In this document: one piece after another, positions 1 through 64,000 of the stretch
Layout: every line of letters starts with the position of its first letter
How positions within the stretch are numbered: position 1 is the stretch's first letter
Assembly: GCF_030408635.1 (NCBI RefSeq)
Contig: NZ_CP047198.1
Coordinates: 2,444,773-2,508,772 of the forward strand
Source: Corynebacterium coyleae
GTDB lineage: Bacteria > Actinomycetota > Actinomycetes > Mycobacteriales > Mycobacteriaceae
Direction of reading: 5' to 3'
DNA: 64,000 nucleotides
Translations under genes and position numbers: made by a program
The notes under the pieces: model-generated
Database searches by the model: none
Seen by the model: the letters and a program-made list of their open reading frames with translations, nothing else
Told to the model about the DNA's origin: nothing

Positions 1-705
1 GGAGATCGCCGGCATGTGGCTAAAGGAGAACACGAAGACCGGCAGGATCAGCAGCAGCGCCTGCCAGGTTGGGGTGTCGGACTGGTAGGAGCGGAAGCTG
101 GCCAGGTCCCACTGGGGGATGAGGTAGATGGACACGGCCGCGAGCGCGATGATCAGCGGGTAGACCAGGATGTTGGCAAACGCCAGGGTGGCTTTCTTGC
201 CCATGGCGTAGGCGCCGGTGAGCACACCCACGCACAGCGCTGCCATAACCCAGCGCGGAAGCTGCGGCCCGCCCAATTGGTTGACCAGGAAGCTGTCCAT
301 CGTGTTGGTGATACTCACGCCGTAGATCAATACGATGGGGTAGATGGACAGCCAGTACATCAGGCCCGTCATCAGGCCACGGGTGCGGCCGGACAGGGCG
401 GTAACCACCTGCAGGACGTCGAGGCCCTTCACCGGGGAGGCCGACACGATGCGCGAGTAGGTGCGGTGCGACATGAACACCATCGGCAGCGCCAGCAGCG
501 AGATGAAGATGAGGGGGAGGATGCCGAACGAGCCGGCGTCGATAGGCAGGAACAGAATGCCCGCGCCCACTGCAGTACCGAAGAGGGTGATTGCCCAGGA
601 CAGGGTGCCGCCGTCGGGCGCGTCAGCGGCACGTTCGGCCTTGATTTGCCGCATGTCCGCATCTGTCAGATGTTTTAAGTTAAATTCACGCGCTGGTGTG
701 GTCAA
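1..705 (-). CDS. SdaC-like amino acid permease (HAAAP family), 3' end outside window
   Basis: Membrane amino acid/proton symporter, probably for serine or a related amino acid by family. The 235 residues visible run from a TTG start (CAA at 703-705) preceded by GGAAGG five bases upstream, into ITLFGTAVGAGILFLP, the first transmembrane helix of the family, and on to a SHMPAIS segment at the window edge. It is a clear paralogue of the complete permease at 2743-4104, which has ITLFGTGVGAGILFLP and SHMAALS at the same places. The reading frame is open to the left edge, so the C-terminal third is missing from view. Substrate is inferred only from the family. Confidence 0.85.
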   Translation of the reverse strand, partial: MTTPAREFNLKHLTDADMRQIKAERAADAPDGGTLSWAITLFGTAVGAGILFLPIDAGSFGILPLIFISLLALPMVFMSHRTYSRIVSASPVKGLDVLQVVTALSGRTRGLMTGLMYWLSIYPIVLIYGVSITNTMDSFLVNQLGGPQLPRWVMAALCVGVLTGAYAMGKKATLAFANILVYPLIIALAAVSIYLIPQWDLASFRSYQSDTPTWQALLLILPVFVFSFSHMPAIS

Positions 706-773
706 TGTCGCCTTCCTCGTTAGGGGGTGTCATACGCCACACGGATCATAGACCACGCCTTTGCTTATCGACG

Positions 774-812
774 AAAAACGCCCGCGGCCCCAAACCTCAG
801 GGACGCGGGCGT
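774..812 (-). terminator. intrinsic terminator of the 34-residue ORF
   Basis: ACGCCCGCG (778-786) pairs perfectly with CGCGGGCGT (804-812) around a 17-base loop, and on the minus strand the stem is followed directly by a T run. It lies 17 bases past the stop codon of the small ORF at 829-933, so that ORF forms a closed transcription unit. Confidence 0.85.
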
Positions 813-828
813 ACATGCCGTTTACCGC

Positions 829-933
829 TTATGCGCGGGGGAGGACTGCCAGCGGGGACACGTCGATGTGCGTGGCAAGGCCACGGTCCTCATCGCGGAA
901 CCACGCGCGAATCTGGTCGAACAGGTTCATCAT
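829..933 (-). CDS. short ORF, 34 residues, unknown function
   Basis: Encodes a 34-residue product beginning MMNLFDQIRAWFRDEDRG and ending VLPRA. The start is set by an almost perfect ribosome binding site, AAAGGAGGTG, seven bases upstream of the first ATG. A promoter (TTGACA, 17 bases, TAGGGT) lies about 60 bases upstream and a strong terminator follows the stop. The N-terminal half could form an amphipathic helix; there is no signal peptide or membrane span. It lacks runs of any one amino acid, so it does not look like an attenuation leader. I recognise no family. It may be a real small protein or the coding part of a dual-function RNA. Confidence 0.65.
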   Translation of the reverse strand: MMNLFDQIRAWFRDEDRGLATHIDVSPLAVLPRA

Positions 934-991
934 GCGGGTTCACCTCCTTTCAAAGCGTGAAGGTTGTTCACCTTCCGTTCATCTTGAGGCA

Positions 992-1020
992 ACCCTAGGC
1001 CGGGCCAAATAGTTTGTCAA
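992..1020 (-). promoter_or_regulatory. sigma-A-type promoter of the small ORF
   Basis: On the minus strand TTGACA (1015-1020) and TAGGGT (992-997) are separated by exactly 17 bases. The -35 is a perfect consensus, which is unusual for this genus, suggesting strong constitutive transcription. The start point would fall near 985. Confidence 0.75.
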
Positions 1021-1085
1021 CACCAACGATTGGCCCGTGCGAATAATCCCTGCATACGCACTAAAAATTAATGTGACGCATGTGA

Positions 1086-1343
1086 CTAGAGGAACGGATA
1101 TGGGTCCCATCCGGTGAAGTACTCAATGCGCTCGCGAGCGATCAATAGAATCGCCGCAACCACCGCCACCAGCACCACAGCCAGGAACACCCAGCCGATC
1201 ACCCGGCGCGCACCCACGGGTGCCGTGCCGTCCTCCTCAGGCGACAGGAAGTGGATGCTCAACGAGAACAACGCCGGCAGGCCAGCGCCGAGCAGCAAGC
1301 CGGTGCCGAGCACCATCAACAGAGACTTCAGAATTTCAAGCAT
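1086..1343 (-). CDS. small two-helix membrane protein downstream of the phosphate transporter
   Basis: 85-residue hypothetical protein with two hydrophobic segments (about residues 5-32 and 47-68) joined by a short charged loop, so a likely inner-membrane protein. It starts 13 bases after the stop of the Pit-type phosphate transporter, implying one transcript with it. I recognise no domain. Position suggests an accessory role in phosphate transport, but that is inference from context only. Confidence 0.7.
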   Translation of the reverse strand: MLEILKSLLMVLGTGLLLGAGLPALFSLSIHFLSPEEDGTAPVGARRVIGWVFLAVVLVAVVAAILLIARERIEYFTGWDPYPFL

Positions 1344-1356
1344 GACCTATACCTCT

Positions 1357-2598
1357 TTACTGGTGGTCCAGGCCGCGGGTCGTATCCACGATATGGGCGG
1401 GTTCGCCGCGGTGGGGGGTGGTGGGTTCGTCGATAAGCGAGTCGCTCTCCCAGTCATCGTTGACATTGTCGCGGTGCACCGGCTCGCGCTGCGCCACGAT
1501 GAACATGTAACCGCCGCAAATCACAAGCACCACTGCCAACATGATGCCGCCCCACACGGGGTCGCCACCAAGATCCGAGACCCAGCGGGCTGCCCACCAG
1601 GTGACGAACGCGACGAACGCGGCGATCGGCAGGGTGGTGATCCACGCGATGGCCATGCGGCCGGCAACGCCCCAACGCACCTCGCCCTTCGGGCCCGTCA
1701 GGCCGGAGCCCATGATGGAACCGGTGGCGACGTGGGTCGTCGACAAGGCCATGCCCAAGTGCGACGACGTCAGAATGATCGCCGCCGACGACGTCTCCGC
1801 AGCCATACCCTGCGGCGGGTGAATCTCCACCAGACCCTTGCCCAGGGTGCGGATCACGCGGAAACCACCCGAGTAGGTGCCAATCGCGATCGCAAGCGCA
1901 CAGGACGCCTGGATCCAAAACGGCATCGTGTGATCCGAATCAAACTGACCCGCGGCCACCATGGCCAGGAAGATCACACCCATGGTCTTCTGAGCATCCG
2001 ACGTACCGTGCGCCAACGCCACCAGCGACGCCGTGCCAATCTGGCCCCAACGGAAGTAATTGTCGCGGTGCTCCTTCTCCGCATTCGACGTCAGGCGGTA
2101 CACCAGCCAGGTGCCAATCATTGCGACGAGACCAGCCACGAACGGCGCAAACAACGCCGGCAGGATGATCTTGTGCAGCACGCCGCCCCACACGACGCCC
2201 TGCCAGCCAATCGCCGCGATCGCCGCGCCAATCAGGCCGCCGAACAGCGCGTGTGACGACGACGACGGGATGCCGTACAGCCACGTAAACAAGTTCCACA
2301 GAATGGCGCCCGTCAGGCCCGCGAACACGACCAGCAGGAGCCGCTCCGACTCAACCGTGTCGCTGAGGTCAAACACGTCTAGCTTCACAATGCCGTTGGC
2401 CACGGTCTTGGCCACCGCTACCGACAAGAACGCGCCGATGAGGTTCAAAATGCCAGCCAACGCCACAGCCGTCTTCGGCTTCAACGCGCCAGTAGCAATC
2501 GACGTCGCCATCGCATTCGCGGTGTCATGGAAGCCGTTCGTGAAATCAAAAAACAGCGCCACAACAATAATTAGGACGAGGAGGATAGTGATGCTCAC
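1357..2598 (-). CDS. pitA: low-affinity inorganic phosphate transporter, PiT family
   Basis: 413-residue polytopic membrane protein that would take up inorganic phosphate (as metal-phosphate) by cation symport. The PiT signature GFHDTANAMATSIATGAL is present near the N-terminus and its inverted counterpart, ALAHGTSDAQKTMGVI, in the second half, as expected for the internal repeat of the family. Starts with GTG (VSITI) after an AGGA three bases upstream; length is normal for actinobacterial Pit proteins. Followed closely by a small membrane protein. The ~145 bases upstream separate it from the permease at 2743-4104, so it probably has its own promoter. Confidence 0.92.
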   Translation of the reverse strand: MSITILLVLIIVVALFFDFTNGFHDTANAMATSIATGALKPKTAVALAGILNLIGAFLSVAVAKTVANGIVKLDVFDLSDTVESERLLLVVFAGLTGAILWNLFTWLYGIPSSSSHALFGGLIGAAIAAIGWQGVVWGGVLHKIILPALFAPFVAGLVAMIGTWLVYRLTSNAEKEHRDNYFRWGQIGTASLVALAHGTSDAQKTMGVIFLAMVAAGQFDSDHTMPFWIQASCALAIAIGTYSGGFRVIRTLGKGLVEIHPPQGMAAETSSAAIILTSSHLGMALSTTHVATGSIMGSGLTGPKGEVRWGVAGRMAIAWITTLPIAAFVAFVTWWAARWVSDLGGDPVWGGIMLAVVLVICGGYMFIVAQREPVHRDNVNDDWESDSLIDEPTTPHRGEPAHIVDTTRGLDHQ

Positions 2599-2742
2599 AT
2601 CCTGGCATTATGCGCCCTAATTAGCACTTAAGAAACTCACGGTCGCGCCATTAACCTCCCGTTTACCAAGCCCTTTGGTGCTACTTTGCTTTACCTGGGG
2701 GTTTCCGGTCTACGGCACCTAGCGTTCACCTTCTGGGGGTAG

Positions 2743-4104
2743 TTAGCCGGCCACGATGTTCCACACGGTGACACCCATGATCACCAACCCCACCACGAGC
2801 ACAAAGATCGTGTCCGGGCGACGCGCGTAGTGCTTAAACGCCACCGCCTTATGGAACAGCAACACCGGCATGATGTAGACCAAGAACGCAACGAAAATAC
2901 CGCCGACCACCGAAATCATGTCCAGAATCGACGGGTTCGCCACCGCCACCAACACCGCGGTGACAAAGACGAAGATGTTGACGGACCAGCGCAGGGTGGT
3001 CGTCGATACGCGAGACGCAAAGCCCGGCGCGACCACGCGCACGAGATAGCCGGTGCCCTCCTCCGTCCCCAGGAGGTGACCGAAGTACGACGTGACAATC
3101 GCAGCGATGGCAATGATCGGGCTCATCCACGCCATGAACGGCGTATCCGTCTCATTGGCCAGATACGACAGCACCGGCACATTCTGCTCGCGCGCCGCAT
3201 CCATACCCTCCGCGCCGAGCGACAGCGCGCACGACCACACGAAAAACATAGTGAACGCCACCAGCATCAGCGCCGTGACCAACTCCACCTTGGACACCTC
3301 ACGCTCGACAGCCTCAACGTCGCCGTCCTTCTTCTTCTGCACATCCAACGCGAACTGGCTCAACGCCGCCATGTGGCTGAACGAAAACACCAACACCGGC
3401 AGAATCAACAGCAGGCCCTGCCACACCGGAACATCCGACTCGTAGCCACGGAAACTGGCAAAGTCCCACCGCGGAATCAGATACAACGACACCGCCGCAA
3501 GCGCAATGATCAGCGGATACACCAGTGCGTTCGCGATCCACAGCGTGATCTTCTTGCCCAACGCATAGGCACCCGTCATGATGCCCACCGACACCGTGGC
3601 CAGCACCCACCGGTCCACCTGCGCGCCACCCAACTGATTGACGATGAAACTGTCCAGCGTGTTCGTAATCGAAATGCCGTAAATCAACACCGTGGGATAA
3701 ATCCCCAGCCAATACAGCACCGCCGAGGCGAACCCCCGCTTGCGGCCCGTCAGCGCCGTAATCACCTGCAGCACATCCAGGCCCTTCACCGGCGACGCCG
3801 CCACAATGCGCGCATACGTCCGATGCGAGAAAAACACCATCGGAGCAATGAGCAGCGTAGCGACGACCAACGGCCAGAACCCGAAACTACCCGCATTAAT
3901 CGGCAGAAACAGGATGCCCGCACCCACGCCGGTACCGAAGAGCGTGATCACCCAACGCATAAACGAACCGTCTGGTTCGTCGCCCTCACGCTGCTCCTTG
4001 ATCTGGTCGATATCCGCGTCGGTGAGGTTCTCCGCGTCGAACTCGTCACGCGCGAGTTCCAGGTGTTCATCGCTGTACTGCTCCGGCAGGTCCGCGTTAG
4101 TCAT
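2743..4104 (-). CDS. SdaC-like amino acid permease (HAAAP family)
   Basis: 453-residue permease of the hydroxy/aromatic amino acid permease family, by family a proton symporter for serine or threonine. A charged cytosolic N-terminus of about 50 residues is followed by about 11 membrane helices; the first carries GTGVGAGILFLPINAGSFG. A second, closely related gene lies at 1-705 with the phosphate transporter between them, which looks like an old duplication. Length and start (ATG, MTNADL) fit the family. Substrate cannot be read from sequence. Confidence 0.88.
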   Translation of the reverse strand: MTNADLPEQYSDEHLELARDEFDAENLTDADIDQIKEQREGDEPDGSFMRWVITLFGTGVGAGILFLPINAGSFGFWPLVVATLLIAPMVFFSHRTYARIVAASPVKGLDVLQVITALTGRKRGFASAVLYWLGIYPTVLIYGISITNTLDSFIVNQLGGAQVDRWVLATVSVGIMTGAYALGKKITLWIANALVYPLIIALAAVSLYLIPRWDFASFRGYESDVPVWQGLLLILPVLVFSFSHMAALSQFALDVQKKKDGDVEAVEREVSKVELVTALMLVAFTMFFVWSCALSLGAEGMDAAREQNVPVLSYLANETDTPFMAWMSPIIAIAAIVTSYFGHLLGTEEGTGYLVRVVAPGFASRVSTTTLRWSVNIFVFVTAVLVAVANPSILDMISVVGGIFVAFLVYIMPVLLFHKAVAFKHYARRPDTIFVLVVGLVIMGVTVWNIVAG

Positions 4105-4206
4105 AAAGAATTACGGTACAGGCGCCTCCGGCACGCTGCGTGTTTTTGTGCGGTGGGGTTGTCGGTGGTTCGTGCGGAACGCCAAGGTGAGTCGGGGGCG
4201 TTTCCG

Positions 4207-4322
4207 TTCATATGCAGGGCTCGATATGCGTAAGTGCCGGTCAGAGCGTTTTCCGAAATTTCGGCCGATTTTCCCAGAAACACCGTGACCAGGGGTTACG
4301 CATATCGAGACCTGCATATGAA
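4207..4322. repeat. 116-bp imperfect palindrome with 27-bp terminal arms
   Basis: The arms 4207-4233 and 4296-4322 are inverted copies of each other with one mismatch in 27; each reads outward as TTCATATGCAG and inward as CGATATGCGTAA. The interior also pairs in part (GGTCA with TGACC; a central CCGAAATTTCGG), so the whole element could fold into one long hairpin. It lies between the divergent permease and the gene at 4362. Size and form resemble a miniature mobile or REP-like element; I see no second copy in this window. Confidence 0.7.
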
Positions 4323-4361
4323 GCCTGGAAAGGCAGCACGGGAGCCGGTACGCTCGGCCCC

Positions 4362-4808
4362 ATGACTCAGTCAACCCGCAGCGCATCGCTTCACGACGAC
4401 ACCACCACCGACCGCCTCACCCAATCCGCCATCGCCGGCACCCTGGTCGCGGTCCCCGACTACGTCCGGTCCACCCCGGGTCGCATCTTCGCGTGGACGG
4501 CGATCCTCGGCGCGTACGCGGCGGCGGTGGCGAAGTTCGACACCGTCTACGAGGACACCGACCACGACGTCACCGCCAAGGTGGAGGAGAAGCCCGACAC
4601 CACGAACCCGAAGGTCACGTGGGGGCTGCTCGCCGGTGGGATCGCGCTGAATGCGCTGGGCCTGCGCCTGCACGTTGTCGTCCAGACGAAGCTCGCCCGC
4701 GCACTCGAGCGCCGGGGCGTGAAGAAGCCGCACACGTTGCTCGGCGCCGCATTTGCAGCGCTGATGTTCGCGGCGCTGGAGGCCGCCGCACGGGTCAGGC
4801 AGGGGTAG
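4362..4808 (+). CDS. hypothetical protein with hydrophobic helices
   Basis: 148-residue protein of unknown function, starting at ATG (MTQSTRSASLHDD). Three hydrophobic stretches (about residues 45-62, 80-100 and 120-142) and an overall Ala-rich composition suggest a small membrane-associated protein. An upstream in-frame extension runs through the palindrome at 4207-4322 and is unlikely to be translated. No catalytic motif is visible. It is the only plus-strand gene in this stretch. Confidence 0.55.
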   Translation: MTQSTRSASLHDDTTTDRLTQSAIAGTLVAVPDYVRSTPGRIFAWTAILGAYAAAVAKFDTVYEDTDHDVTAKVEEKPDTTNPKVTWGLLAGGIALNALGLRLHVVVQTKLARALERRGVKKPHTLLGAAFAALMFAALEAAARVRQG

Positions 4809-4822
4809 GGGTTCGCGCTGCC

Positions 4823-4877
4823 CGGAATCAGCGCTTCCGATTCTTCGGCTAGGTAGTCACCGACCGGAGCCGAGAGG
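4823..4877 (-). pseudogene. fragment of a HigA-like antitoxin gene
   Basis: On the minus strand this short stretch reads PVGDYLAEESEALIPG, matching the N-terminal PVGDYLAEELEARGWS of the HigA gene at 6124-6372. Nothing further downstream matches and there is no start or stop of its own. It is a relic beside the XRE gene at 4890-5105. Confidence 0.6.
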
Positions 4878-4889
4878 GATCCGCGGAAC

Positions 4890-5105
4890 TCACAACAGAT
4901 CACCCCTATGCACCACAGGCTCAAGGTCGTACCCCAGCACCGCGAGCACCTCCATGGCCTTCCCGATTTCCGCAGTCGGCTTGCCGTGCTCGAGTTCCCT
5001 AAGGAACCGGTCTGAGACGTCGGCAAGTTCTGCGACTTCAAGCTGCGTCAGCCTGCGCTCCTTACGTTGGGCGCGTACAAAAGCGCCAAGCGTCTCAATG
5101 TCCAC
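4890..5105 (-). CDS. XRE-family HTH protein (HipB-like)
   Basis: 71-residue single-domain helix-turn-helix protein. The HTH spans about residues 17-42 (RRLTQLEVAELADVSDRFLRELEHG), followed by a short C-terminal strand LGYDLEPVV typical of HipB-type antitoxins/repressors. GTG start at 5103-5105 with AAGGAG upstream. No HipA kinase gene adjoins it. A second near-identical gene lies at 9354-9578 and a decayed copy at 5986-6051, so this unit has been duplicated locally. Likely a DNA-binding autoregulator; its partner may be lost, or the neighbouring Fic gene could serve as one. Confidence 0.8.
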   Translation of the reverse strand: MDIETLGAFVRAQRKERRLTQLEVAELADVSDRFLRELEHGKPTAEIGKAMEVLAVLGYDLEPVVHRGDLL

Positions 5106-5140
5106 GTGCCACTTCTCCTTGCCAAACGTGTGCTTTTTCG

Positions 5141-5171
5141 GAGCGTTCGCACCGAATTCGTTCCGTTAGGC
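5141..5171 (-). promoter_or_regulatory. conserved upstream block of the XRE gene, copy 1
   Basis: The sequence GGAGCGTTCGCACCGAAT (plus strand) and the following GTTCC are shared, with few changes, by three places, each just upstream of an XRE gene or relic (here, 6086-6116, 9613-9643). Conservation of non-coding sequence at the same distance from each start suggests promoter plus operator for the XRE protein itself. Confidence 0.5.
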
Positions 5172-5230
5172 CGCGAGTTTAGCGCAGTTTTGTTCGTTTC
5201 GGTGCGCTCATTCCGGTTCTTGGGTTCGGT

Positions 5231-5881
5231 CTACGGGCATTGCTTTGCGACGACCCCACGCCCCAACAACAAATCTCTCACCGGCCCATCCTCGCCGAAC
5301 ATGTAGAACCGGGCGAGCAGGTCGTTGAAGTGCTCGGTGACGGACGGGTCGTCCTCGTCGAAGGGCGCGGTGAGCAGGAAGGGCGACTGCTGGGCGAGAA
5401 GATAGCCATTCGCGGCGAAGATCGCAGTTCGCTTGTTACCATCCTCGAACGGTTGCGCGCGGGCGACCTGGAGGAATAGGTCGACGGAGGCGTGTTTTGG
5501 GTCGGGGTGGTTGAGGGCGTCGTCGATAAGAGTGTCGAGCTCTGAGTCGGAGAGCGCCGGCGGTTCGTGACGCCCGTAGCGAGTGCGCACGCCAATACCC
5601 TGGTCGTCGGTACGCAAACTGCCCGGGTTGAGCGCCGCGCTCCGCGTGAGTTTTGCGTTGATGCGCTTCAGATACGACGCGTCGACGCTGGTGGCGGGGG
5701 TGTTAAGGATGAATTCACCGGCGGATTTGAGGTCTTCAAGCAACGCGAGGTCGCTGCGTCCGCGCACGCCGGTGGTGTCGCCGGTTTCGAGGAAACGGCC
5801 CGTGGCGGGCCTGCTGGTGGACAGGTTGTCGAAGACAACACCCGCGGTGAAGATGACGCTGAGTAACTGCGTGACGTTCAT
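5231..5881 (-). CDS. Fic-family protein with substituted catalytic histidine
   Basis: 216-residue Fic-domain protein. Fic enzymes transfer AMP or phosphate onto hydroxyl side chains and are often toxins. The active-site loop is clear at about residues 143-152, QPFEDGNKRT, but the usual catalytic His of HPFxDGNKRT is Gln. ATG start at 5881 follows GGAAGG; the GTG two codons earlier is less likely. A TACACT -10-like box lies about 50 bases upstream within a segment repeated exactly at 7026-7090. A truncated second copy of this gene's 5' end lies at 6900-7034. The His substitution may mean an inactive or altered enzyme. Confidence 0.85.
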   Translation of the reverse strand: MNVTQLLSVIFTAGVVFDNLSTSRPATGRFLETGDTTGVRGRSDLALLEDLKSAGEFILNTPATSVDASYLKRINAKLTRSAALNPGSLRTDDQGIGVRTRYGRHEPPALSDSELDTLIDDALNHPDPKHASVDLFLQVARAQPFEDGNKRTAIFAANGYLLAQQSPFLLTAPFDEDDPSVTEHFNDLLARFYMFGEDGPVRDLLLGRGVVAKQCP

Positions 5882-5938
5882 GGGCACCTTCCGGGACAGC
5901 GGCGAAGACGGACAGCACCGAGTGTAGGGGCGGATGCC
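5800..5938 (-). repeat. repeat unit A: Fic 5' end and promoter (copy 1)
   Basis: The first ~75 coding bases of the Fic gene and about 55 bases upstream are repeated at 6951-7092. The upstream part (about 5875-5938) is essentially identical between copies, including the CCGAGTGTAGGGGCGGAT block that also appears upstream of the SDR gene near 8245-8262. Confidence 0.75.
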
Positions 5939-5985
5939 TATCTCGGTCTGCAGCTACAAGCTCTGCAACAAGATCCTCGGTACTC

Positions 5986-6051
5986 AAGCTGAGTCAGCCT
6001 CCGCCCCTTACGTTGGGCACTTACAGGAGCGCCGAGCGCCTCAATGTCCAC
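5986..6051 (-). pseudogene. 5' relic of a HipB-like XRE gene
   Basis: Minus-strand reading from GTG at 6051 gives VDIEALGAPVSAQRKGRRLTQLE, matching the first 22 residues of the intact XRE genes, then diverges (EYRGSC) without the rest of the HTH. The conserved upstream block is also present (6086-6116). This is a third, truncated copy of the same gene. Confidence 0.7.
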
Positions 6052-6085
6052 GTGTCACTTCCTCTTGCCAAATGTTTGTCTTTGC

Positions 6086-6116
6086 GGAGCGATCACGCCG
6101 AATTCGTTCCGTTAGT
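6086..6116 (-). promoter_or_regulatory. conserved upstream block of the XRE gene, copy 2
   Basis: GGAGCGATCACGCCGAAT followed by TCGTTCCGTTAG, the same block found upstream of the XRE genes at 5141-5171 and 9613-9643; here it precedes only the XRE relic. Confidence 0.45.
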
Positions 6117-6123
6117 CCGCGAA

Positions 6124-6372
6124 CTACTGAGTGCGCCGCAGGTACGTGTCCTGCAGGTTCAGCCACAGCTCTGCCGAAGTTCCCAGCGCCGCACCGACGA
6201 GGGCTGCTGATTCTCTCGTGAGCTCGTGTTGCCCTGAAATCAACGCTTCCACAAACGTCGTTGGCTGGCCCAGAATTTCTGCAAAGTCTTCTTCACTCCA
6301 GCCGCGCGCTTCCAATTCTTCAGCCAGGTAGTCTCCGACCGGAAAAGCTTCGGCCAGTGGTTGAGTAGTCAT
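6124..6372 (-). CDS. higA: HigA-family antitoxin (XRE HTH)
   Basis: 82-residue antitoxin of the HigA/VapI type: N-terminal PVGDYLAEELEARGWSEEDFAEILG (helix-turn-helix entry) and C-terminal SAELWLNLQDTYLRRT, the hallmark of the family. It would bind and neutralise the toxin encoded just upstream and repress the shared promoter. GGGAGGTG precedes the ATG and the gap from the toxin stop is 13 bases, so the two are one operon in the usual toxin-first HigBA order. A paralogue lies at 8270-8521 and a fragment at 4823-4877. Confidence 0.9.
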   Translation of the reverse strand: MTTQPLAEAFPVGDYLAEELEARGWSEEDFAEILGQPTTFVEALISGQHELTRESAALVGAALGTSAELWLNLQDTYLRRTQ

Positions 6373-6385
6373 CGTTCACCTCCCA

Positions 6386-6694
6386 TTAGTGGTAGTCGAC
6401 CATCTCGATCACAACTACGATGCGTCTATCTTCATCTGTCTCAAACCGAATGACAAGGCGAAATTGCCTGTTTAATCGAATCGATGAGGTACCGACTCGA
6501 TCGCCTCGAAGTTGCTCGAGTCTTAAGGACTTCAGCGCTCGCAAATCTCTTTCGTCACTGACATTTGCAAGTACCTGAATCTTGCGACGAAAGGCTCGCA
6601 CCAGCTCGGGAGACCAACGCTTTGGCTGGAACGTGGAATCTTCGGCAAGGCGTTTAAGGATCTTGTCTTCGAAACGAATTCTCACGCAGACCAT
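6386..6694 (-). CDS. higB: HigB/RelE-type toxin
   Basis: 102-residue basic protein of the RelE/ParE superfamily; HigB toxins cleave ribosome-bound mRNA. The family pattern is visible: RAFRRKIQVLANVSDERDLRALKSLRLEQLRGDR in the middle, then SSIRLNRQFRLVIRFE and the C-terminal VIEMVDYH, which holds the usual catalytic-region residues (R, Y, H). ATG at 6694 is preceded by GGAG; GTG at 6715 is a possible longer start. Lower GC than the surroundings (about 47%), which suggests acquisition. Confidence 0.85.
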   Translation of the reverse strand: MVCVRIRFEDKILKRLAEDSTFQPKRWSPELVRAFRRKIQVLANVSDERDLRALKSLRLEQLRGDRVGTSSIRLNRQFRLVIRFETDEDRRIVVVIEMVDYH

Positions 6695-6899
6695 GACTCC
6701 GTCTGGTGAAAACACCGGCCGTTTGAGAACTTGCCTAAATTACGCGTTGGCCCGCTTGCCCACCCTTTTCTCCCCATGAGAAGAAGTGTAGAGAGCGATC
6801 TACGGTCTGCATAGCCTCTGACTGCTCATTTGAGTGAACACTTCCCCGCGGAAAACCGCACCAAACGAATAAAGTGCTAAACAAGCAGCGCTTGGGGGT

Positions 6900-7034
6900 T
6901 CACACGCAAGACGCGCCGATGCTGGCGACCTCGCTCGACTGGAGGAACCGACCTGTCGCGAGCCAGCTGGTGGACAGATTGTCGAACACGACACCCGCGG
7001 TGAAGATGACGTCGCGGAGCTGCGTGACGTTCAT
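6900..7034 (-). pseudogene. truncated second copy of the Fic gene
   Basis: From ATG at 7034 the minus strand reads MNVTQLRDVIFTAGVVFDNL, nearly identical to the Fic gene at 5231-5881, then loses similarity after about residue 32 and stops at codon 45. The Fic core is absent, so only the 5' end remains. The rest of the gap, 6695-6899, shows no coding sequence I can support. Confidence 0.8.
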
Positions 7035-7092
7035 GGGCACCTTCCGGGACAGCGGCGAAGACGGACAGCACCGAGTGTAGGGGGCGGATGCG
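6951..7092 (-). repeat. repeat unit A: Fic 5' end and promoter (copy 2)
   Basis: Second copy of the segment at 5800-5938. The stretch 7026-7085 matches the first copy base for base; the coding part has several substitutions. Because promoter and start codon are kept while the gene body is not, this looks like a recombination scar rather than a recent duplication of a whole gene. Confidence 0.75.
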
Positions 7093-7101
7093 AGGGGTCA
7101 G

Positions 7102-7422
7102 TTACTCCTCGTCTGGCAGTGGCTCACCGTATCCGGTGAGAAGGCAGAGTGTCGAAAGGTTGTTGTAGATCTCGATACGTTCCGCCTTGAACTTCCAGCA
7201 CAACGTGCCGAATAGGTCGCCAGGGTTCACGCCTTCTTTGCTTTTGGCCACGAACAGGTGGGCAAGACGGTTGGCGAACTCTTGGTCGTGCCCCTCCACG
7301 GTTGCTCCGCCGCCCGCTGTTCTGCGGTCGGAGTAGATAACGTTCCATCCACCGTTGGGCGACTCGATAACCGCAACCTCACCAGCCCCCGAGACAAGAC
7401 CATATGGAAGATAACCAGCCAT
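7102..7422 (-). CDS. hypothetical protein, 106 residues
   Basis: Unknown function. The start chosen is ATG at 7422 (MAGYLPYGLVSGAGEV), six bases after GGAG; an upstream in-frame start at 7500 would overlap the SDR gene and lacks a binding site. The protein is small and soluble, with a mixed strand/helix pattern (VAVIESPNGGWNVIYSDRR, then a helical LAHLFVAK region). It follows the SDR gene by about 50 bases on the same strand, so the two may be co-transcribed. Confidence 0.6.
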   Translation of the reverse strand: MAGYLPYGLVSGAGEVAVIESPNGGWNVIYSDRRTAGGGATVEGHDQEFANRLAHLFVAKSKEGVNPGDLFGTLCWKFKAERIEIYNNLSTLCLLTGYGEPLPDEE

Positions 7423-7474
7423 TGCTACTCCTCGTGACGCTGACCCGTAATCATCTCGTCCCGCGCAGCTACGT

Positions 7475-8239
7475 CTAGTAGACCTTGTTGGTTCCGCCAT
7501 CCACCATGAGTGTTTGGCCGGTGATGTAGCGGGCGTCGCGGCTAAGCAAGAATGCGACGACCGGGGCGACGTCTGTCTCTGGGTCGCCGAAACGACCGAG
7601 CGGGATGCGCTGCAGAGACTGCTGGTAGAGCTCCGGGAATGCCTCGGACCACTTCTGCACGCCCTCGGTTAGCGCCATCGGACCGACGACGTTGACGCGA
7701 ATGTCGTCCTTCGCCCACTCGTTGGCTACCACGCGTGAAAGGCCACGAATCGCTTCCTTAGCTGCCGCGTACGCCGCCTGGGTGGGCTGGCCGACAATGC
7801 CGGCGCCGGAGGCAAAGTTCACGATCGCGCCACCGTTGTCTTTAAGGTGCGGGTAGGCAGCAAGCATGAAGTTCTTGGTGGCCTCGAAGCCGGTGCCGAA
7901 GGACAGGTCCCAGTCCTCCTGCTGCAGATCGGTGAATGGCTTTTGTCGCGACGCGTGTGCGTTGTTGACCACGCCGGTGAGCTTGCCAAACTTCTCCACC
8001 GCAAGTTTTACGGCCTTCTTCGCGGTCTCCGGTTTGCTCACGTCGCCGTTGAGGAAGACAACGTTGTCCCCGAGGTCGTTCTCGAGGGCGGCGCCGGCGT
8101 CGTCGTTAATGTCTACGGCCACTACCTTCGCTCCACGTGCGACGAGAGTGCGCGAGATTGCCCCGCCGATACCTGCCGCGCCGCCGGTGACCACGGCAAC
8201 CTGATCCTGCAACTGCGTGTTCATATCTTGAGTGCTCAT
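7475..8239 (-). CDS. short-chain dehydrogenase/reductase (FabG-like)
   Basis: 254-residue classical SDR, an NAD(P)H-dependent oxidoreductase. Cofactor motif TGGAAGIG at residues 18-25, the NNAH motif at 92-95, catalytic Ser about 144, Tyr157 and Lys161 in YAAAK, and a C-terminal GQTLMVDGG. Substrate cannot be deduced. The minus-strand promoter box TACACT ends seven bases before the ATG, so the transcript is probably leaderless. That box sits in a CCGAGTGTAGGGGCGGAT-like block shared with the Fic gene and its relic. It is the one metabolic gene within the toxin-antitoxin zone. Confidence 0.88.
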   Translation of the reverse strand: MSTQDMNTQLQDQVAVVTGGAAGIGGAISRTLVARGAKVVAVDINDDAGAALENDLGDNVVFLNGDVSKPETAKKAVKLAVEKFGKLTGVVNNAHASRQKPFTDLQQEDWDLSFGTGFEATKNFMLAAYPHLKDNGGAIVNFASGAGIVGQPTQAAYAAAKEAIRGLSRVVANEWAKDDIRVNVVGPMALTEGVQKWSEAFPELYQQSLQRIPLGRFGDPETDVAPVVAFLLSRDARYITGQTLMVDGGTNKVY

Positions 8240-8269
8240 GAACCCGAGTGTAGGGGCGGATTGGCGAGG

Positions 8270-8521
8270 TTACCCGTGCCTCCACGCAAGAAATGTGTCT
8301 TGCAGATTGAGCCACAGCTCTGCCGAGGTACCACGTGCTGCTCCGACCAGCTCAGCGGATTCCCGCGTAAGCTCCCGCTCGCCCGAGATGATCTCTTTAA
8401 CAAAGCGCGTCGGCCGTCCCATGATCGCGGCGAAATCTGCTTCGCTCCAACCACGTTCTTCTAATTCCTCCGCGAGGAAATCTCCCACTGGGAACGATTC
8501 TGCCAAAGGTTGAGTAACCAT
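8270..8521 (-). CDS. HigA-family antitoxin without a toxin partner
   Basis: 83-residue HTH protein paralogous to the HigA at 6124-6372: MVTQPLAESFPVGDFLAEEL against MTTQPLAEAFPVGDYLAEEL, and the same SAELWLNLQDT tail. GGAGGTG precedes the ATG. There is no HigB-like ORF upstream; only about 70 bases separate it from the hypothetical gene at 8592. Those bases hold repeated GTCAGTG/CACTGAC words (8534-8582) that could be its operator. An orphan antitoxin may act as a repressor or neutralise toxins encoded elsewhere. Confidence 0.82.
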   Translation of the reverse strand: MVTQPLAESFPVGDFLAEELEERGWSEADFAAIMGRPTRFVKEIISGERELTRESAELVGAARGTSAELWLNLQDTFLAWRHG

Positions 8522-8591
8522 TGTTCACCTCCGTCAGTGAACCATCGGAGGACCGTCAGTGGACCTCCAGTGGCCACTGACGATACCGCCG

Positions 8592-9224
8592 CTACGCGGG
8601 CCACATCCCCCAACTGCTGAACCGGTGCCGGTCTACCGCCTCCTCCACGGCATACACCATGTCCCGAAGGGCACCGTACCCCGCGAGCTTCGCCTCCAGG
8701 TCCACGATCAATTGCAGGCCATCGACCCACATCTCCATAACCACGCGCGGTTCCGCCGTCCCCGGCGCGAACAGCGGCAGCGGGAAGTACGCTGAGCCGG
8801 AGTCTTTACCGATTTCACTGCCATCCACCTCGCTGCATTTGTAGTTCAGGCCCATCTCTGCCAGGCCGTCACCAGCCAATTCAGCGCTAGGTTCTGGGAA
8901 CTCAACCTCTCGGATTTCCACCCGCATCGCGCGATCCGCCTCGTCCGCATAGGAGAGAGGTTGCGGCAACACGCGTGAGATGGTGTCGCAAATCGGCCCC
9001 ATCATGTCCAGACGTCCGGCGTCGGCGCATTCCCGCGCGGAGATCGCGAGCCCGTATACGCCAGCAAACCGCAGTTCGTGCGCGAGTGCCTCCCCGCTGA
9101 TCTCCACCATCAACCTGGCCGCCGATTCCTCAGACCGCCCCAGTGCCTGACGGAGGTCGTTCTTTTCAGCCGCTAACTTGGCTGCCTCGAGAATGTCCGA
9201 GAAGAGATTGATGGAGGTGCTCAT
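8592..9224 (-). CDS. hypothetical protein, about 210 residues
   Basis: No recognised domain. ATG at 9224 (MSTSINLFSDILEAAK) is preferred because a plausible TTGAAA...TATTGC promoter overlaps the upstream part; an in-frame TTG at 9284 would add 20 residues. The first half is helical and Ala/Glu-rich, the second half mixed with a Trp-containing end. No signal peptide or membrane span. It lies between two antitoxin-like genes, but nothing in it resembles a known toxin. Confidence 0.55.
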   Translation of the reverse strand: MSTSINLFSDILEAAKLAAEKNDLRQALGRSEESAARLMVEISGEALAHELRFAGVYGLAISARECADAGRLDMMGPICDTISRVLPQPLSYADEADRAMRVEIREVEFPEPSAELAGDGLAEMGLNYKCSEVDGSEIGKDSGSAYFPLPLFAPGTAEPRVVMEMWVDGLQLIVDLEAKLAGYGALRDMVYAVEEAVDRHRFSSWGMWPA

Positions 9225-9301
9225 GCCGAAGATACCATTAAGCGTCAACGCTTCAGGCAATAGCTCCATGCCCGGCAGTTTCAAAACTTGGCGGCCTCAA
9301 A

Positions 9302-9345
9302 CAGTTGGTGCGTACCTACTTGTCCGCAATGTGGAGTCCGCAAGG
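9302..9345. repeat. copy of the TTGTCCGCAATGCGGAGT dispersed element
   Basis: AGTTGGTGCGT followed by ACTTGTCCGCAATGTGGAGT here matches 43144-43178 with only a few changes. The core TCCGCAnTGCGGA is a palindrome in the other copies. A further partial copy is at about 10290-10310. It lies between the hypothetical gene and the XRE gene; function unknown. Confidence 0.5.
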
Positions 9346-9353
9346 GGCGACGC

Positions 9354-9578
9354 TCAAAATCGCCCCAGCTCGTCAGCTCTATGCACGACGGGTTCAAGGT
9401 CGTACCCGAGCACGGCAAGAACGTCGATCACCTTGCCAATCTCGGCCGTCGGCTTACCGTGCTCCAGCTCCCGAAGGAACCGGTCCGACACGTCGGCAAG
9501 CTCGGCGACCTCCAGTTGGGTCAGCCTCCGCTCCTTACGCTGGGCGCGCACAAAGCTGCCGAGTGCCTCTATGTCCAC
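9354..9578 (-). CDS. XRE-family HTH protein (HipB-like), second copy
   Basis: 74 residues, differing from the protein at 4890-5105 at only a few positions and at the C-terminus (RADELGRF). Same HTH, same GTG start, and the same conserved block upstream (9613-9643). No HipA-like gene is adjacent. With two intact genes and at least one relic, this appears to be a locally amplified repressor or antitoxin. Confidence 0.8.
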   Translation of the reverse strand: MDIEALGSFVRAQRKERRLTQLEVAELADVSDRFLRELEHGKPTAEIGKVIDVLAVLGYDLEPVVHRADELGRF

Positions 9579-9612
9579 GTGTCACGTCTCCTCGCTGACC
9601 GTATGCTGTTAC

Positions 9613-9643
9613 GGAACGTTCGCACCGAATCTGTTCCTATAGG
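9613..9643 (-). promoter_or_regulatory. conserved upstream block of the XRE gene, copy 3
   Basis: GGAACGTTCGCACCGAAT followed by CTGTTCCTATAGG. In this copy a better -10 box (TATAGG on the minus strand) is visible next to the block, so the shared part probably covers the transcription start and an operator. Confidence 0.5.
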
Positions 9644-9801
9644 CCGTCAGGTTAGCGCAAAACAGCGCATTTCGGTGTGTTCGCTCCGACTTGGAGGCAA
9701 GCGCCCTCAATTTCAGATCGGCACGTTCGTTTCGCCGAGGGCAAGCTCGCAGGGTGGCCTCGGCCGCATACACGCAGCGATCTGCCTATCTACGCACCGG
9801 C

Positions 9802-10188
9802 TTAGCCCAGCGGCGCGTAGCCAAAGTCACCGCGCTGCACCTGACTGCGGGCATTCGGGTCGAAGGTTGCGCACAGGGCTGCCGCCACGTAGCGCACACC
9901 GCCTGCCGGCGAAGAGGAGCCGACGCGCTCGGCGCAGTTCTCCAGGGCTGGCAGGCCGATACTCTCCCCGGGCGAAGTCATGGAGAAGAAGGACGCGGCC
10001 ATCATGGTGTTGCCATCGGCGCGCACGTATTCCGAAGAGCCCTTAATAGCTTGCCAAGCAATCGCCCCGACGGGATCGGTGCGGAACTGGTCCCGCTCAG
10101 TAGGGGTCAGCTCGGCGTTAGCAGCAGGCGCGGACAGTGTTGTGATGAGTAGTGCTGCTGTTGCAGCAAGGAGAGGAAGCTTTTTCAT
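9802..10188 (-). CDS. small secreted protein with Sec signal peptide
   Basis: 128 residues. MKKLPLLAATAALLITTLSA then PAANA is a typical signal peptide with cleavage expected before ELTPTERDQF, leaving a mature protein of about 103 residues with two cysteines (NCAERV, ALCATF) that could form a disulfide. On the minus strand TAGAGT lies six bases before the ATG, so the message may be leaderless. Function unknown; resembles other small exported actinobacterial proteins in layout only. Confidence 0.72.
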   Translation of the reverse strand: MKKLPLLAATAALLITTLSAPAANAELTPTERDQFRTDPVGAIAWQAIKGSSEYVRADGNTMMAASFFSMTSPGESIGLPALENCAERVGSSSPAGGVRYVAAALCATFDPNARSQVQRGDFGYAPLG

Positions 10189-10316
10189 AGGAACACTCTA
10201 TCTCCCGCGCCACAGTTCTTCTTGGCATTGCCGACCCCGGCTTAACTGATGGCGCTGCGCAACTGTCGAATCTCGGCAGGCCCCACACGGCGCAATGCGG
10301 AGTCCGCAAGGGTTGA

Positions 10317-10360
10317 CCCATCGGCGACCTCCGTCACCTCAATCTGAGTCAGGATTACGC
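10317..10360 (-). pseudogene. possible relic of the XRE gene
   Basis: Minus-strand reading gives LTQIEVTEVADG, close to LTQLEVAELADV of the two XRE genes, with nothing recognisable on either side. It abuts the truncated DUF4357 gene and marks a recombination joint. Short, so the match is tentative. Confidence 0.35.
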
Positions 10361-10891
10361 TCAACCCAAGCGGAGCTGGACGAGTTTATCGAAAACACCA
10401 ACCTCATCATCAGCGCTCTGGGCATTTCCGCGTTCCAGCCGAAGGCAACTTCGTCGAAGGCTCGCACCTCGACCAACACGGCTGCAGCCCCGACGCACCC
10501 GAGCGACGACGAAGAACCGGTCTTCGAACTCACCGTTCTCAGCCAAGGTGTTCAGGGCTTAGGCCAGCGCACCGCTTCCGGTTTCCTCGTCCTGGAGGGA
10601 TCCACGTTGCGCCCAGAGCTGCGTCCCAGCGCCCCGCGAGGGGTCCACGCCACCCGGGAACGCTACGCGGACCAGATCCAAGACAACACGCTGACCTCAG
10701 ACTTGGAGTTCACCAGCCCGTCCGCCGCAGCGGCGTTTCTGGTGGGCGGTGCAGCAAATGGCAGAACGATGTGGCACCTGCAGGAAGAACCAACTACCAC
10801 GTTGGCGGCTTGGGAAGACCGCGAGGGCGACGAAGCCGACCAGCAGGCAGCGCCAATCGGCCCGCTCACACCACCGACCGAAACACACTAA
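10358..10891 (+). pseudogene. C-terminal part of a DUF4357 (GIY-YIG-associated) protein
   Basis: From about 10367 the plus strand encodes STQAELDEFIENTNLI and, near the end, a DUF4357-like region (SGFLVLEGSTLRPE ... SPSAAAAFLVGGAANGRTMW). In the full-length family an N-terminal GIY-YIG nuclease domain precedes this. Here it is missing and the reading frame runs instead into the XRE relic, so this is a 5'-truncated gene. It converges on the broken DUF262 gene, ending three bases before it. Both belong to families common in defence islands. Confidence 0.65.
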
Positions 10892-10894
10892 GCC

Positions 10895-12533
10895 TTAGGA
10901 CAAATCCCACTCCCGCGCCAGAGTCCCCACCAGATATTTCTGACGGTCGGCGATAACTTCAGGTGTCCACACGGGTTCCTTCAGCACTTGCGTGGTGAGG
11001 GCGAATACCGCCACTCCCTGATCAGAGGTGAAGTATTTGTCCTTCTTCACGGCGAAGTCGTAGTTTTGTGCTCGAGAATTGGAACGGCGGTTAAGCAGCA
11101 GCAAGTTGCCTAGGCGGTGCGTCCACTGCTCCGCGTCCTCCTCGGAGAAGTCCTCGCGCCCATTGACTCTCCTGCGGAGGGGTCTGGGGGAGTACATGCT
11201 CGACAGTGATGATGCGGTGGTCGTATGACGCGCCTGGGTCCTGGGCGAGAACCGAATCGAGTCGCAGCAAAACATACTTGCGCACGCGGGTTGCCAGGTA
11301 AAGCTCACCGTCGATGCGGTCGAGCGTCTCTCTTCGCTCGGCATCGGAGAGCTCGAATGCGTCCGCTTGGAGGCCGTCACCCTCGACGAGCTGTTTCAGC
11401 AGCTCCATGTAGCGCTGCTGGCGTGGAGTGGCATAGACTCGCCGCAGCAGCATACTTGCCGCCAATCGTTCGAGTTTGGACATGAATTGCACCAGGAATT
11501 CGACGTCTTCCCCGTGTTCTTTGAGTGCCCACAAGGCTGGCGGGCGCCAGTCGTCGTTATCAAGCTGGTCCAGCCGTTTCAGCCAGTTGTTCAATTCCTC
11601 CCAACGTGGATCATCACCGTGAAAATCCTGGGCAAGCATTCGGATGTCTGCCTTCGCGTACGGCTCGAGCACCTCGCGGATGAAGCCTTTCCCATTGTCG
11701 GGCAAGTATGCATTGAGCACCTGGTCGGGAAACTCCTGTAACAAACCCTTCACAGCACGAGTACGAGACTTTATCGCGCGGATGTACAAGAACAGGTCGC
11801 CGAACTGCTTGCGCCCGAGTTCCTCCTCGAGGTTCTCCCACACCTCAGCGTGCTGTTGTTTTTCATATTCCGCGATTGAGCCAATCACCTGGGATTTGAA
11901 GATGTCCTGAGGAGACAACGGAAGCCCTCGCGCATTCATCACTGAGAAGATCCGGTACGCGCTATTCAGGTCCGGGGTGGACACCGTCACCAGGTATGCG
12001 CGAGCGGCAATGAGCTTGAACAGCTGGGTCAACTGTTCCTGGTCCCACTCGACAAGTGCCTCGTGTAAAGCCTTTGCGTTGTTGCGGATTCTCTTCTGAG
12101 AATCGGTCCCTACAGCGTTGTCGCTGAGCCCGATAAGCGCCTGGGTTGCACCGGGCGTTTGCACATAGGTGCGGAAGAAATGTGTGTCACGCGGTCGGAT
12201 GTTCAAACGTGGCTTGGCAGGCACGTTGTCCCATTCCAACGCCTCGCTCTCGATGAGTTTGTGGATCGACTGCTGCAAGCTTTCTTTGTCCACGAGATCC
12301 CGCAATAACGCCAGAAGGATCGTCAACGTAGTCAGTCGTTGCTGACCGTCGATGACCTCAGAGCGCGGACTGCCAGGGGCTTTGACTAACACGATCGATC
12401 CGAGGAAATACGGCTCATCTGTGTCACGCTCCAACGCACCGGACAGATCGGACAACAGTTGGAGGGCTTCCTCGGCTCCCCATGCGTACGGGCGCTGGTA
12501 CTCCGGAATCTCGAATTCGTAATCGCCGGTCAA
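10895..12533 (-). pseudogene. DUF262/DUF1524 (GmrSD-like) gene, truncated at the 5' end and frameshifted
   Basis: DUF262 opens with IPEYQRPYAWG and has the catalytic-type VIDGQQRLTTL near residue 63; DUF1524 follows with the HNH-like TVEHVLPQTPPQ. After QESQW (about 11180) the frame is lost and resumes in another frame as REDFSEEDAEQWTHRLGNLLLLNRR to a natural-looking stop at 10895; one extra base in a GGG run would explain it. Upstream, no ATG/GTG exists before the frame runs into the transposase stop at 12594, so the original start was removed by the insertion element. GmrSD-type proteins restrict modified phage DNA; this copy should be inactive. Confidence 0.85.
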
Positions 12534-12593
12534 GTCCCGTGTAGTGGTGTAGCCGTTTGTGCTTTCGGCTCGGTATGAAGTTCGGGGTTTGGA

Positions 12594-13770
12594 TTATGCG
12601 GTTAGCTGGTGGTGGTCGTCATGGTCACCTCCAGTTTGGTGCATGAGGTGTTTGGTGTGTTCGAGTGCGGATAGTGACATGTAGCGTTTTTGTTGGATCC
12701 AATCGTCGTGCTGTTCGGCAAGCACCGCGCCAACAGGCCGGATGACCGAGTCGCGGTTCGGGAAGATACTCACGACATCGGTGCGCCGGCGGATCTCCCA
12801 GTTTTACCGCTCGGCGGGGTTCTTCGACCACACCTTCCTCCAGATACGCCGGAACTTCCAGTAAATCAACTACTTCGCGGGCTTGTCGCCAGGTGGATTG
12901 GGCGTCGGGTTGTTGGAAGATTGTCTGGAACATCGCAGAGACCATCGGCCACTGTGTCTTGGGGACTTTTTCGTAGAGGTTCTTCGCGAAATGAGTCCGG
13001 CACCGCTGCCAGGATGCATCGGGCAGCACTTCAGATATCGCGTGCTGGATGCCCTCATGAGCGTCACTGGTGATAAGGAAGACACCGCGAAGTCCGCGGG
13101 CTTTTAAGTCTTGGAAGAAGCCTTTCCACGATGCGTTGGATTCCGCGGTGGCAACATGCATACCGAGCATTTCGCGGTACCCGTCGGCGTTGACCCCAGT
13201 GGCAAGCAGTACGGAGCATTTGACTACCCGGCCACCTTCACGGACTTTGATCGTGAGTGCGTCGCACGACAGGTAGGCATACCCGCCGGGGTCGAGTGGG
13301 CGGTTTTTGAAATCTGCGACCATCTCGTCGAGTTCTTCCGACATGCGTAAGCCTTGCGATTTCGACATGTTGGAAATGCCAAGGGTTGCCACCAGATCGT
13401 TCATTCGGCGGGTGGAGACTCCTTTGAGATAGCACGTCGCGATCACGGTCGATAGTGCGCGTTCCGCTCGTGAGCGGCGCTCGAGCAGCCAGTCCGGAAA
13501 GAACGCGCCGTGGCGCAGCTTTGGTACCGCCACGTCGATCGTGCCGACACGGGTGTCGAGGTCGCGGTGGCGGTACCCGTTGCGTTGGTTGACCCGCTCG
13601 GTGGAAGCAACACCGTACTCAGCGCCGCACACGGTGTCGGCCTGGGCGGAGAGGATCTGGTTGATAAACCCTTGCAGCATCTGGCGCATCAGATCCGGCG
13701 ACGCTTGGGCCAGCAAATCATCCAGATAGGTTGTCGGGTCGATAGAATGCGGTGCAGCGGTCATCGTCAT
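12594..13770 (-). pseudogene. IS256-family transposase, internally deleted
   Basis: Mutator-type (IS256) transposase, intact for about the first 290 residues (SCDALTIKVREGGRVV, SDAHEGIQHAISEVLP, RCRTHFAKNLYEKVP). After LLEVPAYLEEG the frame changes; the correct C-terminus is visible in another frame as WRKVWSKNPAER, a TAA where Leu is expected, then [22 protein letters not shown] and on to a stop at 12594. A deletion, a frameshift and a nonsense codon together make it inactive. It disrupts both the DUF262 gene and the IS1249-type transposase. I could not identify its terminal inverted repeats. Confidence 0.85.
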
Positions 13771-13816
13771 GTGCCTTTCGGTGAGATGTGGTAGTTGAGT
13801 CGAAAGGTTACTGACG

Positions 13817-14539
13817 GTGGCCGCCCACTATTTTCAAGGGCCCACCATCAGCAAGGGTTACACCACACTAAGGGACGCAACCTGCCTCGTCCACGCCCAA
13901 CGCAGAGTACGCCGCTACACCACCTCACGACCACGCACTGATGCTGGCCGCACCATCTACCAACTCGCACTGAAACTCACCCGCATCACCACCCTGGACG
14001 AGGCTGCACAATGGGGTGCACAACTGCAAGAGTTTCACACGCTCTACAAGGATTGGCTCAACGAAAAGACACAGGTCAAAGACCCGAAAACAGGCAAAGA
14101 CACACTCGTGTGGACCCATGTCAACGTGCGCAAGGCCTACAACAGCCTCAACCACCTGTGGCGCAATGACCTACTGTTTGTCTACCTCAAGCCCCCGAAA
14201 GACGTGCTTAAGCCGCATCGGATCAAATCCACCACCAACAGCCTTGAAGGCGGCATCAACGCCCAGCTGAAGCTCCTTGCGAGAACTCATCGCGGCAGAC
14301 GCGGTGAGCACCAACGCAAAATGCTGGATTGGTGGCTGTATCTGAAAACGGAACTGCCTGGCGATCCAATACACATCGCCAGACAGTCCAACTGGGGCCA
14401 AGACCAACTCGCCAAAGTTACAACCCTGACCCGAAACGAGAACCAAGCCGACTATGAAACAGGACGACCAGCCCTCTACGACAACGGTATCGATACCGAG
14501 TACACACACTCAATCGGCATCCAAAAAGGCCACATCTAA
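13817..14539 (+). pseudogene. IS1249-type transposase, C-terminal part only
   Basis: 240 codons matching the second half of the IS1249 transposase group of corynebacteria: CLVHAQRRVRRYTTSRPRTDAG, VNVRKAYNSLNHLWRNDLLFVYL, and STTNSLEGGINAQLKLLARTHRG (the last containing the conserved acidic residue region). The first half, including the first catalytic Asp, is absent and the sequence passes directly into the IS256-type element, so one element inserted into the other. The right end of the older element should lie soon after the stop. Confidence 0.8.
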
Positions 14540-14620
14540 CCCCCGCGACACGCCGATAGCAGACACACTTTTTGAGCCTTAACCCGCCTTAACCCGCACT
14601 TCATCATCCATATAAATAAA

Positions 14621-14655
14621 ACTAGCCGCCTCCCCGTACGGAGAGGTCGGCTAGT
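14621..14655 (-). terminator. intrinsic terminator of the cyclodeaminase gene
   Basis: ACTAGCCG and CGGCTAGT, with an inner CCTC/GAGG pairing, form a hairpin that on the minus strand is followed by TTTATTTATA. It lies 140 bases past the stop of the gene at 14797-15690. Confidence 0.75.
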
Positions 14656-14780
14656 CGTGATGGGATAGAGAATAGTGTTCGTCCCCCTCTTCCACAACCC
14701 ATTACCCCCGGGCCACCCCTCGCCTAAACGTTCCCAACTCTTGGACGCTAGGAATCTAAGAGCCTTTTTCAGCCCCCGAA

Positions 14781-14796
14781 TGTTTCACGTGGAACA
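14781..14796. promoter_or_regulatory. parS site, TGTTTCACGTGGAACA
   Basis: One mismatch to the palindromic consensus TGTTTCACGTGAAACA; on the minus strand it equals the form with a C at position 5. Immediately downstream of the cyclodeaminase stop. The parS-like site farthest from the origin in this window. Confidence 0.85.
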
Positions 14797-15690
14797 TCAC
14801 GATGCCGCTGCGGCCAGCGCCCGCGCCACCGCCAAGTCCTCCCACGGCATGCCGACCGTCTTAAACACGATGCGTCGGCTGGTGTCCAGCGCAACATCGC
14901 CACGGACCACGTCGGCCATGGACACGACGTCGTCCCACGAGAGTGCGCCTTCCTCGACCGCGATGGCAACGTCGCCGGCCTCGCCCTTGGCGGCGCCGAC
15001 GTCTTCGACGATCACCTGCGCGCCTGCAAGGACGTCAGTATCAAGCTCGCGCGTGTCGGTGGTGTGGGCGCCGACGGCGAGGACGATGGCGCCGTCGCGA
15101 AGATGCTCGGCGCTCAGGATCGGAGAAGGGGAGGAGGTTGCGGTGACCACGAGTTCAGCGCCGGCCACCGCCTCGTCGGCAGCGGACGTGCCCGCCTCAG
15201 CCCAGGGATAGGCAAAACCGTCCGGGCGAGTCCGGGAGACGAACGTGCAGGAGACGTCGAGGACGTCCTCGAGCGTGGCGGCGTGGCCAAGGCCCTGGGC
15301 GCCGGTGCCGAAGATGACGGCGTTTACGGGGTCGTCGAGAAGCGAAAGCACCCCAGCGACGGCGACGGCGGGGGTGCGGAGGGTGGTGAGCGCGGCGGCG
15401 TCGATAAGCCACTCCGGCGTGAGCGTTTCGCCGCCCATGAGCAGGTACGAGCCCTGGATCAACGGGACATCCACGGTCGAGCCCGGCGGCTGGATGCCGA
15501 GCACCTTCACGCCGACCGCACCGTCGAGCGCCGACGGAAGCAGGTGCATCTCGCCGTGGGGGAGGCCGACCTTTTGGCGCTGCGAGTCAGTCGCGGGGTC
15601 GAAGCCGCTGAGCAGCGCGTCGCGCACGGCCTGGACCGCGGCGGCGGGGGAGAGGGTGGCCATTGCTTCGTCGTAGTCCACGTAGCGCAT
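14797..15690 (-). CDS. ornithine cyclodeaminase / mu-crystallin family protein
   Basis: 297-residue NAD(P)-dependent enzyme of the OCD/mu-crystallin family, which includes ornithine cyclodeaminases and imine reductases. The Rossmann segment NAVIFGTGAQGLGHAATL is at about residues 118-136, and KVLGIQPPG in the N-terminal half contributes to the substrate site. The start MRYVDYDEAM is favoured over an upstream in-frame ATG because TACACT ends seven bases before it, a leaderless arrangement. Ends in a parS site. It lies next to jetD on the same strand but 20 bases from its end and is not a known Wadjet component. Confidence 0.8.
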   Translation of the reverse strand: MRYVDYDEAMATLSPAAAVQAVRDALLSGFDPATDSQRQKVGLPHGEMHLLPSALDGAVGVKVLGIQPPGSTVDVPLIQGSYLLMGGETLTPEWLIDAAALTTLRTPAVAVAGVLSLLDDPVNAVIFGTGAQGLGHAATLEDVLDVSCTFVSRTRPDGFAYPWAEAGTSAADEAVAGAELVVTATSSPSPILSAEHLRDGAIVLAVGAHTTDTRELDTDVLAGAQVIVEDVGAAKGEAGDVAIAVEEGALSWDDVVSMADVVRGDVALDTSRRIVFKTVGMPWEDLAVARALAAAAS

Positions 15691-15709
15691 GGCGGCCAGT
15701 GTAGAGGAG

Positions 15710-16855
15710 TTACACGGCTCCATCTCGGGATGGCCGATCCCACAACGGAGCTAACTGTGGCAGTGAGAGCGCCCAGTCCAGGGATACACGCTCCTGTTCG
15801 AGCCGTTTGTTCCCTGATGCGATCAAGAACCGCCGTGCACGTTCCTCCTCCTCGGTGAGGCGGGGGAGCACGCGTGCAGTATCCCCTGGGTCAGCGACTG
15901 CGAGGTGGAGGAACCTCTGCACGGTGTCAATGTCCATCGCTGCGCTGACTACCGAAACGGAGCACCCGTCGGCAGACAAACGGGTACGCACAGTGTTCAG
16001 GATGGCGTAGCCGTCCGCGTCCGCATCGCCCCAGTACACAATCTGCCGCGCTTGACGGACCCACGGCAGCTCGTGGAGCGCGCCGGCGGTGTACCCCGCA
16101 CCCCAAACCAGCACCACGTTTGAGCCTTCGGGCGTGTGCGGCAGTGCGAGGAACGTCTCCTTGTTCTCGACGACGAGCACCCTAAGGTCATCCGGGAGCG
16201 CAAGCGAGCCAAAGGGAACGGACACATCGACAAGCCCTGGCGCCGGTGCCAACGAAAAATCCAAGAACCGTACCCTCATCATGCGGTCGCCCTCGGCGAG
16301 CCCGAGGTCGTTCACCCCAAGGAGCCGTTGCAGCAATCTCCGGTGCGTGGCGATCCACTTCGTGTCCAGACCTTCGATAGGCACCGCACGCGGACGCAGG
16401 CCGGATTGTGGTTTCACGTGAAACCAATGCAATGCGAGGCAAAGTCGGTTGAAATCTTCCGCTGAAAGCGCAATCCACGCTGAATTGGTGCGAGCAGCAC
16501 GCTCCCGGAACTCCGAACTGTCGGGAAACAGCTGAATCAGACGCGCAAACCTTTCGCGAGCCAGGGCAACTTCCCCAGCACGCCCGACCACCTCTGCTAC
16601 GCGATCCCATCCGGACAACATCAGTCGCACCGGCACGTCGTGTTTGCCCAAGCCCGCCCAGGAACGCGTAGCCCACTCCACCTCACCTGCGGGTTCCCAT
16701 GCTTGCCAGGTGCGGACGAATTCGCGGGCGCGGGTTTCGTCGTCAAGCACCTGCGCACGAGTCGGGGGTTTCAGAGGAATGGACACCTCGACGGGTTCGT
16801 CGAGGAGCAACTGCTCCATATTGAGCTTGAGAGGTAACTGGTCAGGCAGGCGCAT
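15710..16855 (-). CDS. jetD: Wadjet system nuclease subunit JetD
   Basis: 381 residues; DUF3322 N-terminal and DUF2220 C-terminal domains. The C-terminal TOPRIM-like part shows LVVENKETFLALP (acidic metal ligand) and QIVYWGDADADGYAILNTVR, the DxD-type metal site; JetD cleaves plasmid DNA after JetABC has extruded a loop. ATG at 16855 overlaps the end of jetC by 14 bases, fourth gene of the operon. Residues around FHVKPQ are encoded within a parS-like site (16410-16425). Length is normal for the family, so the system looks complete. Confidence 0.9.
   Translation of the reverse strand: MRLPDQLPLKLNMEQLLLDEPVEVSIPLKPPTRAQVLDDETRAREFVRTWQAWEPAGEVEWATRSWAGLGKHDVPVRLMLSGWDRVAEVVGRAGEVALARERFARLIQLFPDSSEFRERAARTNSAWIALSAEDFNRLCLALHWFHVKPQSGLRPRAVPIEGLDTKWIATHRRLLQRLLGVNDLGLAEGDRMMRVRFLDFSLAPAPGLVDVSVPFGSLALPDDLRVLVVENKETFLALPHTPEGSNVVLVWGAGYTAGALHELPWVRQARQIVYWGDADADGYAILNTVRTRLSADGCSVSVVSAAMDIDTVQRFLHLAVADPGDTARVLPRLTEEEERARRFLIASGNKRLEQERVSLDWALSLPQLAPLWDRPSRDGAV
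16410..16425. promoter_or_regulatory. parS-like site, GGTTTCACGTGAAACC
   Basis: Palindromic with the full GTTTCACGTGAAAC core; outer bases differ from consensus. Located inside jetD. Confidence 0.75.
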
Positions 16856-19800
16856 AGGTTTCAATGAGCTCGAAGGTGGAACGTGCGACGGGATCCTCGG
16901 TGTAGTGGACCACGATGGTGCCGTCGACGTACGGGGAGAGGGTCTTGATCAGCTTCATCGGCGTAGCCAGCACCATATGGAAGCCAAAGCTTTCAAACAC
17001 GTCCATCGCAGTGCGGGTGAACACAGGGTCTGCGCGGTCAAAGGCCTCATCCAGCACCACGGTGGCGTAGCGGGGCACGTCCGCATCCACCCCCGCAAGG
17101 CGATAACGCAACGCCGCGGCGAGGCAGAAAAACACCAGCTTCTGCGCCTGGCCGCCGGACAACGACGCGGAATCCACGTGGGTGTTGTGCACCGTGCCCT
17201 CGGCGTCCACCTCGTTGCCCACGAACTTCACATGCCTGCGGGTGTCCAGCACGACGTTGCGCCAACTGCGGTCGGCACGCTCGGAGGAGCCGAGGCGATC
17301 CATGATCTTGGCCAGGCGGTGGTAGCGCTCGATGGCGGTCTTCTCGTCCGCCTCGCTCAAGCTGCCGGCGGTCGCTTCGCGCAGGTCCTGCAGGAAGTCA
17401 CGCACGACGCGGTCTCGGTTGTCACGGACTTCAATCTGCAGGTAGCGCCCCTCGGTGTACGGGGAGCGGCGCAGCGACGCGTTGATGGGGCCCAGGTTGG
17501 TCTCAATGTCGCCCTTCGCGCGCTGCAGCTCCTTGTAAATCGTGTTCAGGTGCATCACGGACTGGCCGTTGAGCAGGTCCAGGAAGCGGCCGCGGAACTC
17601 CGGCAGGCGGTCCGAGCGCAGCATCTCCAACCTCGCAATAGCCTCGCCCGCAAACTCGGCCGCGGCCTGCAGCTCCGCAGACTCTGCGGACCACCGGGAC
17701 TTGTAGTTGGACAGAATGTTCACGATGGCGTTGCTGGATTCCGTGATCGTCTTCGCCGCCTGCTTCGCCTGCGCGTCCAGCTGCGCGGTGACCTTGAAGG
17801 CGCTGTCGCTTAAGTTCTCCGGGGTCAGACGGCGCGTGGTGGCCGCGAGCATCGCATCCAGCTGCTCCGCCAGCGCCGGGTCCACCTCCACGTGCTCCGA
17901 CTCGATCCGCTTCAGCCGCGCCTGATCGTCCTGCAGTGCCCGCGTGGCCACGGCGAGCTCGTCGTGCACGCTGCGCAACTCCTGCTCGGTGGCCTTCAAC
18001 GTATCGACGGCCTCGCGCCACGCCCGCTCCAACTCCTTCGCTTCAGGCGAGGAGGTCAGCCGTTCAAGCTCGGCGCGCAGGCTCGCCAACTGCTCCTCGA
18101 CGCTGATGACGTCCACGCTGGCCCACTCCATAGCGTCGATAGCCCGAGCCTTCTCCACGTCGCTGGCCAGCGCCTTTTGCTTACGCTCAACCTCTGTTAG
18201 GCGGTTGCCCGCCGCCGTTGTCGCGCGTTTCGCCTCCGCCAGCTCCGCGCGCAGCGCCTCCACCTTGGCATGGTTGGAGGAGCCGAGGCGGTAGTTGCGC
18301 CGTTCGCCCAGGCGCTGCCTGTCGTTTTTCACGTACCGGGCGGAGCCAGTCCTATCGGCCGGGTTGCGCTCCAAGCCGTCGATGGTAGCCGCGCGCTTGT
18401 CTTGCCGTTCCAGCTCGTCCACGGTGCGCACTAAGGCGTAGTCGAAGGTGGTGGCCAGCATGCGCATCAGCCAGGGGCGCATCGGGTGCTCCACCACGCG
18501 CACCTTATGAAACAGGCTGAGCGGGTTCTTCGGTCCGCGCGGCATGTCCACGCCCTCGGGCACGGTGCGGTACTCAAGCCGCATCCCCAAGTGGCGGCCA
18601 TTGACCCAGCTGCTCACCTCGCGCTCGCGCTCCGCTGGCACCAAAAGAGTCGCGGCAAAACCGCCGAGCAGGCGCTGGATCACCGGTTCCCACTCGGCTT
18701 GCTCCGGTAGCACGTCGATGAGCTCACCCACGTACGGCAGCTCACGCACCGTCAGCCCGGTATCCGCACACAGCTGTGCGCGCTTCTCCACGTACCGCCG
18801 GTCAAGGTTGGAGGTGCGGTTGCCTAACGACGCCAACTCCGTCTCCACCGACGTCTCCGCGCCGGCAAGCCTCTCGTGCTCGCTTCGGGCCTTGAACCAC
18901 GCTTCGCGCAGGCGTTCTCCCTGCTCCGGCGCGGCCGCCAGCTCCGCCGACGCCTGTGCTTTCAGCTCTGCGAAGCGCTCGGTGTCCAACGCCCCGTCTA
19001 ACTGCACCAGAGCCGCCAGGTCGCGCACTTTCGCCTTGCGCGCAACAAGCTCGTGCTCCTCGCGGGCGATGTTGCGCTCGATCTCGCCCAGGCTCTGCCC
19101 GGCAACCTGCTCTCTCTGCACCACGGCGCGCTGCACCGCCTCCTGTTGCGCTTCCTTGCGGGCCTCGAGGGATTGCGCCTGCACTTCGAGGGCGGCGAGT
19201 TGGGCGGAGCTGACGTCGATACGCTCGCGCAGCTGCTTCGCCTCAATCGCACGTCGCACGTTGGGCAGGGCGGCAGACAACGCGGCATTGTTCTCCTGCG
19301 TCGCCTGCGCATCCTTGAGCTTGGTGTCCAGCCCCGGCAGGGGAGCGAGCGTCTCAATCTGCTGGTGCACGTCTTCGAGCCGCTCGTACGCCTGGCGCAG
19401 GTCCTCGTGCGTGGCCACGGCGTCCTCCGCGACCTGGAACGTGTCCGGTACGTCCAGCATGTAGTTGCGGAACAGCTCGTCCATGCTGGACAGGGACTTC
19501 GCGGACTGCGTGCGGTGCAGCAGCATCTGCGCTTCCTCGCTGCCGATACCCAGCTTGGAGCGGAAGCGGTTGGCAAACACGGAGTACTGGTCCGTGAACG
19601 TCACGCCGGCAGTTTTGTATTTCGCCTCCAACTTGCGCTTATCCAGGGAGTTCTGCAGCAACGGCACGAACCCGTCCACGTCCACCTCGCTGGGAAAAAT
19701 GCCGTAGAGCGTTTTCACCTGCGCTTCCTGCTGCTGTCCCGCATTGAGGCGGTAGATTGCGGCGAGCGTGAACGCCTCCTTCCCGGCGCGGTAGGTCAGC

Positions 19801-20129
19801 GCGACAATGCTGGCTGTCGCTCCGGAGCGCAGGTACTGGCTGCGGATCTCGCCGGTGGCCGGGTCCTCGCTGCGGCGCCACGCACCGCGGATATAGGACA
19901 CGCGGCTGCGCCCCTTGTCACGGCCGGTTTCCTGCTGGGCGGCGGCGTTGAACCGCAGCTTGCCAGGCGGGACTAGTACGGCGGAGAAGGCGTCGATAAG
20001 CGTGGACTTGCCCGAGCCGGACGCGCCGGTGATCAAAAACCCACGCTCGCCGACGGGGATGTCGTAGTAGCCGTCGAACGTGCCCCAGTTGACCAGCTGC
20101 ACGCGCGCAAGACGGAACTGCTCTGTCAC
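16842..20129 (-). CDS. jetC: Wadjet SMC-like ATPase JetC
   Basis: 1095-residue SMC/MukB-type ATPase that, in a complex with JetA and JetB, extrudes DNA loops to detect small circular plasmids. Walker A is GASGSGKST at residues 35-43; a long coiled-coil middle rich in Glu/Arg/Ala contains a hinge-like globular part near residues 450-600; the ABC signature LSGGQAQK is near residue 990 and Walker B TVVLDEAFDRAD near 1020. Start ATG overlaps the jetB stop by four bases (ATGA). All motifs needed for ATP hydrolysis are present. Confidence 0.95.
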   Translation of the reverse strand: MTEQFRLARVQLVNWGTFDGYYDIPVGERGFLITGASGSGKSTLIDAFSAVLVPPGKLRFNAAAQQETGRDKGRSRVSYIRGAWRRSEDPATGEIRSQYLRSGATASIVALTYRAGKEAFTLAAIYRLNAGQQQEAQVKTLYGIFPSEVDVDGFVPLLQNSLDKRKLEAKYKTAGVTFTDQYSVFANRFRSKLGIGSEEAQMLLHRTQSAKSLSSMDELFRNYMLDVPDTFQVAEDAVATHEDLRQAYERLEDVHQQIETLAPLPGLDTKLKDAQATQENNAALSAALPNVRRAIEAKQLRERIDVSSAQLAALEVQAQSLEARKEAQQEAVQRAVVQREQVAGQSLGEIERNIAREEHELVARKAKVRDLAALVQLDGALDTERFAELKAQASAELAAAPEQGERLREAWFKARSEHERLAGAETSVETELASLGNRTSNLDRRYVEKRAQLCADTGLTVRELPYVGELIDVLPEQAEWEPVIQRLLGGFAATLLVPAEREREVSSWVNGRHLGMRLEYRTVPEGVDMPRGPKNPLSLFHKVRVVEHPMRPWLMRMLATTFDYALVRTVDELERQDKRAATIDGLERNPADRTGSARYVKNDRQRLGERRNYRLGSSNHAKVEALRAELAEAKRATTAAGNRLTEVERKQKALASDVEKARAIDAMEWASVDVISVEEQLASLRAELERLTSSPEAKELERAWREAVDTLKATEQELRSVHDELAVATRALQDDQARLKRIESEHVEVDPALAEQLDAMLAATTRRLTPENLSDSAFKVTAQLDAQAKQAAKTITESSNAIVNILSNYKSRWSAESAELQAAAEFAGEAIARLEMLRSDRLPEFRGRFLDLLNGQSVMHLNTIYKELQRAKGDIETNLGPINASLRRSPYTEGRYLQIEVRDNRDRVVRDFLQDLREATAGSLSEADEKTAIERYHRLAKIMDRLGSSERADRSWRNVVLDTRRHVKFVGNEVDAEGTVHNTHVDSASLSGGQAQKLVFFCLAAALRYRLAGVDADVPRYATVVLDEAFDRADPVFTRTAMDVFESFGFHMVLATPMKLIKTLSPYVDGTIVVHYTEDPVARSTFELIETYAPA

Positions 20130-20725
20130 TGTTCTTCCCCTTCCTGTGCCAGGCGCAGATACTCCTCGCGCAGCGCGTGGACCGTGTCAGCGTCGAAGAT
20201 GTGGCGCAGCACAGGGGAGACCTCCCAGCGCCCCTCGGTCTCCGTGTCGGTGAGCAGGCTGTACTTGCGGATGGTGTTCACCGCCGCGGTGAAGCGCTTC
20301 TTAAACCCGGACTCGTCACGGTTGTCCACCGCACGGACGTAGCTGATGGCGCCATACAACTCATCTTCTCCCACCACGACGCGCTCGCCTGGGGTAGACA
20401 TGCCCAGCTCGTGGCGCAGCTGCAGCAGGATCGCGGTTTGCAAGTGCGTCAGCGCCTCCGTGCGCAACACCGGCGGCACTTTCACGTCCTCGTTGTCCGG
20501 GCGGACGTGGCGAGTGAACGCGATGCCGGCGTCCTCGTCCACAACCAGCTCCAAAAACACATCGTGCAGCCGAGAGCGCAGCGTCTCCGTGTCGGTGGTG
20601 ATGGCGTGCCAGGTTTCCTTCTTCCGGTCGGCGGTGATGAGCGGACCTTTGAGCAGGTCCACCAGTGCGCGCCGGGTTTCCTCGGACAGGATGCCCGTGT
20701 CGCCCGTCCACAGCGGTTCCGTCAT
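20126..20725 (-). CDS. jetB: Wadjet subunit JetB (DUF4194)
   Basis: 199-residue DUF4194 protein, equivalent to MukE: links the kleisin-like JetA to JetC. Winged-helix-like character with the family pattern RTEALTHLQTAILLQLRHEL and GRWEVSPVLRHIFDADTVHALREEY near the end. ATG at 20725 follows AAAGGAG and overlaps the jetA stop (ATGA), so translation is coupled. An upstream in-frame extension is unlikely. Confidence 0.9.
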   Translation of the reverse strand: MTEPLWTGDTGILSEETRRALVDLLKGPLITADRKKETWHAITTDTETLRSRLHDVFLELVVDEDAGIAFTRHVRPDNEDVKVPPVLRTEALTHLQTAILLQLRHELGMSTPGERVVVGEDELYGAISYVRAVDNRDESGFKKRFTAAVNTIRKYSLLTDTETEGRWEVSPVLRHIFDADTVHALREEYLRLAQEGEEQ

Positions 20726-22188
20726 TGCATCTCCTTTACTGCTGCGGCGTCGAAATGCCACCGCGGGACCGTCGCCAAGCGAATGCTCCCATCGTCTTCC
20801 TCGAAGCGCACCTCTTCGCTGCCGTCCTGCCGCACCCCATGCTTCAGGGCCAGGTACACAAGGCCCACCACCGACCCCAGCCCCTGGGAGGCGGGATGGC
20901 GCTCGAGCACCTTGCCTATCGACGCCCCTCCGGCCATCCCAACCGTCTCCCCAACTGCCGCGATAAGCTCTTCCAAGTCGATCTCGCTTTCACGTACCGC
21001 CTGGTAGAGCGCCTCCGCGTCGCCCTCGCCGGGTTCAAACGCCTCCACCGCAGTGGTGATGACCTCCGCACCCGGGTCCGCCAGCTTGATCTGCGCCACC
21101 GAGGTGATCTGCATCCCGATGCGCTGCAAGGGCGTGTCCATCTTGTGGGTGGCTGCAAGCTCCTCGCGCTCCGCGGCGTCGGCGGCGAGCTTGCGAGTGT
21201 CGCGTAAAAGCTCGATCATTCGGCGGTCCTCGGCAAACTGTTCGCTGGCCACGTAGTTGCGTAGGTTGCGGGCCAGGCGCGTCATCATACGGTTAACCTC
21301 ATAGCCGGCGTCTTCCATGTCGCGGAACAGCCTGCGGAATTTCGCCCGCTCTTCGTGTGTCATCGCGGTGTTGTCGGCGCGCTCGAGCACCTGCCCAATC
21401 CACGTGTCCAACCACGCGCCGCGTTCCGGGTCGACCACCAACGAGTAGAACGCGTTGAAGCTTCTGCCAGCATCGGATTCCCCGATCAAGTCCACGCCGG
21501 CGAAGATCTCGTCCAGCACGTCGCCGCGCGAGCCCTCCGGATCCAGCAGTTGGCGGCGCAGCTGCGTATTGAGCGTTTCCAGCTCGTGCCGCACGCGCGC
21601 GAAATCGCCGGGGATCGCATTCGCCTGCTCCAGAATGTCGCCCACCCGTTCGTGCACGGTGGCGGGGGAGGGCAGCTCGAATTCCCCGCGCTCGACCTGC
21701 TCGATCTCTGCCTCGATGCGGGCGCGTTCGGCGTCGAGGTGCCTCAGGCGGGAGTCGATGTTCGGGTCCGTGTCCCGCGCGAGCGCCTGCAGGGCATTGC
21801 TTATCGACGCCACCCGGCTCGCCGTCACCGCCGATCGCGGTGCACTGACACGGTCCATCACCTGCAGCGCGGTGAGCGTTTGCTCGCTTGGTTCAAGCGT
21901 CTCACCCGTTTCCTTGGTACCGGACTTGCGCACCAGCCACCCGGCTTTCACCCAGTCGTTGCAGTACGCCTGGGGTTTTTTCGGGAGCTCGAAGATACCG
22001 CGCAACACCGCGAAGTCCTCAGCCATGAGCTGATAGAGCTGCTCCGCAGGTCGGACCTCTGCGCCTCGCGGGAAGTGCTCCGCCACGACCGCGAGTAGCA
22101 CCGGGGCGTTGTCCGCGTGCAACAAACGGATCGCGGCCGACTGCTCCTTTTCACGCTTATATGTCAGCGCCCGGGCCTGAATGGTCAT
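20722..22188 (-). CDS. jetA: Wadjet kleisin-like subunit JetA (DUF3375)
   Basis: 488-residue DUF3375 protein, first gene of jetABCD, equivalent to MukF. The family-typical N-terminus is present: SAAIRLLHADNAPVLLAVVAEHF, followed by a predominantly helical protein with a VNRMMTRLARNLRNYV segment in the C-terminal half. ATG at 22188 (MTIQARALT) or an in-frame ATG at 22200 with GGAGG upstream are both possible. The operon reads away from the 6C RNA gene at about 22.25 kb. Confidence 0.9.
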   Translation of the reverse strand: MTIQARALTYKREKEQSAAIRLLHADNAPVLLAVVAEHFPRGAEVRPAEQLYQLMAEDFAVLRGIFELPKKPQAYCNDWVKAGWLVRKSGTKETGETLEPSEQTLTALQVMDRVSAPRSAVTASRVASISNALQALARDTDPNIDSRLRHLDAERARIEAEIEQVERGEFELPSPATVHERVGDILEQANAIPGDFARVRHELETLNTQLRRQLLDPEGSRGDVLDEIFAGVDLIGESDAGRSFNAFYSLVVDPERGAWLDTWIGQVLERADNTAMTHEERAKFRRLFRDMEDAGYEVNRMMTRLARNLRNYVASEQFAEDRRMIELLRDTRKLAADAAEREELAATHKMDTPLQRIGMQITSVAQIKLADPGAEVITTAVEAFEPGEGDAEALYQAVRESEIDLEELIAAVGETVGMAGGASIGKVLERHPASQGLGSVVGLVYLALKHGVRQDGSEEVRFEEDDGSIRLATVPRWHFDAAAVKEMQ

Positions 22189-22254
22189 GCCGACTATCAT
22201 CCCATAGCACCCTCCCACCTGCACCGAAAAACTTTTTTGCTCTAGGTGTAGACA

Positions 22255-22382
22255 CACTGAGGGCGATCGTCTATATCCGCTTTTGGGCCCCTCCGTCCAC
22301 GGTCCATCCCCCCGAGACCGGTTGAGCACTCACCCACCCCCCATTTAGAGTGCGAGTAGGCGGAAGGAATTCCGCTATTCTC
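22255..22382 (+). ncRNA. 6C small RNA, copy 1
   Basis: Two hairpins each with a C-rich loop, the defining feature of the actinobacterial 6C RNA: CGGT/ACCG (300-303 with 317-320 of this kb) enclosing six C, and GCACTC/GAGTGC (22326-22331 with 22348-22353) enclosing six C. A closing pairing TCCGC/GCGGA (22276-22280 with 22360-22364) and a 3' hairpin GCGGAA-GGAA-TTCCGC follow. An upstream TTTTGCnCTA...TAGACA string is shared with copy 2. Divergent from the Wadjet operon. Confidence 0.8.
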
Positions 22383-22401
22383 AAGCGTTTTTAGGCGCCT
22401 A

Positions 22402-22445
22402 GGGTTAAGGGTCAAAATGTCCGCGTCCCCTTTGACCCTTAACCC
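22402..22445. repeat. 15-bp perfect inverted repeat
   Basis: GGGTTAAGGGTCAAA (22402-22416) is exactly complementary to 22431-22445 around a 14-base loop. No T run follows on either strand, so it is not an ordinary terminator; it could be a recombination or protein-binding site, or the 3' stem of the 6C transcript. Confidence 0.7.
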
Positions 22446-22921
22446 ATCCATTACCCCCTTGGATTGAGAAAACCACGCCGTCACGGCGAACCGGAGAGGA
22501 CGTGGTGTGCGTAAACCCAAACATAGATGATCTACTGAGCAACCATTGAATCGATACCAAATGCCCGAAGTACCAGTGCAGGTCTTTGGTCTCAGTGTTT
22601 CGCAGAGCCGGTGCTCTCGTGTTCCGCGTATTTGGTACCGGGAAACTCGGGGGGTCAAGTCGCGACTTCGTTATCGCCACCGCCACTGCCGCCAGCGCCC
22701 TTACAACAGCCGGGTTTCACGTGAAACATTCGAAGCCACCGGCCGCAGTGCCCACGTGCCAAGCGATCGCGGGCTTCGTCGACAATAAATGCTCCAGGCC
22801 CCTGAAGGCCCCTGACGGCCTGAACGCACCCAACCTTTTCACAACCTTCACCTGCGAATTTCTGTTTCCCACTATGGTCAGAGGCAATCCAGTGGTTGTT
22901 CCTTCGAAGAGAGGTAAAAGG
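22446..22921. other. intergenic stretch upstream of the formamidase
   Basis: Contains a parS-like site (22713-22728) and, near 22872-22882, a weak -10-like TATGGT before the formamidase. I find no gene with a credible start in it; open frames here are extensions of the formamidase frame or chance. Confidence 0.5.
22713..22728. promoter_or_regulatory. parS-like site, GGTTTCACGTGAAACA
   Basis: Full core with one outer mismatch to TGTTTCACGTGAAACA; intergenic, upstream of the formamidase. Confidence 0.85.
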
Positions 22922-23818
22922 ATGCACTCCATCGATTCCAACGCGTGTGTATTGGCCCTGTCTCCGGACCAAGATCCGCGCCTTCATGTGGAAAGCGGCG
23001 ACGAGGTTACGGTTCTTACCCTTGACTGCTTCTCCAACACGATTACCGACGAGTCCCAGTTGTTCAGCACCGTCGGCTGGGACAAGGTCAACCCAGCCAC
23101 CGGCCCAATCGCGGTCAAGGGAGCACGCCCTGGCGACACGCTGAAGGTGGAGATCCTCAGCATCGAAGTCGGCGAGCAGGCCACCATGACCACCCACCCT
23201 GATTTCGGCGCACTGCCCGGCACGGTGGAGGAGCGCACCCGCATCGTCCCGATCCGCGATGGCAAGGCGCAGTTTTCTGACGACATCACCATCCCCATCC
23301 GCCCAATGATCGGCGTCATCGGCACCGCACCGGCATCCGAGTCGGTACCCACCGGTGAGCCGCGCCAGCACGGCGGCAACATGGACACCAAGGAGATCGT
23401 TGCCGGTTCCATCCTGTACTTGCCAGTGGAGGTCGACGGCGCGAACTTGAGCCTTGGCGACGTCCACGCGGTGATGGGCGACGGCGAAGTCGCAGTCTGC
23501 GGCGCCGAGATCGAAGCCGAGGTGAAGATCCGCGTCACGGTGCTCGAGGGCCGCCCGCTGCCACTGCCGTTCTTGGATTCCGGCGACGCGGTCTACGCCA
23601 TTTCCTCCGAGGTCGAACTGATGGATGCCGTCAAGGAATCGACCCGCATGATGCGGGACTGGCTCGTGAGTGCATCTCGCCTCGACGCGACCGACGCTCT
23701 CATGCTCCTGTCCCTGACTGGCGACACCCAGATCAGCCAGATCGTCGACCCCCGCATGACTGCTCGCTTCCGCTTGCCCAAAACGATCCTCAAGCAGTGC
23801 GGTGTGGAACTGCCGTAG
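22922..23818 (+). CDS. acetamidase/formamidase family protein
   Basis: 298-residue FmdA/AmdA-family hydrolase that would release ammonia from formamide or short amides in the cytosol. Family motifs seen: TGPIAVKGARPGDTLKVEI, GNMDTKEIVAGSILYLPVEV and LGDVHAVMGDGEV (metal-site region). ATG at 22922 after AGAGAGG. The last 66 bases are duplicated with six differences, mostly silent, at 24858-24923, beyond the two-gene cassette that follows. So either the cassette integrated at the gene's 3' end or this gene arrived with the cassette by recombination. Confidence 0.88.
   Translation: MHSIDSNACVLALSPDQDPRLHVESGDEVTVLTLDCFSNTITDESQLFSTVGWDKVNPATGPIAVKGARPGDTLKVEILSIEVGEQATMTTHPDFGALPGTVEERTRIVPIRDGKAQFSDDITIPIRPMIGVIGTAPASESVPTGEPRQHGGNMDTKEIVAGSILYLPVEVDGANLSLGDVHAVMGDGEVAVCGAEIEAEVKIRVTVLEGRPLPLPFLDSGDAVYAISSEVELMDAVKESTRMMRDWLVSASRLDATDALMLLSLTGDTQISQIVDPRMTARFRLPKTILKQCGVELP
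23753..23818 (+). repeat. formamidase 3' end, proximal copy
   Basis: 66-base segment repeated at 24858-24923, about 91% identical; differences are at third codon positions, one Thr/Ala change and the stop codon (TAG here, TAA there). The two copies bracket the cassette 23831-24758. Confidence 0.85.
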
Positions 23819-23830
23819 CTAACGGGCAAT

Positions 23831-24544
23831 TCACCATTGCGCATCTGCTTTAGGCGTAGTGAACCCCTCCGGGGGAGTGACGGTAAACCCGAGGTCCCTG
23901 AGCGCCTCTGCAGCAGCTTCGGGATGATCTCGGGTTGCCGCAGAAGCCTGTTTAGAAAGCCATACTCGGCGTCGTTCCTGTAGTGCAGGTTCCCATCCTG
24001 GCCTCCCGCGGAATCCACATTCGCTGATCACAAAATAGAGGAAGTCCTCAAGCGACGGACGAAAACGCTTTCCTCCCACAGGTAAGTGCAATTCATCTAG
24101 GCGGCCCTTCTTCCTCGGGTTGCCTGATTTGTCCTGAAAGTTCTGCATTAACGCTGGACTGAGCAACCCTGCGACCCCTGAGTAGTGGATATGCGCACAG
24201 GGCGCGCTGGTGTAGTCACGCTCAAACTCGAAACGTATGCCCGGCGACGTAGCAACCCGCAGTTCGAATTTGCTGCTCTTTACGGCTAGGAACTTCTCCG
24301 ACGAATCGGATGACAGTTCGTAATTGATAATCACGTGAAAGAGTTGACTGTAGTCTTCCCTGCGCACTGAGCCCTCAGGTTGTCCAGCACCGTGAACGAG
24401 AGGAGCCTTGAAATCACCCACCACGATATTCTTGTCGATGTTTAGCTTGGCTTTCGCCTGTAAATCCGCTCTGCATGCCAGCGGCAACGCCTCAAGTAAC
24501 GTGTCTCTTACGTCGCCGAGAAACCGCCCTGCCGCATCATGCAC
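23831..24544 (-). CDS. unknown cassette protein, 237 residues
   Basis: Function unknown. GTG at 24544 (VHDAAGRFLGDVRDTLL) is chosen because it overlaps the stop of the upstream small gene by eight bases; the longer frame would run through that gene. Visible features: a mixed alpha/beta N-terminal part, HIHYSGVAGLLSPALMQNF in the middle with spaced histidines, then LHLPVGGKRFRPSLEDFLYFVI and an Arg-rich helix near the end. No signal peptide or membrane span. GC (about 52%) is lower than the neighbours. With its partner it forms a compact two-gene cassette between duplicated formamidase ends, a layout common for mobile defence or toxin-antitoxin units, but I cannot assign it. Confidence 0.65.
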   Translation of the reverse strand: MHDAAGRFLGDVRDTLLEALPLACRADLQAKAKLNIDKNIVVGDFKAPLVHGAGQPEGSVRREDYSQLFHVIINYELSSDSSEKFLAVKSSKFELRVATSPGIRFEFERDYTSAPCAHIHYSGVAGLLSPALMQNFQDKSGNPRKKGRLDELHLPVGGKRFRPSLEDFLYFVISECGFRGRPGWEPALQERRRVWLSKQASAATRDHPEAAAEALRDLGFTVTPPEGFTTPKADAQW

Positions 24545-24758
24545 TCCCAAAACGACCCTCACCGAGCAGTAAGAGAACTGTCTGCAGCTCGTCGTACACG
24601 GTCCGCTCATCCTCGCTCAACATGCCGGCATTCGCCAGCACCTTGAGGTCTTGAAATTCAGCATGGGGAAGGCGAGTGGTGGCCCTTAGAGATGCCAAAC
24701 ACTCTCGCTTCCTTTCAAGAAGCTCTTCACTATTGGTGACAGTGATTTCCAATGGCAA
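24537..24758 (-). CDS. small helical cassette protein, 73 residues
   Basis: Function unknown. MPLEITVTNSEELLERKREC followed by an amphipathic, Leu/Glu-rich protein; all-helical by appearance, acidic, the size of an antitoxin or adaptor. Upstream, the minus strand is AT-rich with a direct repeat CAGTTTnATTAA (24796-24824) that includes a TATTAAACT -10-like string. Its stop overlaps the start of the 237-residue gene, so the two are translationally coupled. Confidence 0.65.
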   Translation of the reverse strand: MPLEITVTNSEELLERKRECLASLRATTRLPHAEFQDLKVLANAGMLSEDERTVYDELQTVLLLLGEGRFGSA

Positions 24759-24857
24759 CTTTCTCGCCTCCGTCTGCTTCTTTCGTAACCAGCAGTTTTA
24801 TTAACCGACAGTTTAATAGGTGCCGAGAATCTTCAGCACAAAATTAGCACACCTGTT

Positions 24858-24923
24858 CGCATGGCCGCTCGCTTCCGCCTGCCCAAAACGATCCTCAAGC
24901 AGTGTGGCGTGGAACTGCCGTAA
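24858..24923 (+). pseudogene. displaced 3' end of the formamidase gene
   Basis: Encodes RMAARFRLPKTILKQCGVEL and P plus a stop, the C-terminus of the formamidase, without the rest of the gene. It is the distal of the two copies and probably marks where the resident gene ended before the cassette arrived. Confidence 0.85.
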
Positions 24924-24999
24924 CCGCACCTCACAACCGCAAAACCACGCTATCTACCTGCATGTTTAGCAGTATTTTGCACTAAGACTAGACAAGCCA

Positions 25000-25190
25000 T
25001 TTACACATGATCTATATTTGAGCCGGAGCCCCGCCCACGGTTACACCCCCCCGAGAACCGGCTGAGCACTCACCCACCCCCCCATTTAGAGTGCGAGAGG
25101 CGCGGGCTCCCTTTGGGGGACATAGTCCCCACCCAGGGCCTTCGGGTCCTTTGCAGCGGCCCATGCCCCCCATTGGCCGCTGCATAAATT
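25000..25190 (+). ncRNA. 6C small RNA, copy 2
   Basis: Clear secondary structure: GGAGCCC (25025-25031) pairs with GGGCTCC (25104-25110) and CGCC (25032-25035) with GGCG (25099-25102). Inside are the two 6C hairpins, CGGTT/AACCG (25038-25042 with 25056-25060) and GCACTC/GAGTGC (25066-25071 with 25089-25094), each with seven consecutive C in the loop. Downstream follow GGGGAC-ATA-GTCCCC, GGGCC-TTCG-GGTCC and a strong terminator. In mycobacteria this RNA is a stress- or growth-linked regulator of mRNAs through its C-rich loops; the role here is inferred from that. Confidence 0.88.
25152..25190 (+). terminator. intrinsic terminator of 6C RNA copy 2
   Basis: TGCAGCGGCC (25152-25161) and GGCCGCTGCA (25175-25184) are perfectly complementary, followed by TAAATTTTT on the plus strand. 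Confidence 0.9.
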
Positions 25191-25201
25191 TTTAAACTCC
25201 A

Positions 25202-26449
25202 CTAATCCGCCGAGACCGGCACGGTCAACCAGGCGGAAGCAGCAACGACGACTGCTTCGGTGCCACGGTCGAGTGTGGGCTGGAGATCAGGTGCGAACGC
25301 CGGGTTGTGGTTGCCCACAGCCTTGCTCATGTCCGCGAAGCCTCCCAGGCCCCAGTAGGTGTAGGGGACACCGAGCGCGTCGGGGATGATGGAGAAGTCC
25401 TCGGAGGCGGGTACGGCGTCGAGGTCGCAGGATTCGTCGCCAAAGTATGCGTCGAAGGCTTCGCGGACGGTGTCGGTAGCGTCCCCGTCGTTGTCGGTAA
25501 GCGGGTAGCGGTCGTAGTAGGTGAACTCGGGTTCCATCGGGCTGCGGGCGGCGACGCATTCGGCGCGCACGATGCGCTCGATGGCTTCCTTGAGGTGCTC
25601 GCTGACCTCGCTGCTGTATGCGCGGGTGTTGATGAGCAGTTCGGCGGAGTCCGTGATGATGTTGGACTTCGTGCCCGCGTGGATCGCACCGACGGTCACC
25701 ACCGCGGTTTCCTTGGCCGCCACTTCGCGCGAGACGATGGTTTGCAGGCGCATCACGATGGTGGAGGCAAGCACCACCGGGTCCACGCCCAATTCCGGCA
25801 TCGACCCGTGGGAGCCTTTGCCATGCACCGTGACCTTCACCGAGAATGCGGAGGACAGCACCGGTCCGCGTCGCGTGCCCACGTGCCCGCCGGGCAGGCT
25901 GGCCAGCACGTGTTGGCCCAGGTACACATCGGGCCGCGGCATTGCCTGTTCCAACCCGGCCTCGAGCATCGCGCGGGCACCTTCAGCAGTCTCCTCAGCG
26001 GGCTGGAAGACGCCGATAAATGTGCCGGACCATTGGTCCTTGTGCTCGTTGAACGCCTGCAACGCGGTGAGCAGCGACATGAGGTGAACATCGTGGCCGC
26101 ACGCATGGGCGACGGGAACCTCCACGCCGGTCTTGGCGTCAACCTGCGTGGCCGTGGAGGCATAGTCCTTGCCAGAGGCTTCCTTGACCGGCAGCGCATC
26201 AATGTCTGCGCGCATGGCCACGACTGGGCCCTCGCCATTATCGACGACCGCCACCACCCCTGTTTCCCCCACACGGGTCACCCGGATACCTGAGGATTCC
26301 AGTTCCTTAACGATCCGCTCCGCGGTCGCATGCTCCTGCATGGACAGCTCGGGGTGTTGGTGGAAGTGCTTGTACAGCGCTTCGCGTTCGGTTTGGGTTG
26401 ACGCGAGGCCACCCAAAATCTTCTTGACCTTGCCAATCTCGACAGACAT
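25202..26449 (-). CDS. M20D amidohydrolase (N-acyl-amino acid deacylase family)
   Basis: 415-residue metallopeptidase of the IAA-amino acid/hippurate hydrolase group, which removes acyl groups from N-acyl amino acids. Metal-site motifs: HQHPELS at about residues 30-36, MRADIDALPV (Asp82/84), HACGHDVH with Cys117 and His119, QPAEETAEGA with the paired glutamates near 152, and the C-terminal EDFS. A lid/dimerisation domain lies between. Skin corynebacteria use a related aminoacylase on sweat conjugates; whether this is the same enzyme cannot be told from sequence alone. Stands alone on its strand. Confidence 0.85.
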   Translation of the reverse strand: MSVEIGKVKKILGGLASTQTEREALYKHFHQHPELSMQEHATAERIVKELESSGIRVTRVGETGVVAVVDNGEGPVVAMRADIDALPVKEASGKDYASTATQVDAKTGVEVPVAHACGHDVHLMSLLTALQAFNEHKDQWSGTFIGVFQPAEETAEGARAMLEAGLEQAMPRPDVYLGQHVLASLPGGHVGTRRGPVLSSAFSVKVTVHGKGSHGSMPELGVDPVVLASTIVMRLQTIVSREVAAKETAVVTVGAIHAGTKSNIITDSAELLINTRAYSSEVSEHLKEAIERIVRAECVAARSPMEPEFTYYDRYPLTDNDGDATDTVREAFDAYFGDESCDLDAVPASEDFSIIPDALGVPYTYWGLGGFADMSKAVGNHNPAFAPDLQPTLDRGTEAVVVAASAWLTVPVSAD

Positions 26450-26493
26450 ACCTTCACGCTACGCCTACCTACCTACTAGGTCGTGGCATAAGG

Positions 26494-26527
26494 AAACCCG
26501 CCACTGCGTGTTCTCAGTGGCGGGTTT
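26494..26527 (-). terminator. terminator of the DUF5129 gene
   Basis: AAACCCGCCACTG (26494-26506) pairs perfectly with CAGTGGCGGGTTT (26515-26527), eight-base loop. On the minus strand it follows the gene at 26622 and ends in a short T run; it would also insulate the amidohydrolase. Confidence 0.8.
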
Positions 26528-26621
26528 GGGCTTCGAATTTCTCCGCACCCAAGTATAAACACGGACTTAATAAAGGAAAAGCCCTAACTGTGTTTTGTGA
26601 CGATTGTCACCGAAGAATTTC

Positions 26622-28073
26622 TTAGAATGACGAACTGCCACCACCAGCGGAAAAGCCTGACGAGGACACGCCGCCACTAAAGCCACTCGAGGAGGACGAC
26701 GCCGCCTTTGCCGCCTGCACGTTCGCCGCGTGCCACGAGTGCATCTGCACGTATGGGACGTACCCGCCGTACCAGAACCCAGTCTCGTACACCGCCGGTG
26801 CCCGCAGCTTTTGCTTCTCCTTCACGTCGCTGAACTGCTTCTTCTTCACCTGGTCCAGGATCACGCGGTAATCGCCGAGCACGCGCACGAAGTCGTCGAG
26901 GAAGGTGGGGGAGTTCGGGTTTGCGTCCAGCGCCTCGATCCGCCCCATCAGCAGATCCAGTTCCCGCTTCAGCTCCTTGCCCTTCACCTCACTGCGCGCC
27001 CGCAGCACGTCCTCGCGGATCTTGGTCAGGTCGGCCCGTCGCGCCGCGGCGTCGCCATGCTCGACGGCGAAAAGCCTGTCGATGTTTTCCTCCGCCTTAG
27101 ACACGTGCTTGACGGATTCGGCCGCGTCCGCCAACTGCCTGCGGTGCTCGTACACGTCCTTGTCGTCGTTCATGTTGATCGCGTTCAGCCCCGCCGCGCC
27201 GTGGACCAACTCGTTCATGCTCAGGAAGCGGTCGCGGACTTCCGCCCACTGGCGGCGCAGGGTTTCGTCGGCAAACGCGGACGTCAGCGAGTTCGCCCGC
27301 ACGTCCACCTCGTCCAGCCGTCCTGCCAGGCGGGTGTATTCGCTGGTCACGGTGTCGTAGTCCTTGCGCGCCTGGGCGACTGCTTTTCGACGACGCCCCC
27401 GCACCGCCAACAACCCACCCCCACTAGCGCCTGCCACACCGGCACCGAGGACGCCAAGCCCGATGGTCGCGCCGATCTGATCATCAGTCGCGTCGTCCAC
27501 CTGCTTCTGGGCGAGTGCCTCGGCGTTCATGGCCTGGTTCGCGGTACGGAACAGCCCGGCCGGGATGTTGCCGTCCTTCACGCCGGGTTTCATGGCGTCG
27601 AGGAGATCGGCGAGGTGGGATTTGTCGTCAAGCATGAGCTCGCGAGTCACATCCTCGCCGCCGTACACAAACGCCTGGCGTGGGTCGAGGCCAACGCCGA
27701 CGATGAGCGCGCCGTCCGCAAGGTGGCCGTTCTCGCGCTTCGACTGATCGACGAGGTCCGGGTACTGGGTGCGCAGGAGTTCCTCAACGTCGTCGAGGAC
27801 GTTCTTGTGGTTCGTTTTGAACACCATGTAGTGGAAATCCGTGACCACCTCAGGCGCATCAATGCGTGCAGTGTCACGCTCGAGACGGGCGCGGTCGTCG
27901 GGGGAGAGGACCTGCTGCGGGTCGTCGATAATCGCATTCGGCGCGCCATGCGTTTACATCGTGACCTGCGAAATCTCCGGCACATCCACCATGTTGTAGC
28001 CGACGGCGGCGCCACCGAAACCCACCAACGCCGTGATGCCAAGAACCGCTGCAGTCTCACTCAAATTCGCCAT
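26622..28073 (-). pseudogene. DUF5129/TPM-type protein gene with in-frame stop at codon 40
   Basis: Read from ATG at 28073 the gene would encode 483 residues: an N-terminal membrane anchor (LGITALVGFGGAAVGYNMV), a TPM-like domain beginning IIDDPQQVLSPDDRARLERD, a second hydrophobic segment (IGLGVLGAGVAGASGG), a long coiled-coil region and a Ser/Gly-rich tail ending SAGGGSSSF. Codon 40 is TAA (27954-27956), and the frame before and after it is coherent, so a single nonsense mutation separates the anchor from the rest. A 408-codon frame can restart at GTG 27848, without anchor and the start of TPM. Either a recent pseudogene, a read-through case, or a sequencing error. Confidence 0.75.
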
Positions 28074-28102
28074 GGAAAAAAATTTTAGCGACGAAGTAAC
28101 GC

Positions 28103-28123
28103 ACATCGCTTGGCAAGCGATGT
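28103..28123. promoter_or_regulatory. palindromic operator candidate
   Basis: ACATCGCTTG, one base, CAAGCGATGT: perfect ten-base arms, placed between the divergent DUF5129 gene and the exported-protein gene at 28182. The geometry fits a dimeric repressor site. Confidence 0.55.
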
Positions 28124-28181
28124 TAGGTTTACACGTGTCAGAGCCCTGGCATGTTTAACCGATCACATTGAGGAGAACCCC

Positions 28182-28610
28182 ATGAAGCGCATCGCTACCG
28201 CAGCAGCCGCTGCAACCCTGTCCCTGTCCCTCGTTGCCGGCCCGGCTTTCGCTGAGACCGAGGGCACCAACGCCCCGAAGCCGGGTAAGGAAGGTTCCTC
28301 CATCTCCAAGCAGGAGGGCGACAAGGCCGGCGAGACCAAGGTCGGCTCCTCCGAGCGCTTCAAGGCGTGCAAGAAGGAAGAGAAGAAGGTCGAAGCCAAG
28401 GACGGCGACGCTAAGGCTGACGAAGCCAAGGCCAAGGAAACCAAGTCCACCGGCGACTGCATCCAGGAGCTCATCAAGGACGACAACTACAAGTCCGGCA
28501 TCCTCGGCCTCCTGATCGGCGTCCCGGTTGCTCTCGTCGCACTGCTCGGCGCAGCTGCTGCCTTCTCCGGCGCTATCCCGGGCCTGCAGCTCCCGGCTCT
28601 CCCGTTCTAA
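28182..28610 (+). CDS. small exported protein with C-terminal membrane anchor, paralogue 1
   Basis: 142 residues: signal peptide MKRIATAAAAATLSLSLVAG ending AFA, a Lys/Glu/Ala-rich middle with two cysteines (KACKK, GDCIQ), then YKSG, a hydrophobic helix (LLIGVPVALVALLGAAAAF) and a GLQLPALPF end. ATG after AGGAGA. The gene at 28759-29172 has almost the same signal peptide and C-terminal third, in DNA as well as protein, but an unrelated middle. A third, more distant member is at 44736-45149. Function unknown; layout suggests a cell-envelope protein with a variable exposed part. Confidence 0.75.
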   Translation: MKRIATAAAAATLSLSLVAGPAFAETEGTNAPKPGKEGSSISKQEGDKAGETKVGSSERFKACKKEEKKVEAKDGDAKADEAKAKETKSTGDCIQELIKDDNYKSGILGLLIGVPVALVALLGAAAAFSGAIPGLQLPALPF

Positions 28611-28633
28611 GTCACACTTAGACGCGGTACTTT

Positions 28634-28668
28634 GACCCGGCTCCCCTGGTGGGAGACCGGGTCTTTTG
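28634..28668 (+). terminator. intrinsic terminator
   Basis: GACCCGG (28634-28640) with CCGGGTC (28657-28663), inner CTCCC/GGGAG, followed by TTTTG. Ends the transcript of the exported-protein gene at 28182. Confidence 0.9.
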
Positions 28669-28758
28669 TTGTGGTGAGGTTTTTCTGTTGTTCGTGCTGC
28701 GAAACGTCTTTGACACACGTTTAATAGCAGGTACACACCTCACCTCAAGGAGAAAACC

Positions 28759-29172
28759 ATGAAGCGCATCGCTACCGCCGCTGTCGCGGCAACCCTGCCC
28801 CTGTCCCTCGTTGCCGGCCCGGCATTCGCCGCTGAAGGAGATTTTGGCTCTTCGCTCTACTACAGGGATTGCAAAGTCCAAATAGACGAAGTTTTCCTTA
28901 ATTACGACCTCTCCTTGAAGGAGGCCAAGACCGACCAAGAGCGGGCCGAGATCAAGCAGGCCATCGAGGAAAACAAGACCGAATATTTAAAGGAGTACAA
29001 CAGCTCCACCCCCTCCGGTGTCTGCATCAAAAAGACTGTAGATCAGGAAGCGTACAAGTCCGGCATGCTCGGTCTCCTGATCGGCGTCCCGGTTGCCCTC
29101 GTCGCACTGCTCGGCGCTGCTGCCTTCTCCGGCGCTATCCCGGGCCTGCAGCTCCCGGCTCTCCCGTTCTAG
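28759..29172 (+). CDS. small exported protein with C-terminal membrane anchor, paralogue 2
   Basis: 137 residues. Signal peptide MKRIATAAVAATLPLSLVAG ending AFA; middle part YYRDCKVQIDEVFLNYDLSL ... GVCIKK with two cysteines at equivalent positions to paralogue 1; then YKSGMLGLLIGVPVALVALL and GLQLPALPF. AAGGAG precedes the ATG. The last ~120 coding bases are nearly identical to those of paralogue 1, which implies gene conversion or recent duplication with a swapped centre. It has its own terminator. Confidence 0.75.
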   Translation: MKRIATAAVAATLPLSLVAGPAFAAEGDFGSSLYYRDCKVQIDEVFLNYDLSLKEAKTDQERAEIKQAIEENKTEYLKEYNSSTPSGVCIKKTVDQEAYKSGMLGLLIGVPVALVALLGAAAFSGAIPGLQLPALPF

Positions 29173-29199
29173 GTCGGCGCGCTTAGGCGCTACAAATTC

Positions 29200-29230
29200 A
29201 ACCCGGTCCTTGTTGAAGGGGCCGGGTTTT
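29200..29230 (+). terminator. intrinsic terminator
   Basis: AACCCGG (29200-29206) and CCGGGTT (29222-29228) followed by TTG; ends the second exported-protein gene. Confidence 0.85.
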
Positions 29231-29496
29231 GTGTTGCCATGTGGAACTTTCTTCGGTGTGCCGTCGTGGTCTCCTGGGGAAAGTGAATTATTTGGGTGCG
29301 GTGGGGGAGGAAAGTTCCCGAGAACAGCTGTTTTCACCGTCGCGTGACGCAGTGGGGACGCAAACGTCAGTGAAGAACACGAAACCTGTGTGATTTCTCC
29401 AACTCGCAACACAGATTCGGCCCGTACAAGTGAATAGCGACGGGTACGACGCCCGAGCGAATCAACTCGTGCGAATCAATTAGCGAAGGAGTAAAC
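29231..29496. other. intergenic stretch before the lipoprotein gene
   Basis: No credible gene. GCGAATCAA occurs twice in 20 bases (about 29455-29480) just before the ribosome binding site GAAGGAG of the lipoprotein gene, possibly a regulatory direct repeat. Confidence 0.4.
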
Positions 29497-29865
29497 ATGA
29501 CCAACACTCGTATTGCAGCCGCCGCTACCGCTCTTGTTCTCGGCGCAACCGGACTGGCCGCCTGCAACGACTCGGAGGACGCCACCGACTCCGTGACCAC
29601 CCCGACCGACGGTGTGGTCTCCGACGTCAGCGACGCCGTCACCACCGGTGGCGCCACCGCAGGTGACACGGGCAGCACGGGTGGCACGGACTCCACCGGC
29701 GATGTGGTCGTCTCCGATACGGCTGTTGTCTCCGAGGATCCGTTGGCGCCGAGCGACGCGGTCATTTCCGACGAGGTAGTGACCAACTCCATTCCGGCTG
29801 ACGGTGCAGCAGGTGGCGCTGCCGACGATGCAGCTGGCAGTGCAGCCACCGCACCGACCAACTAA
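29497..29865 (+). CDS. small lipoprotein, Thr/Ser/Asp-rich
   Basis: 122 residues. Lipoprotein signal peptide with lipobox GLAAC, Cys23 being the acylation site; the mature part is acidic and low-complexity (Thr, Ser, Asp, Val, Gly, Ala) with no fold I recognise. GAAGGAG lies seven bases before the ATG. Probably a surface-exposed or periplasmic lipoprotein of unknown role. Confidence 0.72.
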   Translation: MTNTRIAAAATALVLGATGLAACNDSEDATDSVTTPTDGVVSDVSDAVTTGGATAGDTGSTGGTDSTGDVVVSDTAVVSEDPLAPSDAVISDEVVTNSIPADGAAGGAADDAAGSAATAPTN

Positions 29866-29892
29866 GCCAATACCGGCAGCGGGTAAGTCCCG

Positions 29893-30600
29893 CTAGAACG
29901 GTTCAGACACCGCCCGGCTAATCACTACTGCGTCAGGCTCGATCCGCTCACGCAGTTGGAGCTCGGCGGTGTTGTTGCTGTCTGAGGTGAGCACCCACCC
30001 CGCCCAGGCGTCCTTGCCGGGGGAGAAGATGCCGTCGCCTTTGCCGATGATGTTCAGGGTGGCGTCGCGAAGCCAGAGCGGGCCGACAAGATCAGCATGC
30101 TCGGTGCCTTCGAGTGGGGCGACGAAGGGTTGGTAGGCGACGGCGTTGAGGGCGGCGAGGGTGTCGTCGAAAAGCTGTTGTGCGACCGCCATATGTTGCG
30201 GGGCACCGAGATAGACGATGGTGGTGAGGGAGAGGGGGCCGGTGGGCTCGTCGCGAAGCGTGAGGTCCGACAGGCCGCCGAGTGCCGCCGCGAACCGCGT
30301 GGGGCCGCCCATATCCTCGAAAAAGAAGTAGTCAAGCGCTTCGTCGCGGTTCGTGGTGGAGAAGTCCACGAGCGCGTTGAGCTCGTAGAGCTGGAGGTCC
30401 TCAGGTGCGGCGAGGTTGTCGTACGCGGCCTGGCAGCGGAGATCCCAAAGCACATACTCGTCCTCGATGGGGTGGGGGTGCGGCGACACCGCCGCAATCT
30501 CGACGCCGCTGGCCCGGATGCGGTTCAGGTAGAGCTCGTACGCGCCGTCGAGGTCCGGCTCGTGCGCCACGAAATGAGTGGTGACGATCTCGAAGGACAT
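29893..30600 (-). CDS. hypothetical protein, 235 residues
   Basis: Soluble, acidic protein of unknown function starting MSFEIVTTHFVAHEPDLDG. No signal peptide, membrane span or known catalytic motif. Alternating strand and helix pattern throughout (for example LSLTTIVYLGAPQHMAVAQQ). It converges on the lipoprotein gene and starts 35 bases before a parS site. Confidence 0.6.
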   Translation of the reverse strand: MSFEIVTTHFVAHEPDLDGAYELYLNRIRASGVEIAAVSPHPHPIEDEYVLWDLRCQAAYDNLAAPEDLQLYELNALVDFSTTNRDEALDYFFFEDMGGPTRFAAALGGLSDLTLRDEPTGPLSLTTIVYLGAPQHMAVAQQLFDDTLAALNAVAYQPFVAPLEGTEHADLVGPLWLRDATLNIIGKGDGIFSPGKDAWAGWVLTSDSNNTAELQLRERIEPDAVVISRAVSEPF

Positions 30601-30635
30601 GCGAATGACACTACGCCATTGGGGGAGCGGGCAGA

Positions 30636-30651
30636 TGTTTCACGTGAAACG
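30636..30651. promoter_or_regulatory. parS site, TGTTTCACGTGAAACG
   Basis: 15 of 16 consensus bases; intergenic between two minus-strand genes. Confidence 0.9.
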
Positions 30652-30657
30652 GTGCGC

Positions 30658-32364
30658 CTAGTTGGGGAGGCGATACTTTCGCTTGCGGCTTGTCGGTGGG
30701 GCAGTGGGCACAATTTCACCCACATCCACCATGCTGCGGAGTCTTGGGCGCAGGGTATTGACACTCACGTCTAGGTGGTCCGCGATATCGCGTGCTGCTG
30801 CCTCTCCAACTTGGGCCAGGTAGGCGATGAGTTTGTTGTCCGTTTCATCGAGTTCGATGCCGCTGCTTGAAAGAACAAACGAATCCCGCGTGTGGCCCGG
30901 ACCGAGCAGCCCGCGTGTGACGAGATCACTCAACAGACTCCGCGCATCGTCACTATCAAGCCCAATGTGCTTACGGAGCTCCTTCACGGACACAGCACCC
31001 AAACCCTTGGCAATCGCCAGCGCGATCTGTTCCTCTCGAGAGCTATTAGGAGCAACCGACTCCAACCATGCCGACATTTCAGGATCAAGGATCCCGAACC
31101 TGTAGAGGATGACGGTGAACTCACCAATCCGGGCATCGAACACCGGCTGGGGCAGGCCATAGCCTTCCATCCCTTGCTTCATTCGTTGAATGCCGCTTCC
31201 CTGGTTTTCAGCCACGCGCATCGAGCCTGAAGGCGTTGGAAGGTTGCTCAGCAAGTTCGCGAGCGAAGGGTTCCTGCTTACCGACCTGTTCTCGTCGATA
31301 TTGTCTTCGGTGCGATCTCCCCACAGTCCGCCGGGACTGTTTACCTCGACCCGGTCCGGGTACACATCAACCTGCACTTGCCGCCCCTGAACCTGCGGAC
31401 TGTAGTCACGGTGCATCGCGGCATTCACAATCGCTTCACGCAGAGCAATCTCTGGAATCTCAGGTTCGTCGACCATATTCGACCCAACTTCCACAGTACG
31501 AACCCGGAGATTGCGCACGACAGCTTTAATCGCATCCTCGACCGCCAGTGGAAGCGGACCGTCGCAGTGAGCCCGATCAAGGAAGCGTGTCTCAGACGTC
31601 GACTTCTCCGTCGTCGGGTGCACTGCGACATCGATGAAGAGCTGCGGGAAGAACTGCTGCGGATAGCTGCCCAATGCCAACGCGCCCGCAAGGGTTGGTA
31701 CGCCCTCTGCATCAAGCACATGCAGTCGCTCCAGAACCTCTGCATCGGTTCTTGTTCCCACCCGGATCCGGGATCCCCTCTTCTCCAAAGATTGGATCAG
31801 CCCGTTCCACATCTGGCCATCCAGGTCATCGAGGTTCGCCCCAGGAACAGGCAGCAACTCCGAGGAATCTGGCGTGTAGAGATTCATGAGCTGGAAGATC
31901 TCGTAGCTGGAAAGCCTCTGATCGCCATCCAGTACTCGCTTGTACGCGCCATCCCGGAGTCCTTGCGAGGTCACGTAACACGGCATCTGCTTTCCGAGGC
32001 GCTCATCGGTACGCATCGGCCGCACCTCAACCAAGATCACCGGCGAACCCTGGTATTCATCGAGTTCGACGACAGTCTCGGGTATCGGCGTCACCGGAGG
32101 CTTCTGTTGGTCGACCCTCAAAGCACTGATGAGTCGATCATTCATCGCACGAGAGTCAAAATCAGTGGCTGGCTGGAACGTACCGGTCGACTGATCTTCC
32201 TCAATGCCAAGGACGATCAGGCCACCCTTCGTATTTGCAAAGGCGCTCACTGCTTTCCAAAAGGCTGTATCCAACTTCCCCGTACCGGATTTCGCCTCAA
32301 TCCAGTGATCATCATTCCGCTGGCGCCGCAGCCTGGCCATGATGTCATCCATCCGCTCACTCAT
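30658..32364 (-). CDS. AlbA_2 (Schlafen-type) domain ATPase/regulator
   Basis: 568 residues. AlbA_2 domain in the first third (HWIEAKSGTGKLDTAFWKAVSAFANTKGGLIVLGI), a GHKL-type ATPase region in the middle (ALREAIVNAAMHRDYS ... VEVNSPGGLWG), and winged-helix segments at the C-terminus (RDIADHLDVSVNTLRPRLRS). Proteins of this build are putative transcription regulators; some act in phage defence. ATG at 32364 lies six bases after TACAGT, so leaderless. Five direct and one inverted copy of TACAGTGAG sit directly upstream (32368-32488), suggesting self-regulation by cooperative binding. Confidence 0.82.
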   Translation of the reverse strand: MSERMDDIMARLRRQRNDDHWIEAKSGTGKLDTAFWKAVSAFANTKGGLIVLGIEEDQSTGTFQPATDFDSRAMNDRLISALRVDQQKPPVTPIPETVVELDEYQGSPVILVEVRPMRTDERLGKQMPCYVTSQGLRDGAYKRVLDGDQRLSSYEIFQLMNLYTPDSSELLPVPGANLDDLDGQMWNGLIQSLEKRGSRIRVGTRTDAEVLERLHVLDAEGVPTLAGALALGSYPQQFFPQLFIDVAVHPTTEKSTSETRFLDRAHCDGPLPLAVEDAIKAVVRNLRVRTVEVGSNMVDEPEIPEIALREAIVNAAMHRDYSPQVQGRQVQVDVYPDRVEVNSPGGLWGDRTEDNIDENRSVSRNPSLANLLSNLPTPSGSMRVAENQGSGIQRMKQGMEGYGLPQPVFDARIGEFTVILYRFGILDPEMSAWLESVAPNSSREEQIALAIAKGLGAVSVKELRKHIGLDSDDARSLLSDLVTRGLLGPGHTRDSFVLSSSGIELDETDNKLIAYLAQVGEAAARDIADHLDVSVNTLRPRLRSMVDVGEIVPTAPPTSRKRKYRLPN

Positions 32365-32367
32365 GCT

Positions 32368-32488
32368 CTCACTGTACTCACTTTTTACAGTGAGGGCATC
32401 ACTCAATACAGTGAGGACCCATTTTCACCTCTCTTTTTACAGTGAGGGCGTCACTTCATACAGTGAGGAGCCATCTCGATACAGTGAG
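32368..32488. promoter_or_regulatory. phased array of TACAGTGAG repeats
   Basis: TACAGTGAG on the plus strand begins at 32386, 32407, 32438, 32459 and 32480; the inverted form CTCACTGTA is at 32368-32376. Spacings are 21, 31, 21 and 21 bases, that is two, three, two and two helical turns, so all sites face the same side of the DNA. The inverted copy overlaps the -10 box and start of the AlbA_2 gene. Confidence 0.8.
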
Positions 32489-32495
32489 CACCTGA

Positions 32496-32511
32496 TGTTT
32501 CACGTGAAACA
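32496..32511. promoter_or_regulatory. parS site, perfect consensus TGTTTCACGTGAAACA
   Basis: Exact 16-base palindrome, eight bases from the last TACAGTGAG repeat. Confidence 0.95.
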
Positions 32512-32529
32512 CCTCGAAGAGCAACAAGG

Positions 32530-32556
32530 CAAAAGAAAACCGCCCCGAAGGGCGGT
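32530..32556 (-). terminator. terminator of the DAACS symporter gene
   Basis: ACCGCCC (32539-32545) and GGGCGGT (32550-32556) form a tight hairpin followed on the minus strand by TTTTCTTTT. Confidence 0.88.
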
Positions 32557-32576
32557 CGTCTCAAATCAGTGGGGGA

Positions 32577-33815
32577 CTAGCGGGCAGCGCCTGCTTGGGT
32601 GTCCGCCGGGGTGGTGACGGTGTCGTCGTCAAGCGAATCGTTCTTGATCTTGCCCGCAGCGAACTTGTTCACGATCAGGGCGATCGCGCCGTCGCCGGTG
32701 ACGTTGGCGGCGGTGCCGAAGGAGTCAACGACGATGTAGGACGCGATCATGAGGGAGACCATGGACTCGTCGAAACCGAGGTTGGACTGCAGCAGACCGA
32801 CAGCGGCCATGATGGCGCCACCCGGCACGCCCGGCGCGGCGATCATCATGATGCCCAGCAGGAGGATGAATCCGATGACCTGGCCGGCGGAAATATCCAG
32901 GTTGGCCATGAACACGATGGAGAGCGCGTAGAGGGTGATCTTCATCATCGAGCCGGACAGGTGAATCGTCGCGCAGAGCGGGACCACGAAGCCGGCGACG
33001 TCCTCGTCAACCTTGTTCTTCAGGGTGGACTTGTAGGTGACCGGGATGGTCGCGGCGGAGGACGAGGTGCCCAGTGCGGTGAAGTATGCCGGCAGCATGT
33101 TCTTCAGCGCCTTGAACGGGTTCACGCCAGCGACGGTGCCTGCGACGAGGTACTGCAGCAGGACGATCACGACGGTCATCACGACGGAGAGCAGTAGGAC
33201 TACGCCCATGGCCGCCATAGTGTCGCCGAAGTTCTCGTTCATGCCCAGGTTGAGGAAGGTGCCGAAGATGAACAGCGGCAGCAGCGGGATCACGAACGTG
33301 ACCACGACCTTGAGCACGATGTCGTTGAGCTCGCCGAGCACCTTGAACAGGTTGTCGGACTTCACTGCCGTCATGGACAGGCCGACGACGAAGGCGAGGA
33401 GCAGCGCGGACATGACTTCCAGTGGTGGCGGCATTTCAACGCTGAAGTAAGGGGAGAGGCCGCCGGCATCGGGGTCGGCGACATCGGTGATGAGGGTCTT
33501 GCCGTCCAGAAGCCTCGGGTACAGCGTGGACGCCGTGAACCATGCGATCAGGCCGGAGATGAACGTGGAGCCGTATGCGACACCGGCGGTGACGCCGAGC
33601 CACTTGCCCGCACCCTGGCCCAGACCCGCGATGGCGGGTGCGATGAGGGCGAAGATGAGGACCGGCACGAAGAAGCCGAGGAAGTTAGAGAACAGCCCGT
33701 TGAACGTGACAAAGACGCGGGCAAGCCAGTCCGGGAAGAAGAAGCTGCAGGCGAAGCCCAAGGCAATCGCTACAACCACCCAGAACAGCAATGAGTGGAG
33801 GATTTTCTTTTGCAT
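32577..33815 (-). CDS. dicarboxylate/amino acid:cation symporter (DAACS family)
   Basis: 412-residue GltP/DctA-type carrier for glutamate, aspartate or C4-dicarboxylates with sodium or protons. Signature regions are present: the Ser-rich ALGTSSSAATIPVTYK of hairpin 1 and the PGVPGGAIMAAVG / DSFGTAANVTGDGAIALIVNK end. ATG at 33815 (MQKKILHSLLFW) is taken because TACGCT lies six bases upstream, again a leaderless layout; a longer frame extends through the antisense of the next gene and is spurious. Terminator follows. Confidence 0.9.
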   Translation of the reverse strand: MQKKILHSLLFWVVVAIALGFACSFFFPDWLARVFVTFNGLFSNFLGFFVPVLIFALIAPAIAGLGQGAGKWLGVTAGVAYGSTFISGLIAWFTASTLYPRLLDGKTLITDVADPDAGGLSPYFSVEMPPPLEVMSALLLAFVVGLSMTAVKSDNLFKVLGELNDIVLKVVVTFVIPLLPLFIFGTFLNLGMNENFGDTMAAMGVVLLLSVVMTVVIVLLQYLVAGTVAGVNPFKALKNMLPAYFTALGTSSSAATIPVTYKSTLKNKVDEDVAGFVVPLCATIHLSGSMMKITLYALSIVFMANLDISAGQVIGFILLLGIMMIAAPGVPGGAIMAAVGLLQSNLGFDESMVSLMIASYIVVDSFGTAANVTGDGAIALIVNKFAAGKIKNDSLDDDTVTTPADTQAGAAR

Positions 33816-33903
33816 GGGCCTAGCGTAGCCCGTATTTATGCAATCTACTGTATTTTGATCATATTTTTTTGCAGGTGAGCGTCCGGTCGTATGCTTAGTG
33901 GCT

Positions 33904-34359
33904 ATGAGTCCGTTCGCGAACATGAGCTCCCTTAACGTTGTCCTCGGCATTATCTTCTCGTTGCTAACGCTTGCGCTGTTCATCCCCGGCGCGCTCGCCT
34001 CTGCGGGCAAGCTGCCCGGCAACAAGTGGATCGGCCTCCACGTGCCGGCTGTGCGCAAGGACGAAGGCATTTGGAACCAGGCGCATAAGGTAGCGGGTCC
34101 GTTCTGGGTGCTGGCCGCGTTGGCGCTCGCGTTCGGCGCGGCGTTTTCGTTCATCGCTTCCGGCTGGATGTGGGTCATGCCGGCGATCGCGGCGGTAGCG
34201 GCGGTGATTTCGGCGTCCGTGGGCGGCAACTTCGGTGCGCGCGCCGCGACGTTGGTGGAGCACGCGCGTGAGCAGGCGCCTGCGCAAGAAGAGGAGAAGC
34301 CCGCGGTGAACCTTGATGCTTTGCGACGAGCCGCCGACCACGCCGACAACAACGAATAA
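33904..34359 (+). CDS. SdpI-family membrane protein
   Basis: 151 residues with three or four membrane helices and the SdpI-family signature GNKWIGLHVPAVRKDEGIWNQAHK at about residues 40-62; ends in a charged cytosolic tail. SdpI of Bacillus is an immunity/signalling membrane protein; the role in corynebacteria is not established. ATG at 33904 follows TATGCT by eight bases. It precedes the trp leader on the same strand but the trp promoter lies after its stop. Confidence 0.75.
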   Translation: MSPFANMSSLNVVLGIIFSLLTLALFIPGALASAGKLPGNKWIGLHVPAVRKDEGIWNQAHKVAGPFWVLAALALAFGAAFSFIASGWMWVMPAIAAVAAVISASVGGNFGARAATLVEHAREQAPAQEEEKPAVNLDALRRAADHADNNE

Positions 34360-34387
34360 AATGAGCCCGCGAAGCCGGATCCTCGGC

Positions 34388-34393
34388 TACACT
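34388..34393 (+). promoter_or_regulatory. -10 box of the trp operon
   Basis: TACACT about 20 bases upstream of the leader peptide; no strong -35 is visible. Start point would be near 34400. Confidence 0.5.
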
Positions 34394-34410
34394 TCCTTTT
34401 TGTGACGTAC

Positions 34411-34443
34411 ATGACTTCTCAAACATGGTGGTGGCTCGCCTAA
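34411..34443 (+). CDS. trpL: trp operon leader peptide
   Basis: Ten-residue leader MTSQTWWWLA with three consecutive Trp codons (34426-34434), followed by an attenuator hairpin and T run. When charged tRNA-Trp is scarce the ribosome stalls on the Trp codons and the terminator is not formed. The same arrangement with a WWW leader is known in C. glutamicum. Confidence 0.93.
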   Translation: MTSQTWWWLA

Positions 34444-34468
34444 CTGGCGCGCCACCTAGCGAAGTCAC

Positions 34469-34508
34469 GGCCCGCCAGCTTGTCCCCCAAGCGCCGCGGG
34501 CCTTTTTT
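34469..34508 (+). terminator. trp attenuator
   Basis: GGCCCGC (34469-34475) pairs with GCGGGCC (34496-34502), followed by six T. Lies between the leader peptide and trpE. Confidence 0.93.
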
Positions 34509-34545
34509 ATCCCTCGGTGCAAGCAAGAACAGAACCGAGGATCAC

Positions 34546-36015
34546 ATGAAATTCACCCGCCAAGAGGTGCGCTACCACGAGGATGTGGCAAGCCTCTTCG
34601 CCCACATCGGCGGCCTCGACGCAACCGACACGGTGTTGCTCGAGTCCGCTGACATCACGACACGTTCGGGGTTGCAGTCGTTGGCGGTGCTGCGGTCGTC
34701 GATACGCATTACTTGCTCCGGCAACCGCGTGACGCTGACACCGCTGACGCCGTCGGGCGAGATTATTGCGAACGAGATCGGGCTCGAGCACGAGTTTCCG
34801 CGCGTTGATGTGGAGGACGAGCGCGAGCGCCTGACCGCGGCGTCGACGATGGATGTCCTGCGCAAGTTGACCTCCACCGAGGGCAATGAGGGCTTTCCGC
34901 TGCTCGCGGGCGGTTTCGCGTTTGATTACCTGGAGACGTTCGAGCGTCTGCCCGAGGTCGCGGACGGCGACAACACCTACCCGGATTACGAGTTCGTGCT
35001 CGCCGAGGTGGTGCTGCGCGTGAACCACCAAACCGGCACGGCGTACCTCGCCGGGGTTGATGCTGCAGGTGACGGCATTGATCTCACCGAGATTGCAGCA
35101 CTTATCGACGACGCCCCCGCACCCACCGCACCAACCACCCTCACCGGCACCCTGGTCGCCGAGGCGGATATGCCGGACGAGGAGTTCCGTGGGGTAGTGG
35201 AGCAGCTGCAGGGCAACATTTACAACGGCGACATCTACCAAGTCGTGCCGGCGCGCAGCTTCACCGCCGACTGCGACGACGCCTTCGGTGCGTACCGCCG
35301 CCTGCGTGCCGCGAACCCCTCGCCGTACATGTTCTACATCCGTGGTGAGGGCTACGAGCTGTTCGGCGCCTCGCCGGAGTCGAATCTGAAGTTCTCGCCG
35401 GCCACGCGCCAGGTGCAGCTGTATCCCATTGCCGGCACGCGCCCGCGCGGGCTGAACCCGGACGGCACGGTCAATCACGAGCTGGATACGCGCATGGAAC
35501 TGCAGTTGCGCACCGACGCCAAAGAGGTTGCCGAGCACACCATGCTGGTGGACCTGGCCCGCAACGACATGGCGCGCGTGGCCGAGCCGCGCACCCGCAA
35601 GGTGCAAGACCTGCTGCAGGTGGATCGCTACTCGCGTGTGATGCACCTGGTCAGTCGGGTCACCGCGACCCTGGCCGCGGACCTCGACGCACTTGACGCC
35701 TACCGCGCGTGCATGAACATGGGCACGCTCACCGGCGCACCGAAACTGCGCACAACCGAACTGCTGCGTTCCGTGGAAGGCAAGCGCCGCGGCTCCTACG
35801 GCGGGGCGGTGGGGTACTTGCGTGGCGACGGCGAATTCGACACCTGCATCGTCATCCGCTCCGCCTTCGTGGCCAATGGCAAGGCCATCGTGCAGGCCGG
35901 CGCGGGCGTTGTGCGCGACTCCGTGCCTCAGTCCGAGGCTGACGAAACTCTGCACAAGGCCTACGCAGTCCTGCATGCACTCGCCGGTGGCCGCGACCTG
36001 GAGGTGAAGAAATGA
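34546..36015 (+). CDS. trpE: anthranilate synthase component I
   Basis: 489 residues; converts chorismate and ammonia or glutamine to anthranilate, first step of tryptophan synthesis. The N-terminal VLLESADI motif is the usual tryptophan feedback site; the catalytic chorismate-binding domain shows PIAGTRPRG, LVDLARNDMARVA and the C-terminal YGGAVGYLRGDGEFDTCIVIRS. ATG at 34546 after CCGAGG. TrpG overlaps its end by four bases, giving coupled expression of the two subunits. Confidence 0.97.
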   Translation: MKFTRQEVRYHEDVASLFAHIGGLDATDTVLLESADITTRSGLQSLAVLRSSIRITCSGNRVTLTPLTPSGEIIANEIGLEHEFPRVDVEDERERLTAASTMDVLRKLTSTEGNEGFPLLAGGFAFDYLETFERLPEVADGDNTYPDYEFVLAEVVLRVNHQTGTAYLAGVDAAGDGIDLTEIAALIDDAPAPTAPTTLTGTLVAEADMPDEEFRGVVEQLQGNIYNGDIYQVVPARSFTADCDDAFGAYRRLRAANPSPYMFYIRGEGYELFGASPESNLKFSPATRQVQLYPIAGTRPRGLNPDGTVNHELDTRMELQLRTDAKEVAEHTMLVDLARNDMARVAEPRTRKVQDLLQVDRYSRVMHLVSRVTATLAADLDALDAYRACMNMGTLTGAPKLRTTELLRSVEGKRRGSYGGAVGYLRGDGEFDTCIVIRSAFVANGKAIVQAGAGVVRDSVPQSEADETLHKAYAVLHALAGGRDLEVKK

Positions 36016-36572
36016 TCGTCCTGCTGGATAACCAAGACTCCTTCGTTTACAACCTGGTGGACGCGTTCGCGGACTACGACACCGTGGTCTACCGCAACAC
36101 CGTTACCGCCGACACTGTGCTGAACGCCAACCCAGACCTCATCGTCCTTTCGCCCGGCCCCGGCTACCCCGCGGACGCCGGCTGCATGATGGAGGTCATC
36201 GAACGCGCTCAGGGCCGCATCCCGATTCTGGGCATCTGCCTGGGATTTCAGGCGTTGGTGGAGCACTTTGGTGGGCGGGTTGAGCCGTGCGGGCCGGTGC
36301 ATGGGTCGTCGCAAAGCATGGTGCTTAACGACGGCCGCCACGTCCCCGTCGCGCGCTACCACTCCCTCGGCGCCACCACCGCGCCACCCGGTATTACGCC
36401 GCTGGCGTGGACCGGCACGGAGATCGGCGACGTGATCATGGCCGCCGAAACCGACGATGGCATGTCCATCGGACTGCAGTTCCACCCCGAATCCATCCTC
36501 ACCCCCTCTGGCCCGCAAATCCTGGACCACTGTGTGACGAAATTACTACAGAAAGGCCACGACAATGACTAG
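36012..36572 (+). CDS. trpG: anthranilate synthase component II (glutamine amidotransferase)
   Basis: 186-residue class I glutamine amidotransferase delivering ammonia to TrpE. Triad residues are visible: Cys in GICLGFQAL, and His/Glu in LQFHPESI. LSPGPGYP is the oxyanion-region motif. No fusion to TrpD. Overlaps trpE (ATGA) and trpD. Confidence 0.96.
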   Translation: MIVLLDNQDSFVYNLVDAFADYDTVVYRNTVTADTVLNANPDLIVLSPGPGYPADAGCMMEVIERAQGRIPILGICLGFQALVEHFGGRVEPCGPVHGSSQSMVLNDGRHVPVARYHSLGATTAPPGITPLAWTGTEIGDVIMAAETDDGMSIGLQFHPESILTPSGPQILDHCVTKLLQKGHDND

Positions 36573-37584
36573 CCAACTCGAGATCTTCCGCCGCTTCATG
36601 GACAACCCCGAGCCCACCCTCGAGGAGGCCATCGAGGCGTTTACCCCGCTGACCGTCGGCGATTACGACGACGTGCACATCGCCGCGCTGTTGGCCATGA
36701 TCCGCACGCGCGGGGAAACCTTCGCCGACATCGCCGGTGCGGCCCGCGCGTTCCTTGCCGCCGGGCGTCCGTTCCCGGTGACGGGGGAGGGGATCATGGA
36801 CACCGCCGGTACGGGTGGCGACGGCGCGAACACCATCAACATCACCACCGCCGCTTCGCTTACCGCAGCTGCCGGTGGCGTGAAGATGATCAAGTGCGGC
36901 AACCGCTCCGTGTCCTCGAAGTCCGGTTCGGCGGACGTGCTCGAGGCGCTGAACATCCCGCTGGACCTCGACCCGGATCGTGCTGTGCGCCAGTTCGAGT
37001 CCTCCAACTTCACGTTCCTGTTCGCCCCGGCGTACAACCCGGCGATCGCGTTCGTGCAGCAGGTCCGCAAGACGCTGGGCGTGTCTACGCTGTTTAACAC
37101 GATGGGCCCGCTGCTCAGCCCGGCACGCCCGGAGTTCCAGATCATGGGCATCGCCAACCCGGCGCTCGGCCAGGTGATTGCGGAAACGATGCGTGAGCTG
37201 GGCCGTAACCGTGCGCTCGTCGTCCATGGCGCGGGCACTGACGAGATCGCGGTCCACGGCGAGACCGAGGTCTGGGAGCTCAAGGACGGCGAGATTACCC
37301 ACTACACGGTCACGCCCGAGGAGCTCGGGGTGGAGCGCCACAGCCTGGAGGACCTACGTGGCGGCAACGGTGCCGAGAACGCAGCCTTCATGCGCGCCAC
37401 GTTCGCGGGGGAGGGCCCGGCTGCCCACCGTGATGCCGTTGCCGTGTCCGCGGGTGCGATGTTCTACCTCTACGGCATCGCGGATTCGCTGGCGGCCGGT
37501 ACCGAGCACGCGAAGCAGTTGATTGCGGACGGCACGGTGGCCGATTGGCTCGCCACCCACGAGGAGGCCGATTACAGTGGCTAA
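36565..37584 (+). CDS. trpD: anthranilate phosphoribosyltransferase
   Basis: 339 residues; transfers phosphoribose from PRPP to anthranilate. PRPP site GTGGDGANTINITTAA at about residues 75-90 and KCGNRSVSSKSGSADVLEAL. Normal length; start overlaps trpG by eight bases and its own stop overlaps the GTG start of trpCF. Confidence 0.96.
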   Translation: MTSQLEIFRRFMDNPEPTLEEAIEAFTPLTVGDYDDVHIAALLAMIRTRGETFADIAGAARAFLAAGRPFPVTGEGIMDTAGTGGDGANTINITTAASLTAAAGGVKMIKCGNRSVSSKSGSADVLEALNIPLDLDPDRAVRQFESSNFTFLFAPAYNPAIAFVQQVRKTLGVSTLFNTMGPLLSPARPEFQIMGIANPALGQVIAETMRELGRNRALVVHGAGTDEIAVHGETEVWELKDGEITHYTVTPEELGVERHSLEDLRGGNGAENAAFMRATFAGEGPAAHRDAVAVSAGAMFYLYGIADSLAAGTEHAKQLIADGTVADWLATHEEADYSG

Positions 37585-38956
37585 GATTTTGACCAATATC
37601 GTTGAGAACCGAAAACGTCACCTTGACGATATTCGCGCACGCGTCGCCCACGTTGCTTTCGACACGTTACGCAATTCGGAGCGCTCTCTCTACGACTCCC
37701 TCGCCCGCCCCGGCACCGCGTTCATCATGGAGTGCAAGTCCGCGTCACCCTCGCTCGGGCCGATTCGCGACGACTACAAGCCGGGGGAGATCGCGTCGGT
37801 CTATTCCCGCTACGCCGCTGGCATCTCCGTGCTGTGCGAGCCGGACTACTTCAACGGCGACTACGACCACCTGGCCACCGTCGCCGCCACGACGCATCTG
37901 CCGGTGCTGTGCAAGGACTTTATTATCGACGAGGTCCAGATCTACGCCGCGCGCTACTTCGGCGCCGACGCGATCCTGCTCATGCTCTCCGTCCTTAGCG
38001 ACGAGGAGTACGCGCACCTGGCCTCCATCGCCGAGTCACTCCACATGGACGTGCTCACCGAGGTGATCAACGAGGAAGAAGCCCACCGCGCCATAAAGCT
38101 CGGCGCAAAGATCTTCGGCGTGAACCACCGCAACCTTCACGATCTCTCCATCGACCTCGACCGCTCCGCACGCCTCGCCGAACTCGCTCCCGATGGGGCA
38201 GTGGTGGTCTCCGAGTCCGGCATCCGCGACTCCGCAACCGTGCGTCGCCTCGGCGGCCACTCGGATGCGTTCCTGGTCGGCAGCCAGCTGACCTCCCAGC
38301 CGGACATCGACCGCGCCTGCCGCGAGCTCGTCTACGGCCCGAACAAAGTCTGCGGACTGCGCACCGGCTCCGCCGCCCAGGCTGCCAAGGCGTGCGGCGC
38401 GGTCTACGGCGGGCTCATTTTCGACGACGCCTCCCCGCGCAATGTTTCACGTGAAACAGCCACCGACATCATTGCCGCCGAGCCCGGGCTGGACTACGTC
38501 GCGGTTTCCCGCCGCACCTCGGGTTACGACGAGCTCGTCCAACCCGGCATCACCGCCGTGCAGATCCACGCGCCGTACCAGGGCTCCGTGGAGACGGAAC
38601 TGGCGCTCATCGAATCCGTGCGCAAAGAGGTCGACGTCGAGGTCTGGCGTGCCGTCTCCATGACGCAGCCGGATGGCGAAAAGGTGGCCGAGGCGGTTGC
38701 TGGGGTCGTCGACAAGCTAGTGCTCGACGCCCACGACGGCGGCTCGGGGGAGCGTTTCGACTGGACGCGCGTGCCGGACGCCGTGAAGCAGAAGGCGTTC
38801 CTCGCGGGCGGCCTCAACCCCGACAACCTCACCTATGCGCTGCGCGTCGGATGCGCCGGCCTCGACCTGAACTCCGGCTTCGAAGACCCCAACGGCCACA
38901 AAGACGCGGGCGCGCTGCGACGCGGCTTCGACACAATCGGCAACTACCACGATTAA
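37577..38956 (+). CDS. trpCF: bifunctional indole-3-glycerol phosphate synthase / phosphoribosylanthranilate isomerase
   Basis: 459 residues; N-terminal IGPS ([47 protein letters not shown]) fused to a C-terminal PRA isomerase ([23 protein letters not shown] ... [10 protein letters not shown]). The PRAI catalytic Cys and Asp are present. GTG start at 37577 overlaps the trpD stop. A perfect parS palindrome (38443-38458) is embedded in the linker and read as NVSRET, an example of a segregation site kept within coding sequence. Confidence 0.96.
38443..38458. promoter_or_regulatory. parS site, perfect consensus, inside trpCF
   Basis: TGTTTCACGTGAAACA within codons for NVSRET between the two enzyme domains. 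Confidence 0.95.
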
Positions 38957-38966
38957 AGGACACCCT

Positions 38967-40163
38967 ATGACTCTCCTCCCTGCGTACTACGGTGAATTCG
39001 GCGGACAGTTCATCCCCGAATCCCTCCTGCCAGCGCTCGACCAACTCGAGCAAGCCTTCGTCGACGCGTTTAACGACGAGGCCTTCATGGCCGAATACCG
39101 CTCCCTCCTGCGCGACTACCTCGGCCGCCCAACCCCGCTGACTGAATGCCGCAACCTGCCCGTCGACGGCAACGCGCGCATCTTCCTCAAACGCGAGGAC
39201 CTCGTGCACGGCGGCGCCCACAAAACCAACCAGGTAATCGGCCAGGCGCTGCTGGCGAAAAAGATGGGCAAGACCCGCATCATCGCGGAGACCGGCGCCG
39301 GCCAGCACGGCACCGCAACCGCGCTTGCCTGTGCGCTGCTTGGCCTTGACTGCGTGATCTACATGGGCAAGACCGACATGCAGCGCCAGGCGCCGAACGT
39401 GTACCGCATGCGCTTGATGGGCGCGAAGGTCGTCGGCGTGGAATCCGGCGCGGGCACCCTGAAGGACGCGGTGAACGAGGCGCTTCGTGACTGGACCGCA
39501 ACCTTCCACGAATCCCACTACCTCCTTGGCACGGCTGCCGGCCCGCACCCGTTCCCGAAGATCGTCAAGGAATTCCACCGTGTCATCTCCACCGAGGCCC
39601 GCGCCCAGATCCTTGAGCGCACCGGCGCCCTGCCGGACGTGGTCGTCGCCTGCGTCGGCGGCGGCTCCAACGCCATCGGCATGTTCGCCGATTTCATTGA
39701 CGACGACACCGTCGAACTGGTCGGCGCCGAACCCGGCGGCGAAGGCTTCGGCCAAGGCAAGCACGGCGCCGCCATCGCCCAGGGCACCATCGGCATCCTG
39801 CACGGCACCCGCTCGTACCTCATGCGTGACGACGACGGCCAGGTTGAAGAGTCCTACTCCATCTCCGCCGGCCTGGACTACCCGGCCGTCGGCCCGGAGC
39901 ACGCCTACCTCGCCCAGTCCGGCCGTGCGAAGTACGTGCCCGTCACCGACGACGAGGCCCTCGACGCCTTCCAGGCCCTATCCCGCCACGAGGGCATCAT
40001 CCCGGCGCTCGAGTCCTCGCACGCCCTGGCCTACGCCCTGAAGCGCGCCGCCGAGCACCCGGCCGACGCCGAGCCGCTGAACATTCTCGTCGCCCTGTCT
40101 GGCCGCGGCGACAAGGACATCGCACACGTGCGAGCAACCCTCGAGCAGAAGGAGAACAAGTAA
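38967..40163 (+). CDS. trpB: tryptophan synthase beta chain
   Basis: 398-residue PLP enzyme joining indole and serine. PLP lysine in [13 protein letters not shown] (about Lys86), catalytic Glu in [10 protein letters not shown], phosphate-binding [15 protein letters not shown] ten bases after the trpCF stop. Confidence 0.97.
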
Positions 40164-40979
40164 ATGTCGCGCTACGAGCAACTCTTTGCCAAGGGGGAGG
40201 GCGCGTTCGTCCCCTTCATCATGCTGTCCGACCCGAACCCGGACGACGCGGTGGAGATCATCTCCGCCATCGTCGAAGCAGGCGCCGACGCACTCGAGCT
40301 CGGCGTGCCGTTCTCCGACCCGGTCGCCGACGGCCCCGCCATCCAGGGCGCCCACGTCCGCGCTCTCCGTGGGGGAGCAACCGTGCAGCAGTCCCTCGAC
40401 CAGGTGCGCACCATCCGCGAGCGCTACCCGGACCTGCCGATCGGCATGCTGATCTACGCCAACGTCGCCCACACTCGCGGCCTCGACCGCTTCTACACCG
40501 AGTTCAAGGAGGCCGGCGCCGATAGCGTATTGCTTCCCGACGTCCCCGTGCGCGAGTCTGACCCCTTCACCGCCGCCGCCGAGCGCGCCGGCATCGACCC
40601 GATCTTCATCGCCCCGGCCAAGGCCTCCCGCGAGGTCCTCGAGGGCGTGGCCGCTAACTCCCGCGGCTACATTTACGCCATTTCTCGCGACGGCGTCACC
40701 GGCGCGGAGAATGAGGCGACAGTGGAGGGGCTGCGTGAGGTCGTCGATAATGTGCAGTCCTTCGGCGGCGCACCGGTACTGCTCGGCTTCGGCATCTCCC
40801 GACCCGAGCACGTGCGCGACGCGATCGCCGCTGGGGCCGCCGGCGCGATTACCGGGTCGGCGATTACGAACATTATTGATAAGTATGTCGTCGATAATCG
40901 TGTGGAAAACATGGACAGGCTGAAACGGGAACTTTCCGACTACGTCAGCGCCATGAAGCAGGCTACGATCGCATCATGA
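40164..40979 (+). CDS. trpA: tryptophan synthase alpha chain
   Basis: 271 residues; cleaves indole-3-glycerol phosphate. Catalytic Glu in LELGVPFSDPVADGP and Asp in LLPDVPVRES; phosphate loop GFGISRPEHV. Starts on the base after the trpB stop. Last gene of the pathway; the Rieske gene overlaps its stop by four bases and may be read on the same message. Confidence 0.96.
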   Translation: MSRYEQLFAKGEGAFVPFIMLSDPNPDDAVEIISAIVEAGADALELGVPFSDPVADGPAIQGAHVRALRGGATVQQSLDQVRTIRERYPDLPIGMLIYANVAHTRGLDRFYTEFKEAGADSVLLPDVPVRESDPFTAAAERAGIDPIFIAPAKASREVLEGVAANSRGYIYAISRDGVTGAENEATVEGLREVVDNVQSFGGAPVLLGFGISRPEHVRDAIAAGAAGAITGSAITNIIDKYVVDNRVENMDRLKRELSDYVSAMKQATIAS

Positions 40980-41350
40980 CCTGTTCACGTCGCATGTTCC
41001 TGCTCGGCACCGCCACCACCTTCGCCGGTGCCTTCCTGGCCGCCTGCGGGGAAGAGGCCCCCGAAGAAATTGCGAAGACCGACGTGCCGGTCGGCTCCGC
41101 GGTGATCCTGGACAAGTTCATCATCGCCCAGCCGTCCGCCGGCCAGTTCGTCGCATACTCGGCGGTGTGCCCGCACCAGCAGAAGAAGATCACCAAGGTG
41201 GAGGGCGAGACCGTTAAGTGCGTCGCCCACGGTTCCGTCTTCAACATTGCGACCGGCGAGCGCGTCTCCGGCCCGGCCGTGACCGGCCTGCGCGAGGTAG
41301 AGGTCATCGAAGCCGGCGACAAGGTCGAAGCCCAAAACCCGGCGAGTTAG
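40976..41350 (+). CDS. Rieske [2Fe-2S] lipoprotein, probable Tat substrate
   Basis: 124 residues. N-terminal SRRMFLLGTATTFAGAF resembles a Tat signal and ends in a lipobox LAAC (Cys23). The mature part has both Rieske boxes, CPHQQKK and CVAHGS, so it should hold a 2Fe-2S cluster at the outer face of the membrane. Too small for a cytochrome bc1 subunit; similar orphan Rieske lipoproteins occur in other Actinobacteria and their electron partners are unknown. Overlaps trpA (ATGA). Confidence 0.87.
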   Translation: MTCSRRMFLLGTATTFAGAFLAACGEEAPEEIAKTDVPVGSAVILDKFIIAQPSAGQFVAYSAVCPHQQKKITKVEGETVKCVAHGSVFNIATGERVSGPAVTGLREVEVIEAGDKVEAQNPAS

Positions 41351-41374
41351 CCTGCTGGCCGTAGACTCGGCCAC

Positions 41375-42313
41375 ATGAAGAAGCTCGATCCTCTCCTCGT
41401 CGGCATCGTTGTTGCTGCGATCCTCGCCTTCGTCGTGCCGGCGCGCGGCGCGTTCGCGGACGGCTTTGGGGTGGCCGTCAAACTCGCGATCGCGCTGCTC
41501 TTTTTCCTCTACGGCGCACGCCTATCGACGCAAGAAGCCCTCCGGGGCCTCACCAACTGGCGCCTCCATGCCCTCATCCTCGCGTTTACCTTCGTGGCAT
41601 ACCCGCTGATCGGTCTGCTCGCGCGACCTACCACCGGGCTCATCTCCGAGGACCTCTACCAGGGCCTACTCTTCATGACCCTCGTTCCGTCCACCGTCCA
41701 GTCCTCCGTGGCGCTGACCGGCATCGCACGCGGCAACGTGTCCGGTGCTGTTGTGGCGGCGTCGGTGTCGTCGTTGGTGGGTGTCGTCGTCACGCCATTG
41801 CTCGTGATGTGGCTGATGGGCGCGGGCGACGGCGTATCCGTGGATACCTCCGTCTTCACCGACATCGCCCTCCAACTCCTCCTGCCGTTCTTACTCGGCC
41901 AGCTGGCGCACAAGCGGTTGGGTGAGTTAGCCAAGTCCAAGGCCACCAAGATCGTCGACCGCGGCTCCATCTGGATGGTCGTCTACTCCGCCTTTTCCAA
42001 GGGTGTCGTCTCCGGCGTGTGGTCGAACGTCACCGCGCTTGAGATCGTGCTGCTGATCGTATTCTCCGTGGTGTTGGTCTTCGCGATGCTGTGGCTGACC
42101 CGCGTCGTGCCTGCCGCGCTGCGGTTCCCGCGCGAGGACGTCGTCGCCGTGCAGATGTGTGGCACACAGAAATCTCTTGCGACCGGCTTGCCGATGGCTA
42201 CCGTCATCTTCGGCGGTGCCCAACTCGGCGTGCTTATTATTCCGCTAATGATCTATCACATGGCACAGTTGATGATCTGTTCCGCATATGTCTCCAGAAA
42301 GAGTTTCACGTGA
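41375..42313 (+). CDS. bile acid:sodium symporter family transporter (YfeH/SLC10A7 type)
   Basis: 312 residues with about ten membrane helices. Family features: LLFFLYGARLS in helix 2 and MTLVPSTVQSSVALTGIARGN in the crossover region. Substrate unknown. TAGACT ends seven bases before the ATG, so it probably starts a leaderless transcript. Its stop overlaps the next gene's GTG, and that junction lies in a parS-like site. Confidence 0.85.
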   Translation: MKKLDPLLVGIVVAAILAFVVPARGAFADGFGVAVKLAIALLFFLYGARLSTQEALRGLTNWRLHALILAFTFVAYPLIGLLARPTTGLISEDLYQGLLFMTLVPSTVQSSVALTGIARGNVSGAVVAASVSSLVGVVVTPLLVMWLMGAGDGVSVDTSVFTDIALQLLLPFLLGQLAHKRLGELAKSKATKIVDRGSIWMVVYSAFSKGVVSGVWSNVTALEIVLLIVFSVVLVFAMLWLTRVVPAALRFPREDVVAVQMCGTQKSLATGLPMATVIFGGAQLGVLIIPLMIYHMAQLMICSAYVSRKSFT

Positions 42314-42317
42314 AACA
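42302..42317. promoter_or_regulatory. parS-like site, AGTTTCACGTGAAACA
   Basis: 15 of 16 bases; contains the stop of the SBF transporter and the GTG start of the next gene. Confidence 0.88.
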
Positions 42318-42615
42318 TTACGTCCGCATCCATTACAACGTCCCCGAACTCGGCGGAGAGCTGCTGAATATCGCTGAGCTGGAGGAGGTGTCGTCGCAAA
42401 GCTGCACCATGCTCCGCATGATTGAACTCGACCCCGCCGAGACCATCACCGGCATCTACGTCGACGGTCGCGTCATCGGGCAGGCCAACCGACCCATGGG
42501 CACCGTGCCACACCCGCGCACCTACGACGCGATGGAAGGCATCACCGCCCGCCACCTCACCGCCGACGAATTCGAGGGCCTCTGGAGCGAAGCCCGAGCG
42601 AAGTTCCCGCACTAG
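42310..42615 (+). CDS. hypothetical protein, 101 residues
   Basis: GTG start (VKHYVRIHYNVPELGGELL) within the parS-like site, overlapping the SBF transporter stop. Small soluble mixed alpha/beta protein with a regular strand pattern (IELDPAETITGIYVDGRVIG). I do not recognise the family with confidence. Translationally coupled to the transporter. Confidence 0.6.
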   Translation: MKHYVRIHYNVPELGGELLNIAELEEVSSQSCTMLRMIELDPAETITGIYVDGRVIGQANRPMGTVPHPRTYDAMEGITARHLTADEFEGLWSEARAKFPH

Positions 42616-42630
42616 CTTTATTCTTCGCCT

Positions 42631-43143
42631 ATGGGTAGCTTTTTCGACACCATAGGCCCCTTCCTGCCTGGCCCGCTTGAAATCATCGGGTTCTACGGCA
42701 AGATTTTCCTCCCGATCCTGGTGCTGTTCTTCATCGCCCGGATGATCTTCCCAGGCCGCGCACCCATCGGATTTCGCCGCGACCTTATCGGCGGCGTCAT
42801 CCGCACCATCCACATCACCCCGCACATCCCGGGTGTGGACTCGACCGTCAGATACATGTCCGTTGCGACGATCGAGGCCACCACGCCCAATGGGGTAGTG
42901 AAGTACAAGGACATCCCCGCCAGTCCCGGTGCCCTCCCCAGCGCGGTTCGTCGGCAGATTTTCAAGCGCCCCCTAAGCCAGCGCTCGCATCGGATCGACG
43001 TCGGCGACACGCTCAAAGCCCGCGAGATCCGCCGCCAGATCCAGAGTGGCGGCTACGACTTCACCCTGCCGCAGCCGGTCCGCGTGAAACTCGTCCCGCC
43101 GAAGAAGGAAGGCAAGCGCCTCTGGTACCGCGTGGTGAATTAG
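42631..43143 (+). CDS. hypothetical protein with one N-terminal membrane helix
   Basis: 170 residues; one hydrophobic segment (IIGFYGKIFLPILVLFFIA, residues about 18-36) and then a basic cytosolic or extracytosolic domain with strands and a final KRLWYRVVN. Function unknown. Fifteen bases after the preceding gene, same strand. Confidence 0.6.
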   Translation: MGSFFDTIGPFLPGPLEIIGFYGKIFLPILVLFFIARMIFPGRAPIGFRRDLIGGVIRTIHITPHIPGVDSTVRYMSVATIEATTPNGVVKYKDIPASPGALPSAVRRQIFKRPLSQRSHRIDVGDTLKAREIRRQIQSGGYDFTLPQPVRVKLVPPKKEGKRLWYRVVN

Positions 43144-43263
43144 TTGGTGCGTCCCCACTTGTCCGCAATGCGGAGTTGCGGATGCTTGACGACGACCCCA
43201 CGCGTCCGAATTAGTTGGCCCGACCCAACGATTGGGGTGGTTGGAATTGTCCGCAATGCGGAG
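43144..43263. repeat. two copies of the TTGTCCGCAATGCGGAGT element
   Basis: ACTTGTCCGCAATGCGGAGT occurs at about 43158-43177 and AATTGTCCGCAATGCGGAGT at 43246-43265, each preceded by AGTTGG. The core TCCGCAATGCGGA is palindromic. Other copies lie at 9302-9345 and about 10290. Here the pair lies between two plus-strand genes and could include a promoter or operator for the DUF222 gene. Confidence 0.55.
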
Positions 43264-43392
43264 TTTTTCGTTCGGTTTTAGTGCGTTTTATAGCGCACAT
43301 AGAAAACGTTGTTTTTGCAGGTCAAAGCCGTGTCGTGGCGGGTTGTATGCTTTGCTTTATCGAACATACATACGGCCTTAAGGGGGACCACA

Positions 43393-44676
43393 ATGACAAC
43401 GGCAGTGGAGGAGAAGTGCACCGAACCTAGCGCGTTTGCGGAGTTGCTTACGGATGCAATCGAGCAGTCGCACAGAAGCATGACGCGTTGTAAGGCGGAG
43501 CTGTTGTCGTCGATACGCGCGTTTGAGGAGGGCGGTTTCGCACCGCAGATGGGGGCACGGACCACGGCGCAGTTTCTGACGCGTCGCCTGGGGATCTCGA
43601 TCTCCACAGCGCACGAATATGTCCACGTCGGCTGCCGCCTCGGCGAGTTTCTGTACCTTCAGCAGCAGTTCTCTGCGGGCAAGATCAGCTACTCGGTGGT
43701 TCGCTTGCTGCTTCGCTACCTAACCCCGGCGGTAGAGCGCCAACTTGTCGACATGGCCCTGGAACTTGGCTACCACGAACTCGAGATCGCACTCACCGGG
43801 TACGACAAACCAGGAGAGGGCGGTGGCGAGAAACCGGACCACTACCTGCGCGTACACACCCGCGATAACGGCGAGATTGCCCTCCACGGGGTGCTCAACG
43901 CCTCGGATGGCGCCGCGTTCATCGCCGCGCTGAAACTCGGGGAGATCGCCTACTACGAGATGGAGGAAATGCTCGAGGATGCATTGCGCCACGAAGACGG
44001 TCGGGTCGCCGAGCTCTCCATCAGGGACATGCTGCAGAAAGCCGACGCCGTCGAACCCGCAAAGAAGGCACGCAAGACCGCCTCGGGCTATGGCATGCCG
44101 ATCGGCCGAATGCTGCTGCAGGCCTTCATGGGCATGGTGCACATGACCCGCAGCCAGCCCAAGAGCACACTGACAACGCCAGGCGCGCACGTCAACGTTC
44201 TGGTGACCAAGGACGGCCGCGCCTACATGCCCAACAACGTCGGCGCACGCTCCGAGGCACTGGTTGGGTTGATCGCGAACGCTGACCTGCGCGTTTCTAC
44301 TGTCGACGACGACGGCCTGATCATCAACACCGGCCGCTCTTCCCGCTTCGCGACGCCGGGACAGGTCAACGCCCTGCTCACGATGTGGGGCGGGCAATGT
44401 GCCGCTCCCGGTTGCACGCACTCCCGCTTCATCGAAATCCACCACATCAAGGAATGGTCCGAGGGCGGTATGACCGATCTAGAAAACCTGCTGCCACTCT
44501 GTTCCGCCTGCCACTCGTTGGTCACGGATGGCTACCTCGAAACCGTCAAGGACGGCAGCGACGTGCACTTCATCTACCAGGACGGCACCCGCTACATCTC
44601 GGACAACTACTCCCTGCCACGGCGCCGCGACAACGCACAGACCTGGGCAGAAAGCGGGGGAGGATTCGACGACTAG
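43393..44676 (+). CDS. DUF222 / HNH endonuclease-domain protein (13E12 repeat family)
   Basis: 427 residues: long N-terminal DUF222 domain and a C-terminal HNH nuclease motif, CAAPGCTHSRFIEIHHIKEW ... NLLPLCSACHSLV, with the paired cysteines and the HH of the fold. Such genes are abundant and repeated in Actinobacteria, some with intron- or element-like spread; their role is unknown. ATG after AGGGGGA. The preceding 250 bases hold the dispersed repeats described at 43144-43263. Confidence 0.85.
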   Translation: MTTAVEEKCTEPSAFAELLTDAIEQSHRSMTRCKAELLSSIRAFEEGGFAPQMGARTTAQFLTRRLGISISTAHEYVHVGCRLGEFLYLQQQFSAGKISYSVVRLLLRYLTPAVERQLVDMALELGYHELEIALTGYDKPGEGGGEKPDHYLRVHTRDNGEIALHGVLNASDGAAFIAALKLGEIAYYEMEEMLEDALRHEDGRVAELSIRDMLQKADAVEPAKKARKTASGYGMPIGRMLLQAFMGMVHMTRSQPKSTLTTPGAHVNVLVTKDGRAYMPNNVGARSEALVGLIANADLRVSTVDDDGLIINTGRSSRFATPGQVNALLTMWGGQCAAPGCTHSRFIEIHHIKEWSEGGMTDLENLLPLCSACHSLVTDGYLETVKDGSDVHFIYQDGTRYISDNYSLPRRRDNAQTWAESGGGFDD

Positions 44677-44687
44677 AAAGGGGAGAA

Positions 44688-44710
44688 GCCCCGACTGAAC
44701 CAGCCGGGGC
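44688..44710. terminator. bidirectional hairpin between convergent genes
   Basis: GCCCCG and CGGGGC around an 11-base loop, between the DUF222 gene and the minus-strand exported-protein gene. T content after the stem is modest on the minus strand (CTTCTCCCCTTT) and absent on the plus. Confidence 0.55.
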
Positions 44711-44735
44711 ACCAATAACGTCAGGCTTATCTGCT

Positions 44736-45149
44736 TTAGCGAAGAAGGCTAGAAAGTGAGGGAAGCTCAACACCCGGGATCTTGCCTGCTGCGGTGTACA
44801 GCAGAGCTAGGACCGCAATCGGAGCCAGAACCAAAAACGCGATGGTTCCAGGGCGATATGCATTCTTTGGGTGCAGCAGCACATTCATGCACGTGCCTTC
44901 GTTAGACGAGCCTTTGACATCAAGCTCTTCGACAAAATTATCAACAATGCTCTCGTAGAAATCTTTTGCAAACTTGTCTACATCATCTGTCGGCGCCTCA
45001 GCACGCTTCTCATCAAGGTCGTTGAGTGTGGCGACGCAATTAAAGTACGCGATGGAGGATGTTTGCGCGTGGGCGAACTGTGTTGGAACAACAGCGAGCG
45101 ACAGGGCGGTGGTGGCTGCCACGGAGGCTGCAACAATACGGCGCTTCAT
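44736..45149 (-). CDS. small exported protein with C-terminal anchor, third family member
   Basis: 137 residues: signal peptide MKRRIVAASVAATTALSLAV ending AHA, two cysteines (FNCVA, GTCMN) enclosing an acidic helix region, then YRPG, a membrane helix (IAFLVLAPIAVLALLYTA) and GVELPSLSSLLR. Same plan as the genes at 28182 and 28759 but clearly diverged. AAGGAG precedes the ATG. Lower GC (about 48%) in the middle part. Confidence 0.72.
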   Translation of the reverse strand: MKRRIVAASVAATTALSLAVVPTQFAHAQTSSIAYFNCVATLNDLDEKRAEAPTDDVDKFAKDFYESIVDNFVEELDVKGSSNEGTCMNVLLHPKNAYRPGTIAFLVLAPIAVLALLYTAAGKIPGVELPSLSSLLR

Positions 45150-45245
45150 TGGGGTCTCCTTACCCGAAACTGAATATGCGCTGTCAGATATCTGAGCCTA
45201 GTCAGTTAAGCATGACACCCGTTAACAACAAAACGGGCGAACCCC

Positions 45246-45593
45246 TCACACCACCAGGTTCACCAGCAGCATGTACACGGCGGTGCCGGCGAAGATGGAG
45301 AGGTCGGCGCGGCGTCGCCAGGCGTGGAGCACGAACGTAATCACCAAAGCCGCGAGGGCGGACCAGAAGCGGCCGGGGTTTCCAGCTTCGCCCGCGATGG
45401 TGTACACGACCAGGACGGTCATCACGCCGACGGGCATGAGGACGGCGAGGAAGTCGATGAACGGGCTGCCCTTGAGGTACCGCGTGAGCGCGAAGGGCAG
45501 GGCGCGCAGCAGGAAGGTCACGATGCCGGCCGAGATGATCACGGCGGCGGCCATGCCGAGGGTGACGCCGTCGGGGAGTCCGAGGGTGCTCAT
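45246..45593 (-). CDS. azlD: branched-chain amino acid exporter, small subunit (AzlD/BrnE)
   Basis: 115-residue membrane protein of the AzlD family with about four helices; conserved FLLRALPFALTRYLKGSPFIDFLAVLMPVGVMTVLVVY. With AzlC it exports branched-chain amino acids and methionine, as BrnFE does in C. glutamicum. Its ATG directly follows the azlC stop. No Lrp-type regulator is adjacent, unlike in C. glutamicum. Confidence 0.9.
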   Translation of the reverse strand: MSTLGLPDGVTLGMAAAVIISAGIVTFLLRALPFALTRYLKGSPFIDFLAVLMPVGVMTVLVVYTIAGEAGNPGRFWSALAALVITFVLHAWRRRADLSIFAGTAVYMLLVNLVV

Positions 45594-46313
45594 TTATTTC
45601 ACCTGCCAGGTGAGGAGGTCGTCGATACGCGGTGCCCAGAACCGCAGCAACAGCACGCCGAAGTAGGCGAGCAGGCCGATGATGATCATCTGGTCGGGGA
45701 AGATGAACGCCGCGACCACGGCCAGCGCACCCGCGATGAGTGGGGCGGAGAGGTCCTTGCTGCTTTGGAATGCCTCGTAGGCGAGGACGGCGAACAGGGC
45801 GGTGAGAGCGAATTCGAAGCCTTCGATGTCCTCCGGGATGAGGTTGCCCACGAGTGCGCCGATGATGCCCGGCAGGATCCACGACGCGTTGATCAGCATC
45901 GCGCTGGTCATCAAGCGGGCATGAGTCAGGCGCGCGCCATTAGCGACGAGCGTGGACGTCAGCGCGTAGAGCTCATCGGTCACGCCGTAGGTGAGGTACA
46001 GGCGCGGCAGCCCGGGGCGCGCGACGTCGCGGGGGAAGGTGAGGCCGTAGAAGATGTGGCGGAAGTTCACCATGAACGCGGTCAGGGCGGAGGAGAACAC
46101 TCCGAACCCGCTGGTCACCATGCTGATGGCGAGGAATTCCATCGAGCCGGAATAGATAATGACGGAGAAGATCGGAGCCCACCACCATGCGAAACCGGCT
46201 TGCGTAACCAGCAACCCGAACGCCAGCCCGAGCGGCACCAAACCGAGGCAGACGAGCCATGAGTCCTTCAGGCCGAGGCGGATCTGCCGCTTTGTTTCAC
46301 GTGAAACACCCAA
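45594..46313 (-). CDS. azlC: branched-chain amino acid exporter, large subunit (AzlC/BrnF)
   Basis: 239 residues, AzlC family; LGLAFGLLVTQAGFAWWWAPIFS and VNFRHIFYGLTFP are characteristic. TTG start immediately after the stop of the AlgH-like gene, with GGAGG ten bases upstream. Codons 2-7 (GVSRET) are encoded by a perfect parS site, so the N-terminus is fixed partly by the segregation site. Confidence 0.88.
   Translation of the reverse strand: MGVSRETKRQIRLGLKDSWLVCLGLVPLGLAFGLLVTQAGFAWWWAPIFSVIIYSGSMEFLAISMVTSGFGVFSSALTAFMVNFRHIFYGLTFPRDVARPGLPRLYLTYGVTDELYALTSTLVANGARLTHARLMTSAMLINASWILPGIIGALVGNLIPEDIEGFEFALTALFAVLAYEAFQSSKDLSAPLIAGALAVVAAFIFPDQMIIIGLLAYFGVLLLRFWAPRIDDLLTWQVK
46293..46308. 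promoter_or_regulatory. parS site, perfect consensus, at the azlC start
   Basis: TGTTTCACGTGAAACA covering codons 2-7 of azlC. Confidence 0.95.
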
Positions 46314-46922
46314 TTAGTTGTCCTCCAGATTCGCCGGGAAGGTGGCGAACAGAGGCAAGGGCATTGCTTGGCGACGCATCACGTCCCCCCACAAATCCGC
46401 ACCCGCCGGAGCGATCACGTCGGAGGGCAGGGCGGGGGCGACGAACCAGTCGCCACGCAGGATCTCTTCGTCGAGTTGGCCCGGCTCCCACTCGGCGTAG
46501 CCGGCGAAGATGCGAACACCGTCGATGTCGGCGGAGACAAGCTCCGGTTCAACGTTGAGGTTGAGCAGCACGAGGCGGTTGGCCATGCGCTGGAAGTACG
46601 GGTTGGCGTCGATGTCCACGCCGGGGGAGGTGACGCCGAGGCACACTGCGGCCTCGGGGCGGACGGGCCCGCCAATGTGCACAGCCTGGGGCTTGGCGGC
46701 GAGGTCGGCCCACGCAGGGATCACGTTGGCAAGCGCGGTCTCGCTGCGTCGGTTCAACACGACGCCGAGGGTGCGATCCGCACTCTGTTCGATGATGAGC
46801 ACCACGGTGCGGGCGAACTCGGGGGAGTACATGCCGGGTGCGGCGACGAGCAGCATGCCGGGTTCGGGGTCAGTGCGCTCGAGGGCGTTGAAGAGGCGAT
46901 CGGCGTAGAAGTACTCAGGCAT
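46314..46922 (-). CDS. YqgE/AlgH family protein
   Basis: 202 residues, DUF179/AlgH: GMLLVAAPGMYSPEFARTVVLIIEQ near the N-terminus, LGVVLNRRSETALA and VHIGGPVRPEAAVCLG in the middle. Biochemical role unsettled in all organisms. ATG at 46922 overlaps the end of the CCA-adding enzyme gene, so it is co-translated with it; azlC follows without a gap, making cca-algH-azlC-azlD one operon. Confidence 0.88.
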   Translation of the reverse strand: MPEYFYADRLFNALERTDPEPGMLLVAAPGMYSPEFARTVVLIIEQSADRTLGVVLNRRSETALANVIPAWADLAAKPQAVHIGGPVRPEAAVCLGVTSPGVDIDANPYFQRMANRLVLLNLNVEPELVSADIDGVRIFAGYAEWEPGQLDEEILRGDWFVAPALPSDVIAPAGADLWGDVMRRQAMPLPLFATFPANLEDN

Positions 46923-48378
46923 TCTCGTTCTCCCACCAGGTTTTGAGTTCGGCGACGGCCTCGTCGTGGTCGAGCTCGCCACGCTCGAGGCGCAGTTCCT
47001 TCAGATACTTCCACGCCTTGCCAACCTCCGGGCCCGGTTTGAGGCCGAGGATCTGCATGATCTCGTTGCCATCCAGGTCCGGGCGCACGCGAGCGAGGTC
47101 CTCCTTGGCGGCGATGTCGGCGATGCGCTCCTCCAGGTGGTCGTAGGTGCGCTGGAGGCGCGCGGCCTTCCTGGGGTTGCGGGTGGTGCAATCCGCACGA
47201 ACGAGTTTGTGCAGCTTAGGCAGCAATTCGCCGGCGTCGGTGACGTAACGGCGCACGGCAGAATCGGTCCACTGCCCCTCGCCGAAGCCGTGGAAACGCA
47301 TGTGCAAGAACACGAGCTGGCCCACGTCGGAAATGACGTGCTTCGGGTACTTCAGGGCCTTGAGGCGCTTGCGGGTCATCTTCGCGCCGACCACTTCGTG
47401 GTGGTAGAAGGTCACCCCACCGCCTTCCTTCGGCGCGCGAGTGGCGGGTTTGCCGATGTCGTGCATGAGCGCCGCCCAGCGCAGCTTCAGGTCAGGGCCT
47501 TCGTCCGAGTCTTCAAGTTCGGTGGCCTGGCGCAGCACGGTCAGGGAGTGGCGGTAGACGTCCTTGTGCTGCATGTGCTCGTCAGTCTCGAGTTGCAGGG
47601 CAGGGATCTCGGGCAGGATGTACTCGGCAACACCGGTGGCCACGAGCAGGTCGATGCCCTCCCAGGGGCGCGAGCCGCACATGAGTTTGTCCAGTTCGGC
47701 CTGGACGCGCTCGACGGTGATGCGCTGGATCTCACCGGCCATGTCGCGCATCGCATCGAAGACGCGGTCGGCCACCGTAAAGCCCAGTTGGGAGACGAAG
47801 CGGGCGGCGCGCAGCATGCGCAGCGGGTCGTCGCGGAACGACACCTCCGGCTCCTGCGGGGTGTCCAGCACGCCCACGACCAGGTCAGACAGGCCGTTGA
47901 CGGGGTCGTGGAAGGTGGGGGCGAGGTGGTCGTCGACAAGCGAGAGCTCGATGGCCATCGCGTTGCAGGCGAAGTCGCGGCGCACGAGGTCGCCTTCGAG
48001 GGTGTCGCCGAAGGTGACTTCGGGGTTGCGGGTGACGCCATCGTAAAGATCGGAGCGGAACGTCGTAATTTCCACGGTTTCGCCGTGCCGGATCGCGGAG
48101 ACGGTGCCGAACTCGATGCCGGTGTCCCACACTTTCTCGCCCCACTCCGCGAGAATTTCCTGGATAACCGCAGGTCGGGCGGAGGTAGTGAAGTCCAAAT
48201 CGTGCACCCCGCGGCCCAGCATGGCGTCGCGGACGGAACCGCCGACAATATATAAGGACTCGCCGCGCGCCGCGAAGAGTCGGGCAAGCGGCTCCAGCAG
48301 GGCAGATTGCTTCTCGACGACCCCCTGCGCTCGGGCCATCAACGCGGCGGGGGCAAGTGGGTCGTTCGGATCGGGCAT
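46915..48378 (-). CDS. cca: CCA tRNA nucleotidyltransferase
   Basis: 487 residues; adds or repairs the 3' CCA of tRNAs. Nucleotidyltransferase head with [23 protein letters not shown] (GGSxR and DxD), [13 protein letters not shown] and [18 protein letters not shown] domain with [19 protein letters not shown] at 48378 is chosen; an in-frame GTG at 48417 would add 13 residues. Divergent from the Nudix gene as in mycobacteria (pcnA beside mutT4). Confidence 0.93.
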
Positions 48379-48468
48379 GTCGAAAAGCTTTGTCACCTTG
48401 GACACGATACCCGCCACCCCCGCGCGTGGAGTACCACAACCGGCCTGAAGCCGGATAGCATGGCACGA

Positions 48469-49245
48469 ATGAGTGACAACACGCGGCCTGTACCGGGTCC
48501 CCCCAGCGGTAAGGGGGGATCCGGCGGGCGGCGTCGTCCGCGGAAGCGCCGCGGCGGCCAGAATAAAAACCAGCAGGGCCAGGACAAGAACCAGTCAGAA
48601 GGCGGCGACAAGCCGAAGAAGAAGCAACACCGTCGCCGTAACCCGAACAACCGCCGGAGGGGCGGGCGCGGGAATCAGCGGAACCGAAACCGCAACCAGC
48701 ATCGCCGTCATTCGCAGTACAACCGCCAGCACGACTCTTCGATGGAGGTGCGCGACGAGACCTCGGCCGGTGGTCTGGTGGTCTCCGGTATGGCGGAGGC
48801 TGTCAGCCCGGACGGCAAGGTAGACATGAGCCGCATCTACGTCGCGCTGATTGGCCGGCTGGATCGCCGTGGGCGGTTGTTGTGGTCGATGCCGAAGGGC
48901 CACGTCGAGGATGGCGAGCACCAGTGGCGCACCGCAGAGCGTGAGGTCTGGGAGGAGACCGGTATTACCGGCGAGGCCTTCGACACCCTGGGCACCATTG
49001 ATTATTGGTTTGTGTCCGACGGAGTACGGATCCACAAGACGGTGCACCACAACCTGCTGCGGTTTGTGGACGGCGTGTTTAACGACGAAGACCCGGAGGT
49101 CACCGAAGTGGCCTGGGTGCCCATGAGCGAGTTGATGGAGCACCTTGCGTATGCCGACGAGCGCAAGCTGGCGCGTATCGCGTTTGACCGGATGCCTGAG
49201 CTGGCTCGGAAGGAAGTCGCCGCCGGAAGGTCTACCCCGCGATGA
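48469..49245 (+). CDS. Nudix hydrolase with basic N-terminal extension
   Basis: 258 residues. The first ~85 are Arg/Lys/Asn/Gly-rich and low complexity ([16 protein letters not shown]), likely disordered and nucleic-acid binding; the Nudix domain follows with the complete box [20 protein letters not shown] then TGI. Corresponds in position to M. tuberculosis MutT4. TAGCAT seven bases upstream of ATG 48469 favours a leaderless start; ATG 48460 is an alternative. Its stop overlaps the next ATG. Confidence 0.88.
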
Positions 49246-51704
49246 TTCGGCCGATTTCCCGTCTAGCTGCGGCCGCGGTTGCGGTGGCGCTGGCGGTCCC
49301 GTCAGCGACCCCGGCTCGCGCGGTGCCCGCGGTGCCAGTGAGCCCGAAGAACCCTGAGGTTGCAGAGCAGTGGGTCAACCCGGCGGTGCGCCCGGGTGAG
49401 GGCCAGCTCGCGCGCGTGTCGCTTATCGACGCCCCCGCGGTCGTCTCCGCGCACGATCCGTTTCACGTGAAACTTCGCGTGACCAATCAGACCGACACAA
49501 CCCTCGAGGGCCTCAAAGTGCTCACGCGTCGCGCCGCGCCGGTGGGCTCCGTCTCCGAGCAGCGCGTGGCCGCCGTCGCCGGGGTGGGGGAGTACAGCGT
49601 TGTGGGCGACGAGGTGGTCGTGGATACCCGGCTGCGCCCCGGCGAAAGCGCCGAGCTGTCGCTGCAGATGACCGCGCCCGGCGGCATCGGCGTGTACCCG
49701 ATGATGCTGCAACTTATCGACGACACCAGCGCCACCCTGGACACCGACCGCTTCCACTTGGCCGTGCGCGGGTCGGCCGACGACGTCGAACCGGGCGGGC
49801 TGACCGCCCTGTACCCGGTCTCCGCTCCGGTGAATATCGTGCCGGGAGAGACCGGCGAGGCCCCCGAGGACCCGCCGCTGGTGCTGCAGAGCGACGCACT
49901 GGCGGAACAACTCGCGCCCGGCGGGCGCTTGGACACCCTGGTGGAGCAGTACCGCAAGGCGGTGGAAACCCCTGAGGTTGGCTACGCCACCTGCATGGCG
50001 CTCGACCCGGCGCTGGTGGACACAGTGGACCGCATGACCGGCGGCTACACCGTCAGTGATTCGCGCCCCGCCGTGGTGGAGGAACCGAAGCGTCTGCGCG
50101 ACAGCTGGGGTTCGAACGACGACACGCACCGCACCCCAGGTTCCGGGGCCGAGGACGCGAAGGCGTGGCTGGACAAAGTGCGCGAGATCGCCGCGACCGG
50201 CTGCACCGTGGCGCTGCCGTGGGCGAACGCGGACCTCAACGCGGTGGCGCGTACGGGTGATCCGTGGCTGATGCGCGAGGCCGTCGAGCGCGGCCCGTTT
50301 GTGCTGCAGCGGGTGCTAGGCACGGCGGGCACAATCAATACGGTGGTCGCTGGCACCGGCTACATCGAGGCAGGCGCCGGGCCGGCGCTTGGCTGGGCGG
50401 ACCACACCCGCTCCACGGTGTTCGACGGGGGGATGCACGCCGCGTGGGAGGCGGCCCAAGCTGACAGCGCGTCCGACGCCGAAGCCGACTCCCACCAGAG
50501 CGCGCTCGAACGCGCGGAGCTCGCAGACTTCTCGGGCGCGGCGGCGCCGGTGCCGGAGGTGCCGGTGCAGGTACTCGTCGCAAAGCATGCGGATGCGCAA
50601 CGTTTCACGTGGAACACTGCCGGCGTGATGGAGGTCGGGTACCAGGATTCGCTGGCCGCGGTGCTAGCGGCGACGGGGGAGCACCCCGAAACGCCTGGTT
50701 ACACCAACCCGAGCCTGCGGTTCGACTACACCATGGACTCCAAGACCGCGCGCGATGTGAACGCCGCCGCCGCGATGCGGCTTGCCGCCCAGAACGCCAC
50801 CACGCGTGAGGACGACGCACCGACGCAGCCTGTGATGGTCAACCCACCGGCGACGTGGGACGCGAAAACCGCCGCGGTGTTCCTTGGCACAATCGCTGGC
50901 CTAATCGCCGACGGAACCTCCCGCCCGATCTCGTTCGGCGACTACCTCGCCGCCCCGCCGGAGGTCCCACCCGCCGACACCACGGCCACATTCTCGGACC
51001 CCGCCGCCTTCACCGACGCGGAAATCCTGCAGGTCACACAGCAAAACAGCTTCATCAACGACATCACCGCGCTCATGGCAAACGACCCCGCCATCGCGCT
51101 GACCCGCTACGGCTTCACCCTGCCACTGCGCCGCGACATGCTCGTCGCGCTCAGCACCAACAGACGCAGGGCACTTTCGCTTTACGACGACGCCGTGCGC
51201 GCCACCGGCGACCGCCTCGCCGCCAGCCGGGCAACGCTGAACGATCTGCGCGATTCCGTGACGTTGATTCCGCCGGGGAACGTGTACACCAGGGCGTCGT
51301 CGTCAAGCCCACTGCTCATCGTCGCCCAAAACGGCATGCCGCTGCCGGTGCAAACCCAGATCCGCTACTGGGGGCCCGACGGCGCGAAACTGAACGTGCC
51401 GGGGACGCTGAAGATCCCCGCACGCGGCTCCGTCACCGTCCAGATGACCGCCGACCTGCCCGACAACAACCGCGGCACCGACCTGCAGCTTTACCTCGCG
51501 GGTGCCTCGGCCCAACCGATCTCGCGCCCGGTGGACATCTCCGTGCGCACCGCCGGGCTACAACTCGGCGGGTGGGCGCTCGCCGGCGCGCTGATCGCCG
51601 CGATGCTGGCGCTCCTGCTCATCACCCGCAGGAAAGCGCCGCCGAACAGGCGCCCAACCAAACGCCCACCACCCAGCAACCCACGTGAACGGAGACAGCC
51701 GTGA
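49242..51704 (+). CDS. DUF6049-type secreted, membrane-anchored protein
   Basis: 820 residues: signal peptide ([20 protein letters not shown]), a long extracytoplasmic region with Ig-like strands at both ends, and one C-terminal helix ([20 protein letters not shown]) followed by a basic proline-rich tail. It sits between the Nudix gene and murJ as in other mycolic-acid bacteria, which suggests a cell-envelope role, but the function is unknown. Overlaps both neighbours by four bases. Contains two parS-like sites (49459-49474, 50601-50616). Confidence 0.82.
49459..49474. promoter_or_regulatory. parS-like site, CGTTTCACGTGAAACT
   Basis: 14 of 16 bases with the full core; inside the DUF6049 gene, read as FHVKL. 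Confidence 0.75.
50601..50616. promoter_or_regulatory. parS-like site, CGTTTCACGTGGAACA
   Basis: 14 of 16 bases, inside the DUF6049 gene, read as RFTWNT; the parS-like site nearest the origin in this window. Confidence 0.7.
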
Positions 51705-54700
51705 CAGCACAGGACAACAGCCAGCCCGAGGCTGGCCTGCGCCGCCGCATCGTCGCCCCGGCACCCCCGGCGCCAGTACCGGCCCCGCGCGAGCCGAAGC
51801 CGCCCACCCCGGCGGCAACCGGCCTGCCGGACAAGTCCCTGCTGACCACCAGCCCCAAGGGCGAGACCATCGCCCCGCCGCCGACAGCTGACGACGCCGC
51901 CGCAGTCGCCACAGCCGCGACAAGCGTTGCGGTCGCCGAGCCCGCCGAGCCTGCCGAGGACACCAAACCGAGCGAGGGCGAAAAGGTCGTCCGCGCCACC
52001 GGCTCGATGGCGATTGCCACGCTGATCTCGCGCATCACCGGCTTCATCCGCACCGTGCTCATCGGTGCAGCGCTCGGCGAGGTTGTCGCCTCCGCGTTCA
52101 ACACCGCCAACACGCTGCCGAACCTGATCACAGAGATCGTGCTCGGCTCCGTGCTCACCGCACTCGTCGTGCCGGTGCTCGTCCGCGCGGAGAAAGAGGA
52201 CGCCGACCACGGCGCCGCCTTCATCCGTCGCCTGTTCACGCTCACGCTGACACTGATGACGGTGGTCACGCTGCTCGCCGTCGTCGGCGCGCCGTGGCTG
52301 ACCGAGATGATGCTGGACGAGGACTCGACAGGCAACCTCGTCCAAACCACATCCTTTGCCTACCTGCTGCTGCCGCAGATCTTCTTCTACGGCATGTTCT
52401 CCCTGTTCATGGCCATCCTGAACACGAAGGAACACTTCCGGCCGGGCGCATGGGCACCGGTGGCCAACAACGTCGTGTCTATTGCGGTGCTGGTGGCGTA
52501 TATGGCGTTGCCGGGGACGTTGAATCCGGCGGCGCCGTCGTCGATAAGCAATCCGCACGTCATGCTGCTTGGCCTGGGCACCACCGCAGGCGTAGTGGTG
52601 CAGTGCCTGATCATGCTGCCCGCACTGCGGAAACTGGGCATCGACCTGCGACCGCTGTGGGGGATCGACGAGCGCCTCAAGCAGTTCGGCGGCATGGCCC
52701 TGGCCATCATCACCTATGTGGCGATCAGCCAGCTGGGCTACGTGATCACCACCCGCATCGCGTTCGCGGCGGACCCGGCGGCACAGTTCATCTACCAACA
52801 GCACTGGATGCTGCTGCAGATGCCATACGGCATCATCGGCGTGACCCTGCTGACCGCGATCATGCCGCGCCTGTCGCGCAACGCCGCCGACGGCGACGAC
52901 AAGGCCGTTGTGCACGACCTGACCATGGGCACCAAACTGACGTTTATCGCCCTGCTGCCGATCATCGTGTTCATGACGGCGCTCGGCCCTGACATCGCCA
53001 GCGCCCTGTTCGCCTACGGCTCATTTAGCGACGAAGCCGCCTACACCCTCGGCCTGACCATCAGCGCCGCCGCGTTCACGCTCATCCCGTACGCGCTGGT
53101 CATGCTGCACCTGCGTGTGTTCTACGCGCGCGAGGAGGCCTGGACGCCGACGTTCATCATCGCCGGCATCACCGGCACCAAAATTGCGCTGTCCATGCTG
53201 GCGCCGACCATCGCCAGCGAGCCGGGCCACGTGGTCATCCTGCTGGGCGCCGCGAACGGGTTCGGCTTCGTGGCCGGCGCGATCATCGGTGCGCTGCTAC
53301 TGCGCCGCAAGCTTGGCACCCTGCAGTTCCGTGAGGTGCTACGCACGTCCCTGTGGGCCATCGGTGCGTCCGCCGTCGGTGTTGCCGCGGTGTTCGGCGT
53401 GCGCTGGTTGCTTCGCGACGTCGCCGGCCTCCACCTCCCGGAAGCCCTTGGGCGCATGATCGGTGCGCCGTCGCTGGGATCGCTGATCGAGATCGCATTG
53501 CTCGGCGTGCTGTTCCTCATCGTCACCGGCGTCGTGCTGTCGCGCTCCGGCCTGCCGGAAGTGCAGAACCTGGGCTCCGCCGTGGGCCGCATCCCGGGCC
53601 TGGGCCGGTTCATCACCGCGGATGCCGACCGCGGCCTCGAGGTGGGCCAGGTCGACCCACGCGAGATGTCCAACCAGTTCCTCGCCGCCGACACCTTCAA
53701 CGCCTCCCCGGTACCACCACCGATGTCCGCCGGTGTGGTTCGTGGCCCGCGCCTCGTGCCCGGTGCGTCCGTGTCCGACGGCCGGTTCCGCCTCATCCGT
53801 GACCACGGCGCGTCCTCCAGCGCACGCTTCTGGCAGGCCCGCGAGATTGCCACCGGCCGCAACGTCGCCCTGACGTTCGTGGACACCACCGGTTCCGCCC
53901 CGATGGCGCCCGCCACCCCGCGCGAGGCCGCCCTCCAGGCCGCCGGTATCGCGCGCCGTACCCGCCAGCTCGTCAACATGCACCTGCCAGCGCTGCCGGA
54001 CCACGTGGAGATCCTGTCGTTCCGCTCCGGCGCCGTCGTGGTGTCCGACTGGATCGAGGGCTCCTCGGTGAAGGCTGTTGCGGAGTCGGGCCAGACGCTG
54101 CACACGGAGGCCGTCGCCAATGCGCTCGTGCCGCTGGCTGCTGCGTTGGCCACCGCGCACGAGGCCGGCGTGCCGCTGGGTCTGGACAACCGCCAGCAGT
54201 TGCGCATTGATACAGACGGCATCGTGCGCCTCGCATTCCCGGCCGTCCTGCCGGATGCGACGAAGCCGACCGACGCCGAGGCGTTCGCCGCCGCCCTGGA
54301 GTTGCTGACCTCCAACGTCACCTCCGACGACCTCGCCGAGATCACCGCCCGCACGCGTGCGCTTGTCGACGCCGACGCCGTCGACCAAGCCGCCTTCCGC
54401 GAAATCGCCACCGCCCTGAAGGAAGCAGCCAACCTGCCGGGCTCGCGCCGCCACAGCGAGGAAGACGACACCCCGACCGACACCATCCCCGTCGTCGAGG
54501 TGCCCGAGTCCGTCGAGCCCGTGCCCGAGCACGTGGAGGACCCGGACGTGATCCACGGTGGCTTCGGCAGCGGCCGCACCAAGCCGTTGACAATCGCGCT
54601 GGTCACACTGGTGGCCGTGGCTGCCGCAGTGGCGATCGGTGTGCTGACGACCTACCTGGTGGACATCGTCTCCGGGGAGGAAGAAGAGGAAGCCGTCGCG

Positions 54701-55105
54701 ACATCCTCCGTGGCGCCCGCCCCTCGCGTACCGGTGCTCATTGCACCGCTGGAGGCTGTTGCCGGCTCTGATGCTCACGCCGCCGTTGACGGTGATCGGG
54801 CCACGAAGTGGGAGGTCGGAGGGGATCTCGTCGTCAAGCAAAGCAACGGTCAGCCGTTCGACCTCGAGCAAGTGCTTATCGACGCCTCCGGCGCAACCGG
54901 CGCAACCTTCACCATCTCCGGCGTGCCCGCGGGTGGTCAAGCGCCTGTGGTGCTGTCGGAGGGCACGGTGCGCACCGGCCAGATCAGTGCCGATGTGGAC
55001 TACACCGGCGCGCTGACCGAGGTCATCATCTCCTTCACCCCGGCGGAACAGAAACCGCTCGAAATTTCGGAAGTTTCGTTGGCAGGGCATGTGGATGTCC
55101 AATAG
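51701..55105 (+). CDS. murJ: lipid II flippase MurJ with C-terminal pseudokinase and extracytoplasmic domain
   Basis: 1134 residues. Pro/Ala-rich cytosolic N-terminus (about 1-95), MurJ core of about 14 helices (ATLISRITGFIRTVLIGAAL onwards to about residue 620), a kinase-like domain (about 680-910) that lacks the usual catalytic HRD/DFG motifs, one helix at about 962-985 (TIALVTLVAVAAAVAIGVL), and an outer beta-rich domain resembling F5/8-type lectin folds to the end. The same fusion is known for mycobacterial MviN, where the pseudokinase is phosphorylated and recruits FhaA to slow peptidoglycan synthesis. Overlaps the preceding gene (GTGA). Confidence 0.93.
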   Translation: MTAQDNSQPEAGLRRRIVAPAPPAPVPAPREPKPPTPAATGLPDKSLLTTSPKGETIAPPPTADDAAAVATAATSVAVAEPAEPAEDTKPSEGEKVVRATGSMAIATLISRITGFIRTVLIGAALGEVVASAFNTANTLPNLITEIVLGSVLTALVVPVLVRAEKEDADHGAAFIRRLFTLTLTLMTVVTLLAVVGAPWLTEMMLDEDSTGNLVQTTSFAYLLLPQIFFYGMFSLFMAILNTKEHFRPGAWAPVANNVVSIAVLVAYMALPGTLNPAAPSSISNPHVMLLGLGTTAGVVVQCLIMLPALRKLGIDLRPLWGIDERLKQFGGMALAIITYVAISQLGYVITTRIAFAADPAAQFIYQQHWMLLQMPYGIIGVTLLTAIMPRLSRNAADGDDKAVVHDLTMGTKLTFIALLPIIVFMTALGPDIASALFAYGSFSDEAAYTLGLTISAAAFTLIPYALVMLHLRVFYAREEAWTPTFIIAGITGTKIALSMLAPTIASEPGHVVILLGAANGFGFVAGAIIGALLLRRKLGTLQFREVLRTSLWAIGASAVGVAAVFGVRWLLRDVAGLHLPEALGRMIGAPSLGSLIEIALLGVLFLIVTGVVLSRSGLPEVQNLGSAVGRIPGLGRFITADADRGLEVGQVDPREMSNQFLAADTFNASPVPPPMSAGVVRGPRLVPGASVSDGRFRLIRDHGASSSARFWQAREIATGRNVALTFVDTTGSAPMAPATPREAALQAAGIARRTRQLVNMHLPALPDHVEILSFRSGAVVVSDWIEGSSVKAVAESGQTLHTEAVANALVPLAAALATAHEAGVPLGLDNRQQLRIDTDGIVRLAFPAVLPDATKPTDAEAFAAALELLTSNVTSDDLAEITARTRALVDADAVDQAAFREIATALKEAANLPGSRRHSEEDDTPTDTIPVVEVPESVEPVPEHVEDPDVIHGGFGSGRTKPLTIALVTLVAVAAAVAIGVLTTYLVDIVSGEEEEEAVATSSVAPAPRVPVLIAPLEAVAGSDAHAAVDGDRATKWEVGGDLVVKQSNGQPFDLEQVLIDASGATGATFTISGVPAGGQAPVVLSEGTVRTGQISADVDYTGALTEVIISFTPAEQKPLEISEVSLAGHVDVQ

Positions 55106-55179
55106 ATTGTGCAATTGACCCCTTCCCTTCCGGGGAGGGGTCGTGCACACTGGGGGTCAACACTTTTCTGGGGGGAATC

Positions 55180-55746
55180 ATGGATTACCGCAATGACCGG
55201 GCTCTAGTCGCCCAATACCTCGACGGGGACCGACGAGCGTTCAGGCAGATCGTCAAACGCCACCACAAAGCCATGTACTACGTGGCCCGCAACTACACGC
55301 GCAACGACCAAGACGCGCAGGACATCGTCCAGGACGCGTTCTTCAAGGCGGCACGCAGCCTGCACACCTACCGCGGGGAAGCGAAGCTATCCACGTGGCT
55401 GCACCGCATGACCATCAACGCCGCCATCGACCACCAACGCAAGTTCACGCGCGCGGGCGCACAGGCGAGTCTTGACGACGACGCCGTGGCCGTCAGCAGC
55501 GACATGAACAAATACCTCGCCTACAACCCCATGGAGGCCATGGAACGCACCATCGCGATGCGCCAGGCGCTCAACGTGTTGCCGTCGGGGCAGCGTAAGG
55601 CACTGTGGCTGATCGATGTCGCAGGCATGTCCGTCGAGCACGCCGCCCACGAATTAGGCGTGAAACCGGGCACCGTGAAGTCCCGGAGATACCGTGCCCG
55701 GGAGGCAGTAGCTGCAGCAATCGGGGAGAGGTTAACAAGCAGCTAG
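55180..55746 (+). CDS. sigM: ECF sigma factor SigM
   Basis: 188-residue group 4 sigma factor: region 2 with [23 protein letters not shown] and region 4 with [22 protein letters not shown]. In C. glutamicum SigM directs thiol-oxidative stress genes including trxB, which follows here by ten bases. No anti-sigma gene is present between sigM and trxB, unlike in M. tuberculosis. Start ATG at 55180. Confidence 0.9.
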
Positions 55747-55756
55747 ACTCACCGAT

Positions 55757-56770
55757 ATGAACTTCTCCGGATTCAATTTCGTTACCCCGCAGACCGACGA
55801 AAGCGGCGATTCCGCAACGGAACCCGCCACCGCCCGCACCGATGTAGACACCATCCACGATGTGATCATCATCGGCTCCGGACCGGCCGGCTACACCGCC
55901 GCGCTCTACGCCGCTCGCGCCGAGCTCAAGCCCCTCGTATTCGAGGGTTACGAGTTCGGCGGCGAACTCATGAACACCACCGACGTGGAGAACTTCCCCG
56001 GCTTCCCCGAGGGCGTGCTCGGCCCAGACCTGATGGGCAACATGCGCGAGCAGGCCGAAAAGTTTGGTGCAGACCTGCGCCCTGAACTGGTAGACCGCGT
56101 GGACTTCTCCGGCGAGATTAAGAAAGTGTTCGTGGACGACGAGGAGTTCCACGCCCGCGCCGTCATCCTTGCCACCGGTGCAGCCCCACGCCACCTGGGC
56201 ATCCCGGGCGAGGCCGAACTGACCGGCCGTGGCGTGTCCACCTGCGCCACCTGCGACGGTTTCTTCTTCAAAGACCAGCACATCGCCGTCGTCGGTGGTG
56301 GCGACTCCGCAATGGAGGAAGCAACCTTCCTGACCAAGTTTGGCTACAAGGTCACCCTGATCCACCGTTCGGAGAACTTCCGTGCCTCCGCCATCATGCT
56401 GGAGCGCGCGCGACAGAACGAGAAGATCGAGTTTGTCACCAACACCGTCGTCGAGTCCGTCGTTGAGGCAGACGGCAAGGTCGGCGGACTGAACGTACGC
56501 AACGTGGAAACCGGCGAAGAGTCCGTCCTGGATGCCACCGCGTTGTTCGTTGCTATCGGCCACGACCCGCGCTCCGGGTTCCTCGAGGGCCAGGTTGCTG
56601 TAGACGAGGGCGGTTACGTTTCGGTGGAGGATCCGTCGACACGCACCAGCGTCGCCGGTGTGTTCGCCTGCGGTGACCTGGTGGACAAGACATACCGTCA
56701 GGCCATCACGGCGGCTGGTTCGGGCTGCCGTGCCGCGTTGGACGCACAGCACTATCTCGCGGAGCTGTAA
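55757..56770 (+). CDS. trxB: thioredoxin reductase
   Basis: 337 residues; NADPH:thioredoxin reductase, FAD enzyme. FAD site [18 protein letters not shown], redox pair in CATCDG, NADPH site [12 protein letters not shown], and C-terminal [22 protein letters not shown] ~25-residue N-terminal extension precedes the core. TAGACT seven bases before ATG suggests an extra leaderless start besides read-through from sigM. Confidence 0.95.
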
Positions 56771-56780
56771 ACTAACGGCC

Positions 56781-57110
56781 ATGAGCGCACCAGTAGATGT
56801 CACCCAGGCCACCTTCAAGAGCGAGGTCATCGAGTCCGACACCCCGGTTCTCGTGGACTTCTGGGCAGAGTGGTGCGGCCCGTGCCGCAAACTCTCCCCG
56901 TTGCTCGATGAGATCGCGTCGGAGATGGCAGGCCAGGTTAAGGTAGCCAAGGTCAACGTGGACAACGAGCGCACCCTGGGCGCAATGTTCCAGGTCATGT
57001 CCATTCCGACCGTGCTGCTGTTCAAGGACGGCAAGCGCGTCGACGAGTTTGTGGGTCTGCGTCCGAAGTCGGAGATCGTCGCTAAGATCCAGGCGCAGCT
57101 CGACGCGTAA
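56781..57110 (+). CDS. trxA: thioredoxin
   Basis: 109 residues with active site WCGPC and the cis-Pro motif SIPTVLLF. ATG at 56781, ten bases after the trxB stop; TAAACT lies seven bases before the start, overlapping the trxB stop. Partner of TrxB in the reduction of protein disulfides. Confidence 0.96.
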   Translation: MSAPVDVTQATFKSEVIESDTPVLVDFWAEWCGPCRKLSPLLDEIASEMAGQVKVAKVNVDNERTLGAMFQVMSIPTVLLFKDGKRVDEFVGLRPKSEIVAKIQAQLDA

Positions 57111-57158
57111 GCTGTTGTAGTTGGTTTTGTTTTTTCGACCGGGAAAGTTAGGTGCTTA

Positions 57159-58334
57159 GTGCAAGACTTGCTGCACGTTGGCGACTCCAGCTCGCGGGTT
57201 GCCGAGGTTCGGTTGTCGCTGGCCCGCCTCGGTCTCCTCGACGGATACGAAGGCGAAATCGATAGCACGCGTCGCTTCACCGAAAGCGAGATGCTTTTCG
57301 ACGACACCCTCGCCGAAGCCCTCAAAGCCTTCCAACAATCTCGCGGCATTTTGCCGTCTGGCTCCATCGACGACCTGACGCTCCGCGAGCTGCGCGAAGC
57401 CTCCTACACGTTGGGCGCGCGCGTGCTGAGCTACCAGCCGGGCCAGGAAATGGTCGGCGACGATGTGGGTCAGTTGCAGACGCAGCTTCACGAGCTCGGC
57501 TTTTACTCCAACCGCATCGACGGCCGCTTCGGCCCCGCGACCTACGAAGCGTTGATGAACTACCAGTTGAACTCCGGTTTGGAGGACGACGGTGTGTGCG
57601 GCCCCGACACGTTGCATGCGTTGTCCCTGCTTGGCCGCCGCATCACCGGTGGTTCCGCCCAGGCGATCCGTGAACGTGAGACCGTCCGGCAGGCCGGCCC
57701 GAACCTGGCTGGTAAGCGCGTAGTCATCGACCCTGACCTCGGTGGTTCCGACAAGGGCCTGGTTGTGGAGGGTCCGTACGGCCCCATCACGGAGGAGGAG
57801 ATCCTCTGGGACCTCGCCCAGCGTATCGAGGGCCGCATGGTCGCCACCGGCATGGAAACCATCCTGTCCCGCCCACGTGGCGACAACCCTACGAACAAGC
57901 ACCGCGCCGACCTGGCCAACGGGTTTAACGCGGACCTCTTGATCTCCCTCCGCCTGGATTCCTACCCGAACGAGAAGGCCAACGGCGTCGCCACCTTCTA
58001 CTTCGGTTCCGAGCACGGCAGCTCGTCGCTTACCGGCGAGACCCTGTCCGGCTACATCCAGCGCGAAATCGCCGCCCGAACTGACCTGCAGAATTGCCGA
58101 AACCACGCCCGCACCTGGGAGATGCTGCGGATGACCCGCATGCCGTCGGTGGAGCTCGTGGCCGGCTACCTCACCAACCCGGGCGACCTGGCCGTACTTA
58201 CCGACCCCGCCCAGCGCGACGCCATCGCCGAAGCCGTCGTCGTCGCCGTGAAGCGCCTCTACCTGCTGGACCACGACACCCGCCCGACCGGCACCTACTC
58301 CTTCAAGGAGCTACTGCGCGAAGAGCAGGCCTAA
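57159..58334 (+). CDS. cwlM: CwlM-type peptidoglycan synthesis regulator (amidase_3 fold, degenerate zinc site)
   Basis: 391 residues from GTG: two peptidoglycan-binding-like repeats (about 6-70 and 90-150), then an amidase_3 domain. The first zinc ligand region, normally DPGHGG, is DPDLGG, and the second, normally SLHAN, is SLRLDS; the Glu in TEEEILWDLA remains. Both zinc histidines are therefore missing, which argues against amidase activity. In mycobacteria CwlM is an essential, PknB-phosphorylated activator of MurA, and it holds the same position before parB. The same regulatory role is the likeliest here. Confidence 0.88.
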   Translation: MQDLLHVGDSSSRVAEVRLSLARLGLLDGYEGEIDSTRRFTESEMLFDDTLAEALKAFQQSRGILPSGSIDDLTLRELREASYTLGARVLSYQPGQEMVGDDVGQLQTQLHELGFYSNRIDGRFGPATYEALMNYQLNSGLEDDGVCGPDTLHALSLLGRRITGGSAQAIRERETVRQAGPNLAGKRVVIDPDLGGSDKGLVVEGPYGPITEEEILWDLAQRIEGRMVATGMETILSRPRGDNPTNKHRADLANGFNADLLISLRLDSYPNEKANGVATFYFGSEHGSSSLTGETLSGYIQREIAARTDLQNCRNHARTWEMLRMTRMPSVELVAGYLTNPGDLAVLTDPAQRDAIAEAVVVAVKRLYLLDHDTRPTGTYSFKELLREEQA

Positions 58335-58748
58335 CCGCCCTCCCAGCCCTCTTTTACCCAAATAGTTCGCGGCCTGGGAACTATTTCGGCATTCCGGGCC
58401 CAAATAGTTCACTTCGCCCAGGTCGCGCCGTCGCGGGCCGAAGATAGTTCCCGGGCCTAACGCGATCTGCCGATTTCCGTGGAGCTTTTTTGGTGGGAGG
58501 AGCGGCAACGGCCTAGATCGCGGCAGCGGTCGCCCGTCGCCCAATCACTGACACATTGCGGCAGAATCTGTCAGCCGCCGGTAAACGTGCAGGTCAGAAA
58601 CGACCCTGACAAAGTCCGGCAGAATCTGTCAGAATCGGCTGCCGGTGGCGGGCACGGCAGGCAGCGTGGCGGGCAGACAGCGGGCATGCGGACACCGCGG
58701 GCGCACAGGCGACCCAAACCAACCGCCCAAACCAGCCGCCTAAAACCC
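58335..58748. other. repeat-rich gap between convergent cwlM and parB
   Basis: No gene. First part: AAATAGTTC at 58360-58368 and 58402-58410, its inverse GAACTATTT at 58378-58386, and AGATAGTTC at 58442-58450. Second part: two 27-base units, 58548-58574 and 58606-58632, each CTGACA...GGCAGAATCTGTCAG, that is an inverted CTGACA/TGTCAG enclosing a shared GGCAGAATC, with start points 58 bases apart. Neither set has the T run of a terminator. Confidence 0.7.
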
Positions 58749-59825
58749 CTAGTCGGTGCCTTGGATGAGCCCCATGATGCGCTCGAAGTCGTCCTTATCA
58801 CCGAACTCGACGACGATCTTGCCCTTGCGCTTGCCCATGGTGACTGAAACCTTCGTGTCCCAGATGTCGGCAAGCGAGTCGGCGGCCTGGGTGAGGTACT
58901 CCGGCTGGGGGACAGGCTGGCGCTTCGGCTTATCCGGCACCTTGCCGCCTGCGTTGATCATGGATACGGCCTCTTCGGTGGCGCGCACGGACAGGCCTTC
59001 GGCGACGATGCGGTCGGCGAGTTGGGCCTGGGCGTCGGTGGTGTCGTCGCCAAGTTTGATGCCCAAAAGCGCACGGGCGTGGCCGGCGGACAGCACACCG
59101 GCGGCGACGCGGCGCTGCACCGGAACCGGCAGCTTGAGCAGGCGGATCGCGTTGGTGATCACGGGGCGGGAGCGGCCGAGCCGGTCGGCGAGTTGTTCTT
59201 GGGTGACGCCGAACTCGTCGAGAAGTTGCTGGTAGGCGGCAGCTTCTTCGAGTGGATTCAACTGCACGCGGTGGATGTTTTCCAGCAGTGCGTCGCGGAG
59301 CATGTCCTCGTCGGAGGTTTCGCGCACGATCGCCGGGATGTGCTTGAGGCCTGCCTTGGAGGAGGCGCGCCAACGGCGCTCGCCCATGATGAGTTCAAAG
59401 CCTTCGGGGGTGTCGCGTACGACGATGGGTTGGAGGAGGCCGAACTCGCGGATGGAGTGGACCAGTTCGGCGAGCTCATCCTCGTCGAAGACCTGGCGTG
59501 GCTGCTTCGGGTTCGGGATGATCTGGCCGATCGGGATTTCCTGGTATCGGGCGCCCACCGGCACCGGCTGCATGACGTTGTCCTGCTTCGCAGTAACGGT
59601 CGGCGCGCCCTTCACAGCCCGCGGCGCACCCTTCGGCGCCCCCTTAGGCGCTCCCTTCTTCGCAGCACCAGAACCAGCACCAGAGCCCTTGTCCTGCTTG
59701 CCGAAGATCACGTCGGAGGCGTTGCCACCGATGCCGGGGGTTTTGCCGTTCTTGTCAATGTCTGCGGGTGCCGACGGGATCAGTGCTGCCAGTCCGCGGC
59801 CGAGGCCGCCTTTGCGTTCTGCCAT
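58749..59825 (-). CDS. parB: chromosome partitioning protein ParB
   Basis: 358 residues; CTP-dependent clamp that binds parS. Basic Ala/Lys/Pro-rich N-terminus, ParB/Srx domain with [13 protein letters not shown] with [25 protein letters not shown], and a C-terminal dimerisation domain ending [10 protein letters not shown]. The ten parS-like sites in this window are its expected targets. Stop codon is followed by the repeat-rich gap. Confidence 0.96.
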
Positions 59826-59828
59826 GGT

Positions 59829-60776
59829 TTAGTCCTCCTCGGAAGAGCTGTCGAGTTGGGCGGAGACTTCCGGGCTCACGCCGATTGGGCCGGTGGTGGG
59901 GTGGGGTTGGTAGTCGCCGCGCAGCGCGAGTTCTTTGGCTGCGTCGAAGTAGGCGAGTGCGCCGCGGGAGCCGGGGTCGTAGTCGATGACGGTCTGGCCG
60001 TAGCCCGGCGCTTCGGAGACCTTCACGGAGCGGGGGATGACGTTGTTCAGCACGACTTGGCCGAATTGGCCACGGACCTCGTCGGCGACGTCGGCGGCAA
60101 GCCGGGTGCGGGCGTCGTACATGGTCAGCAGGATCGCGGAGATGTGCAGGTTGTGGTTGAGGTGTTCGCGGATCATGCCGATGTTGCCCAGCAGCTGCCC
60201 CACGCCTTCGAGTGCGTAGTACTCGCATTGGATGGGGATGAGTACTTCGTCGACGGCGGTCATCGCGTTGATGGTCAGCAGCCCGAGGGATGGTGGGCAG
60301 TCGATGAACACGTAGTCGAAGCCGTGTTCTTGCATGAAACCGCGGCGGATGGCGTCGTGGAGTCTGTATTCGCGGCGCACCATGGACACCAGCTCGATTT
60401 CCGCGCCGGCGAGGTCGATGGTGGCGGGGATGCAGAACAGGTTCTCGTTGTCTGCGTGGGCCTGCACGGCGTCGGCGGCGTCGGCCTCACCGATGAGCAC
60501 TTCGTAGCTAGAGGTGGTGCCGGAGGTGTGTTCGGCGCCGAGGGCGGTTGAGGCGTTGCCCTGCGGATCCAGGTCGATCACCAGCACTTTCATGCCCTGG
60601 CGGCTCAGTGACGCCGCGAGGTTGACGCTGGTTGTGGTTTTGCCGACGCCGCCTTTTTGGTTGGCAACGGTGATCACGCGGGGTTGGTCGGGTCGCGGGA
60701 GCGTTTCGCTTCTCGACGACACCCTCGCCGCCCGCATCGCCTCCTCCATCAAAGGCGTGTCATCGTAGTGATCCAC
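59829..60776 (-). CDS. parA: chromosome partitioning ATPase ParA
   Basis: 315 residues; deviant Walker A NQKGGVGKTTTSVNLAASL near residue 40, LVIDLDPQGNAS and YVFIDCPPSLG (Walker B). Length normal with an N-terminal extension of about 30 residues. Three bases before parB, same operon; starts on the base after the rsmG stop. Confidence 0.96.
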   Translation of the reverse strand: MDHYDDTPLMEEAMRAARVSSRSETLPRPDQPRVITVANQKGGVGKTTTSVNLAASLSRQGMKVLVIDLDPQGNASTALGAEHTSGTTSSYEVLIGEADAADAVQAHADNENLFCIPATIDLAGAEIELVSMVRREYRLHDAIRRGFMQEHGFDYVFIDCPPSLGLLTINAMTAVDEVLIPIQCEYYALEGVGQLLGNIGMIREHLNHNLHISAILLTMYDARTRLAADVADEVRGQFGQVVLNNVIPRSVKVSEAPGYGQTVIDYDPGSRGALAYFDAAKELALRGDYQPHPTTGPIGVSPEVSAQLDSSSEED

Positions 60777-61409
60777 TTATTCCCCCTTCTTCTTGCGGGT
60801 GATGCGGATTAGGGTGGTTGGCTGTTCAAGCGTAGTCGCACCCACGGTGAGAATCTCGGGATCCTTACCGCCAGCCTTGGCGATGAGCTTGGCGTCGCGC
60901 TCCAGCTCCTCGGCGACGGATTCGCCCTTCATGGCGATCATGGCCCCACCGCCCTGCAGCAGCGGAAGCGACCAGCCGGCAAGTTTGCCCAAGGGTGCCA
61001 CGGCGCGGGAGGTCACGGCGTCGAAGGATGCCTTCGGCTGCTCCTCGGCGCGGCCACGGATGACGGTGACGTTGTCCAGGCCGAGCTCCTCGGTGATCTC
61101 GCGCAGGTAGGTGGAGCGCTTCAGCAGCGGCTCGATGAGCGTGATCTTCAGGTCCGGCCGAGCGATCGCCAGCGGGATTCCCGGCAGGCCGGCGCCGGAG
61201 CCGATGTCCGCCACCCTCAGCCCTTCCTCAAACGCTTCCGAGATCACCGCGCAGTTCAGGATGTGGCGCTCCCAAAGGCGCGCGACTTCCTTGGGGCCGA
61301 TGAAGCCACGCTCGGCGGCGGTGGTGGCCAGCGACTGATGGTACGCCTCGGCCAATGCGAGGCGATCTCCGAAAACTTGGGCTGCGGCTGCAGGGGAGGT
61401 ATCCGACAT
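60777..61409 (-). CDS. rsmG: 16S rRNA (guanine527-N7)-methyltransferase
   Basis: 210 residues; SAM-dependent. ADIGSGAGLPGIPLAIARP is the SAM site, LIEPLLKRSTYLREI follows, then FDAVTSRAVAPL. ATG at 61409 is selected over upstream frames because TACAGT ends seven bases before it (leaderless), matching the family N-terminus. Heads the rsmG-parA-parB unit. Confidence 0.94.
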   Translation of the reverse strand: MSDTSPAAAAQVFGDRLALAEAYHQSLATTAAERGFIGPKEVARLWERHILNCAVISEAFEEGLRVADIGSGAGLPGIPLAIARPDLKITLIEPLLKRSTYLREITEELGLDNVTVIRGRAEEQPKASFDAVTSRAVAPLGKLAGWSLPLLQGGGAMIAMKGESVAEELERDAKLIAKAGGKDPEILTVGATTLEQPTTLIRITRKKKGE

Positions 61410-61463
61410 GCAGAACACTGTAGTCGGCTCTCCGACACGACCCCACACCATATATATGGGTAT

Positions 61464-61492
61464 GAAAAACGCCCCGGGTGGGGCCGGGGCGT
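61464..61492 (-). terminator. terminator after yidC
   Basis: ACGCCCC (61469-61475) and GGGGCGT (61486-61492) form a hairpin followed by TTTTTC on the minus strand, separating rpmH-rnpA-yidD-yidC from rsmG. Confidence 0.88.
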
Positions 61493-61509
61493 CGTCGAGA
61501 AGCAAATGC

Positions 61510-62490
61510 TTAGTTGCCTTGCTTACGCTGCTTCTTCGTGCGGCGATCCACCTTGCGGGCACCCGGGGCAGGCGCGGTGGTGCGCTTCATCTCCACCTTG
61601 CGGGCCTCCTCGGCGGCCTCCTCCGCGTCCATCTTGTTGTTCAGGAAACGGGTCTGGAAGAAGGTCCAGACGTTGTTGGTCAGCATGTAGAACAGCAGGC
61701 CGATGTGCCAGATGACACCGGTGGCCAGAATCATGATGGGGAAGAACCAGAGCATCATCTTGTTCATCATGCCCATCTGGGATTCCATCATCGCGGCCAT
61801 CTCGCCCTGCGGCTTCGCGGTCTTGCCGGCAGCCTTGCGGGCGGCCTGGCGGTTGATCATGATGCGGGCGTTAAAGTGGGTAAACGCAGCACACAGCACA
61901 ACCAGCGGGGCGCAGACGGCAATGATGTTCGCGCGCGTCAGGTCAGCGTTACCGAAGGCTGCGAACATCTCCTCCGGCATCGACATGTACGCCGACAGCG
62001 GCACACCGAGGAAGTCCGCGTCCAGGAAGGACTGCACGTCCGACGGCGGGAAGGCGTAGTTGGCGGTGTTGCGGTTCTGCTCAACCGTGAAACCAAGGCC
62101 AACGCCGCCGCCGTCACCGGTGCGGTTGAAGGAACGCAGCACGTGCAGCAGGCCAATAAAAATCGGCATCTGCACCAGCGGCACGATGCAGGATGCCAGC
62201 GGGTTGGTACCCATCTCGCGGTAGAGCTTCTGCGTCTCCTCCGCAATTTTTTGCTGGTCGCCCTTGTACTTCTCGCGGATTTCCTGCATCCGCGGCTGCA
62301 TCTCCTGCATCTTGCGGGTGGACCGCATCTGGTTCACCATCGGCTTCAGCAGCAGCAGACGCACCGTGCATGTCAGCAGCACGATGGCGAGGATCCAGGA
62401 AATACCTGAATCCTTCGGAAGGATGAAGCCGAGAACCTCGTGCCAGAACTTCAGCACCCAGGAAATCGGCCAATAAATGAAATTCAGCAC
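61510..62490 (-). CDS. yidC: membrane protein insertase YidC
   Basis: 326 residues, Oxa1 family without the large periplasmic domain. Conserved core: TVRLLLLKPMVNQMRSTRKMQEMQ (with the hydrophilic-groove Arg), GTNPLASCIVPLVQMPIFIGL, and a Lys/Arg-rich C-terminal tail. Follows yidD by nine bases. Confidence 0.95.
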   Translation of the reverse strand: MLNFIYWPISWVLKFWHEVLGFILPKDSGISWILAIVLLTCTVRLLLLKPMVNQMRSTRKMQEMQPRMQEIREKYKGDQQKIAEETQKLYREMGTNPLASCIVPLVQMPIFIGLLHVLRSFNRTGDGGGVGLGFTVEQNRNTANYAFPPSDVQSFLDADFLGVPLSAYMSMPEEMFAAFGNADLTRANIIAVCAPLVVLCAAFTHFNARIMINRQAARKAAGKTAKPQGEMAAMMESQMGMMNKMMLWFFPIMILATGVIWHIGLLFYMLTNNVWTFFQTRFLNNKMDAEEAAEEARKVEMKRTTAPAPGARKVDRRTKKQRKQGN

Positions 62491-62499
62491 GTTTCGGTG

Positions 62500-62787
62500 T
62501 TACTCCTCACTCAATTCGATGCTGCCCGGGACAGGGTCGTAGCCCCCCGGGTGCCAGGGTCCGCATTTGCAGATCCGGGCCGCCGCCAGCATCCCACCAC
62601 GTAGAGCGCCGTGCCGAGACACAGCTTCGAGCCCATACGCGCTGCATACCGGCAGAAAACGACAGGTCCCGCCCATTTTAAGGGGTGAGAGGTATTTTTG
62701 GTAGCCGCGAATCAGCCCGACCAGCGCTTTGGCGGCCGGTCCGCGGGCGGCGGGGATTTCGCCGCCGGCGAAGTTGTAGTACGCCAT
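62500..62787 (-). CDS. yidD: membrane protein insertion efficiency factor YidD
   Basis: 95 residues with the DUF37 pattern IRGYQKYLSPLKMGGTCRFLPVCSAYGLEAVSRHGALRGG and the ...CGPWHPGGYDPVP end. ATG overlaps the rnpA stop (TGATG). Confidence 0.94.
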   Translation of the reverse strand: MAYYNFAGGEIPAARGPAAKALVGLIRGYQKYLSPLKMGGTCRFLPVCSAYGLEAVSRHGALRGGMLAAARICKCGPWHPGGYDPVPGSIELSEE

Positions 62788-63140
62788 CAGCGGTTCAGCG
62801 CTTTGGTGATGGCGCGTTCCATGTCGCGCGCGAGGTCATCACTGGTTGCGGTGGCTGATTTCGGCAGGGCGCGAATGACGACGTCGTAATTGCGCGGCAG
62901 CTTATCGACGACCCCACGTTGCACCACCACATGCCTCAACCTCCGCGACACCGCATGGCGGGTCACGGCGTTGCCGACCTGCTTAGACACCACAAGCCCG
63001 AAACGTGGGCCACCTGTGATGACCTCGTCCGGGCGTGGGTAGACATGGACCATTAACGTGCGAGACCCCGCGCGCACTCCCTGCTTCATCGCCGTTTTGA
63101 AGTCGGCAGATGAAGTGAGTTTGTGCGGGCGGGGTAGCAC
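62787..63140 (-). CDS. rnpA: ribonuclease P protein component
   Basis: 117 residues; protein subunit for tRNA 5' maturation. FGLVVSKQVGNAVTRHAVSRRLRH is the RNR-type signature. GTG start (MLPRPHKLTSSADF), 15 bases from the rpmH stop. Confidence 0.94.
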   Translation of the reverse strand: MLPRPHKLTSSADFKTAMKQGVRAGSRTLMVHVYPRPDEVITGGPRFGLVVSKQVGNAVTRHAVSRRLRHVVVQRGVVDKLPRNYDVVIRALPKSATATSDDLARDMERAITKALNR

Positions 63141-63155
63141 GATAGTTGCGTAAGA

Positions 63156-63293
63156 CTACGCGGAAAGGTTCGCGCGGCCCTTCTTGCGGCGCGCGGAAAC
63201 GATTGCGCGGCCGGCGCGGGTCTGCATGCGAGCGCGGAAGCCGTGCTTGCGTGCGCGGCGACGGTTATTCGGCTGGAAAGTCCGCTTAGACAC
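63156..63293 (-). CDS. rpmH: 50S ribosomal protein L34
   Basis: 45 residues: [20 protein letters not shown] and [20 protein letters not shown], unmistakable L34. GTG start at 63293. Begins the rpmH-rnpA-yidD-yidC operon transcribed away from the origin. Confidence 0.97.
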
Positions 63294-64000
63294 GGTGGAC
63301 TCCTTGTGCGGTCATGAACGGCCGACGGCTCGTGAAAGCCTCCCGGGGTAGTGGCCGTTCCAAGTTTGAAACGAGTGCGTCGAGATTGCGGTTCGGCACC
63401 AGTGGATCGGTGCGCAGTCGCGTGCAGCGCCTTCGCCGGCTCGCCTTGGTAAGCGGCCCGGTGCCCGGCGGGGGCGGTGCTCTCGTGAAGCACGCCAGGG
63501 GTAACTGGCGTGAAGACGGGGTTAAGACTACGCGAGATTTGCGGCCGCGGCCAAATCAACACTCCGGGTTTCTTATCTCTCCCGAACGGGTGCCCCCGTA
63601 ATTACAAGCTTGTGTTTTTTCGCAGGTCGGGCAACGAATCGCCGAAGTTTCCTGCGGGGTAACTGTGAATAGGGGGACACATGTTCGACAACAGAAGTTG
63701 TCCACAGTTTGGTGAATGACAAAACGTTAGACACTGCGAGGTCGGGCGGGGTAACAATGTTTCAACACCACAATCACACAGGCTGTTCATGCACAGCCCT
63801 GTGGATAACTGTGAAGTAATGGTTGAGACTTTCCCGGTTCGGCGGTCATTTCCGCAGGGCAGGTCAGGTTTCTGTAATTCACACAGTTATCCACAGAGGA
63901 AAATGCACCTGTGGACAACTCCCGAATGCGAAGCTGTCCACACCTGTGGATAACATTGTGGATCGGCAGGTGAGAGCCAAGCCGATCATCCTCAGCGCTT
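63294..64000. other. replication origin region (oriC), right part cut by window
   Basis: About 700 bases without a credible gene, between rpmH and the position expected for dnaA. DnaA boxes: TTGTCCACA 63698-63706 (+), TTATCCACA 63800-63808 (-), TTATCCACA 63887-63895 (+), TTGTCCACA 63910-63918 (-), CTGTCCACA 63934-63942 (+), TTATCCACA 63945-63953 (-). All lie in the last 300 bases. The part next to rpmH holds its promoter region; no clear AT-rich unwinding element is visible inside the window. Confidence 0.9.

Follow-up and report, generated by a model that had tools for sequence, protein, structure and literature searches.

A two-gene cassette of an apparently unnamed actinobacterial family lies between two copies of a formamidase gene end in Corynebacterium coyleae

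The window analyzed here, a 64,000-nt stretch of Corynebacterium coyleae DNA (contig NZ_CP047198.1), carries a pair of small overlapping genes that occupy the interval between two copies of the 3' end of a formamidase gene. The features of this locus, in window coordinates, are as follows.

22922..23818, + strand: formamidase/acetamidase-family gene with duplicated 3' end (ATG at 22922 read from the sequence; PF03069)
23753..23818, + strand: 66-nt formamidase 3' end, in-gene copy (repeat search and alignment)
24858..24923, + strand: 66-nt formamidase 3' end, second and detached copy (repeat search and alignment)
23831..24544, − strand: large gene, 237 aa, effector-like, of an unnamed family (ORF list, family alignments)
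24537..24758, − strand: small gene, 73 aa, the partner (ORF list, family comparison, sequence)
24759..24857, − strand: region upstream of the pair with AT-rich repeat and GGAGG (sequence)
22297..22362, + strand: outer direct repeat, left copy (repeat search)
25035..25105, + strand: outer direct repeat, right copy (repeat search)
24546..24561, + strand: 16-nt partial third copy of the repeat core (15/16), inside the end of the small gene

The formamidase gene was assigned by a Pfam profile search (PF03069, E 1.5e-34 over 22931-23815). An earlier sequence-only reading of this DNA had proposed that its 3' end is duplicated with mainly silent differences, and this is the case: the two 66-nt copies are identical at 60 of 66 positions (the repeat search scores 65 nt at 92%, and blastn between the two flanks gives E 1.6e-23), and the six differing nucleotides fall in five codons, four of which (Leu, Cys, Gly, and stop) are synonymous while the remaining one changes Thr to Ala. 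Such mostly synonymous differences suggest that both copies diverged as coding ends. Compared with the genus relatives G424 and G408, the in-gene copy is identical at 56 and 53 of 66 positions and the detached copy at 55 and 52, values that give no age order of the copies. The interval between them (23819-24857) has a GC content of 53.3%, against 63.6% for the formamidase gene and 62.7% for the whole window, and holds two genes only, neither with a known-family match, and no recombinase. The same reading had correctly described two coupled, low-GC genes on the opposite strand and the lack of an integrase in the cassette. When just seven seed proteins were used, no ORF of the window matched a recombinase or transposase at E 1e-4; a transposase-like ORF at 12625-13770 was seen by eye.

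Two further repeats, neither of them mentioned in the earlier reading, involve this locus. The outer direct repeat, whose copies are 90% identical and which occurs twice genome-wide, brackets the formamidase gene together with the cassette. The pattern shared by the 16-nt near-copy and both 66-nt copies matches nowhere else in the genome, and the scores of the near-copy against the two repeat copies were reached by 1 and 8 of 2,000 shuffles; in the same test the reverse strand of the repeat scores 17.5 and 19.0, against 20.5 and 19.0, and the site is small-gene coding sequence that can be aligned with loci L087 and L088. Elsewhere in the window, a segment at 22577-22642 is 79% identical to four other places in the same genome and is perhaps a leftover IS end, given that ORFs resembling an IS21-type transposase pair lie at L180, the one place read. 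A complete type I Wadjet system (JetD-JetC-JetB-JetA, 15710-22329, all four with strong PADLOC matches) adjoins the outer repeat. A cluster of repeated pieces at 4890-9659, 80-90% identical over 139-287 nt with others weaker, contains ORFs that we take by eye to be HTH, Fic/Doc, RelE/HigB, and HigA genes and looks like a toxin-antitoxin patch with duplicated and cut-off copies.

The small gene begins with TTG, 8 nt after a GGAGG motif, and overlaps by 8 nt the large gene, which begins with GTG. A 259-aa version of the large gene from ATG 24610 is also readable, and the close relatives L087 and L088 are without a start there. The AT-rich repeat that had been noticed upstream of the pair was found (TTAAACTG / ATAAAACTG, about 34-58 nt before the small-gene start), and Rfam gave no match in 22000-26000. 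In an alignment of 69 large proteins, residues conserved in at least 90% of rows include Asp80, Ser91, His118, His153, Pro155, Gly157, Gly158, Arg160, Phe161, Arg162, Pro163, Glu166, Gln199, and Arg205 (237-aa numbering); this alignment is biased to the PVGG motif because the locus scan used that motif. A 19-row alignment (A1) made without the PVGG scan has invariant His118, His153, Pro155, Gly157, Gly158, Arg160, Arg162, Glu166, and Gln199. No Tyr or Ser is invariant among the 69 rows, with Tyr107 replaced by Phe in 12 of them and Ser91 by Thr or Ala in 7. Between L087 and L088 the large gene has a dN/dS of 0.20 (values of either gene for other pairs are saturated or rough, and the small-gene row for L020 and L088 was left out for an alignment fault), which places it under purifying selection.

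The claim that both proteins are of no known family was borne out in Pfam, NCBIfam, PADLOC, and PHROGs. The window pair matched no Pfam, NCBIfam, or PADLOC model at E 1 and nothing in PHROGs better than E 0.15-0.2. Among 19 large relatives, none matched PADLOC or NCBIfam, and Pfam and PHROGs were touched at E 0.04 or weaker by one member each. The alignment of these 19 proteins found nothing in the PDB at E 1; in PDB profile searches the best values were E 0.57 for the large protein and E 0.022 for the small one, the latter to a designed protein, and no credible PDB match was obtained for the large family. A single weak Pfam match, Csx1_HEPN at E 0.0088, came from one of 42 small proteins. No known toxin or antitoxin domain was found in the pair with Pfam, NCBIfam, PADLOC, or PHROGs, or among small relatives with Pfam, and no PADLOC model of a known anti-phage system was matched by the window pair or the 19 large relatives. 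Among the titles listed in literature searches none describes the two-gene family, which carries little weight because a nameless family is hardly searchable.

The pair is an actinobacterial family of more than 100 loci, unnamed in all family libraries searched. Of 301 genomes sampled from the taxonomic family, 18 carry a relative of the large protein. Pattern scans gave 109 matches in a genome collection, 95 of them relatives (80 were kept), and 42 in viral contigs, 10 of them relatives; relatives also occur in five plasmid records and two Mycobacterium abscessus prophage records. The 80 kept titles comprise one Chloroflexota, one Bacillota bin, five labeled 'bacterium' only, and otherwise actinobacterial names. 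The large protein of the window is 72% identical to that of Corynebacterium sp. MSK008 (L088) and 71% identical to that of C. wankanglinii (L087), its nearest relatives, and the cassette of G298, of the same genus, is the same as the C. macginleyi cassette L089. The small gene lies upstream of the large one in 105 of the 107 loci with enough sequence (the misses are L027 and L092), as counted with a model trained partly on these same loci; applied to downstream controls, the model hit 1 of 105, where it met the following cassette of a tandem array. In the M. abscessus prophage prophi102-2, the pair (genes 78 and 77) comes after tyrosine integrase gene 79, close to where the record ends. A metagenome contig (L151, 7782-11756) carries three tandem large genes with repeated sequence between them. 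In the family tree, the starred branches require a minimum of four changes in the case of Mycobacteriales and of three in that of Micrococcales, which can be explained both by transfer and by old paralogy.

The end of the formamidase gene is a variable place. Some formamidase match exists in 26 of 151 genus genomes, and in only three is it at least 82% identical, namely in the genome of the window itself, G424 (86%), and G408 (82%). Behind the formamidase end, G424 carries a 738-aa ATPase that matches the candidate defense model PDC-S06 (E 7e-153), and G408, 1.4 kb past that end, carries a 580-aa Old/AriA-like ATPase (a PADLOC match) followed by a 995-aa gene and a type IIG gene. This different cargo marks the site as variable, with the repeat seen only in the genome of the window; within the 20 kb read, the 66-nt end occurs only once in G424 and in G408. 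The comparison that the earlier reading had suggested, for other cargo between the two 66-nt ends in related strains, shows other cargo here without the second end. The far-side amidohydrolase, searched in 151 genomes, is located elsewhere in the five relatives whose regions were compared, with no other window sequence around it. An empty site for the window copy was not found, close formamidase genes existing only in the three genomes named among the 151.

Movement is seen directly in relatives and at a second cassette of the same genome. In Gordonia sputi (L032, on the same contig as L153), the cassette lies in a 2.8-kb stretch between two identical 38-nt 3' ends of a gene that we take from its translation to encode an acyl-CoA synthetase. 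This stretch also holds a 162-aa membrane-like ORF, and no integrase was found among its ORFs by eye or within 3 kb by seed search. In the Gordonia genome G236, the target gene joins the far flank directly, with alignments overlapping by 48 nt, and this is an exact empty site. The second cassette in the genome of the window is 57% identical to the window copy and lies behind a rhomboid-like gene; its flanks are 56 nt apart in G312 and 37 nt apart in G302, against 1,105 and 1,076 nt here, so that about 1.1 kb with both genes is an insertion. No flanking repeats are visible at this second copy. In G302 (L221, 2114-3103), a 329-aa secreted serine-protease-like ORF is located between the end of the rhomboid-like gene and the intergenic site of the second cassette. 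Together with prophage and plasmid copies, these empty sites support the mobility that had been supposed for the pair. Its supposed integration at gene ends fared less uniformly, as did the suggested comparison for empty sites: some relatives do lie between duplicated ends, and empty sites exist in Gordonia and for the second copy, but none was found for the window copy, which presumably arrived in a similar way.

Repeats of other gene parts surround several relatives. A 36-nt piece of a tRNA-Lys 3' end flanks the cassette and a transposase-like ORF on both sides at L120. At L088 and L087, single cargo genes are separated by repeated stretches of 320-370 nt, which belong to a large gene and stop about 30 nt short of its stop codon; these arrays (L088 3438-9174 and L087 3750-13514) have the cassette among their cargo. 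The repeated gene looks type IIG-like: its relative in G408 matches type IIG restriction enzymes at 2,131 bits, and L087 shows end pieces only. Some match to the array gene end occurs in 38 of 201 genus genomes, with four in G331 (MSK008; one copy split in two), three in G366 (C. wankanglinii), three in G487 (two of them 27 and 31 nt), three of 80-89 nt in G500, and two each in G428 and G477. Elsewhere the repeats are parts near the end of a glycosyltransferase-like gene (L165) or a VapC-like gene (L028), or the start of a quinone-reductase-like gene (L166), all three names being read from translations.

Across the family, flanking repeats of at least 22 nt occur at 10 of 103 cassettes and 8 of 315 control places (p 0.004), and at 9 of 102 without the window (p 0.009); the ten include the window through its outer repeat, with the cassette widened by 350 nt, L137 (23 nt, 91%), and L151 twice through its tandem cassettes. 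Removal of these leaves six loci (L028, L032, L088, L120, L165, and L166), the L087 array lying outside the 3 kb used. The remaining 93 of 103 cassettes are without such a repeat. A tRNA gene lies within 300 bp of 11 of 109 cassettes and 58 of 2,100 control places (p 4e-4), and within 700 bp of 16 and 78, respectively (p 8e-6), whereas a tyrosine integrase within 3 kb, sought with three seed proteins only, was not significantly associated (6/107 vs 55/2,100, p 0.07); control places were drawn from the same loci as the cassettes and are not independent of them. PADLOC matches at E 1e-10 gave no sign of enrichment among 90 nearest-neighbor ORFs against 90 farther ORFs. Near ORFs matched 75 PADLOC families, none by more than two members among the matches listed, and far ORFs matched 32, with at most three members each; the counts are of families and not of distinct proteins, so the result says no more than that. 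The test is coarse, with ORFs crudely called and drawn at random from 121 pairs of the same loci.

We hypothesize that the pair is an accessory two-gene module with a toxin-antitoxin or defense role, which is carried from one actinobacterium to another by small islets, prophages, and plasmids. In the window it would have entered at the formamidase 3' end, so that a further copy of that end now lies on its far side: a piece of DNA bearing a gene end and cargo would recombine with the resident gene end, through homologous recombination or a recombinase acting in trans, thereby restoring the gene while the old end stays behind. The small gene, which comes first and overlaps, may encode a partner for restraining or guiding the large protein, and the large protein may be an enzyme-like effector, with His118, His153, Arg160, Arg162, Glu166, Gln199, and Arg205 as conserved candidates. 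The pair could then act like a toxin-antitoxin or abortive-infection module for its own upkeep or for phage exclusion. Such a module fits the gene order, the overlap, the constant partner, the divergent copies, the triplet in L151, and the carriage by prophages and plasmids. That the cassette is mobile cargo is very probable; if it is, toxin-antitoxin or phage-exclusion action is slightly favored, and the whole chain, a mobile antitoxin-first effector-partner pair moved in trans, has about an even chance of being right. The 105/107 pairing, the empty sites, the excess of tRNA genes and repeats, the prophage and plasmid copies, the low GC, the dN/dS of 0.20, and the L151 triplet argue for it. 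Against it stand the missing empty site of the window copy, the repeat-free state of 93 of 103 cassettes and of the second copy, and the integrase proximity at p 0.07; against toxin-antitoxin function stand the absence of a family match, of a fold, and of a sign of PADLOC enrichment near the family. The large protein, at 237 aa, exceeds most known toxins in size, which also counts against a toxin-antitoxin reading.

Other explanations share parts of this evidence. The pair might be an anti-phage or superinfection-exclusion system other than a toxin-antitoxin, with the small protein as a sensor or adaptor and the large one acting only during infection. The prophage copy beside an integrase, the complete Wadjet system near the window copy, the PADLOC-matching cargo at the formamidase end of two relatives, and the att-linked defense loci reported for mycobacteriophages (PMC8092301) all agree with this, but the pair has no PADLOC match of its own and, among the genes next to the family, PADLOC enrichment was not apparent; we regard this reading as unlikely. 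Its large size and rich set of conserved polar residues, its purifying selection, and its lack of a family link to conflict systems would also suit an accessory pair of metabolic or regulatory enzymes for which mobile DNA is no more than a vehicle. Carriage by prophages and plasmids, a divergent second copy, and the tandems of L151 would, however, be more usual for conflict genes, and we consider such an enzyme pair rather improbable.

It is also conceivable that the 66-nt repeat is a local duplication and that the cassette arrived separately by chance, as in G424 and G408 a single copy of the same gene end is followed by other cargo and the second cassette of the genome was inserted without repeats. 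This is very doubtful: the cassette fills the interval between the 66-nt copies, both copies seem to have diverged as coding ends with mostly synonymous differences, and relatives sit between repeats of other gene ends. Finally, it is scarcely probable that the pair is a self-moving minimal element in which the large protein represents a new class of recombinase, one that places the 1.1-kb pair at gene ends and beside tRNA genes, with the small protein setting its direction, for although nothing else lies between the 66-nt ends and the conserved Arg/His set and the association with tRNA genes and gene ends would suit it, the nearest relatives are flanked by repeats of a different gene, which bracket other cargo too, the prophage already has an integrase, most copies are without repeats, and the large protein has no invariant Tyr or Ser (Phe for Tyr107 in 12/69 rows, Thr or Ala for Ser91 in 7/69).

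Its strict pairing, two empty sites, and a prophage copy make the module a small and concrete object for testing toxin-antitoxin and phage effects. A further point of interest is that cargo this small, with no integrase in sight, can be located at the ends of protein genes, stacked in two Corynebacterium genomes, and this bears on how accessory genes accumulate where no mobile element is visible.

Several known systems invite comparison. The L087 and L088 arrays of single-module cargo separated by repeats resemble the gene-cassette arrays of integrons, but their repeats are near-3'-end stretches of a protein gene and not attC sites. The pair of prophi102-2, following its integrase gene, resembles the att-linked defense loci of mycobacteriophages, although PMC8092301, as consulted here, does not name the pair, its main text does not contain prophiGD102-2 under the spellings searched, and most copies of the family lie outside prophage records. 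Like type II toxin-antitoxin systems, the pair has a small gene that comes first and overlaps a larger one, and it is mobile, multi-copy, and borne by prophages and plasmids; it differs in having no known toxin or antitoxin domain and a large protein of 237 aa. CIMEs (PMC5704250) lie between gene ends; they are ICEs or IMEs that have decayed, keeping attL and attR but losing their integration genes, and they can stack by accretion. The cassette unit is only 1.1 kb (2.8 kb in Gordonia) with no parent element seen, and the gene-end repeats of L087 and L088, at 320-370 nt, are also unlike those of CIMEs. The cassette nevertheless resembles CIMEs in that a gene end flanks the cargo on both sides, integration genes are missing, and stacking is possible at one site, the flanking gene-end copies measuring 66 nt in the window, 38 nt in Gordonia (L032), and 36 nt of tRNA-Lys at L120.
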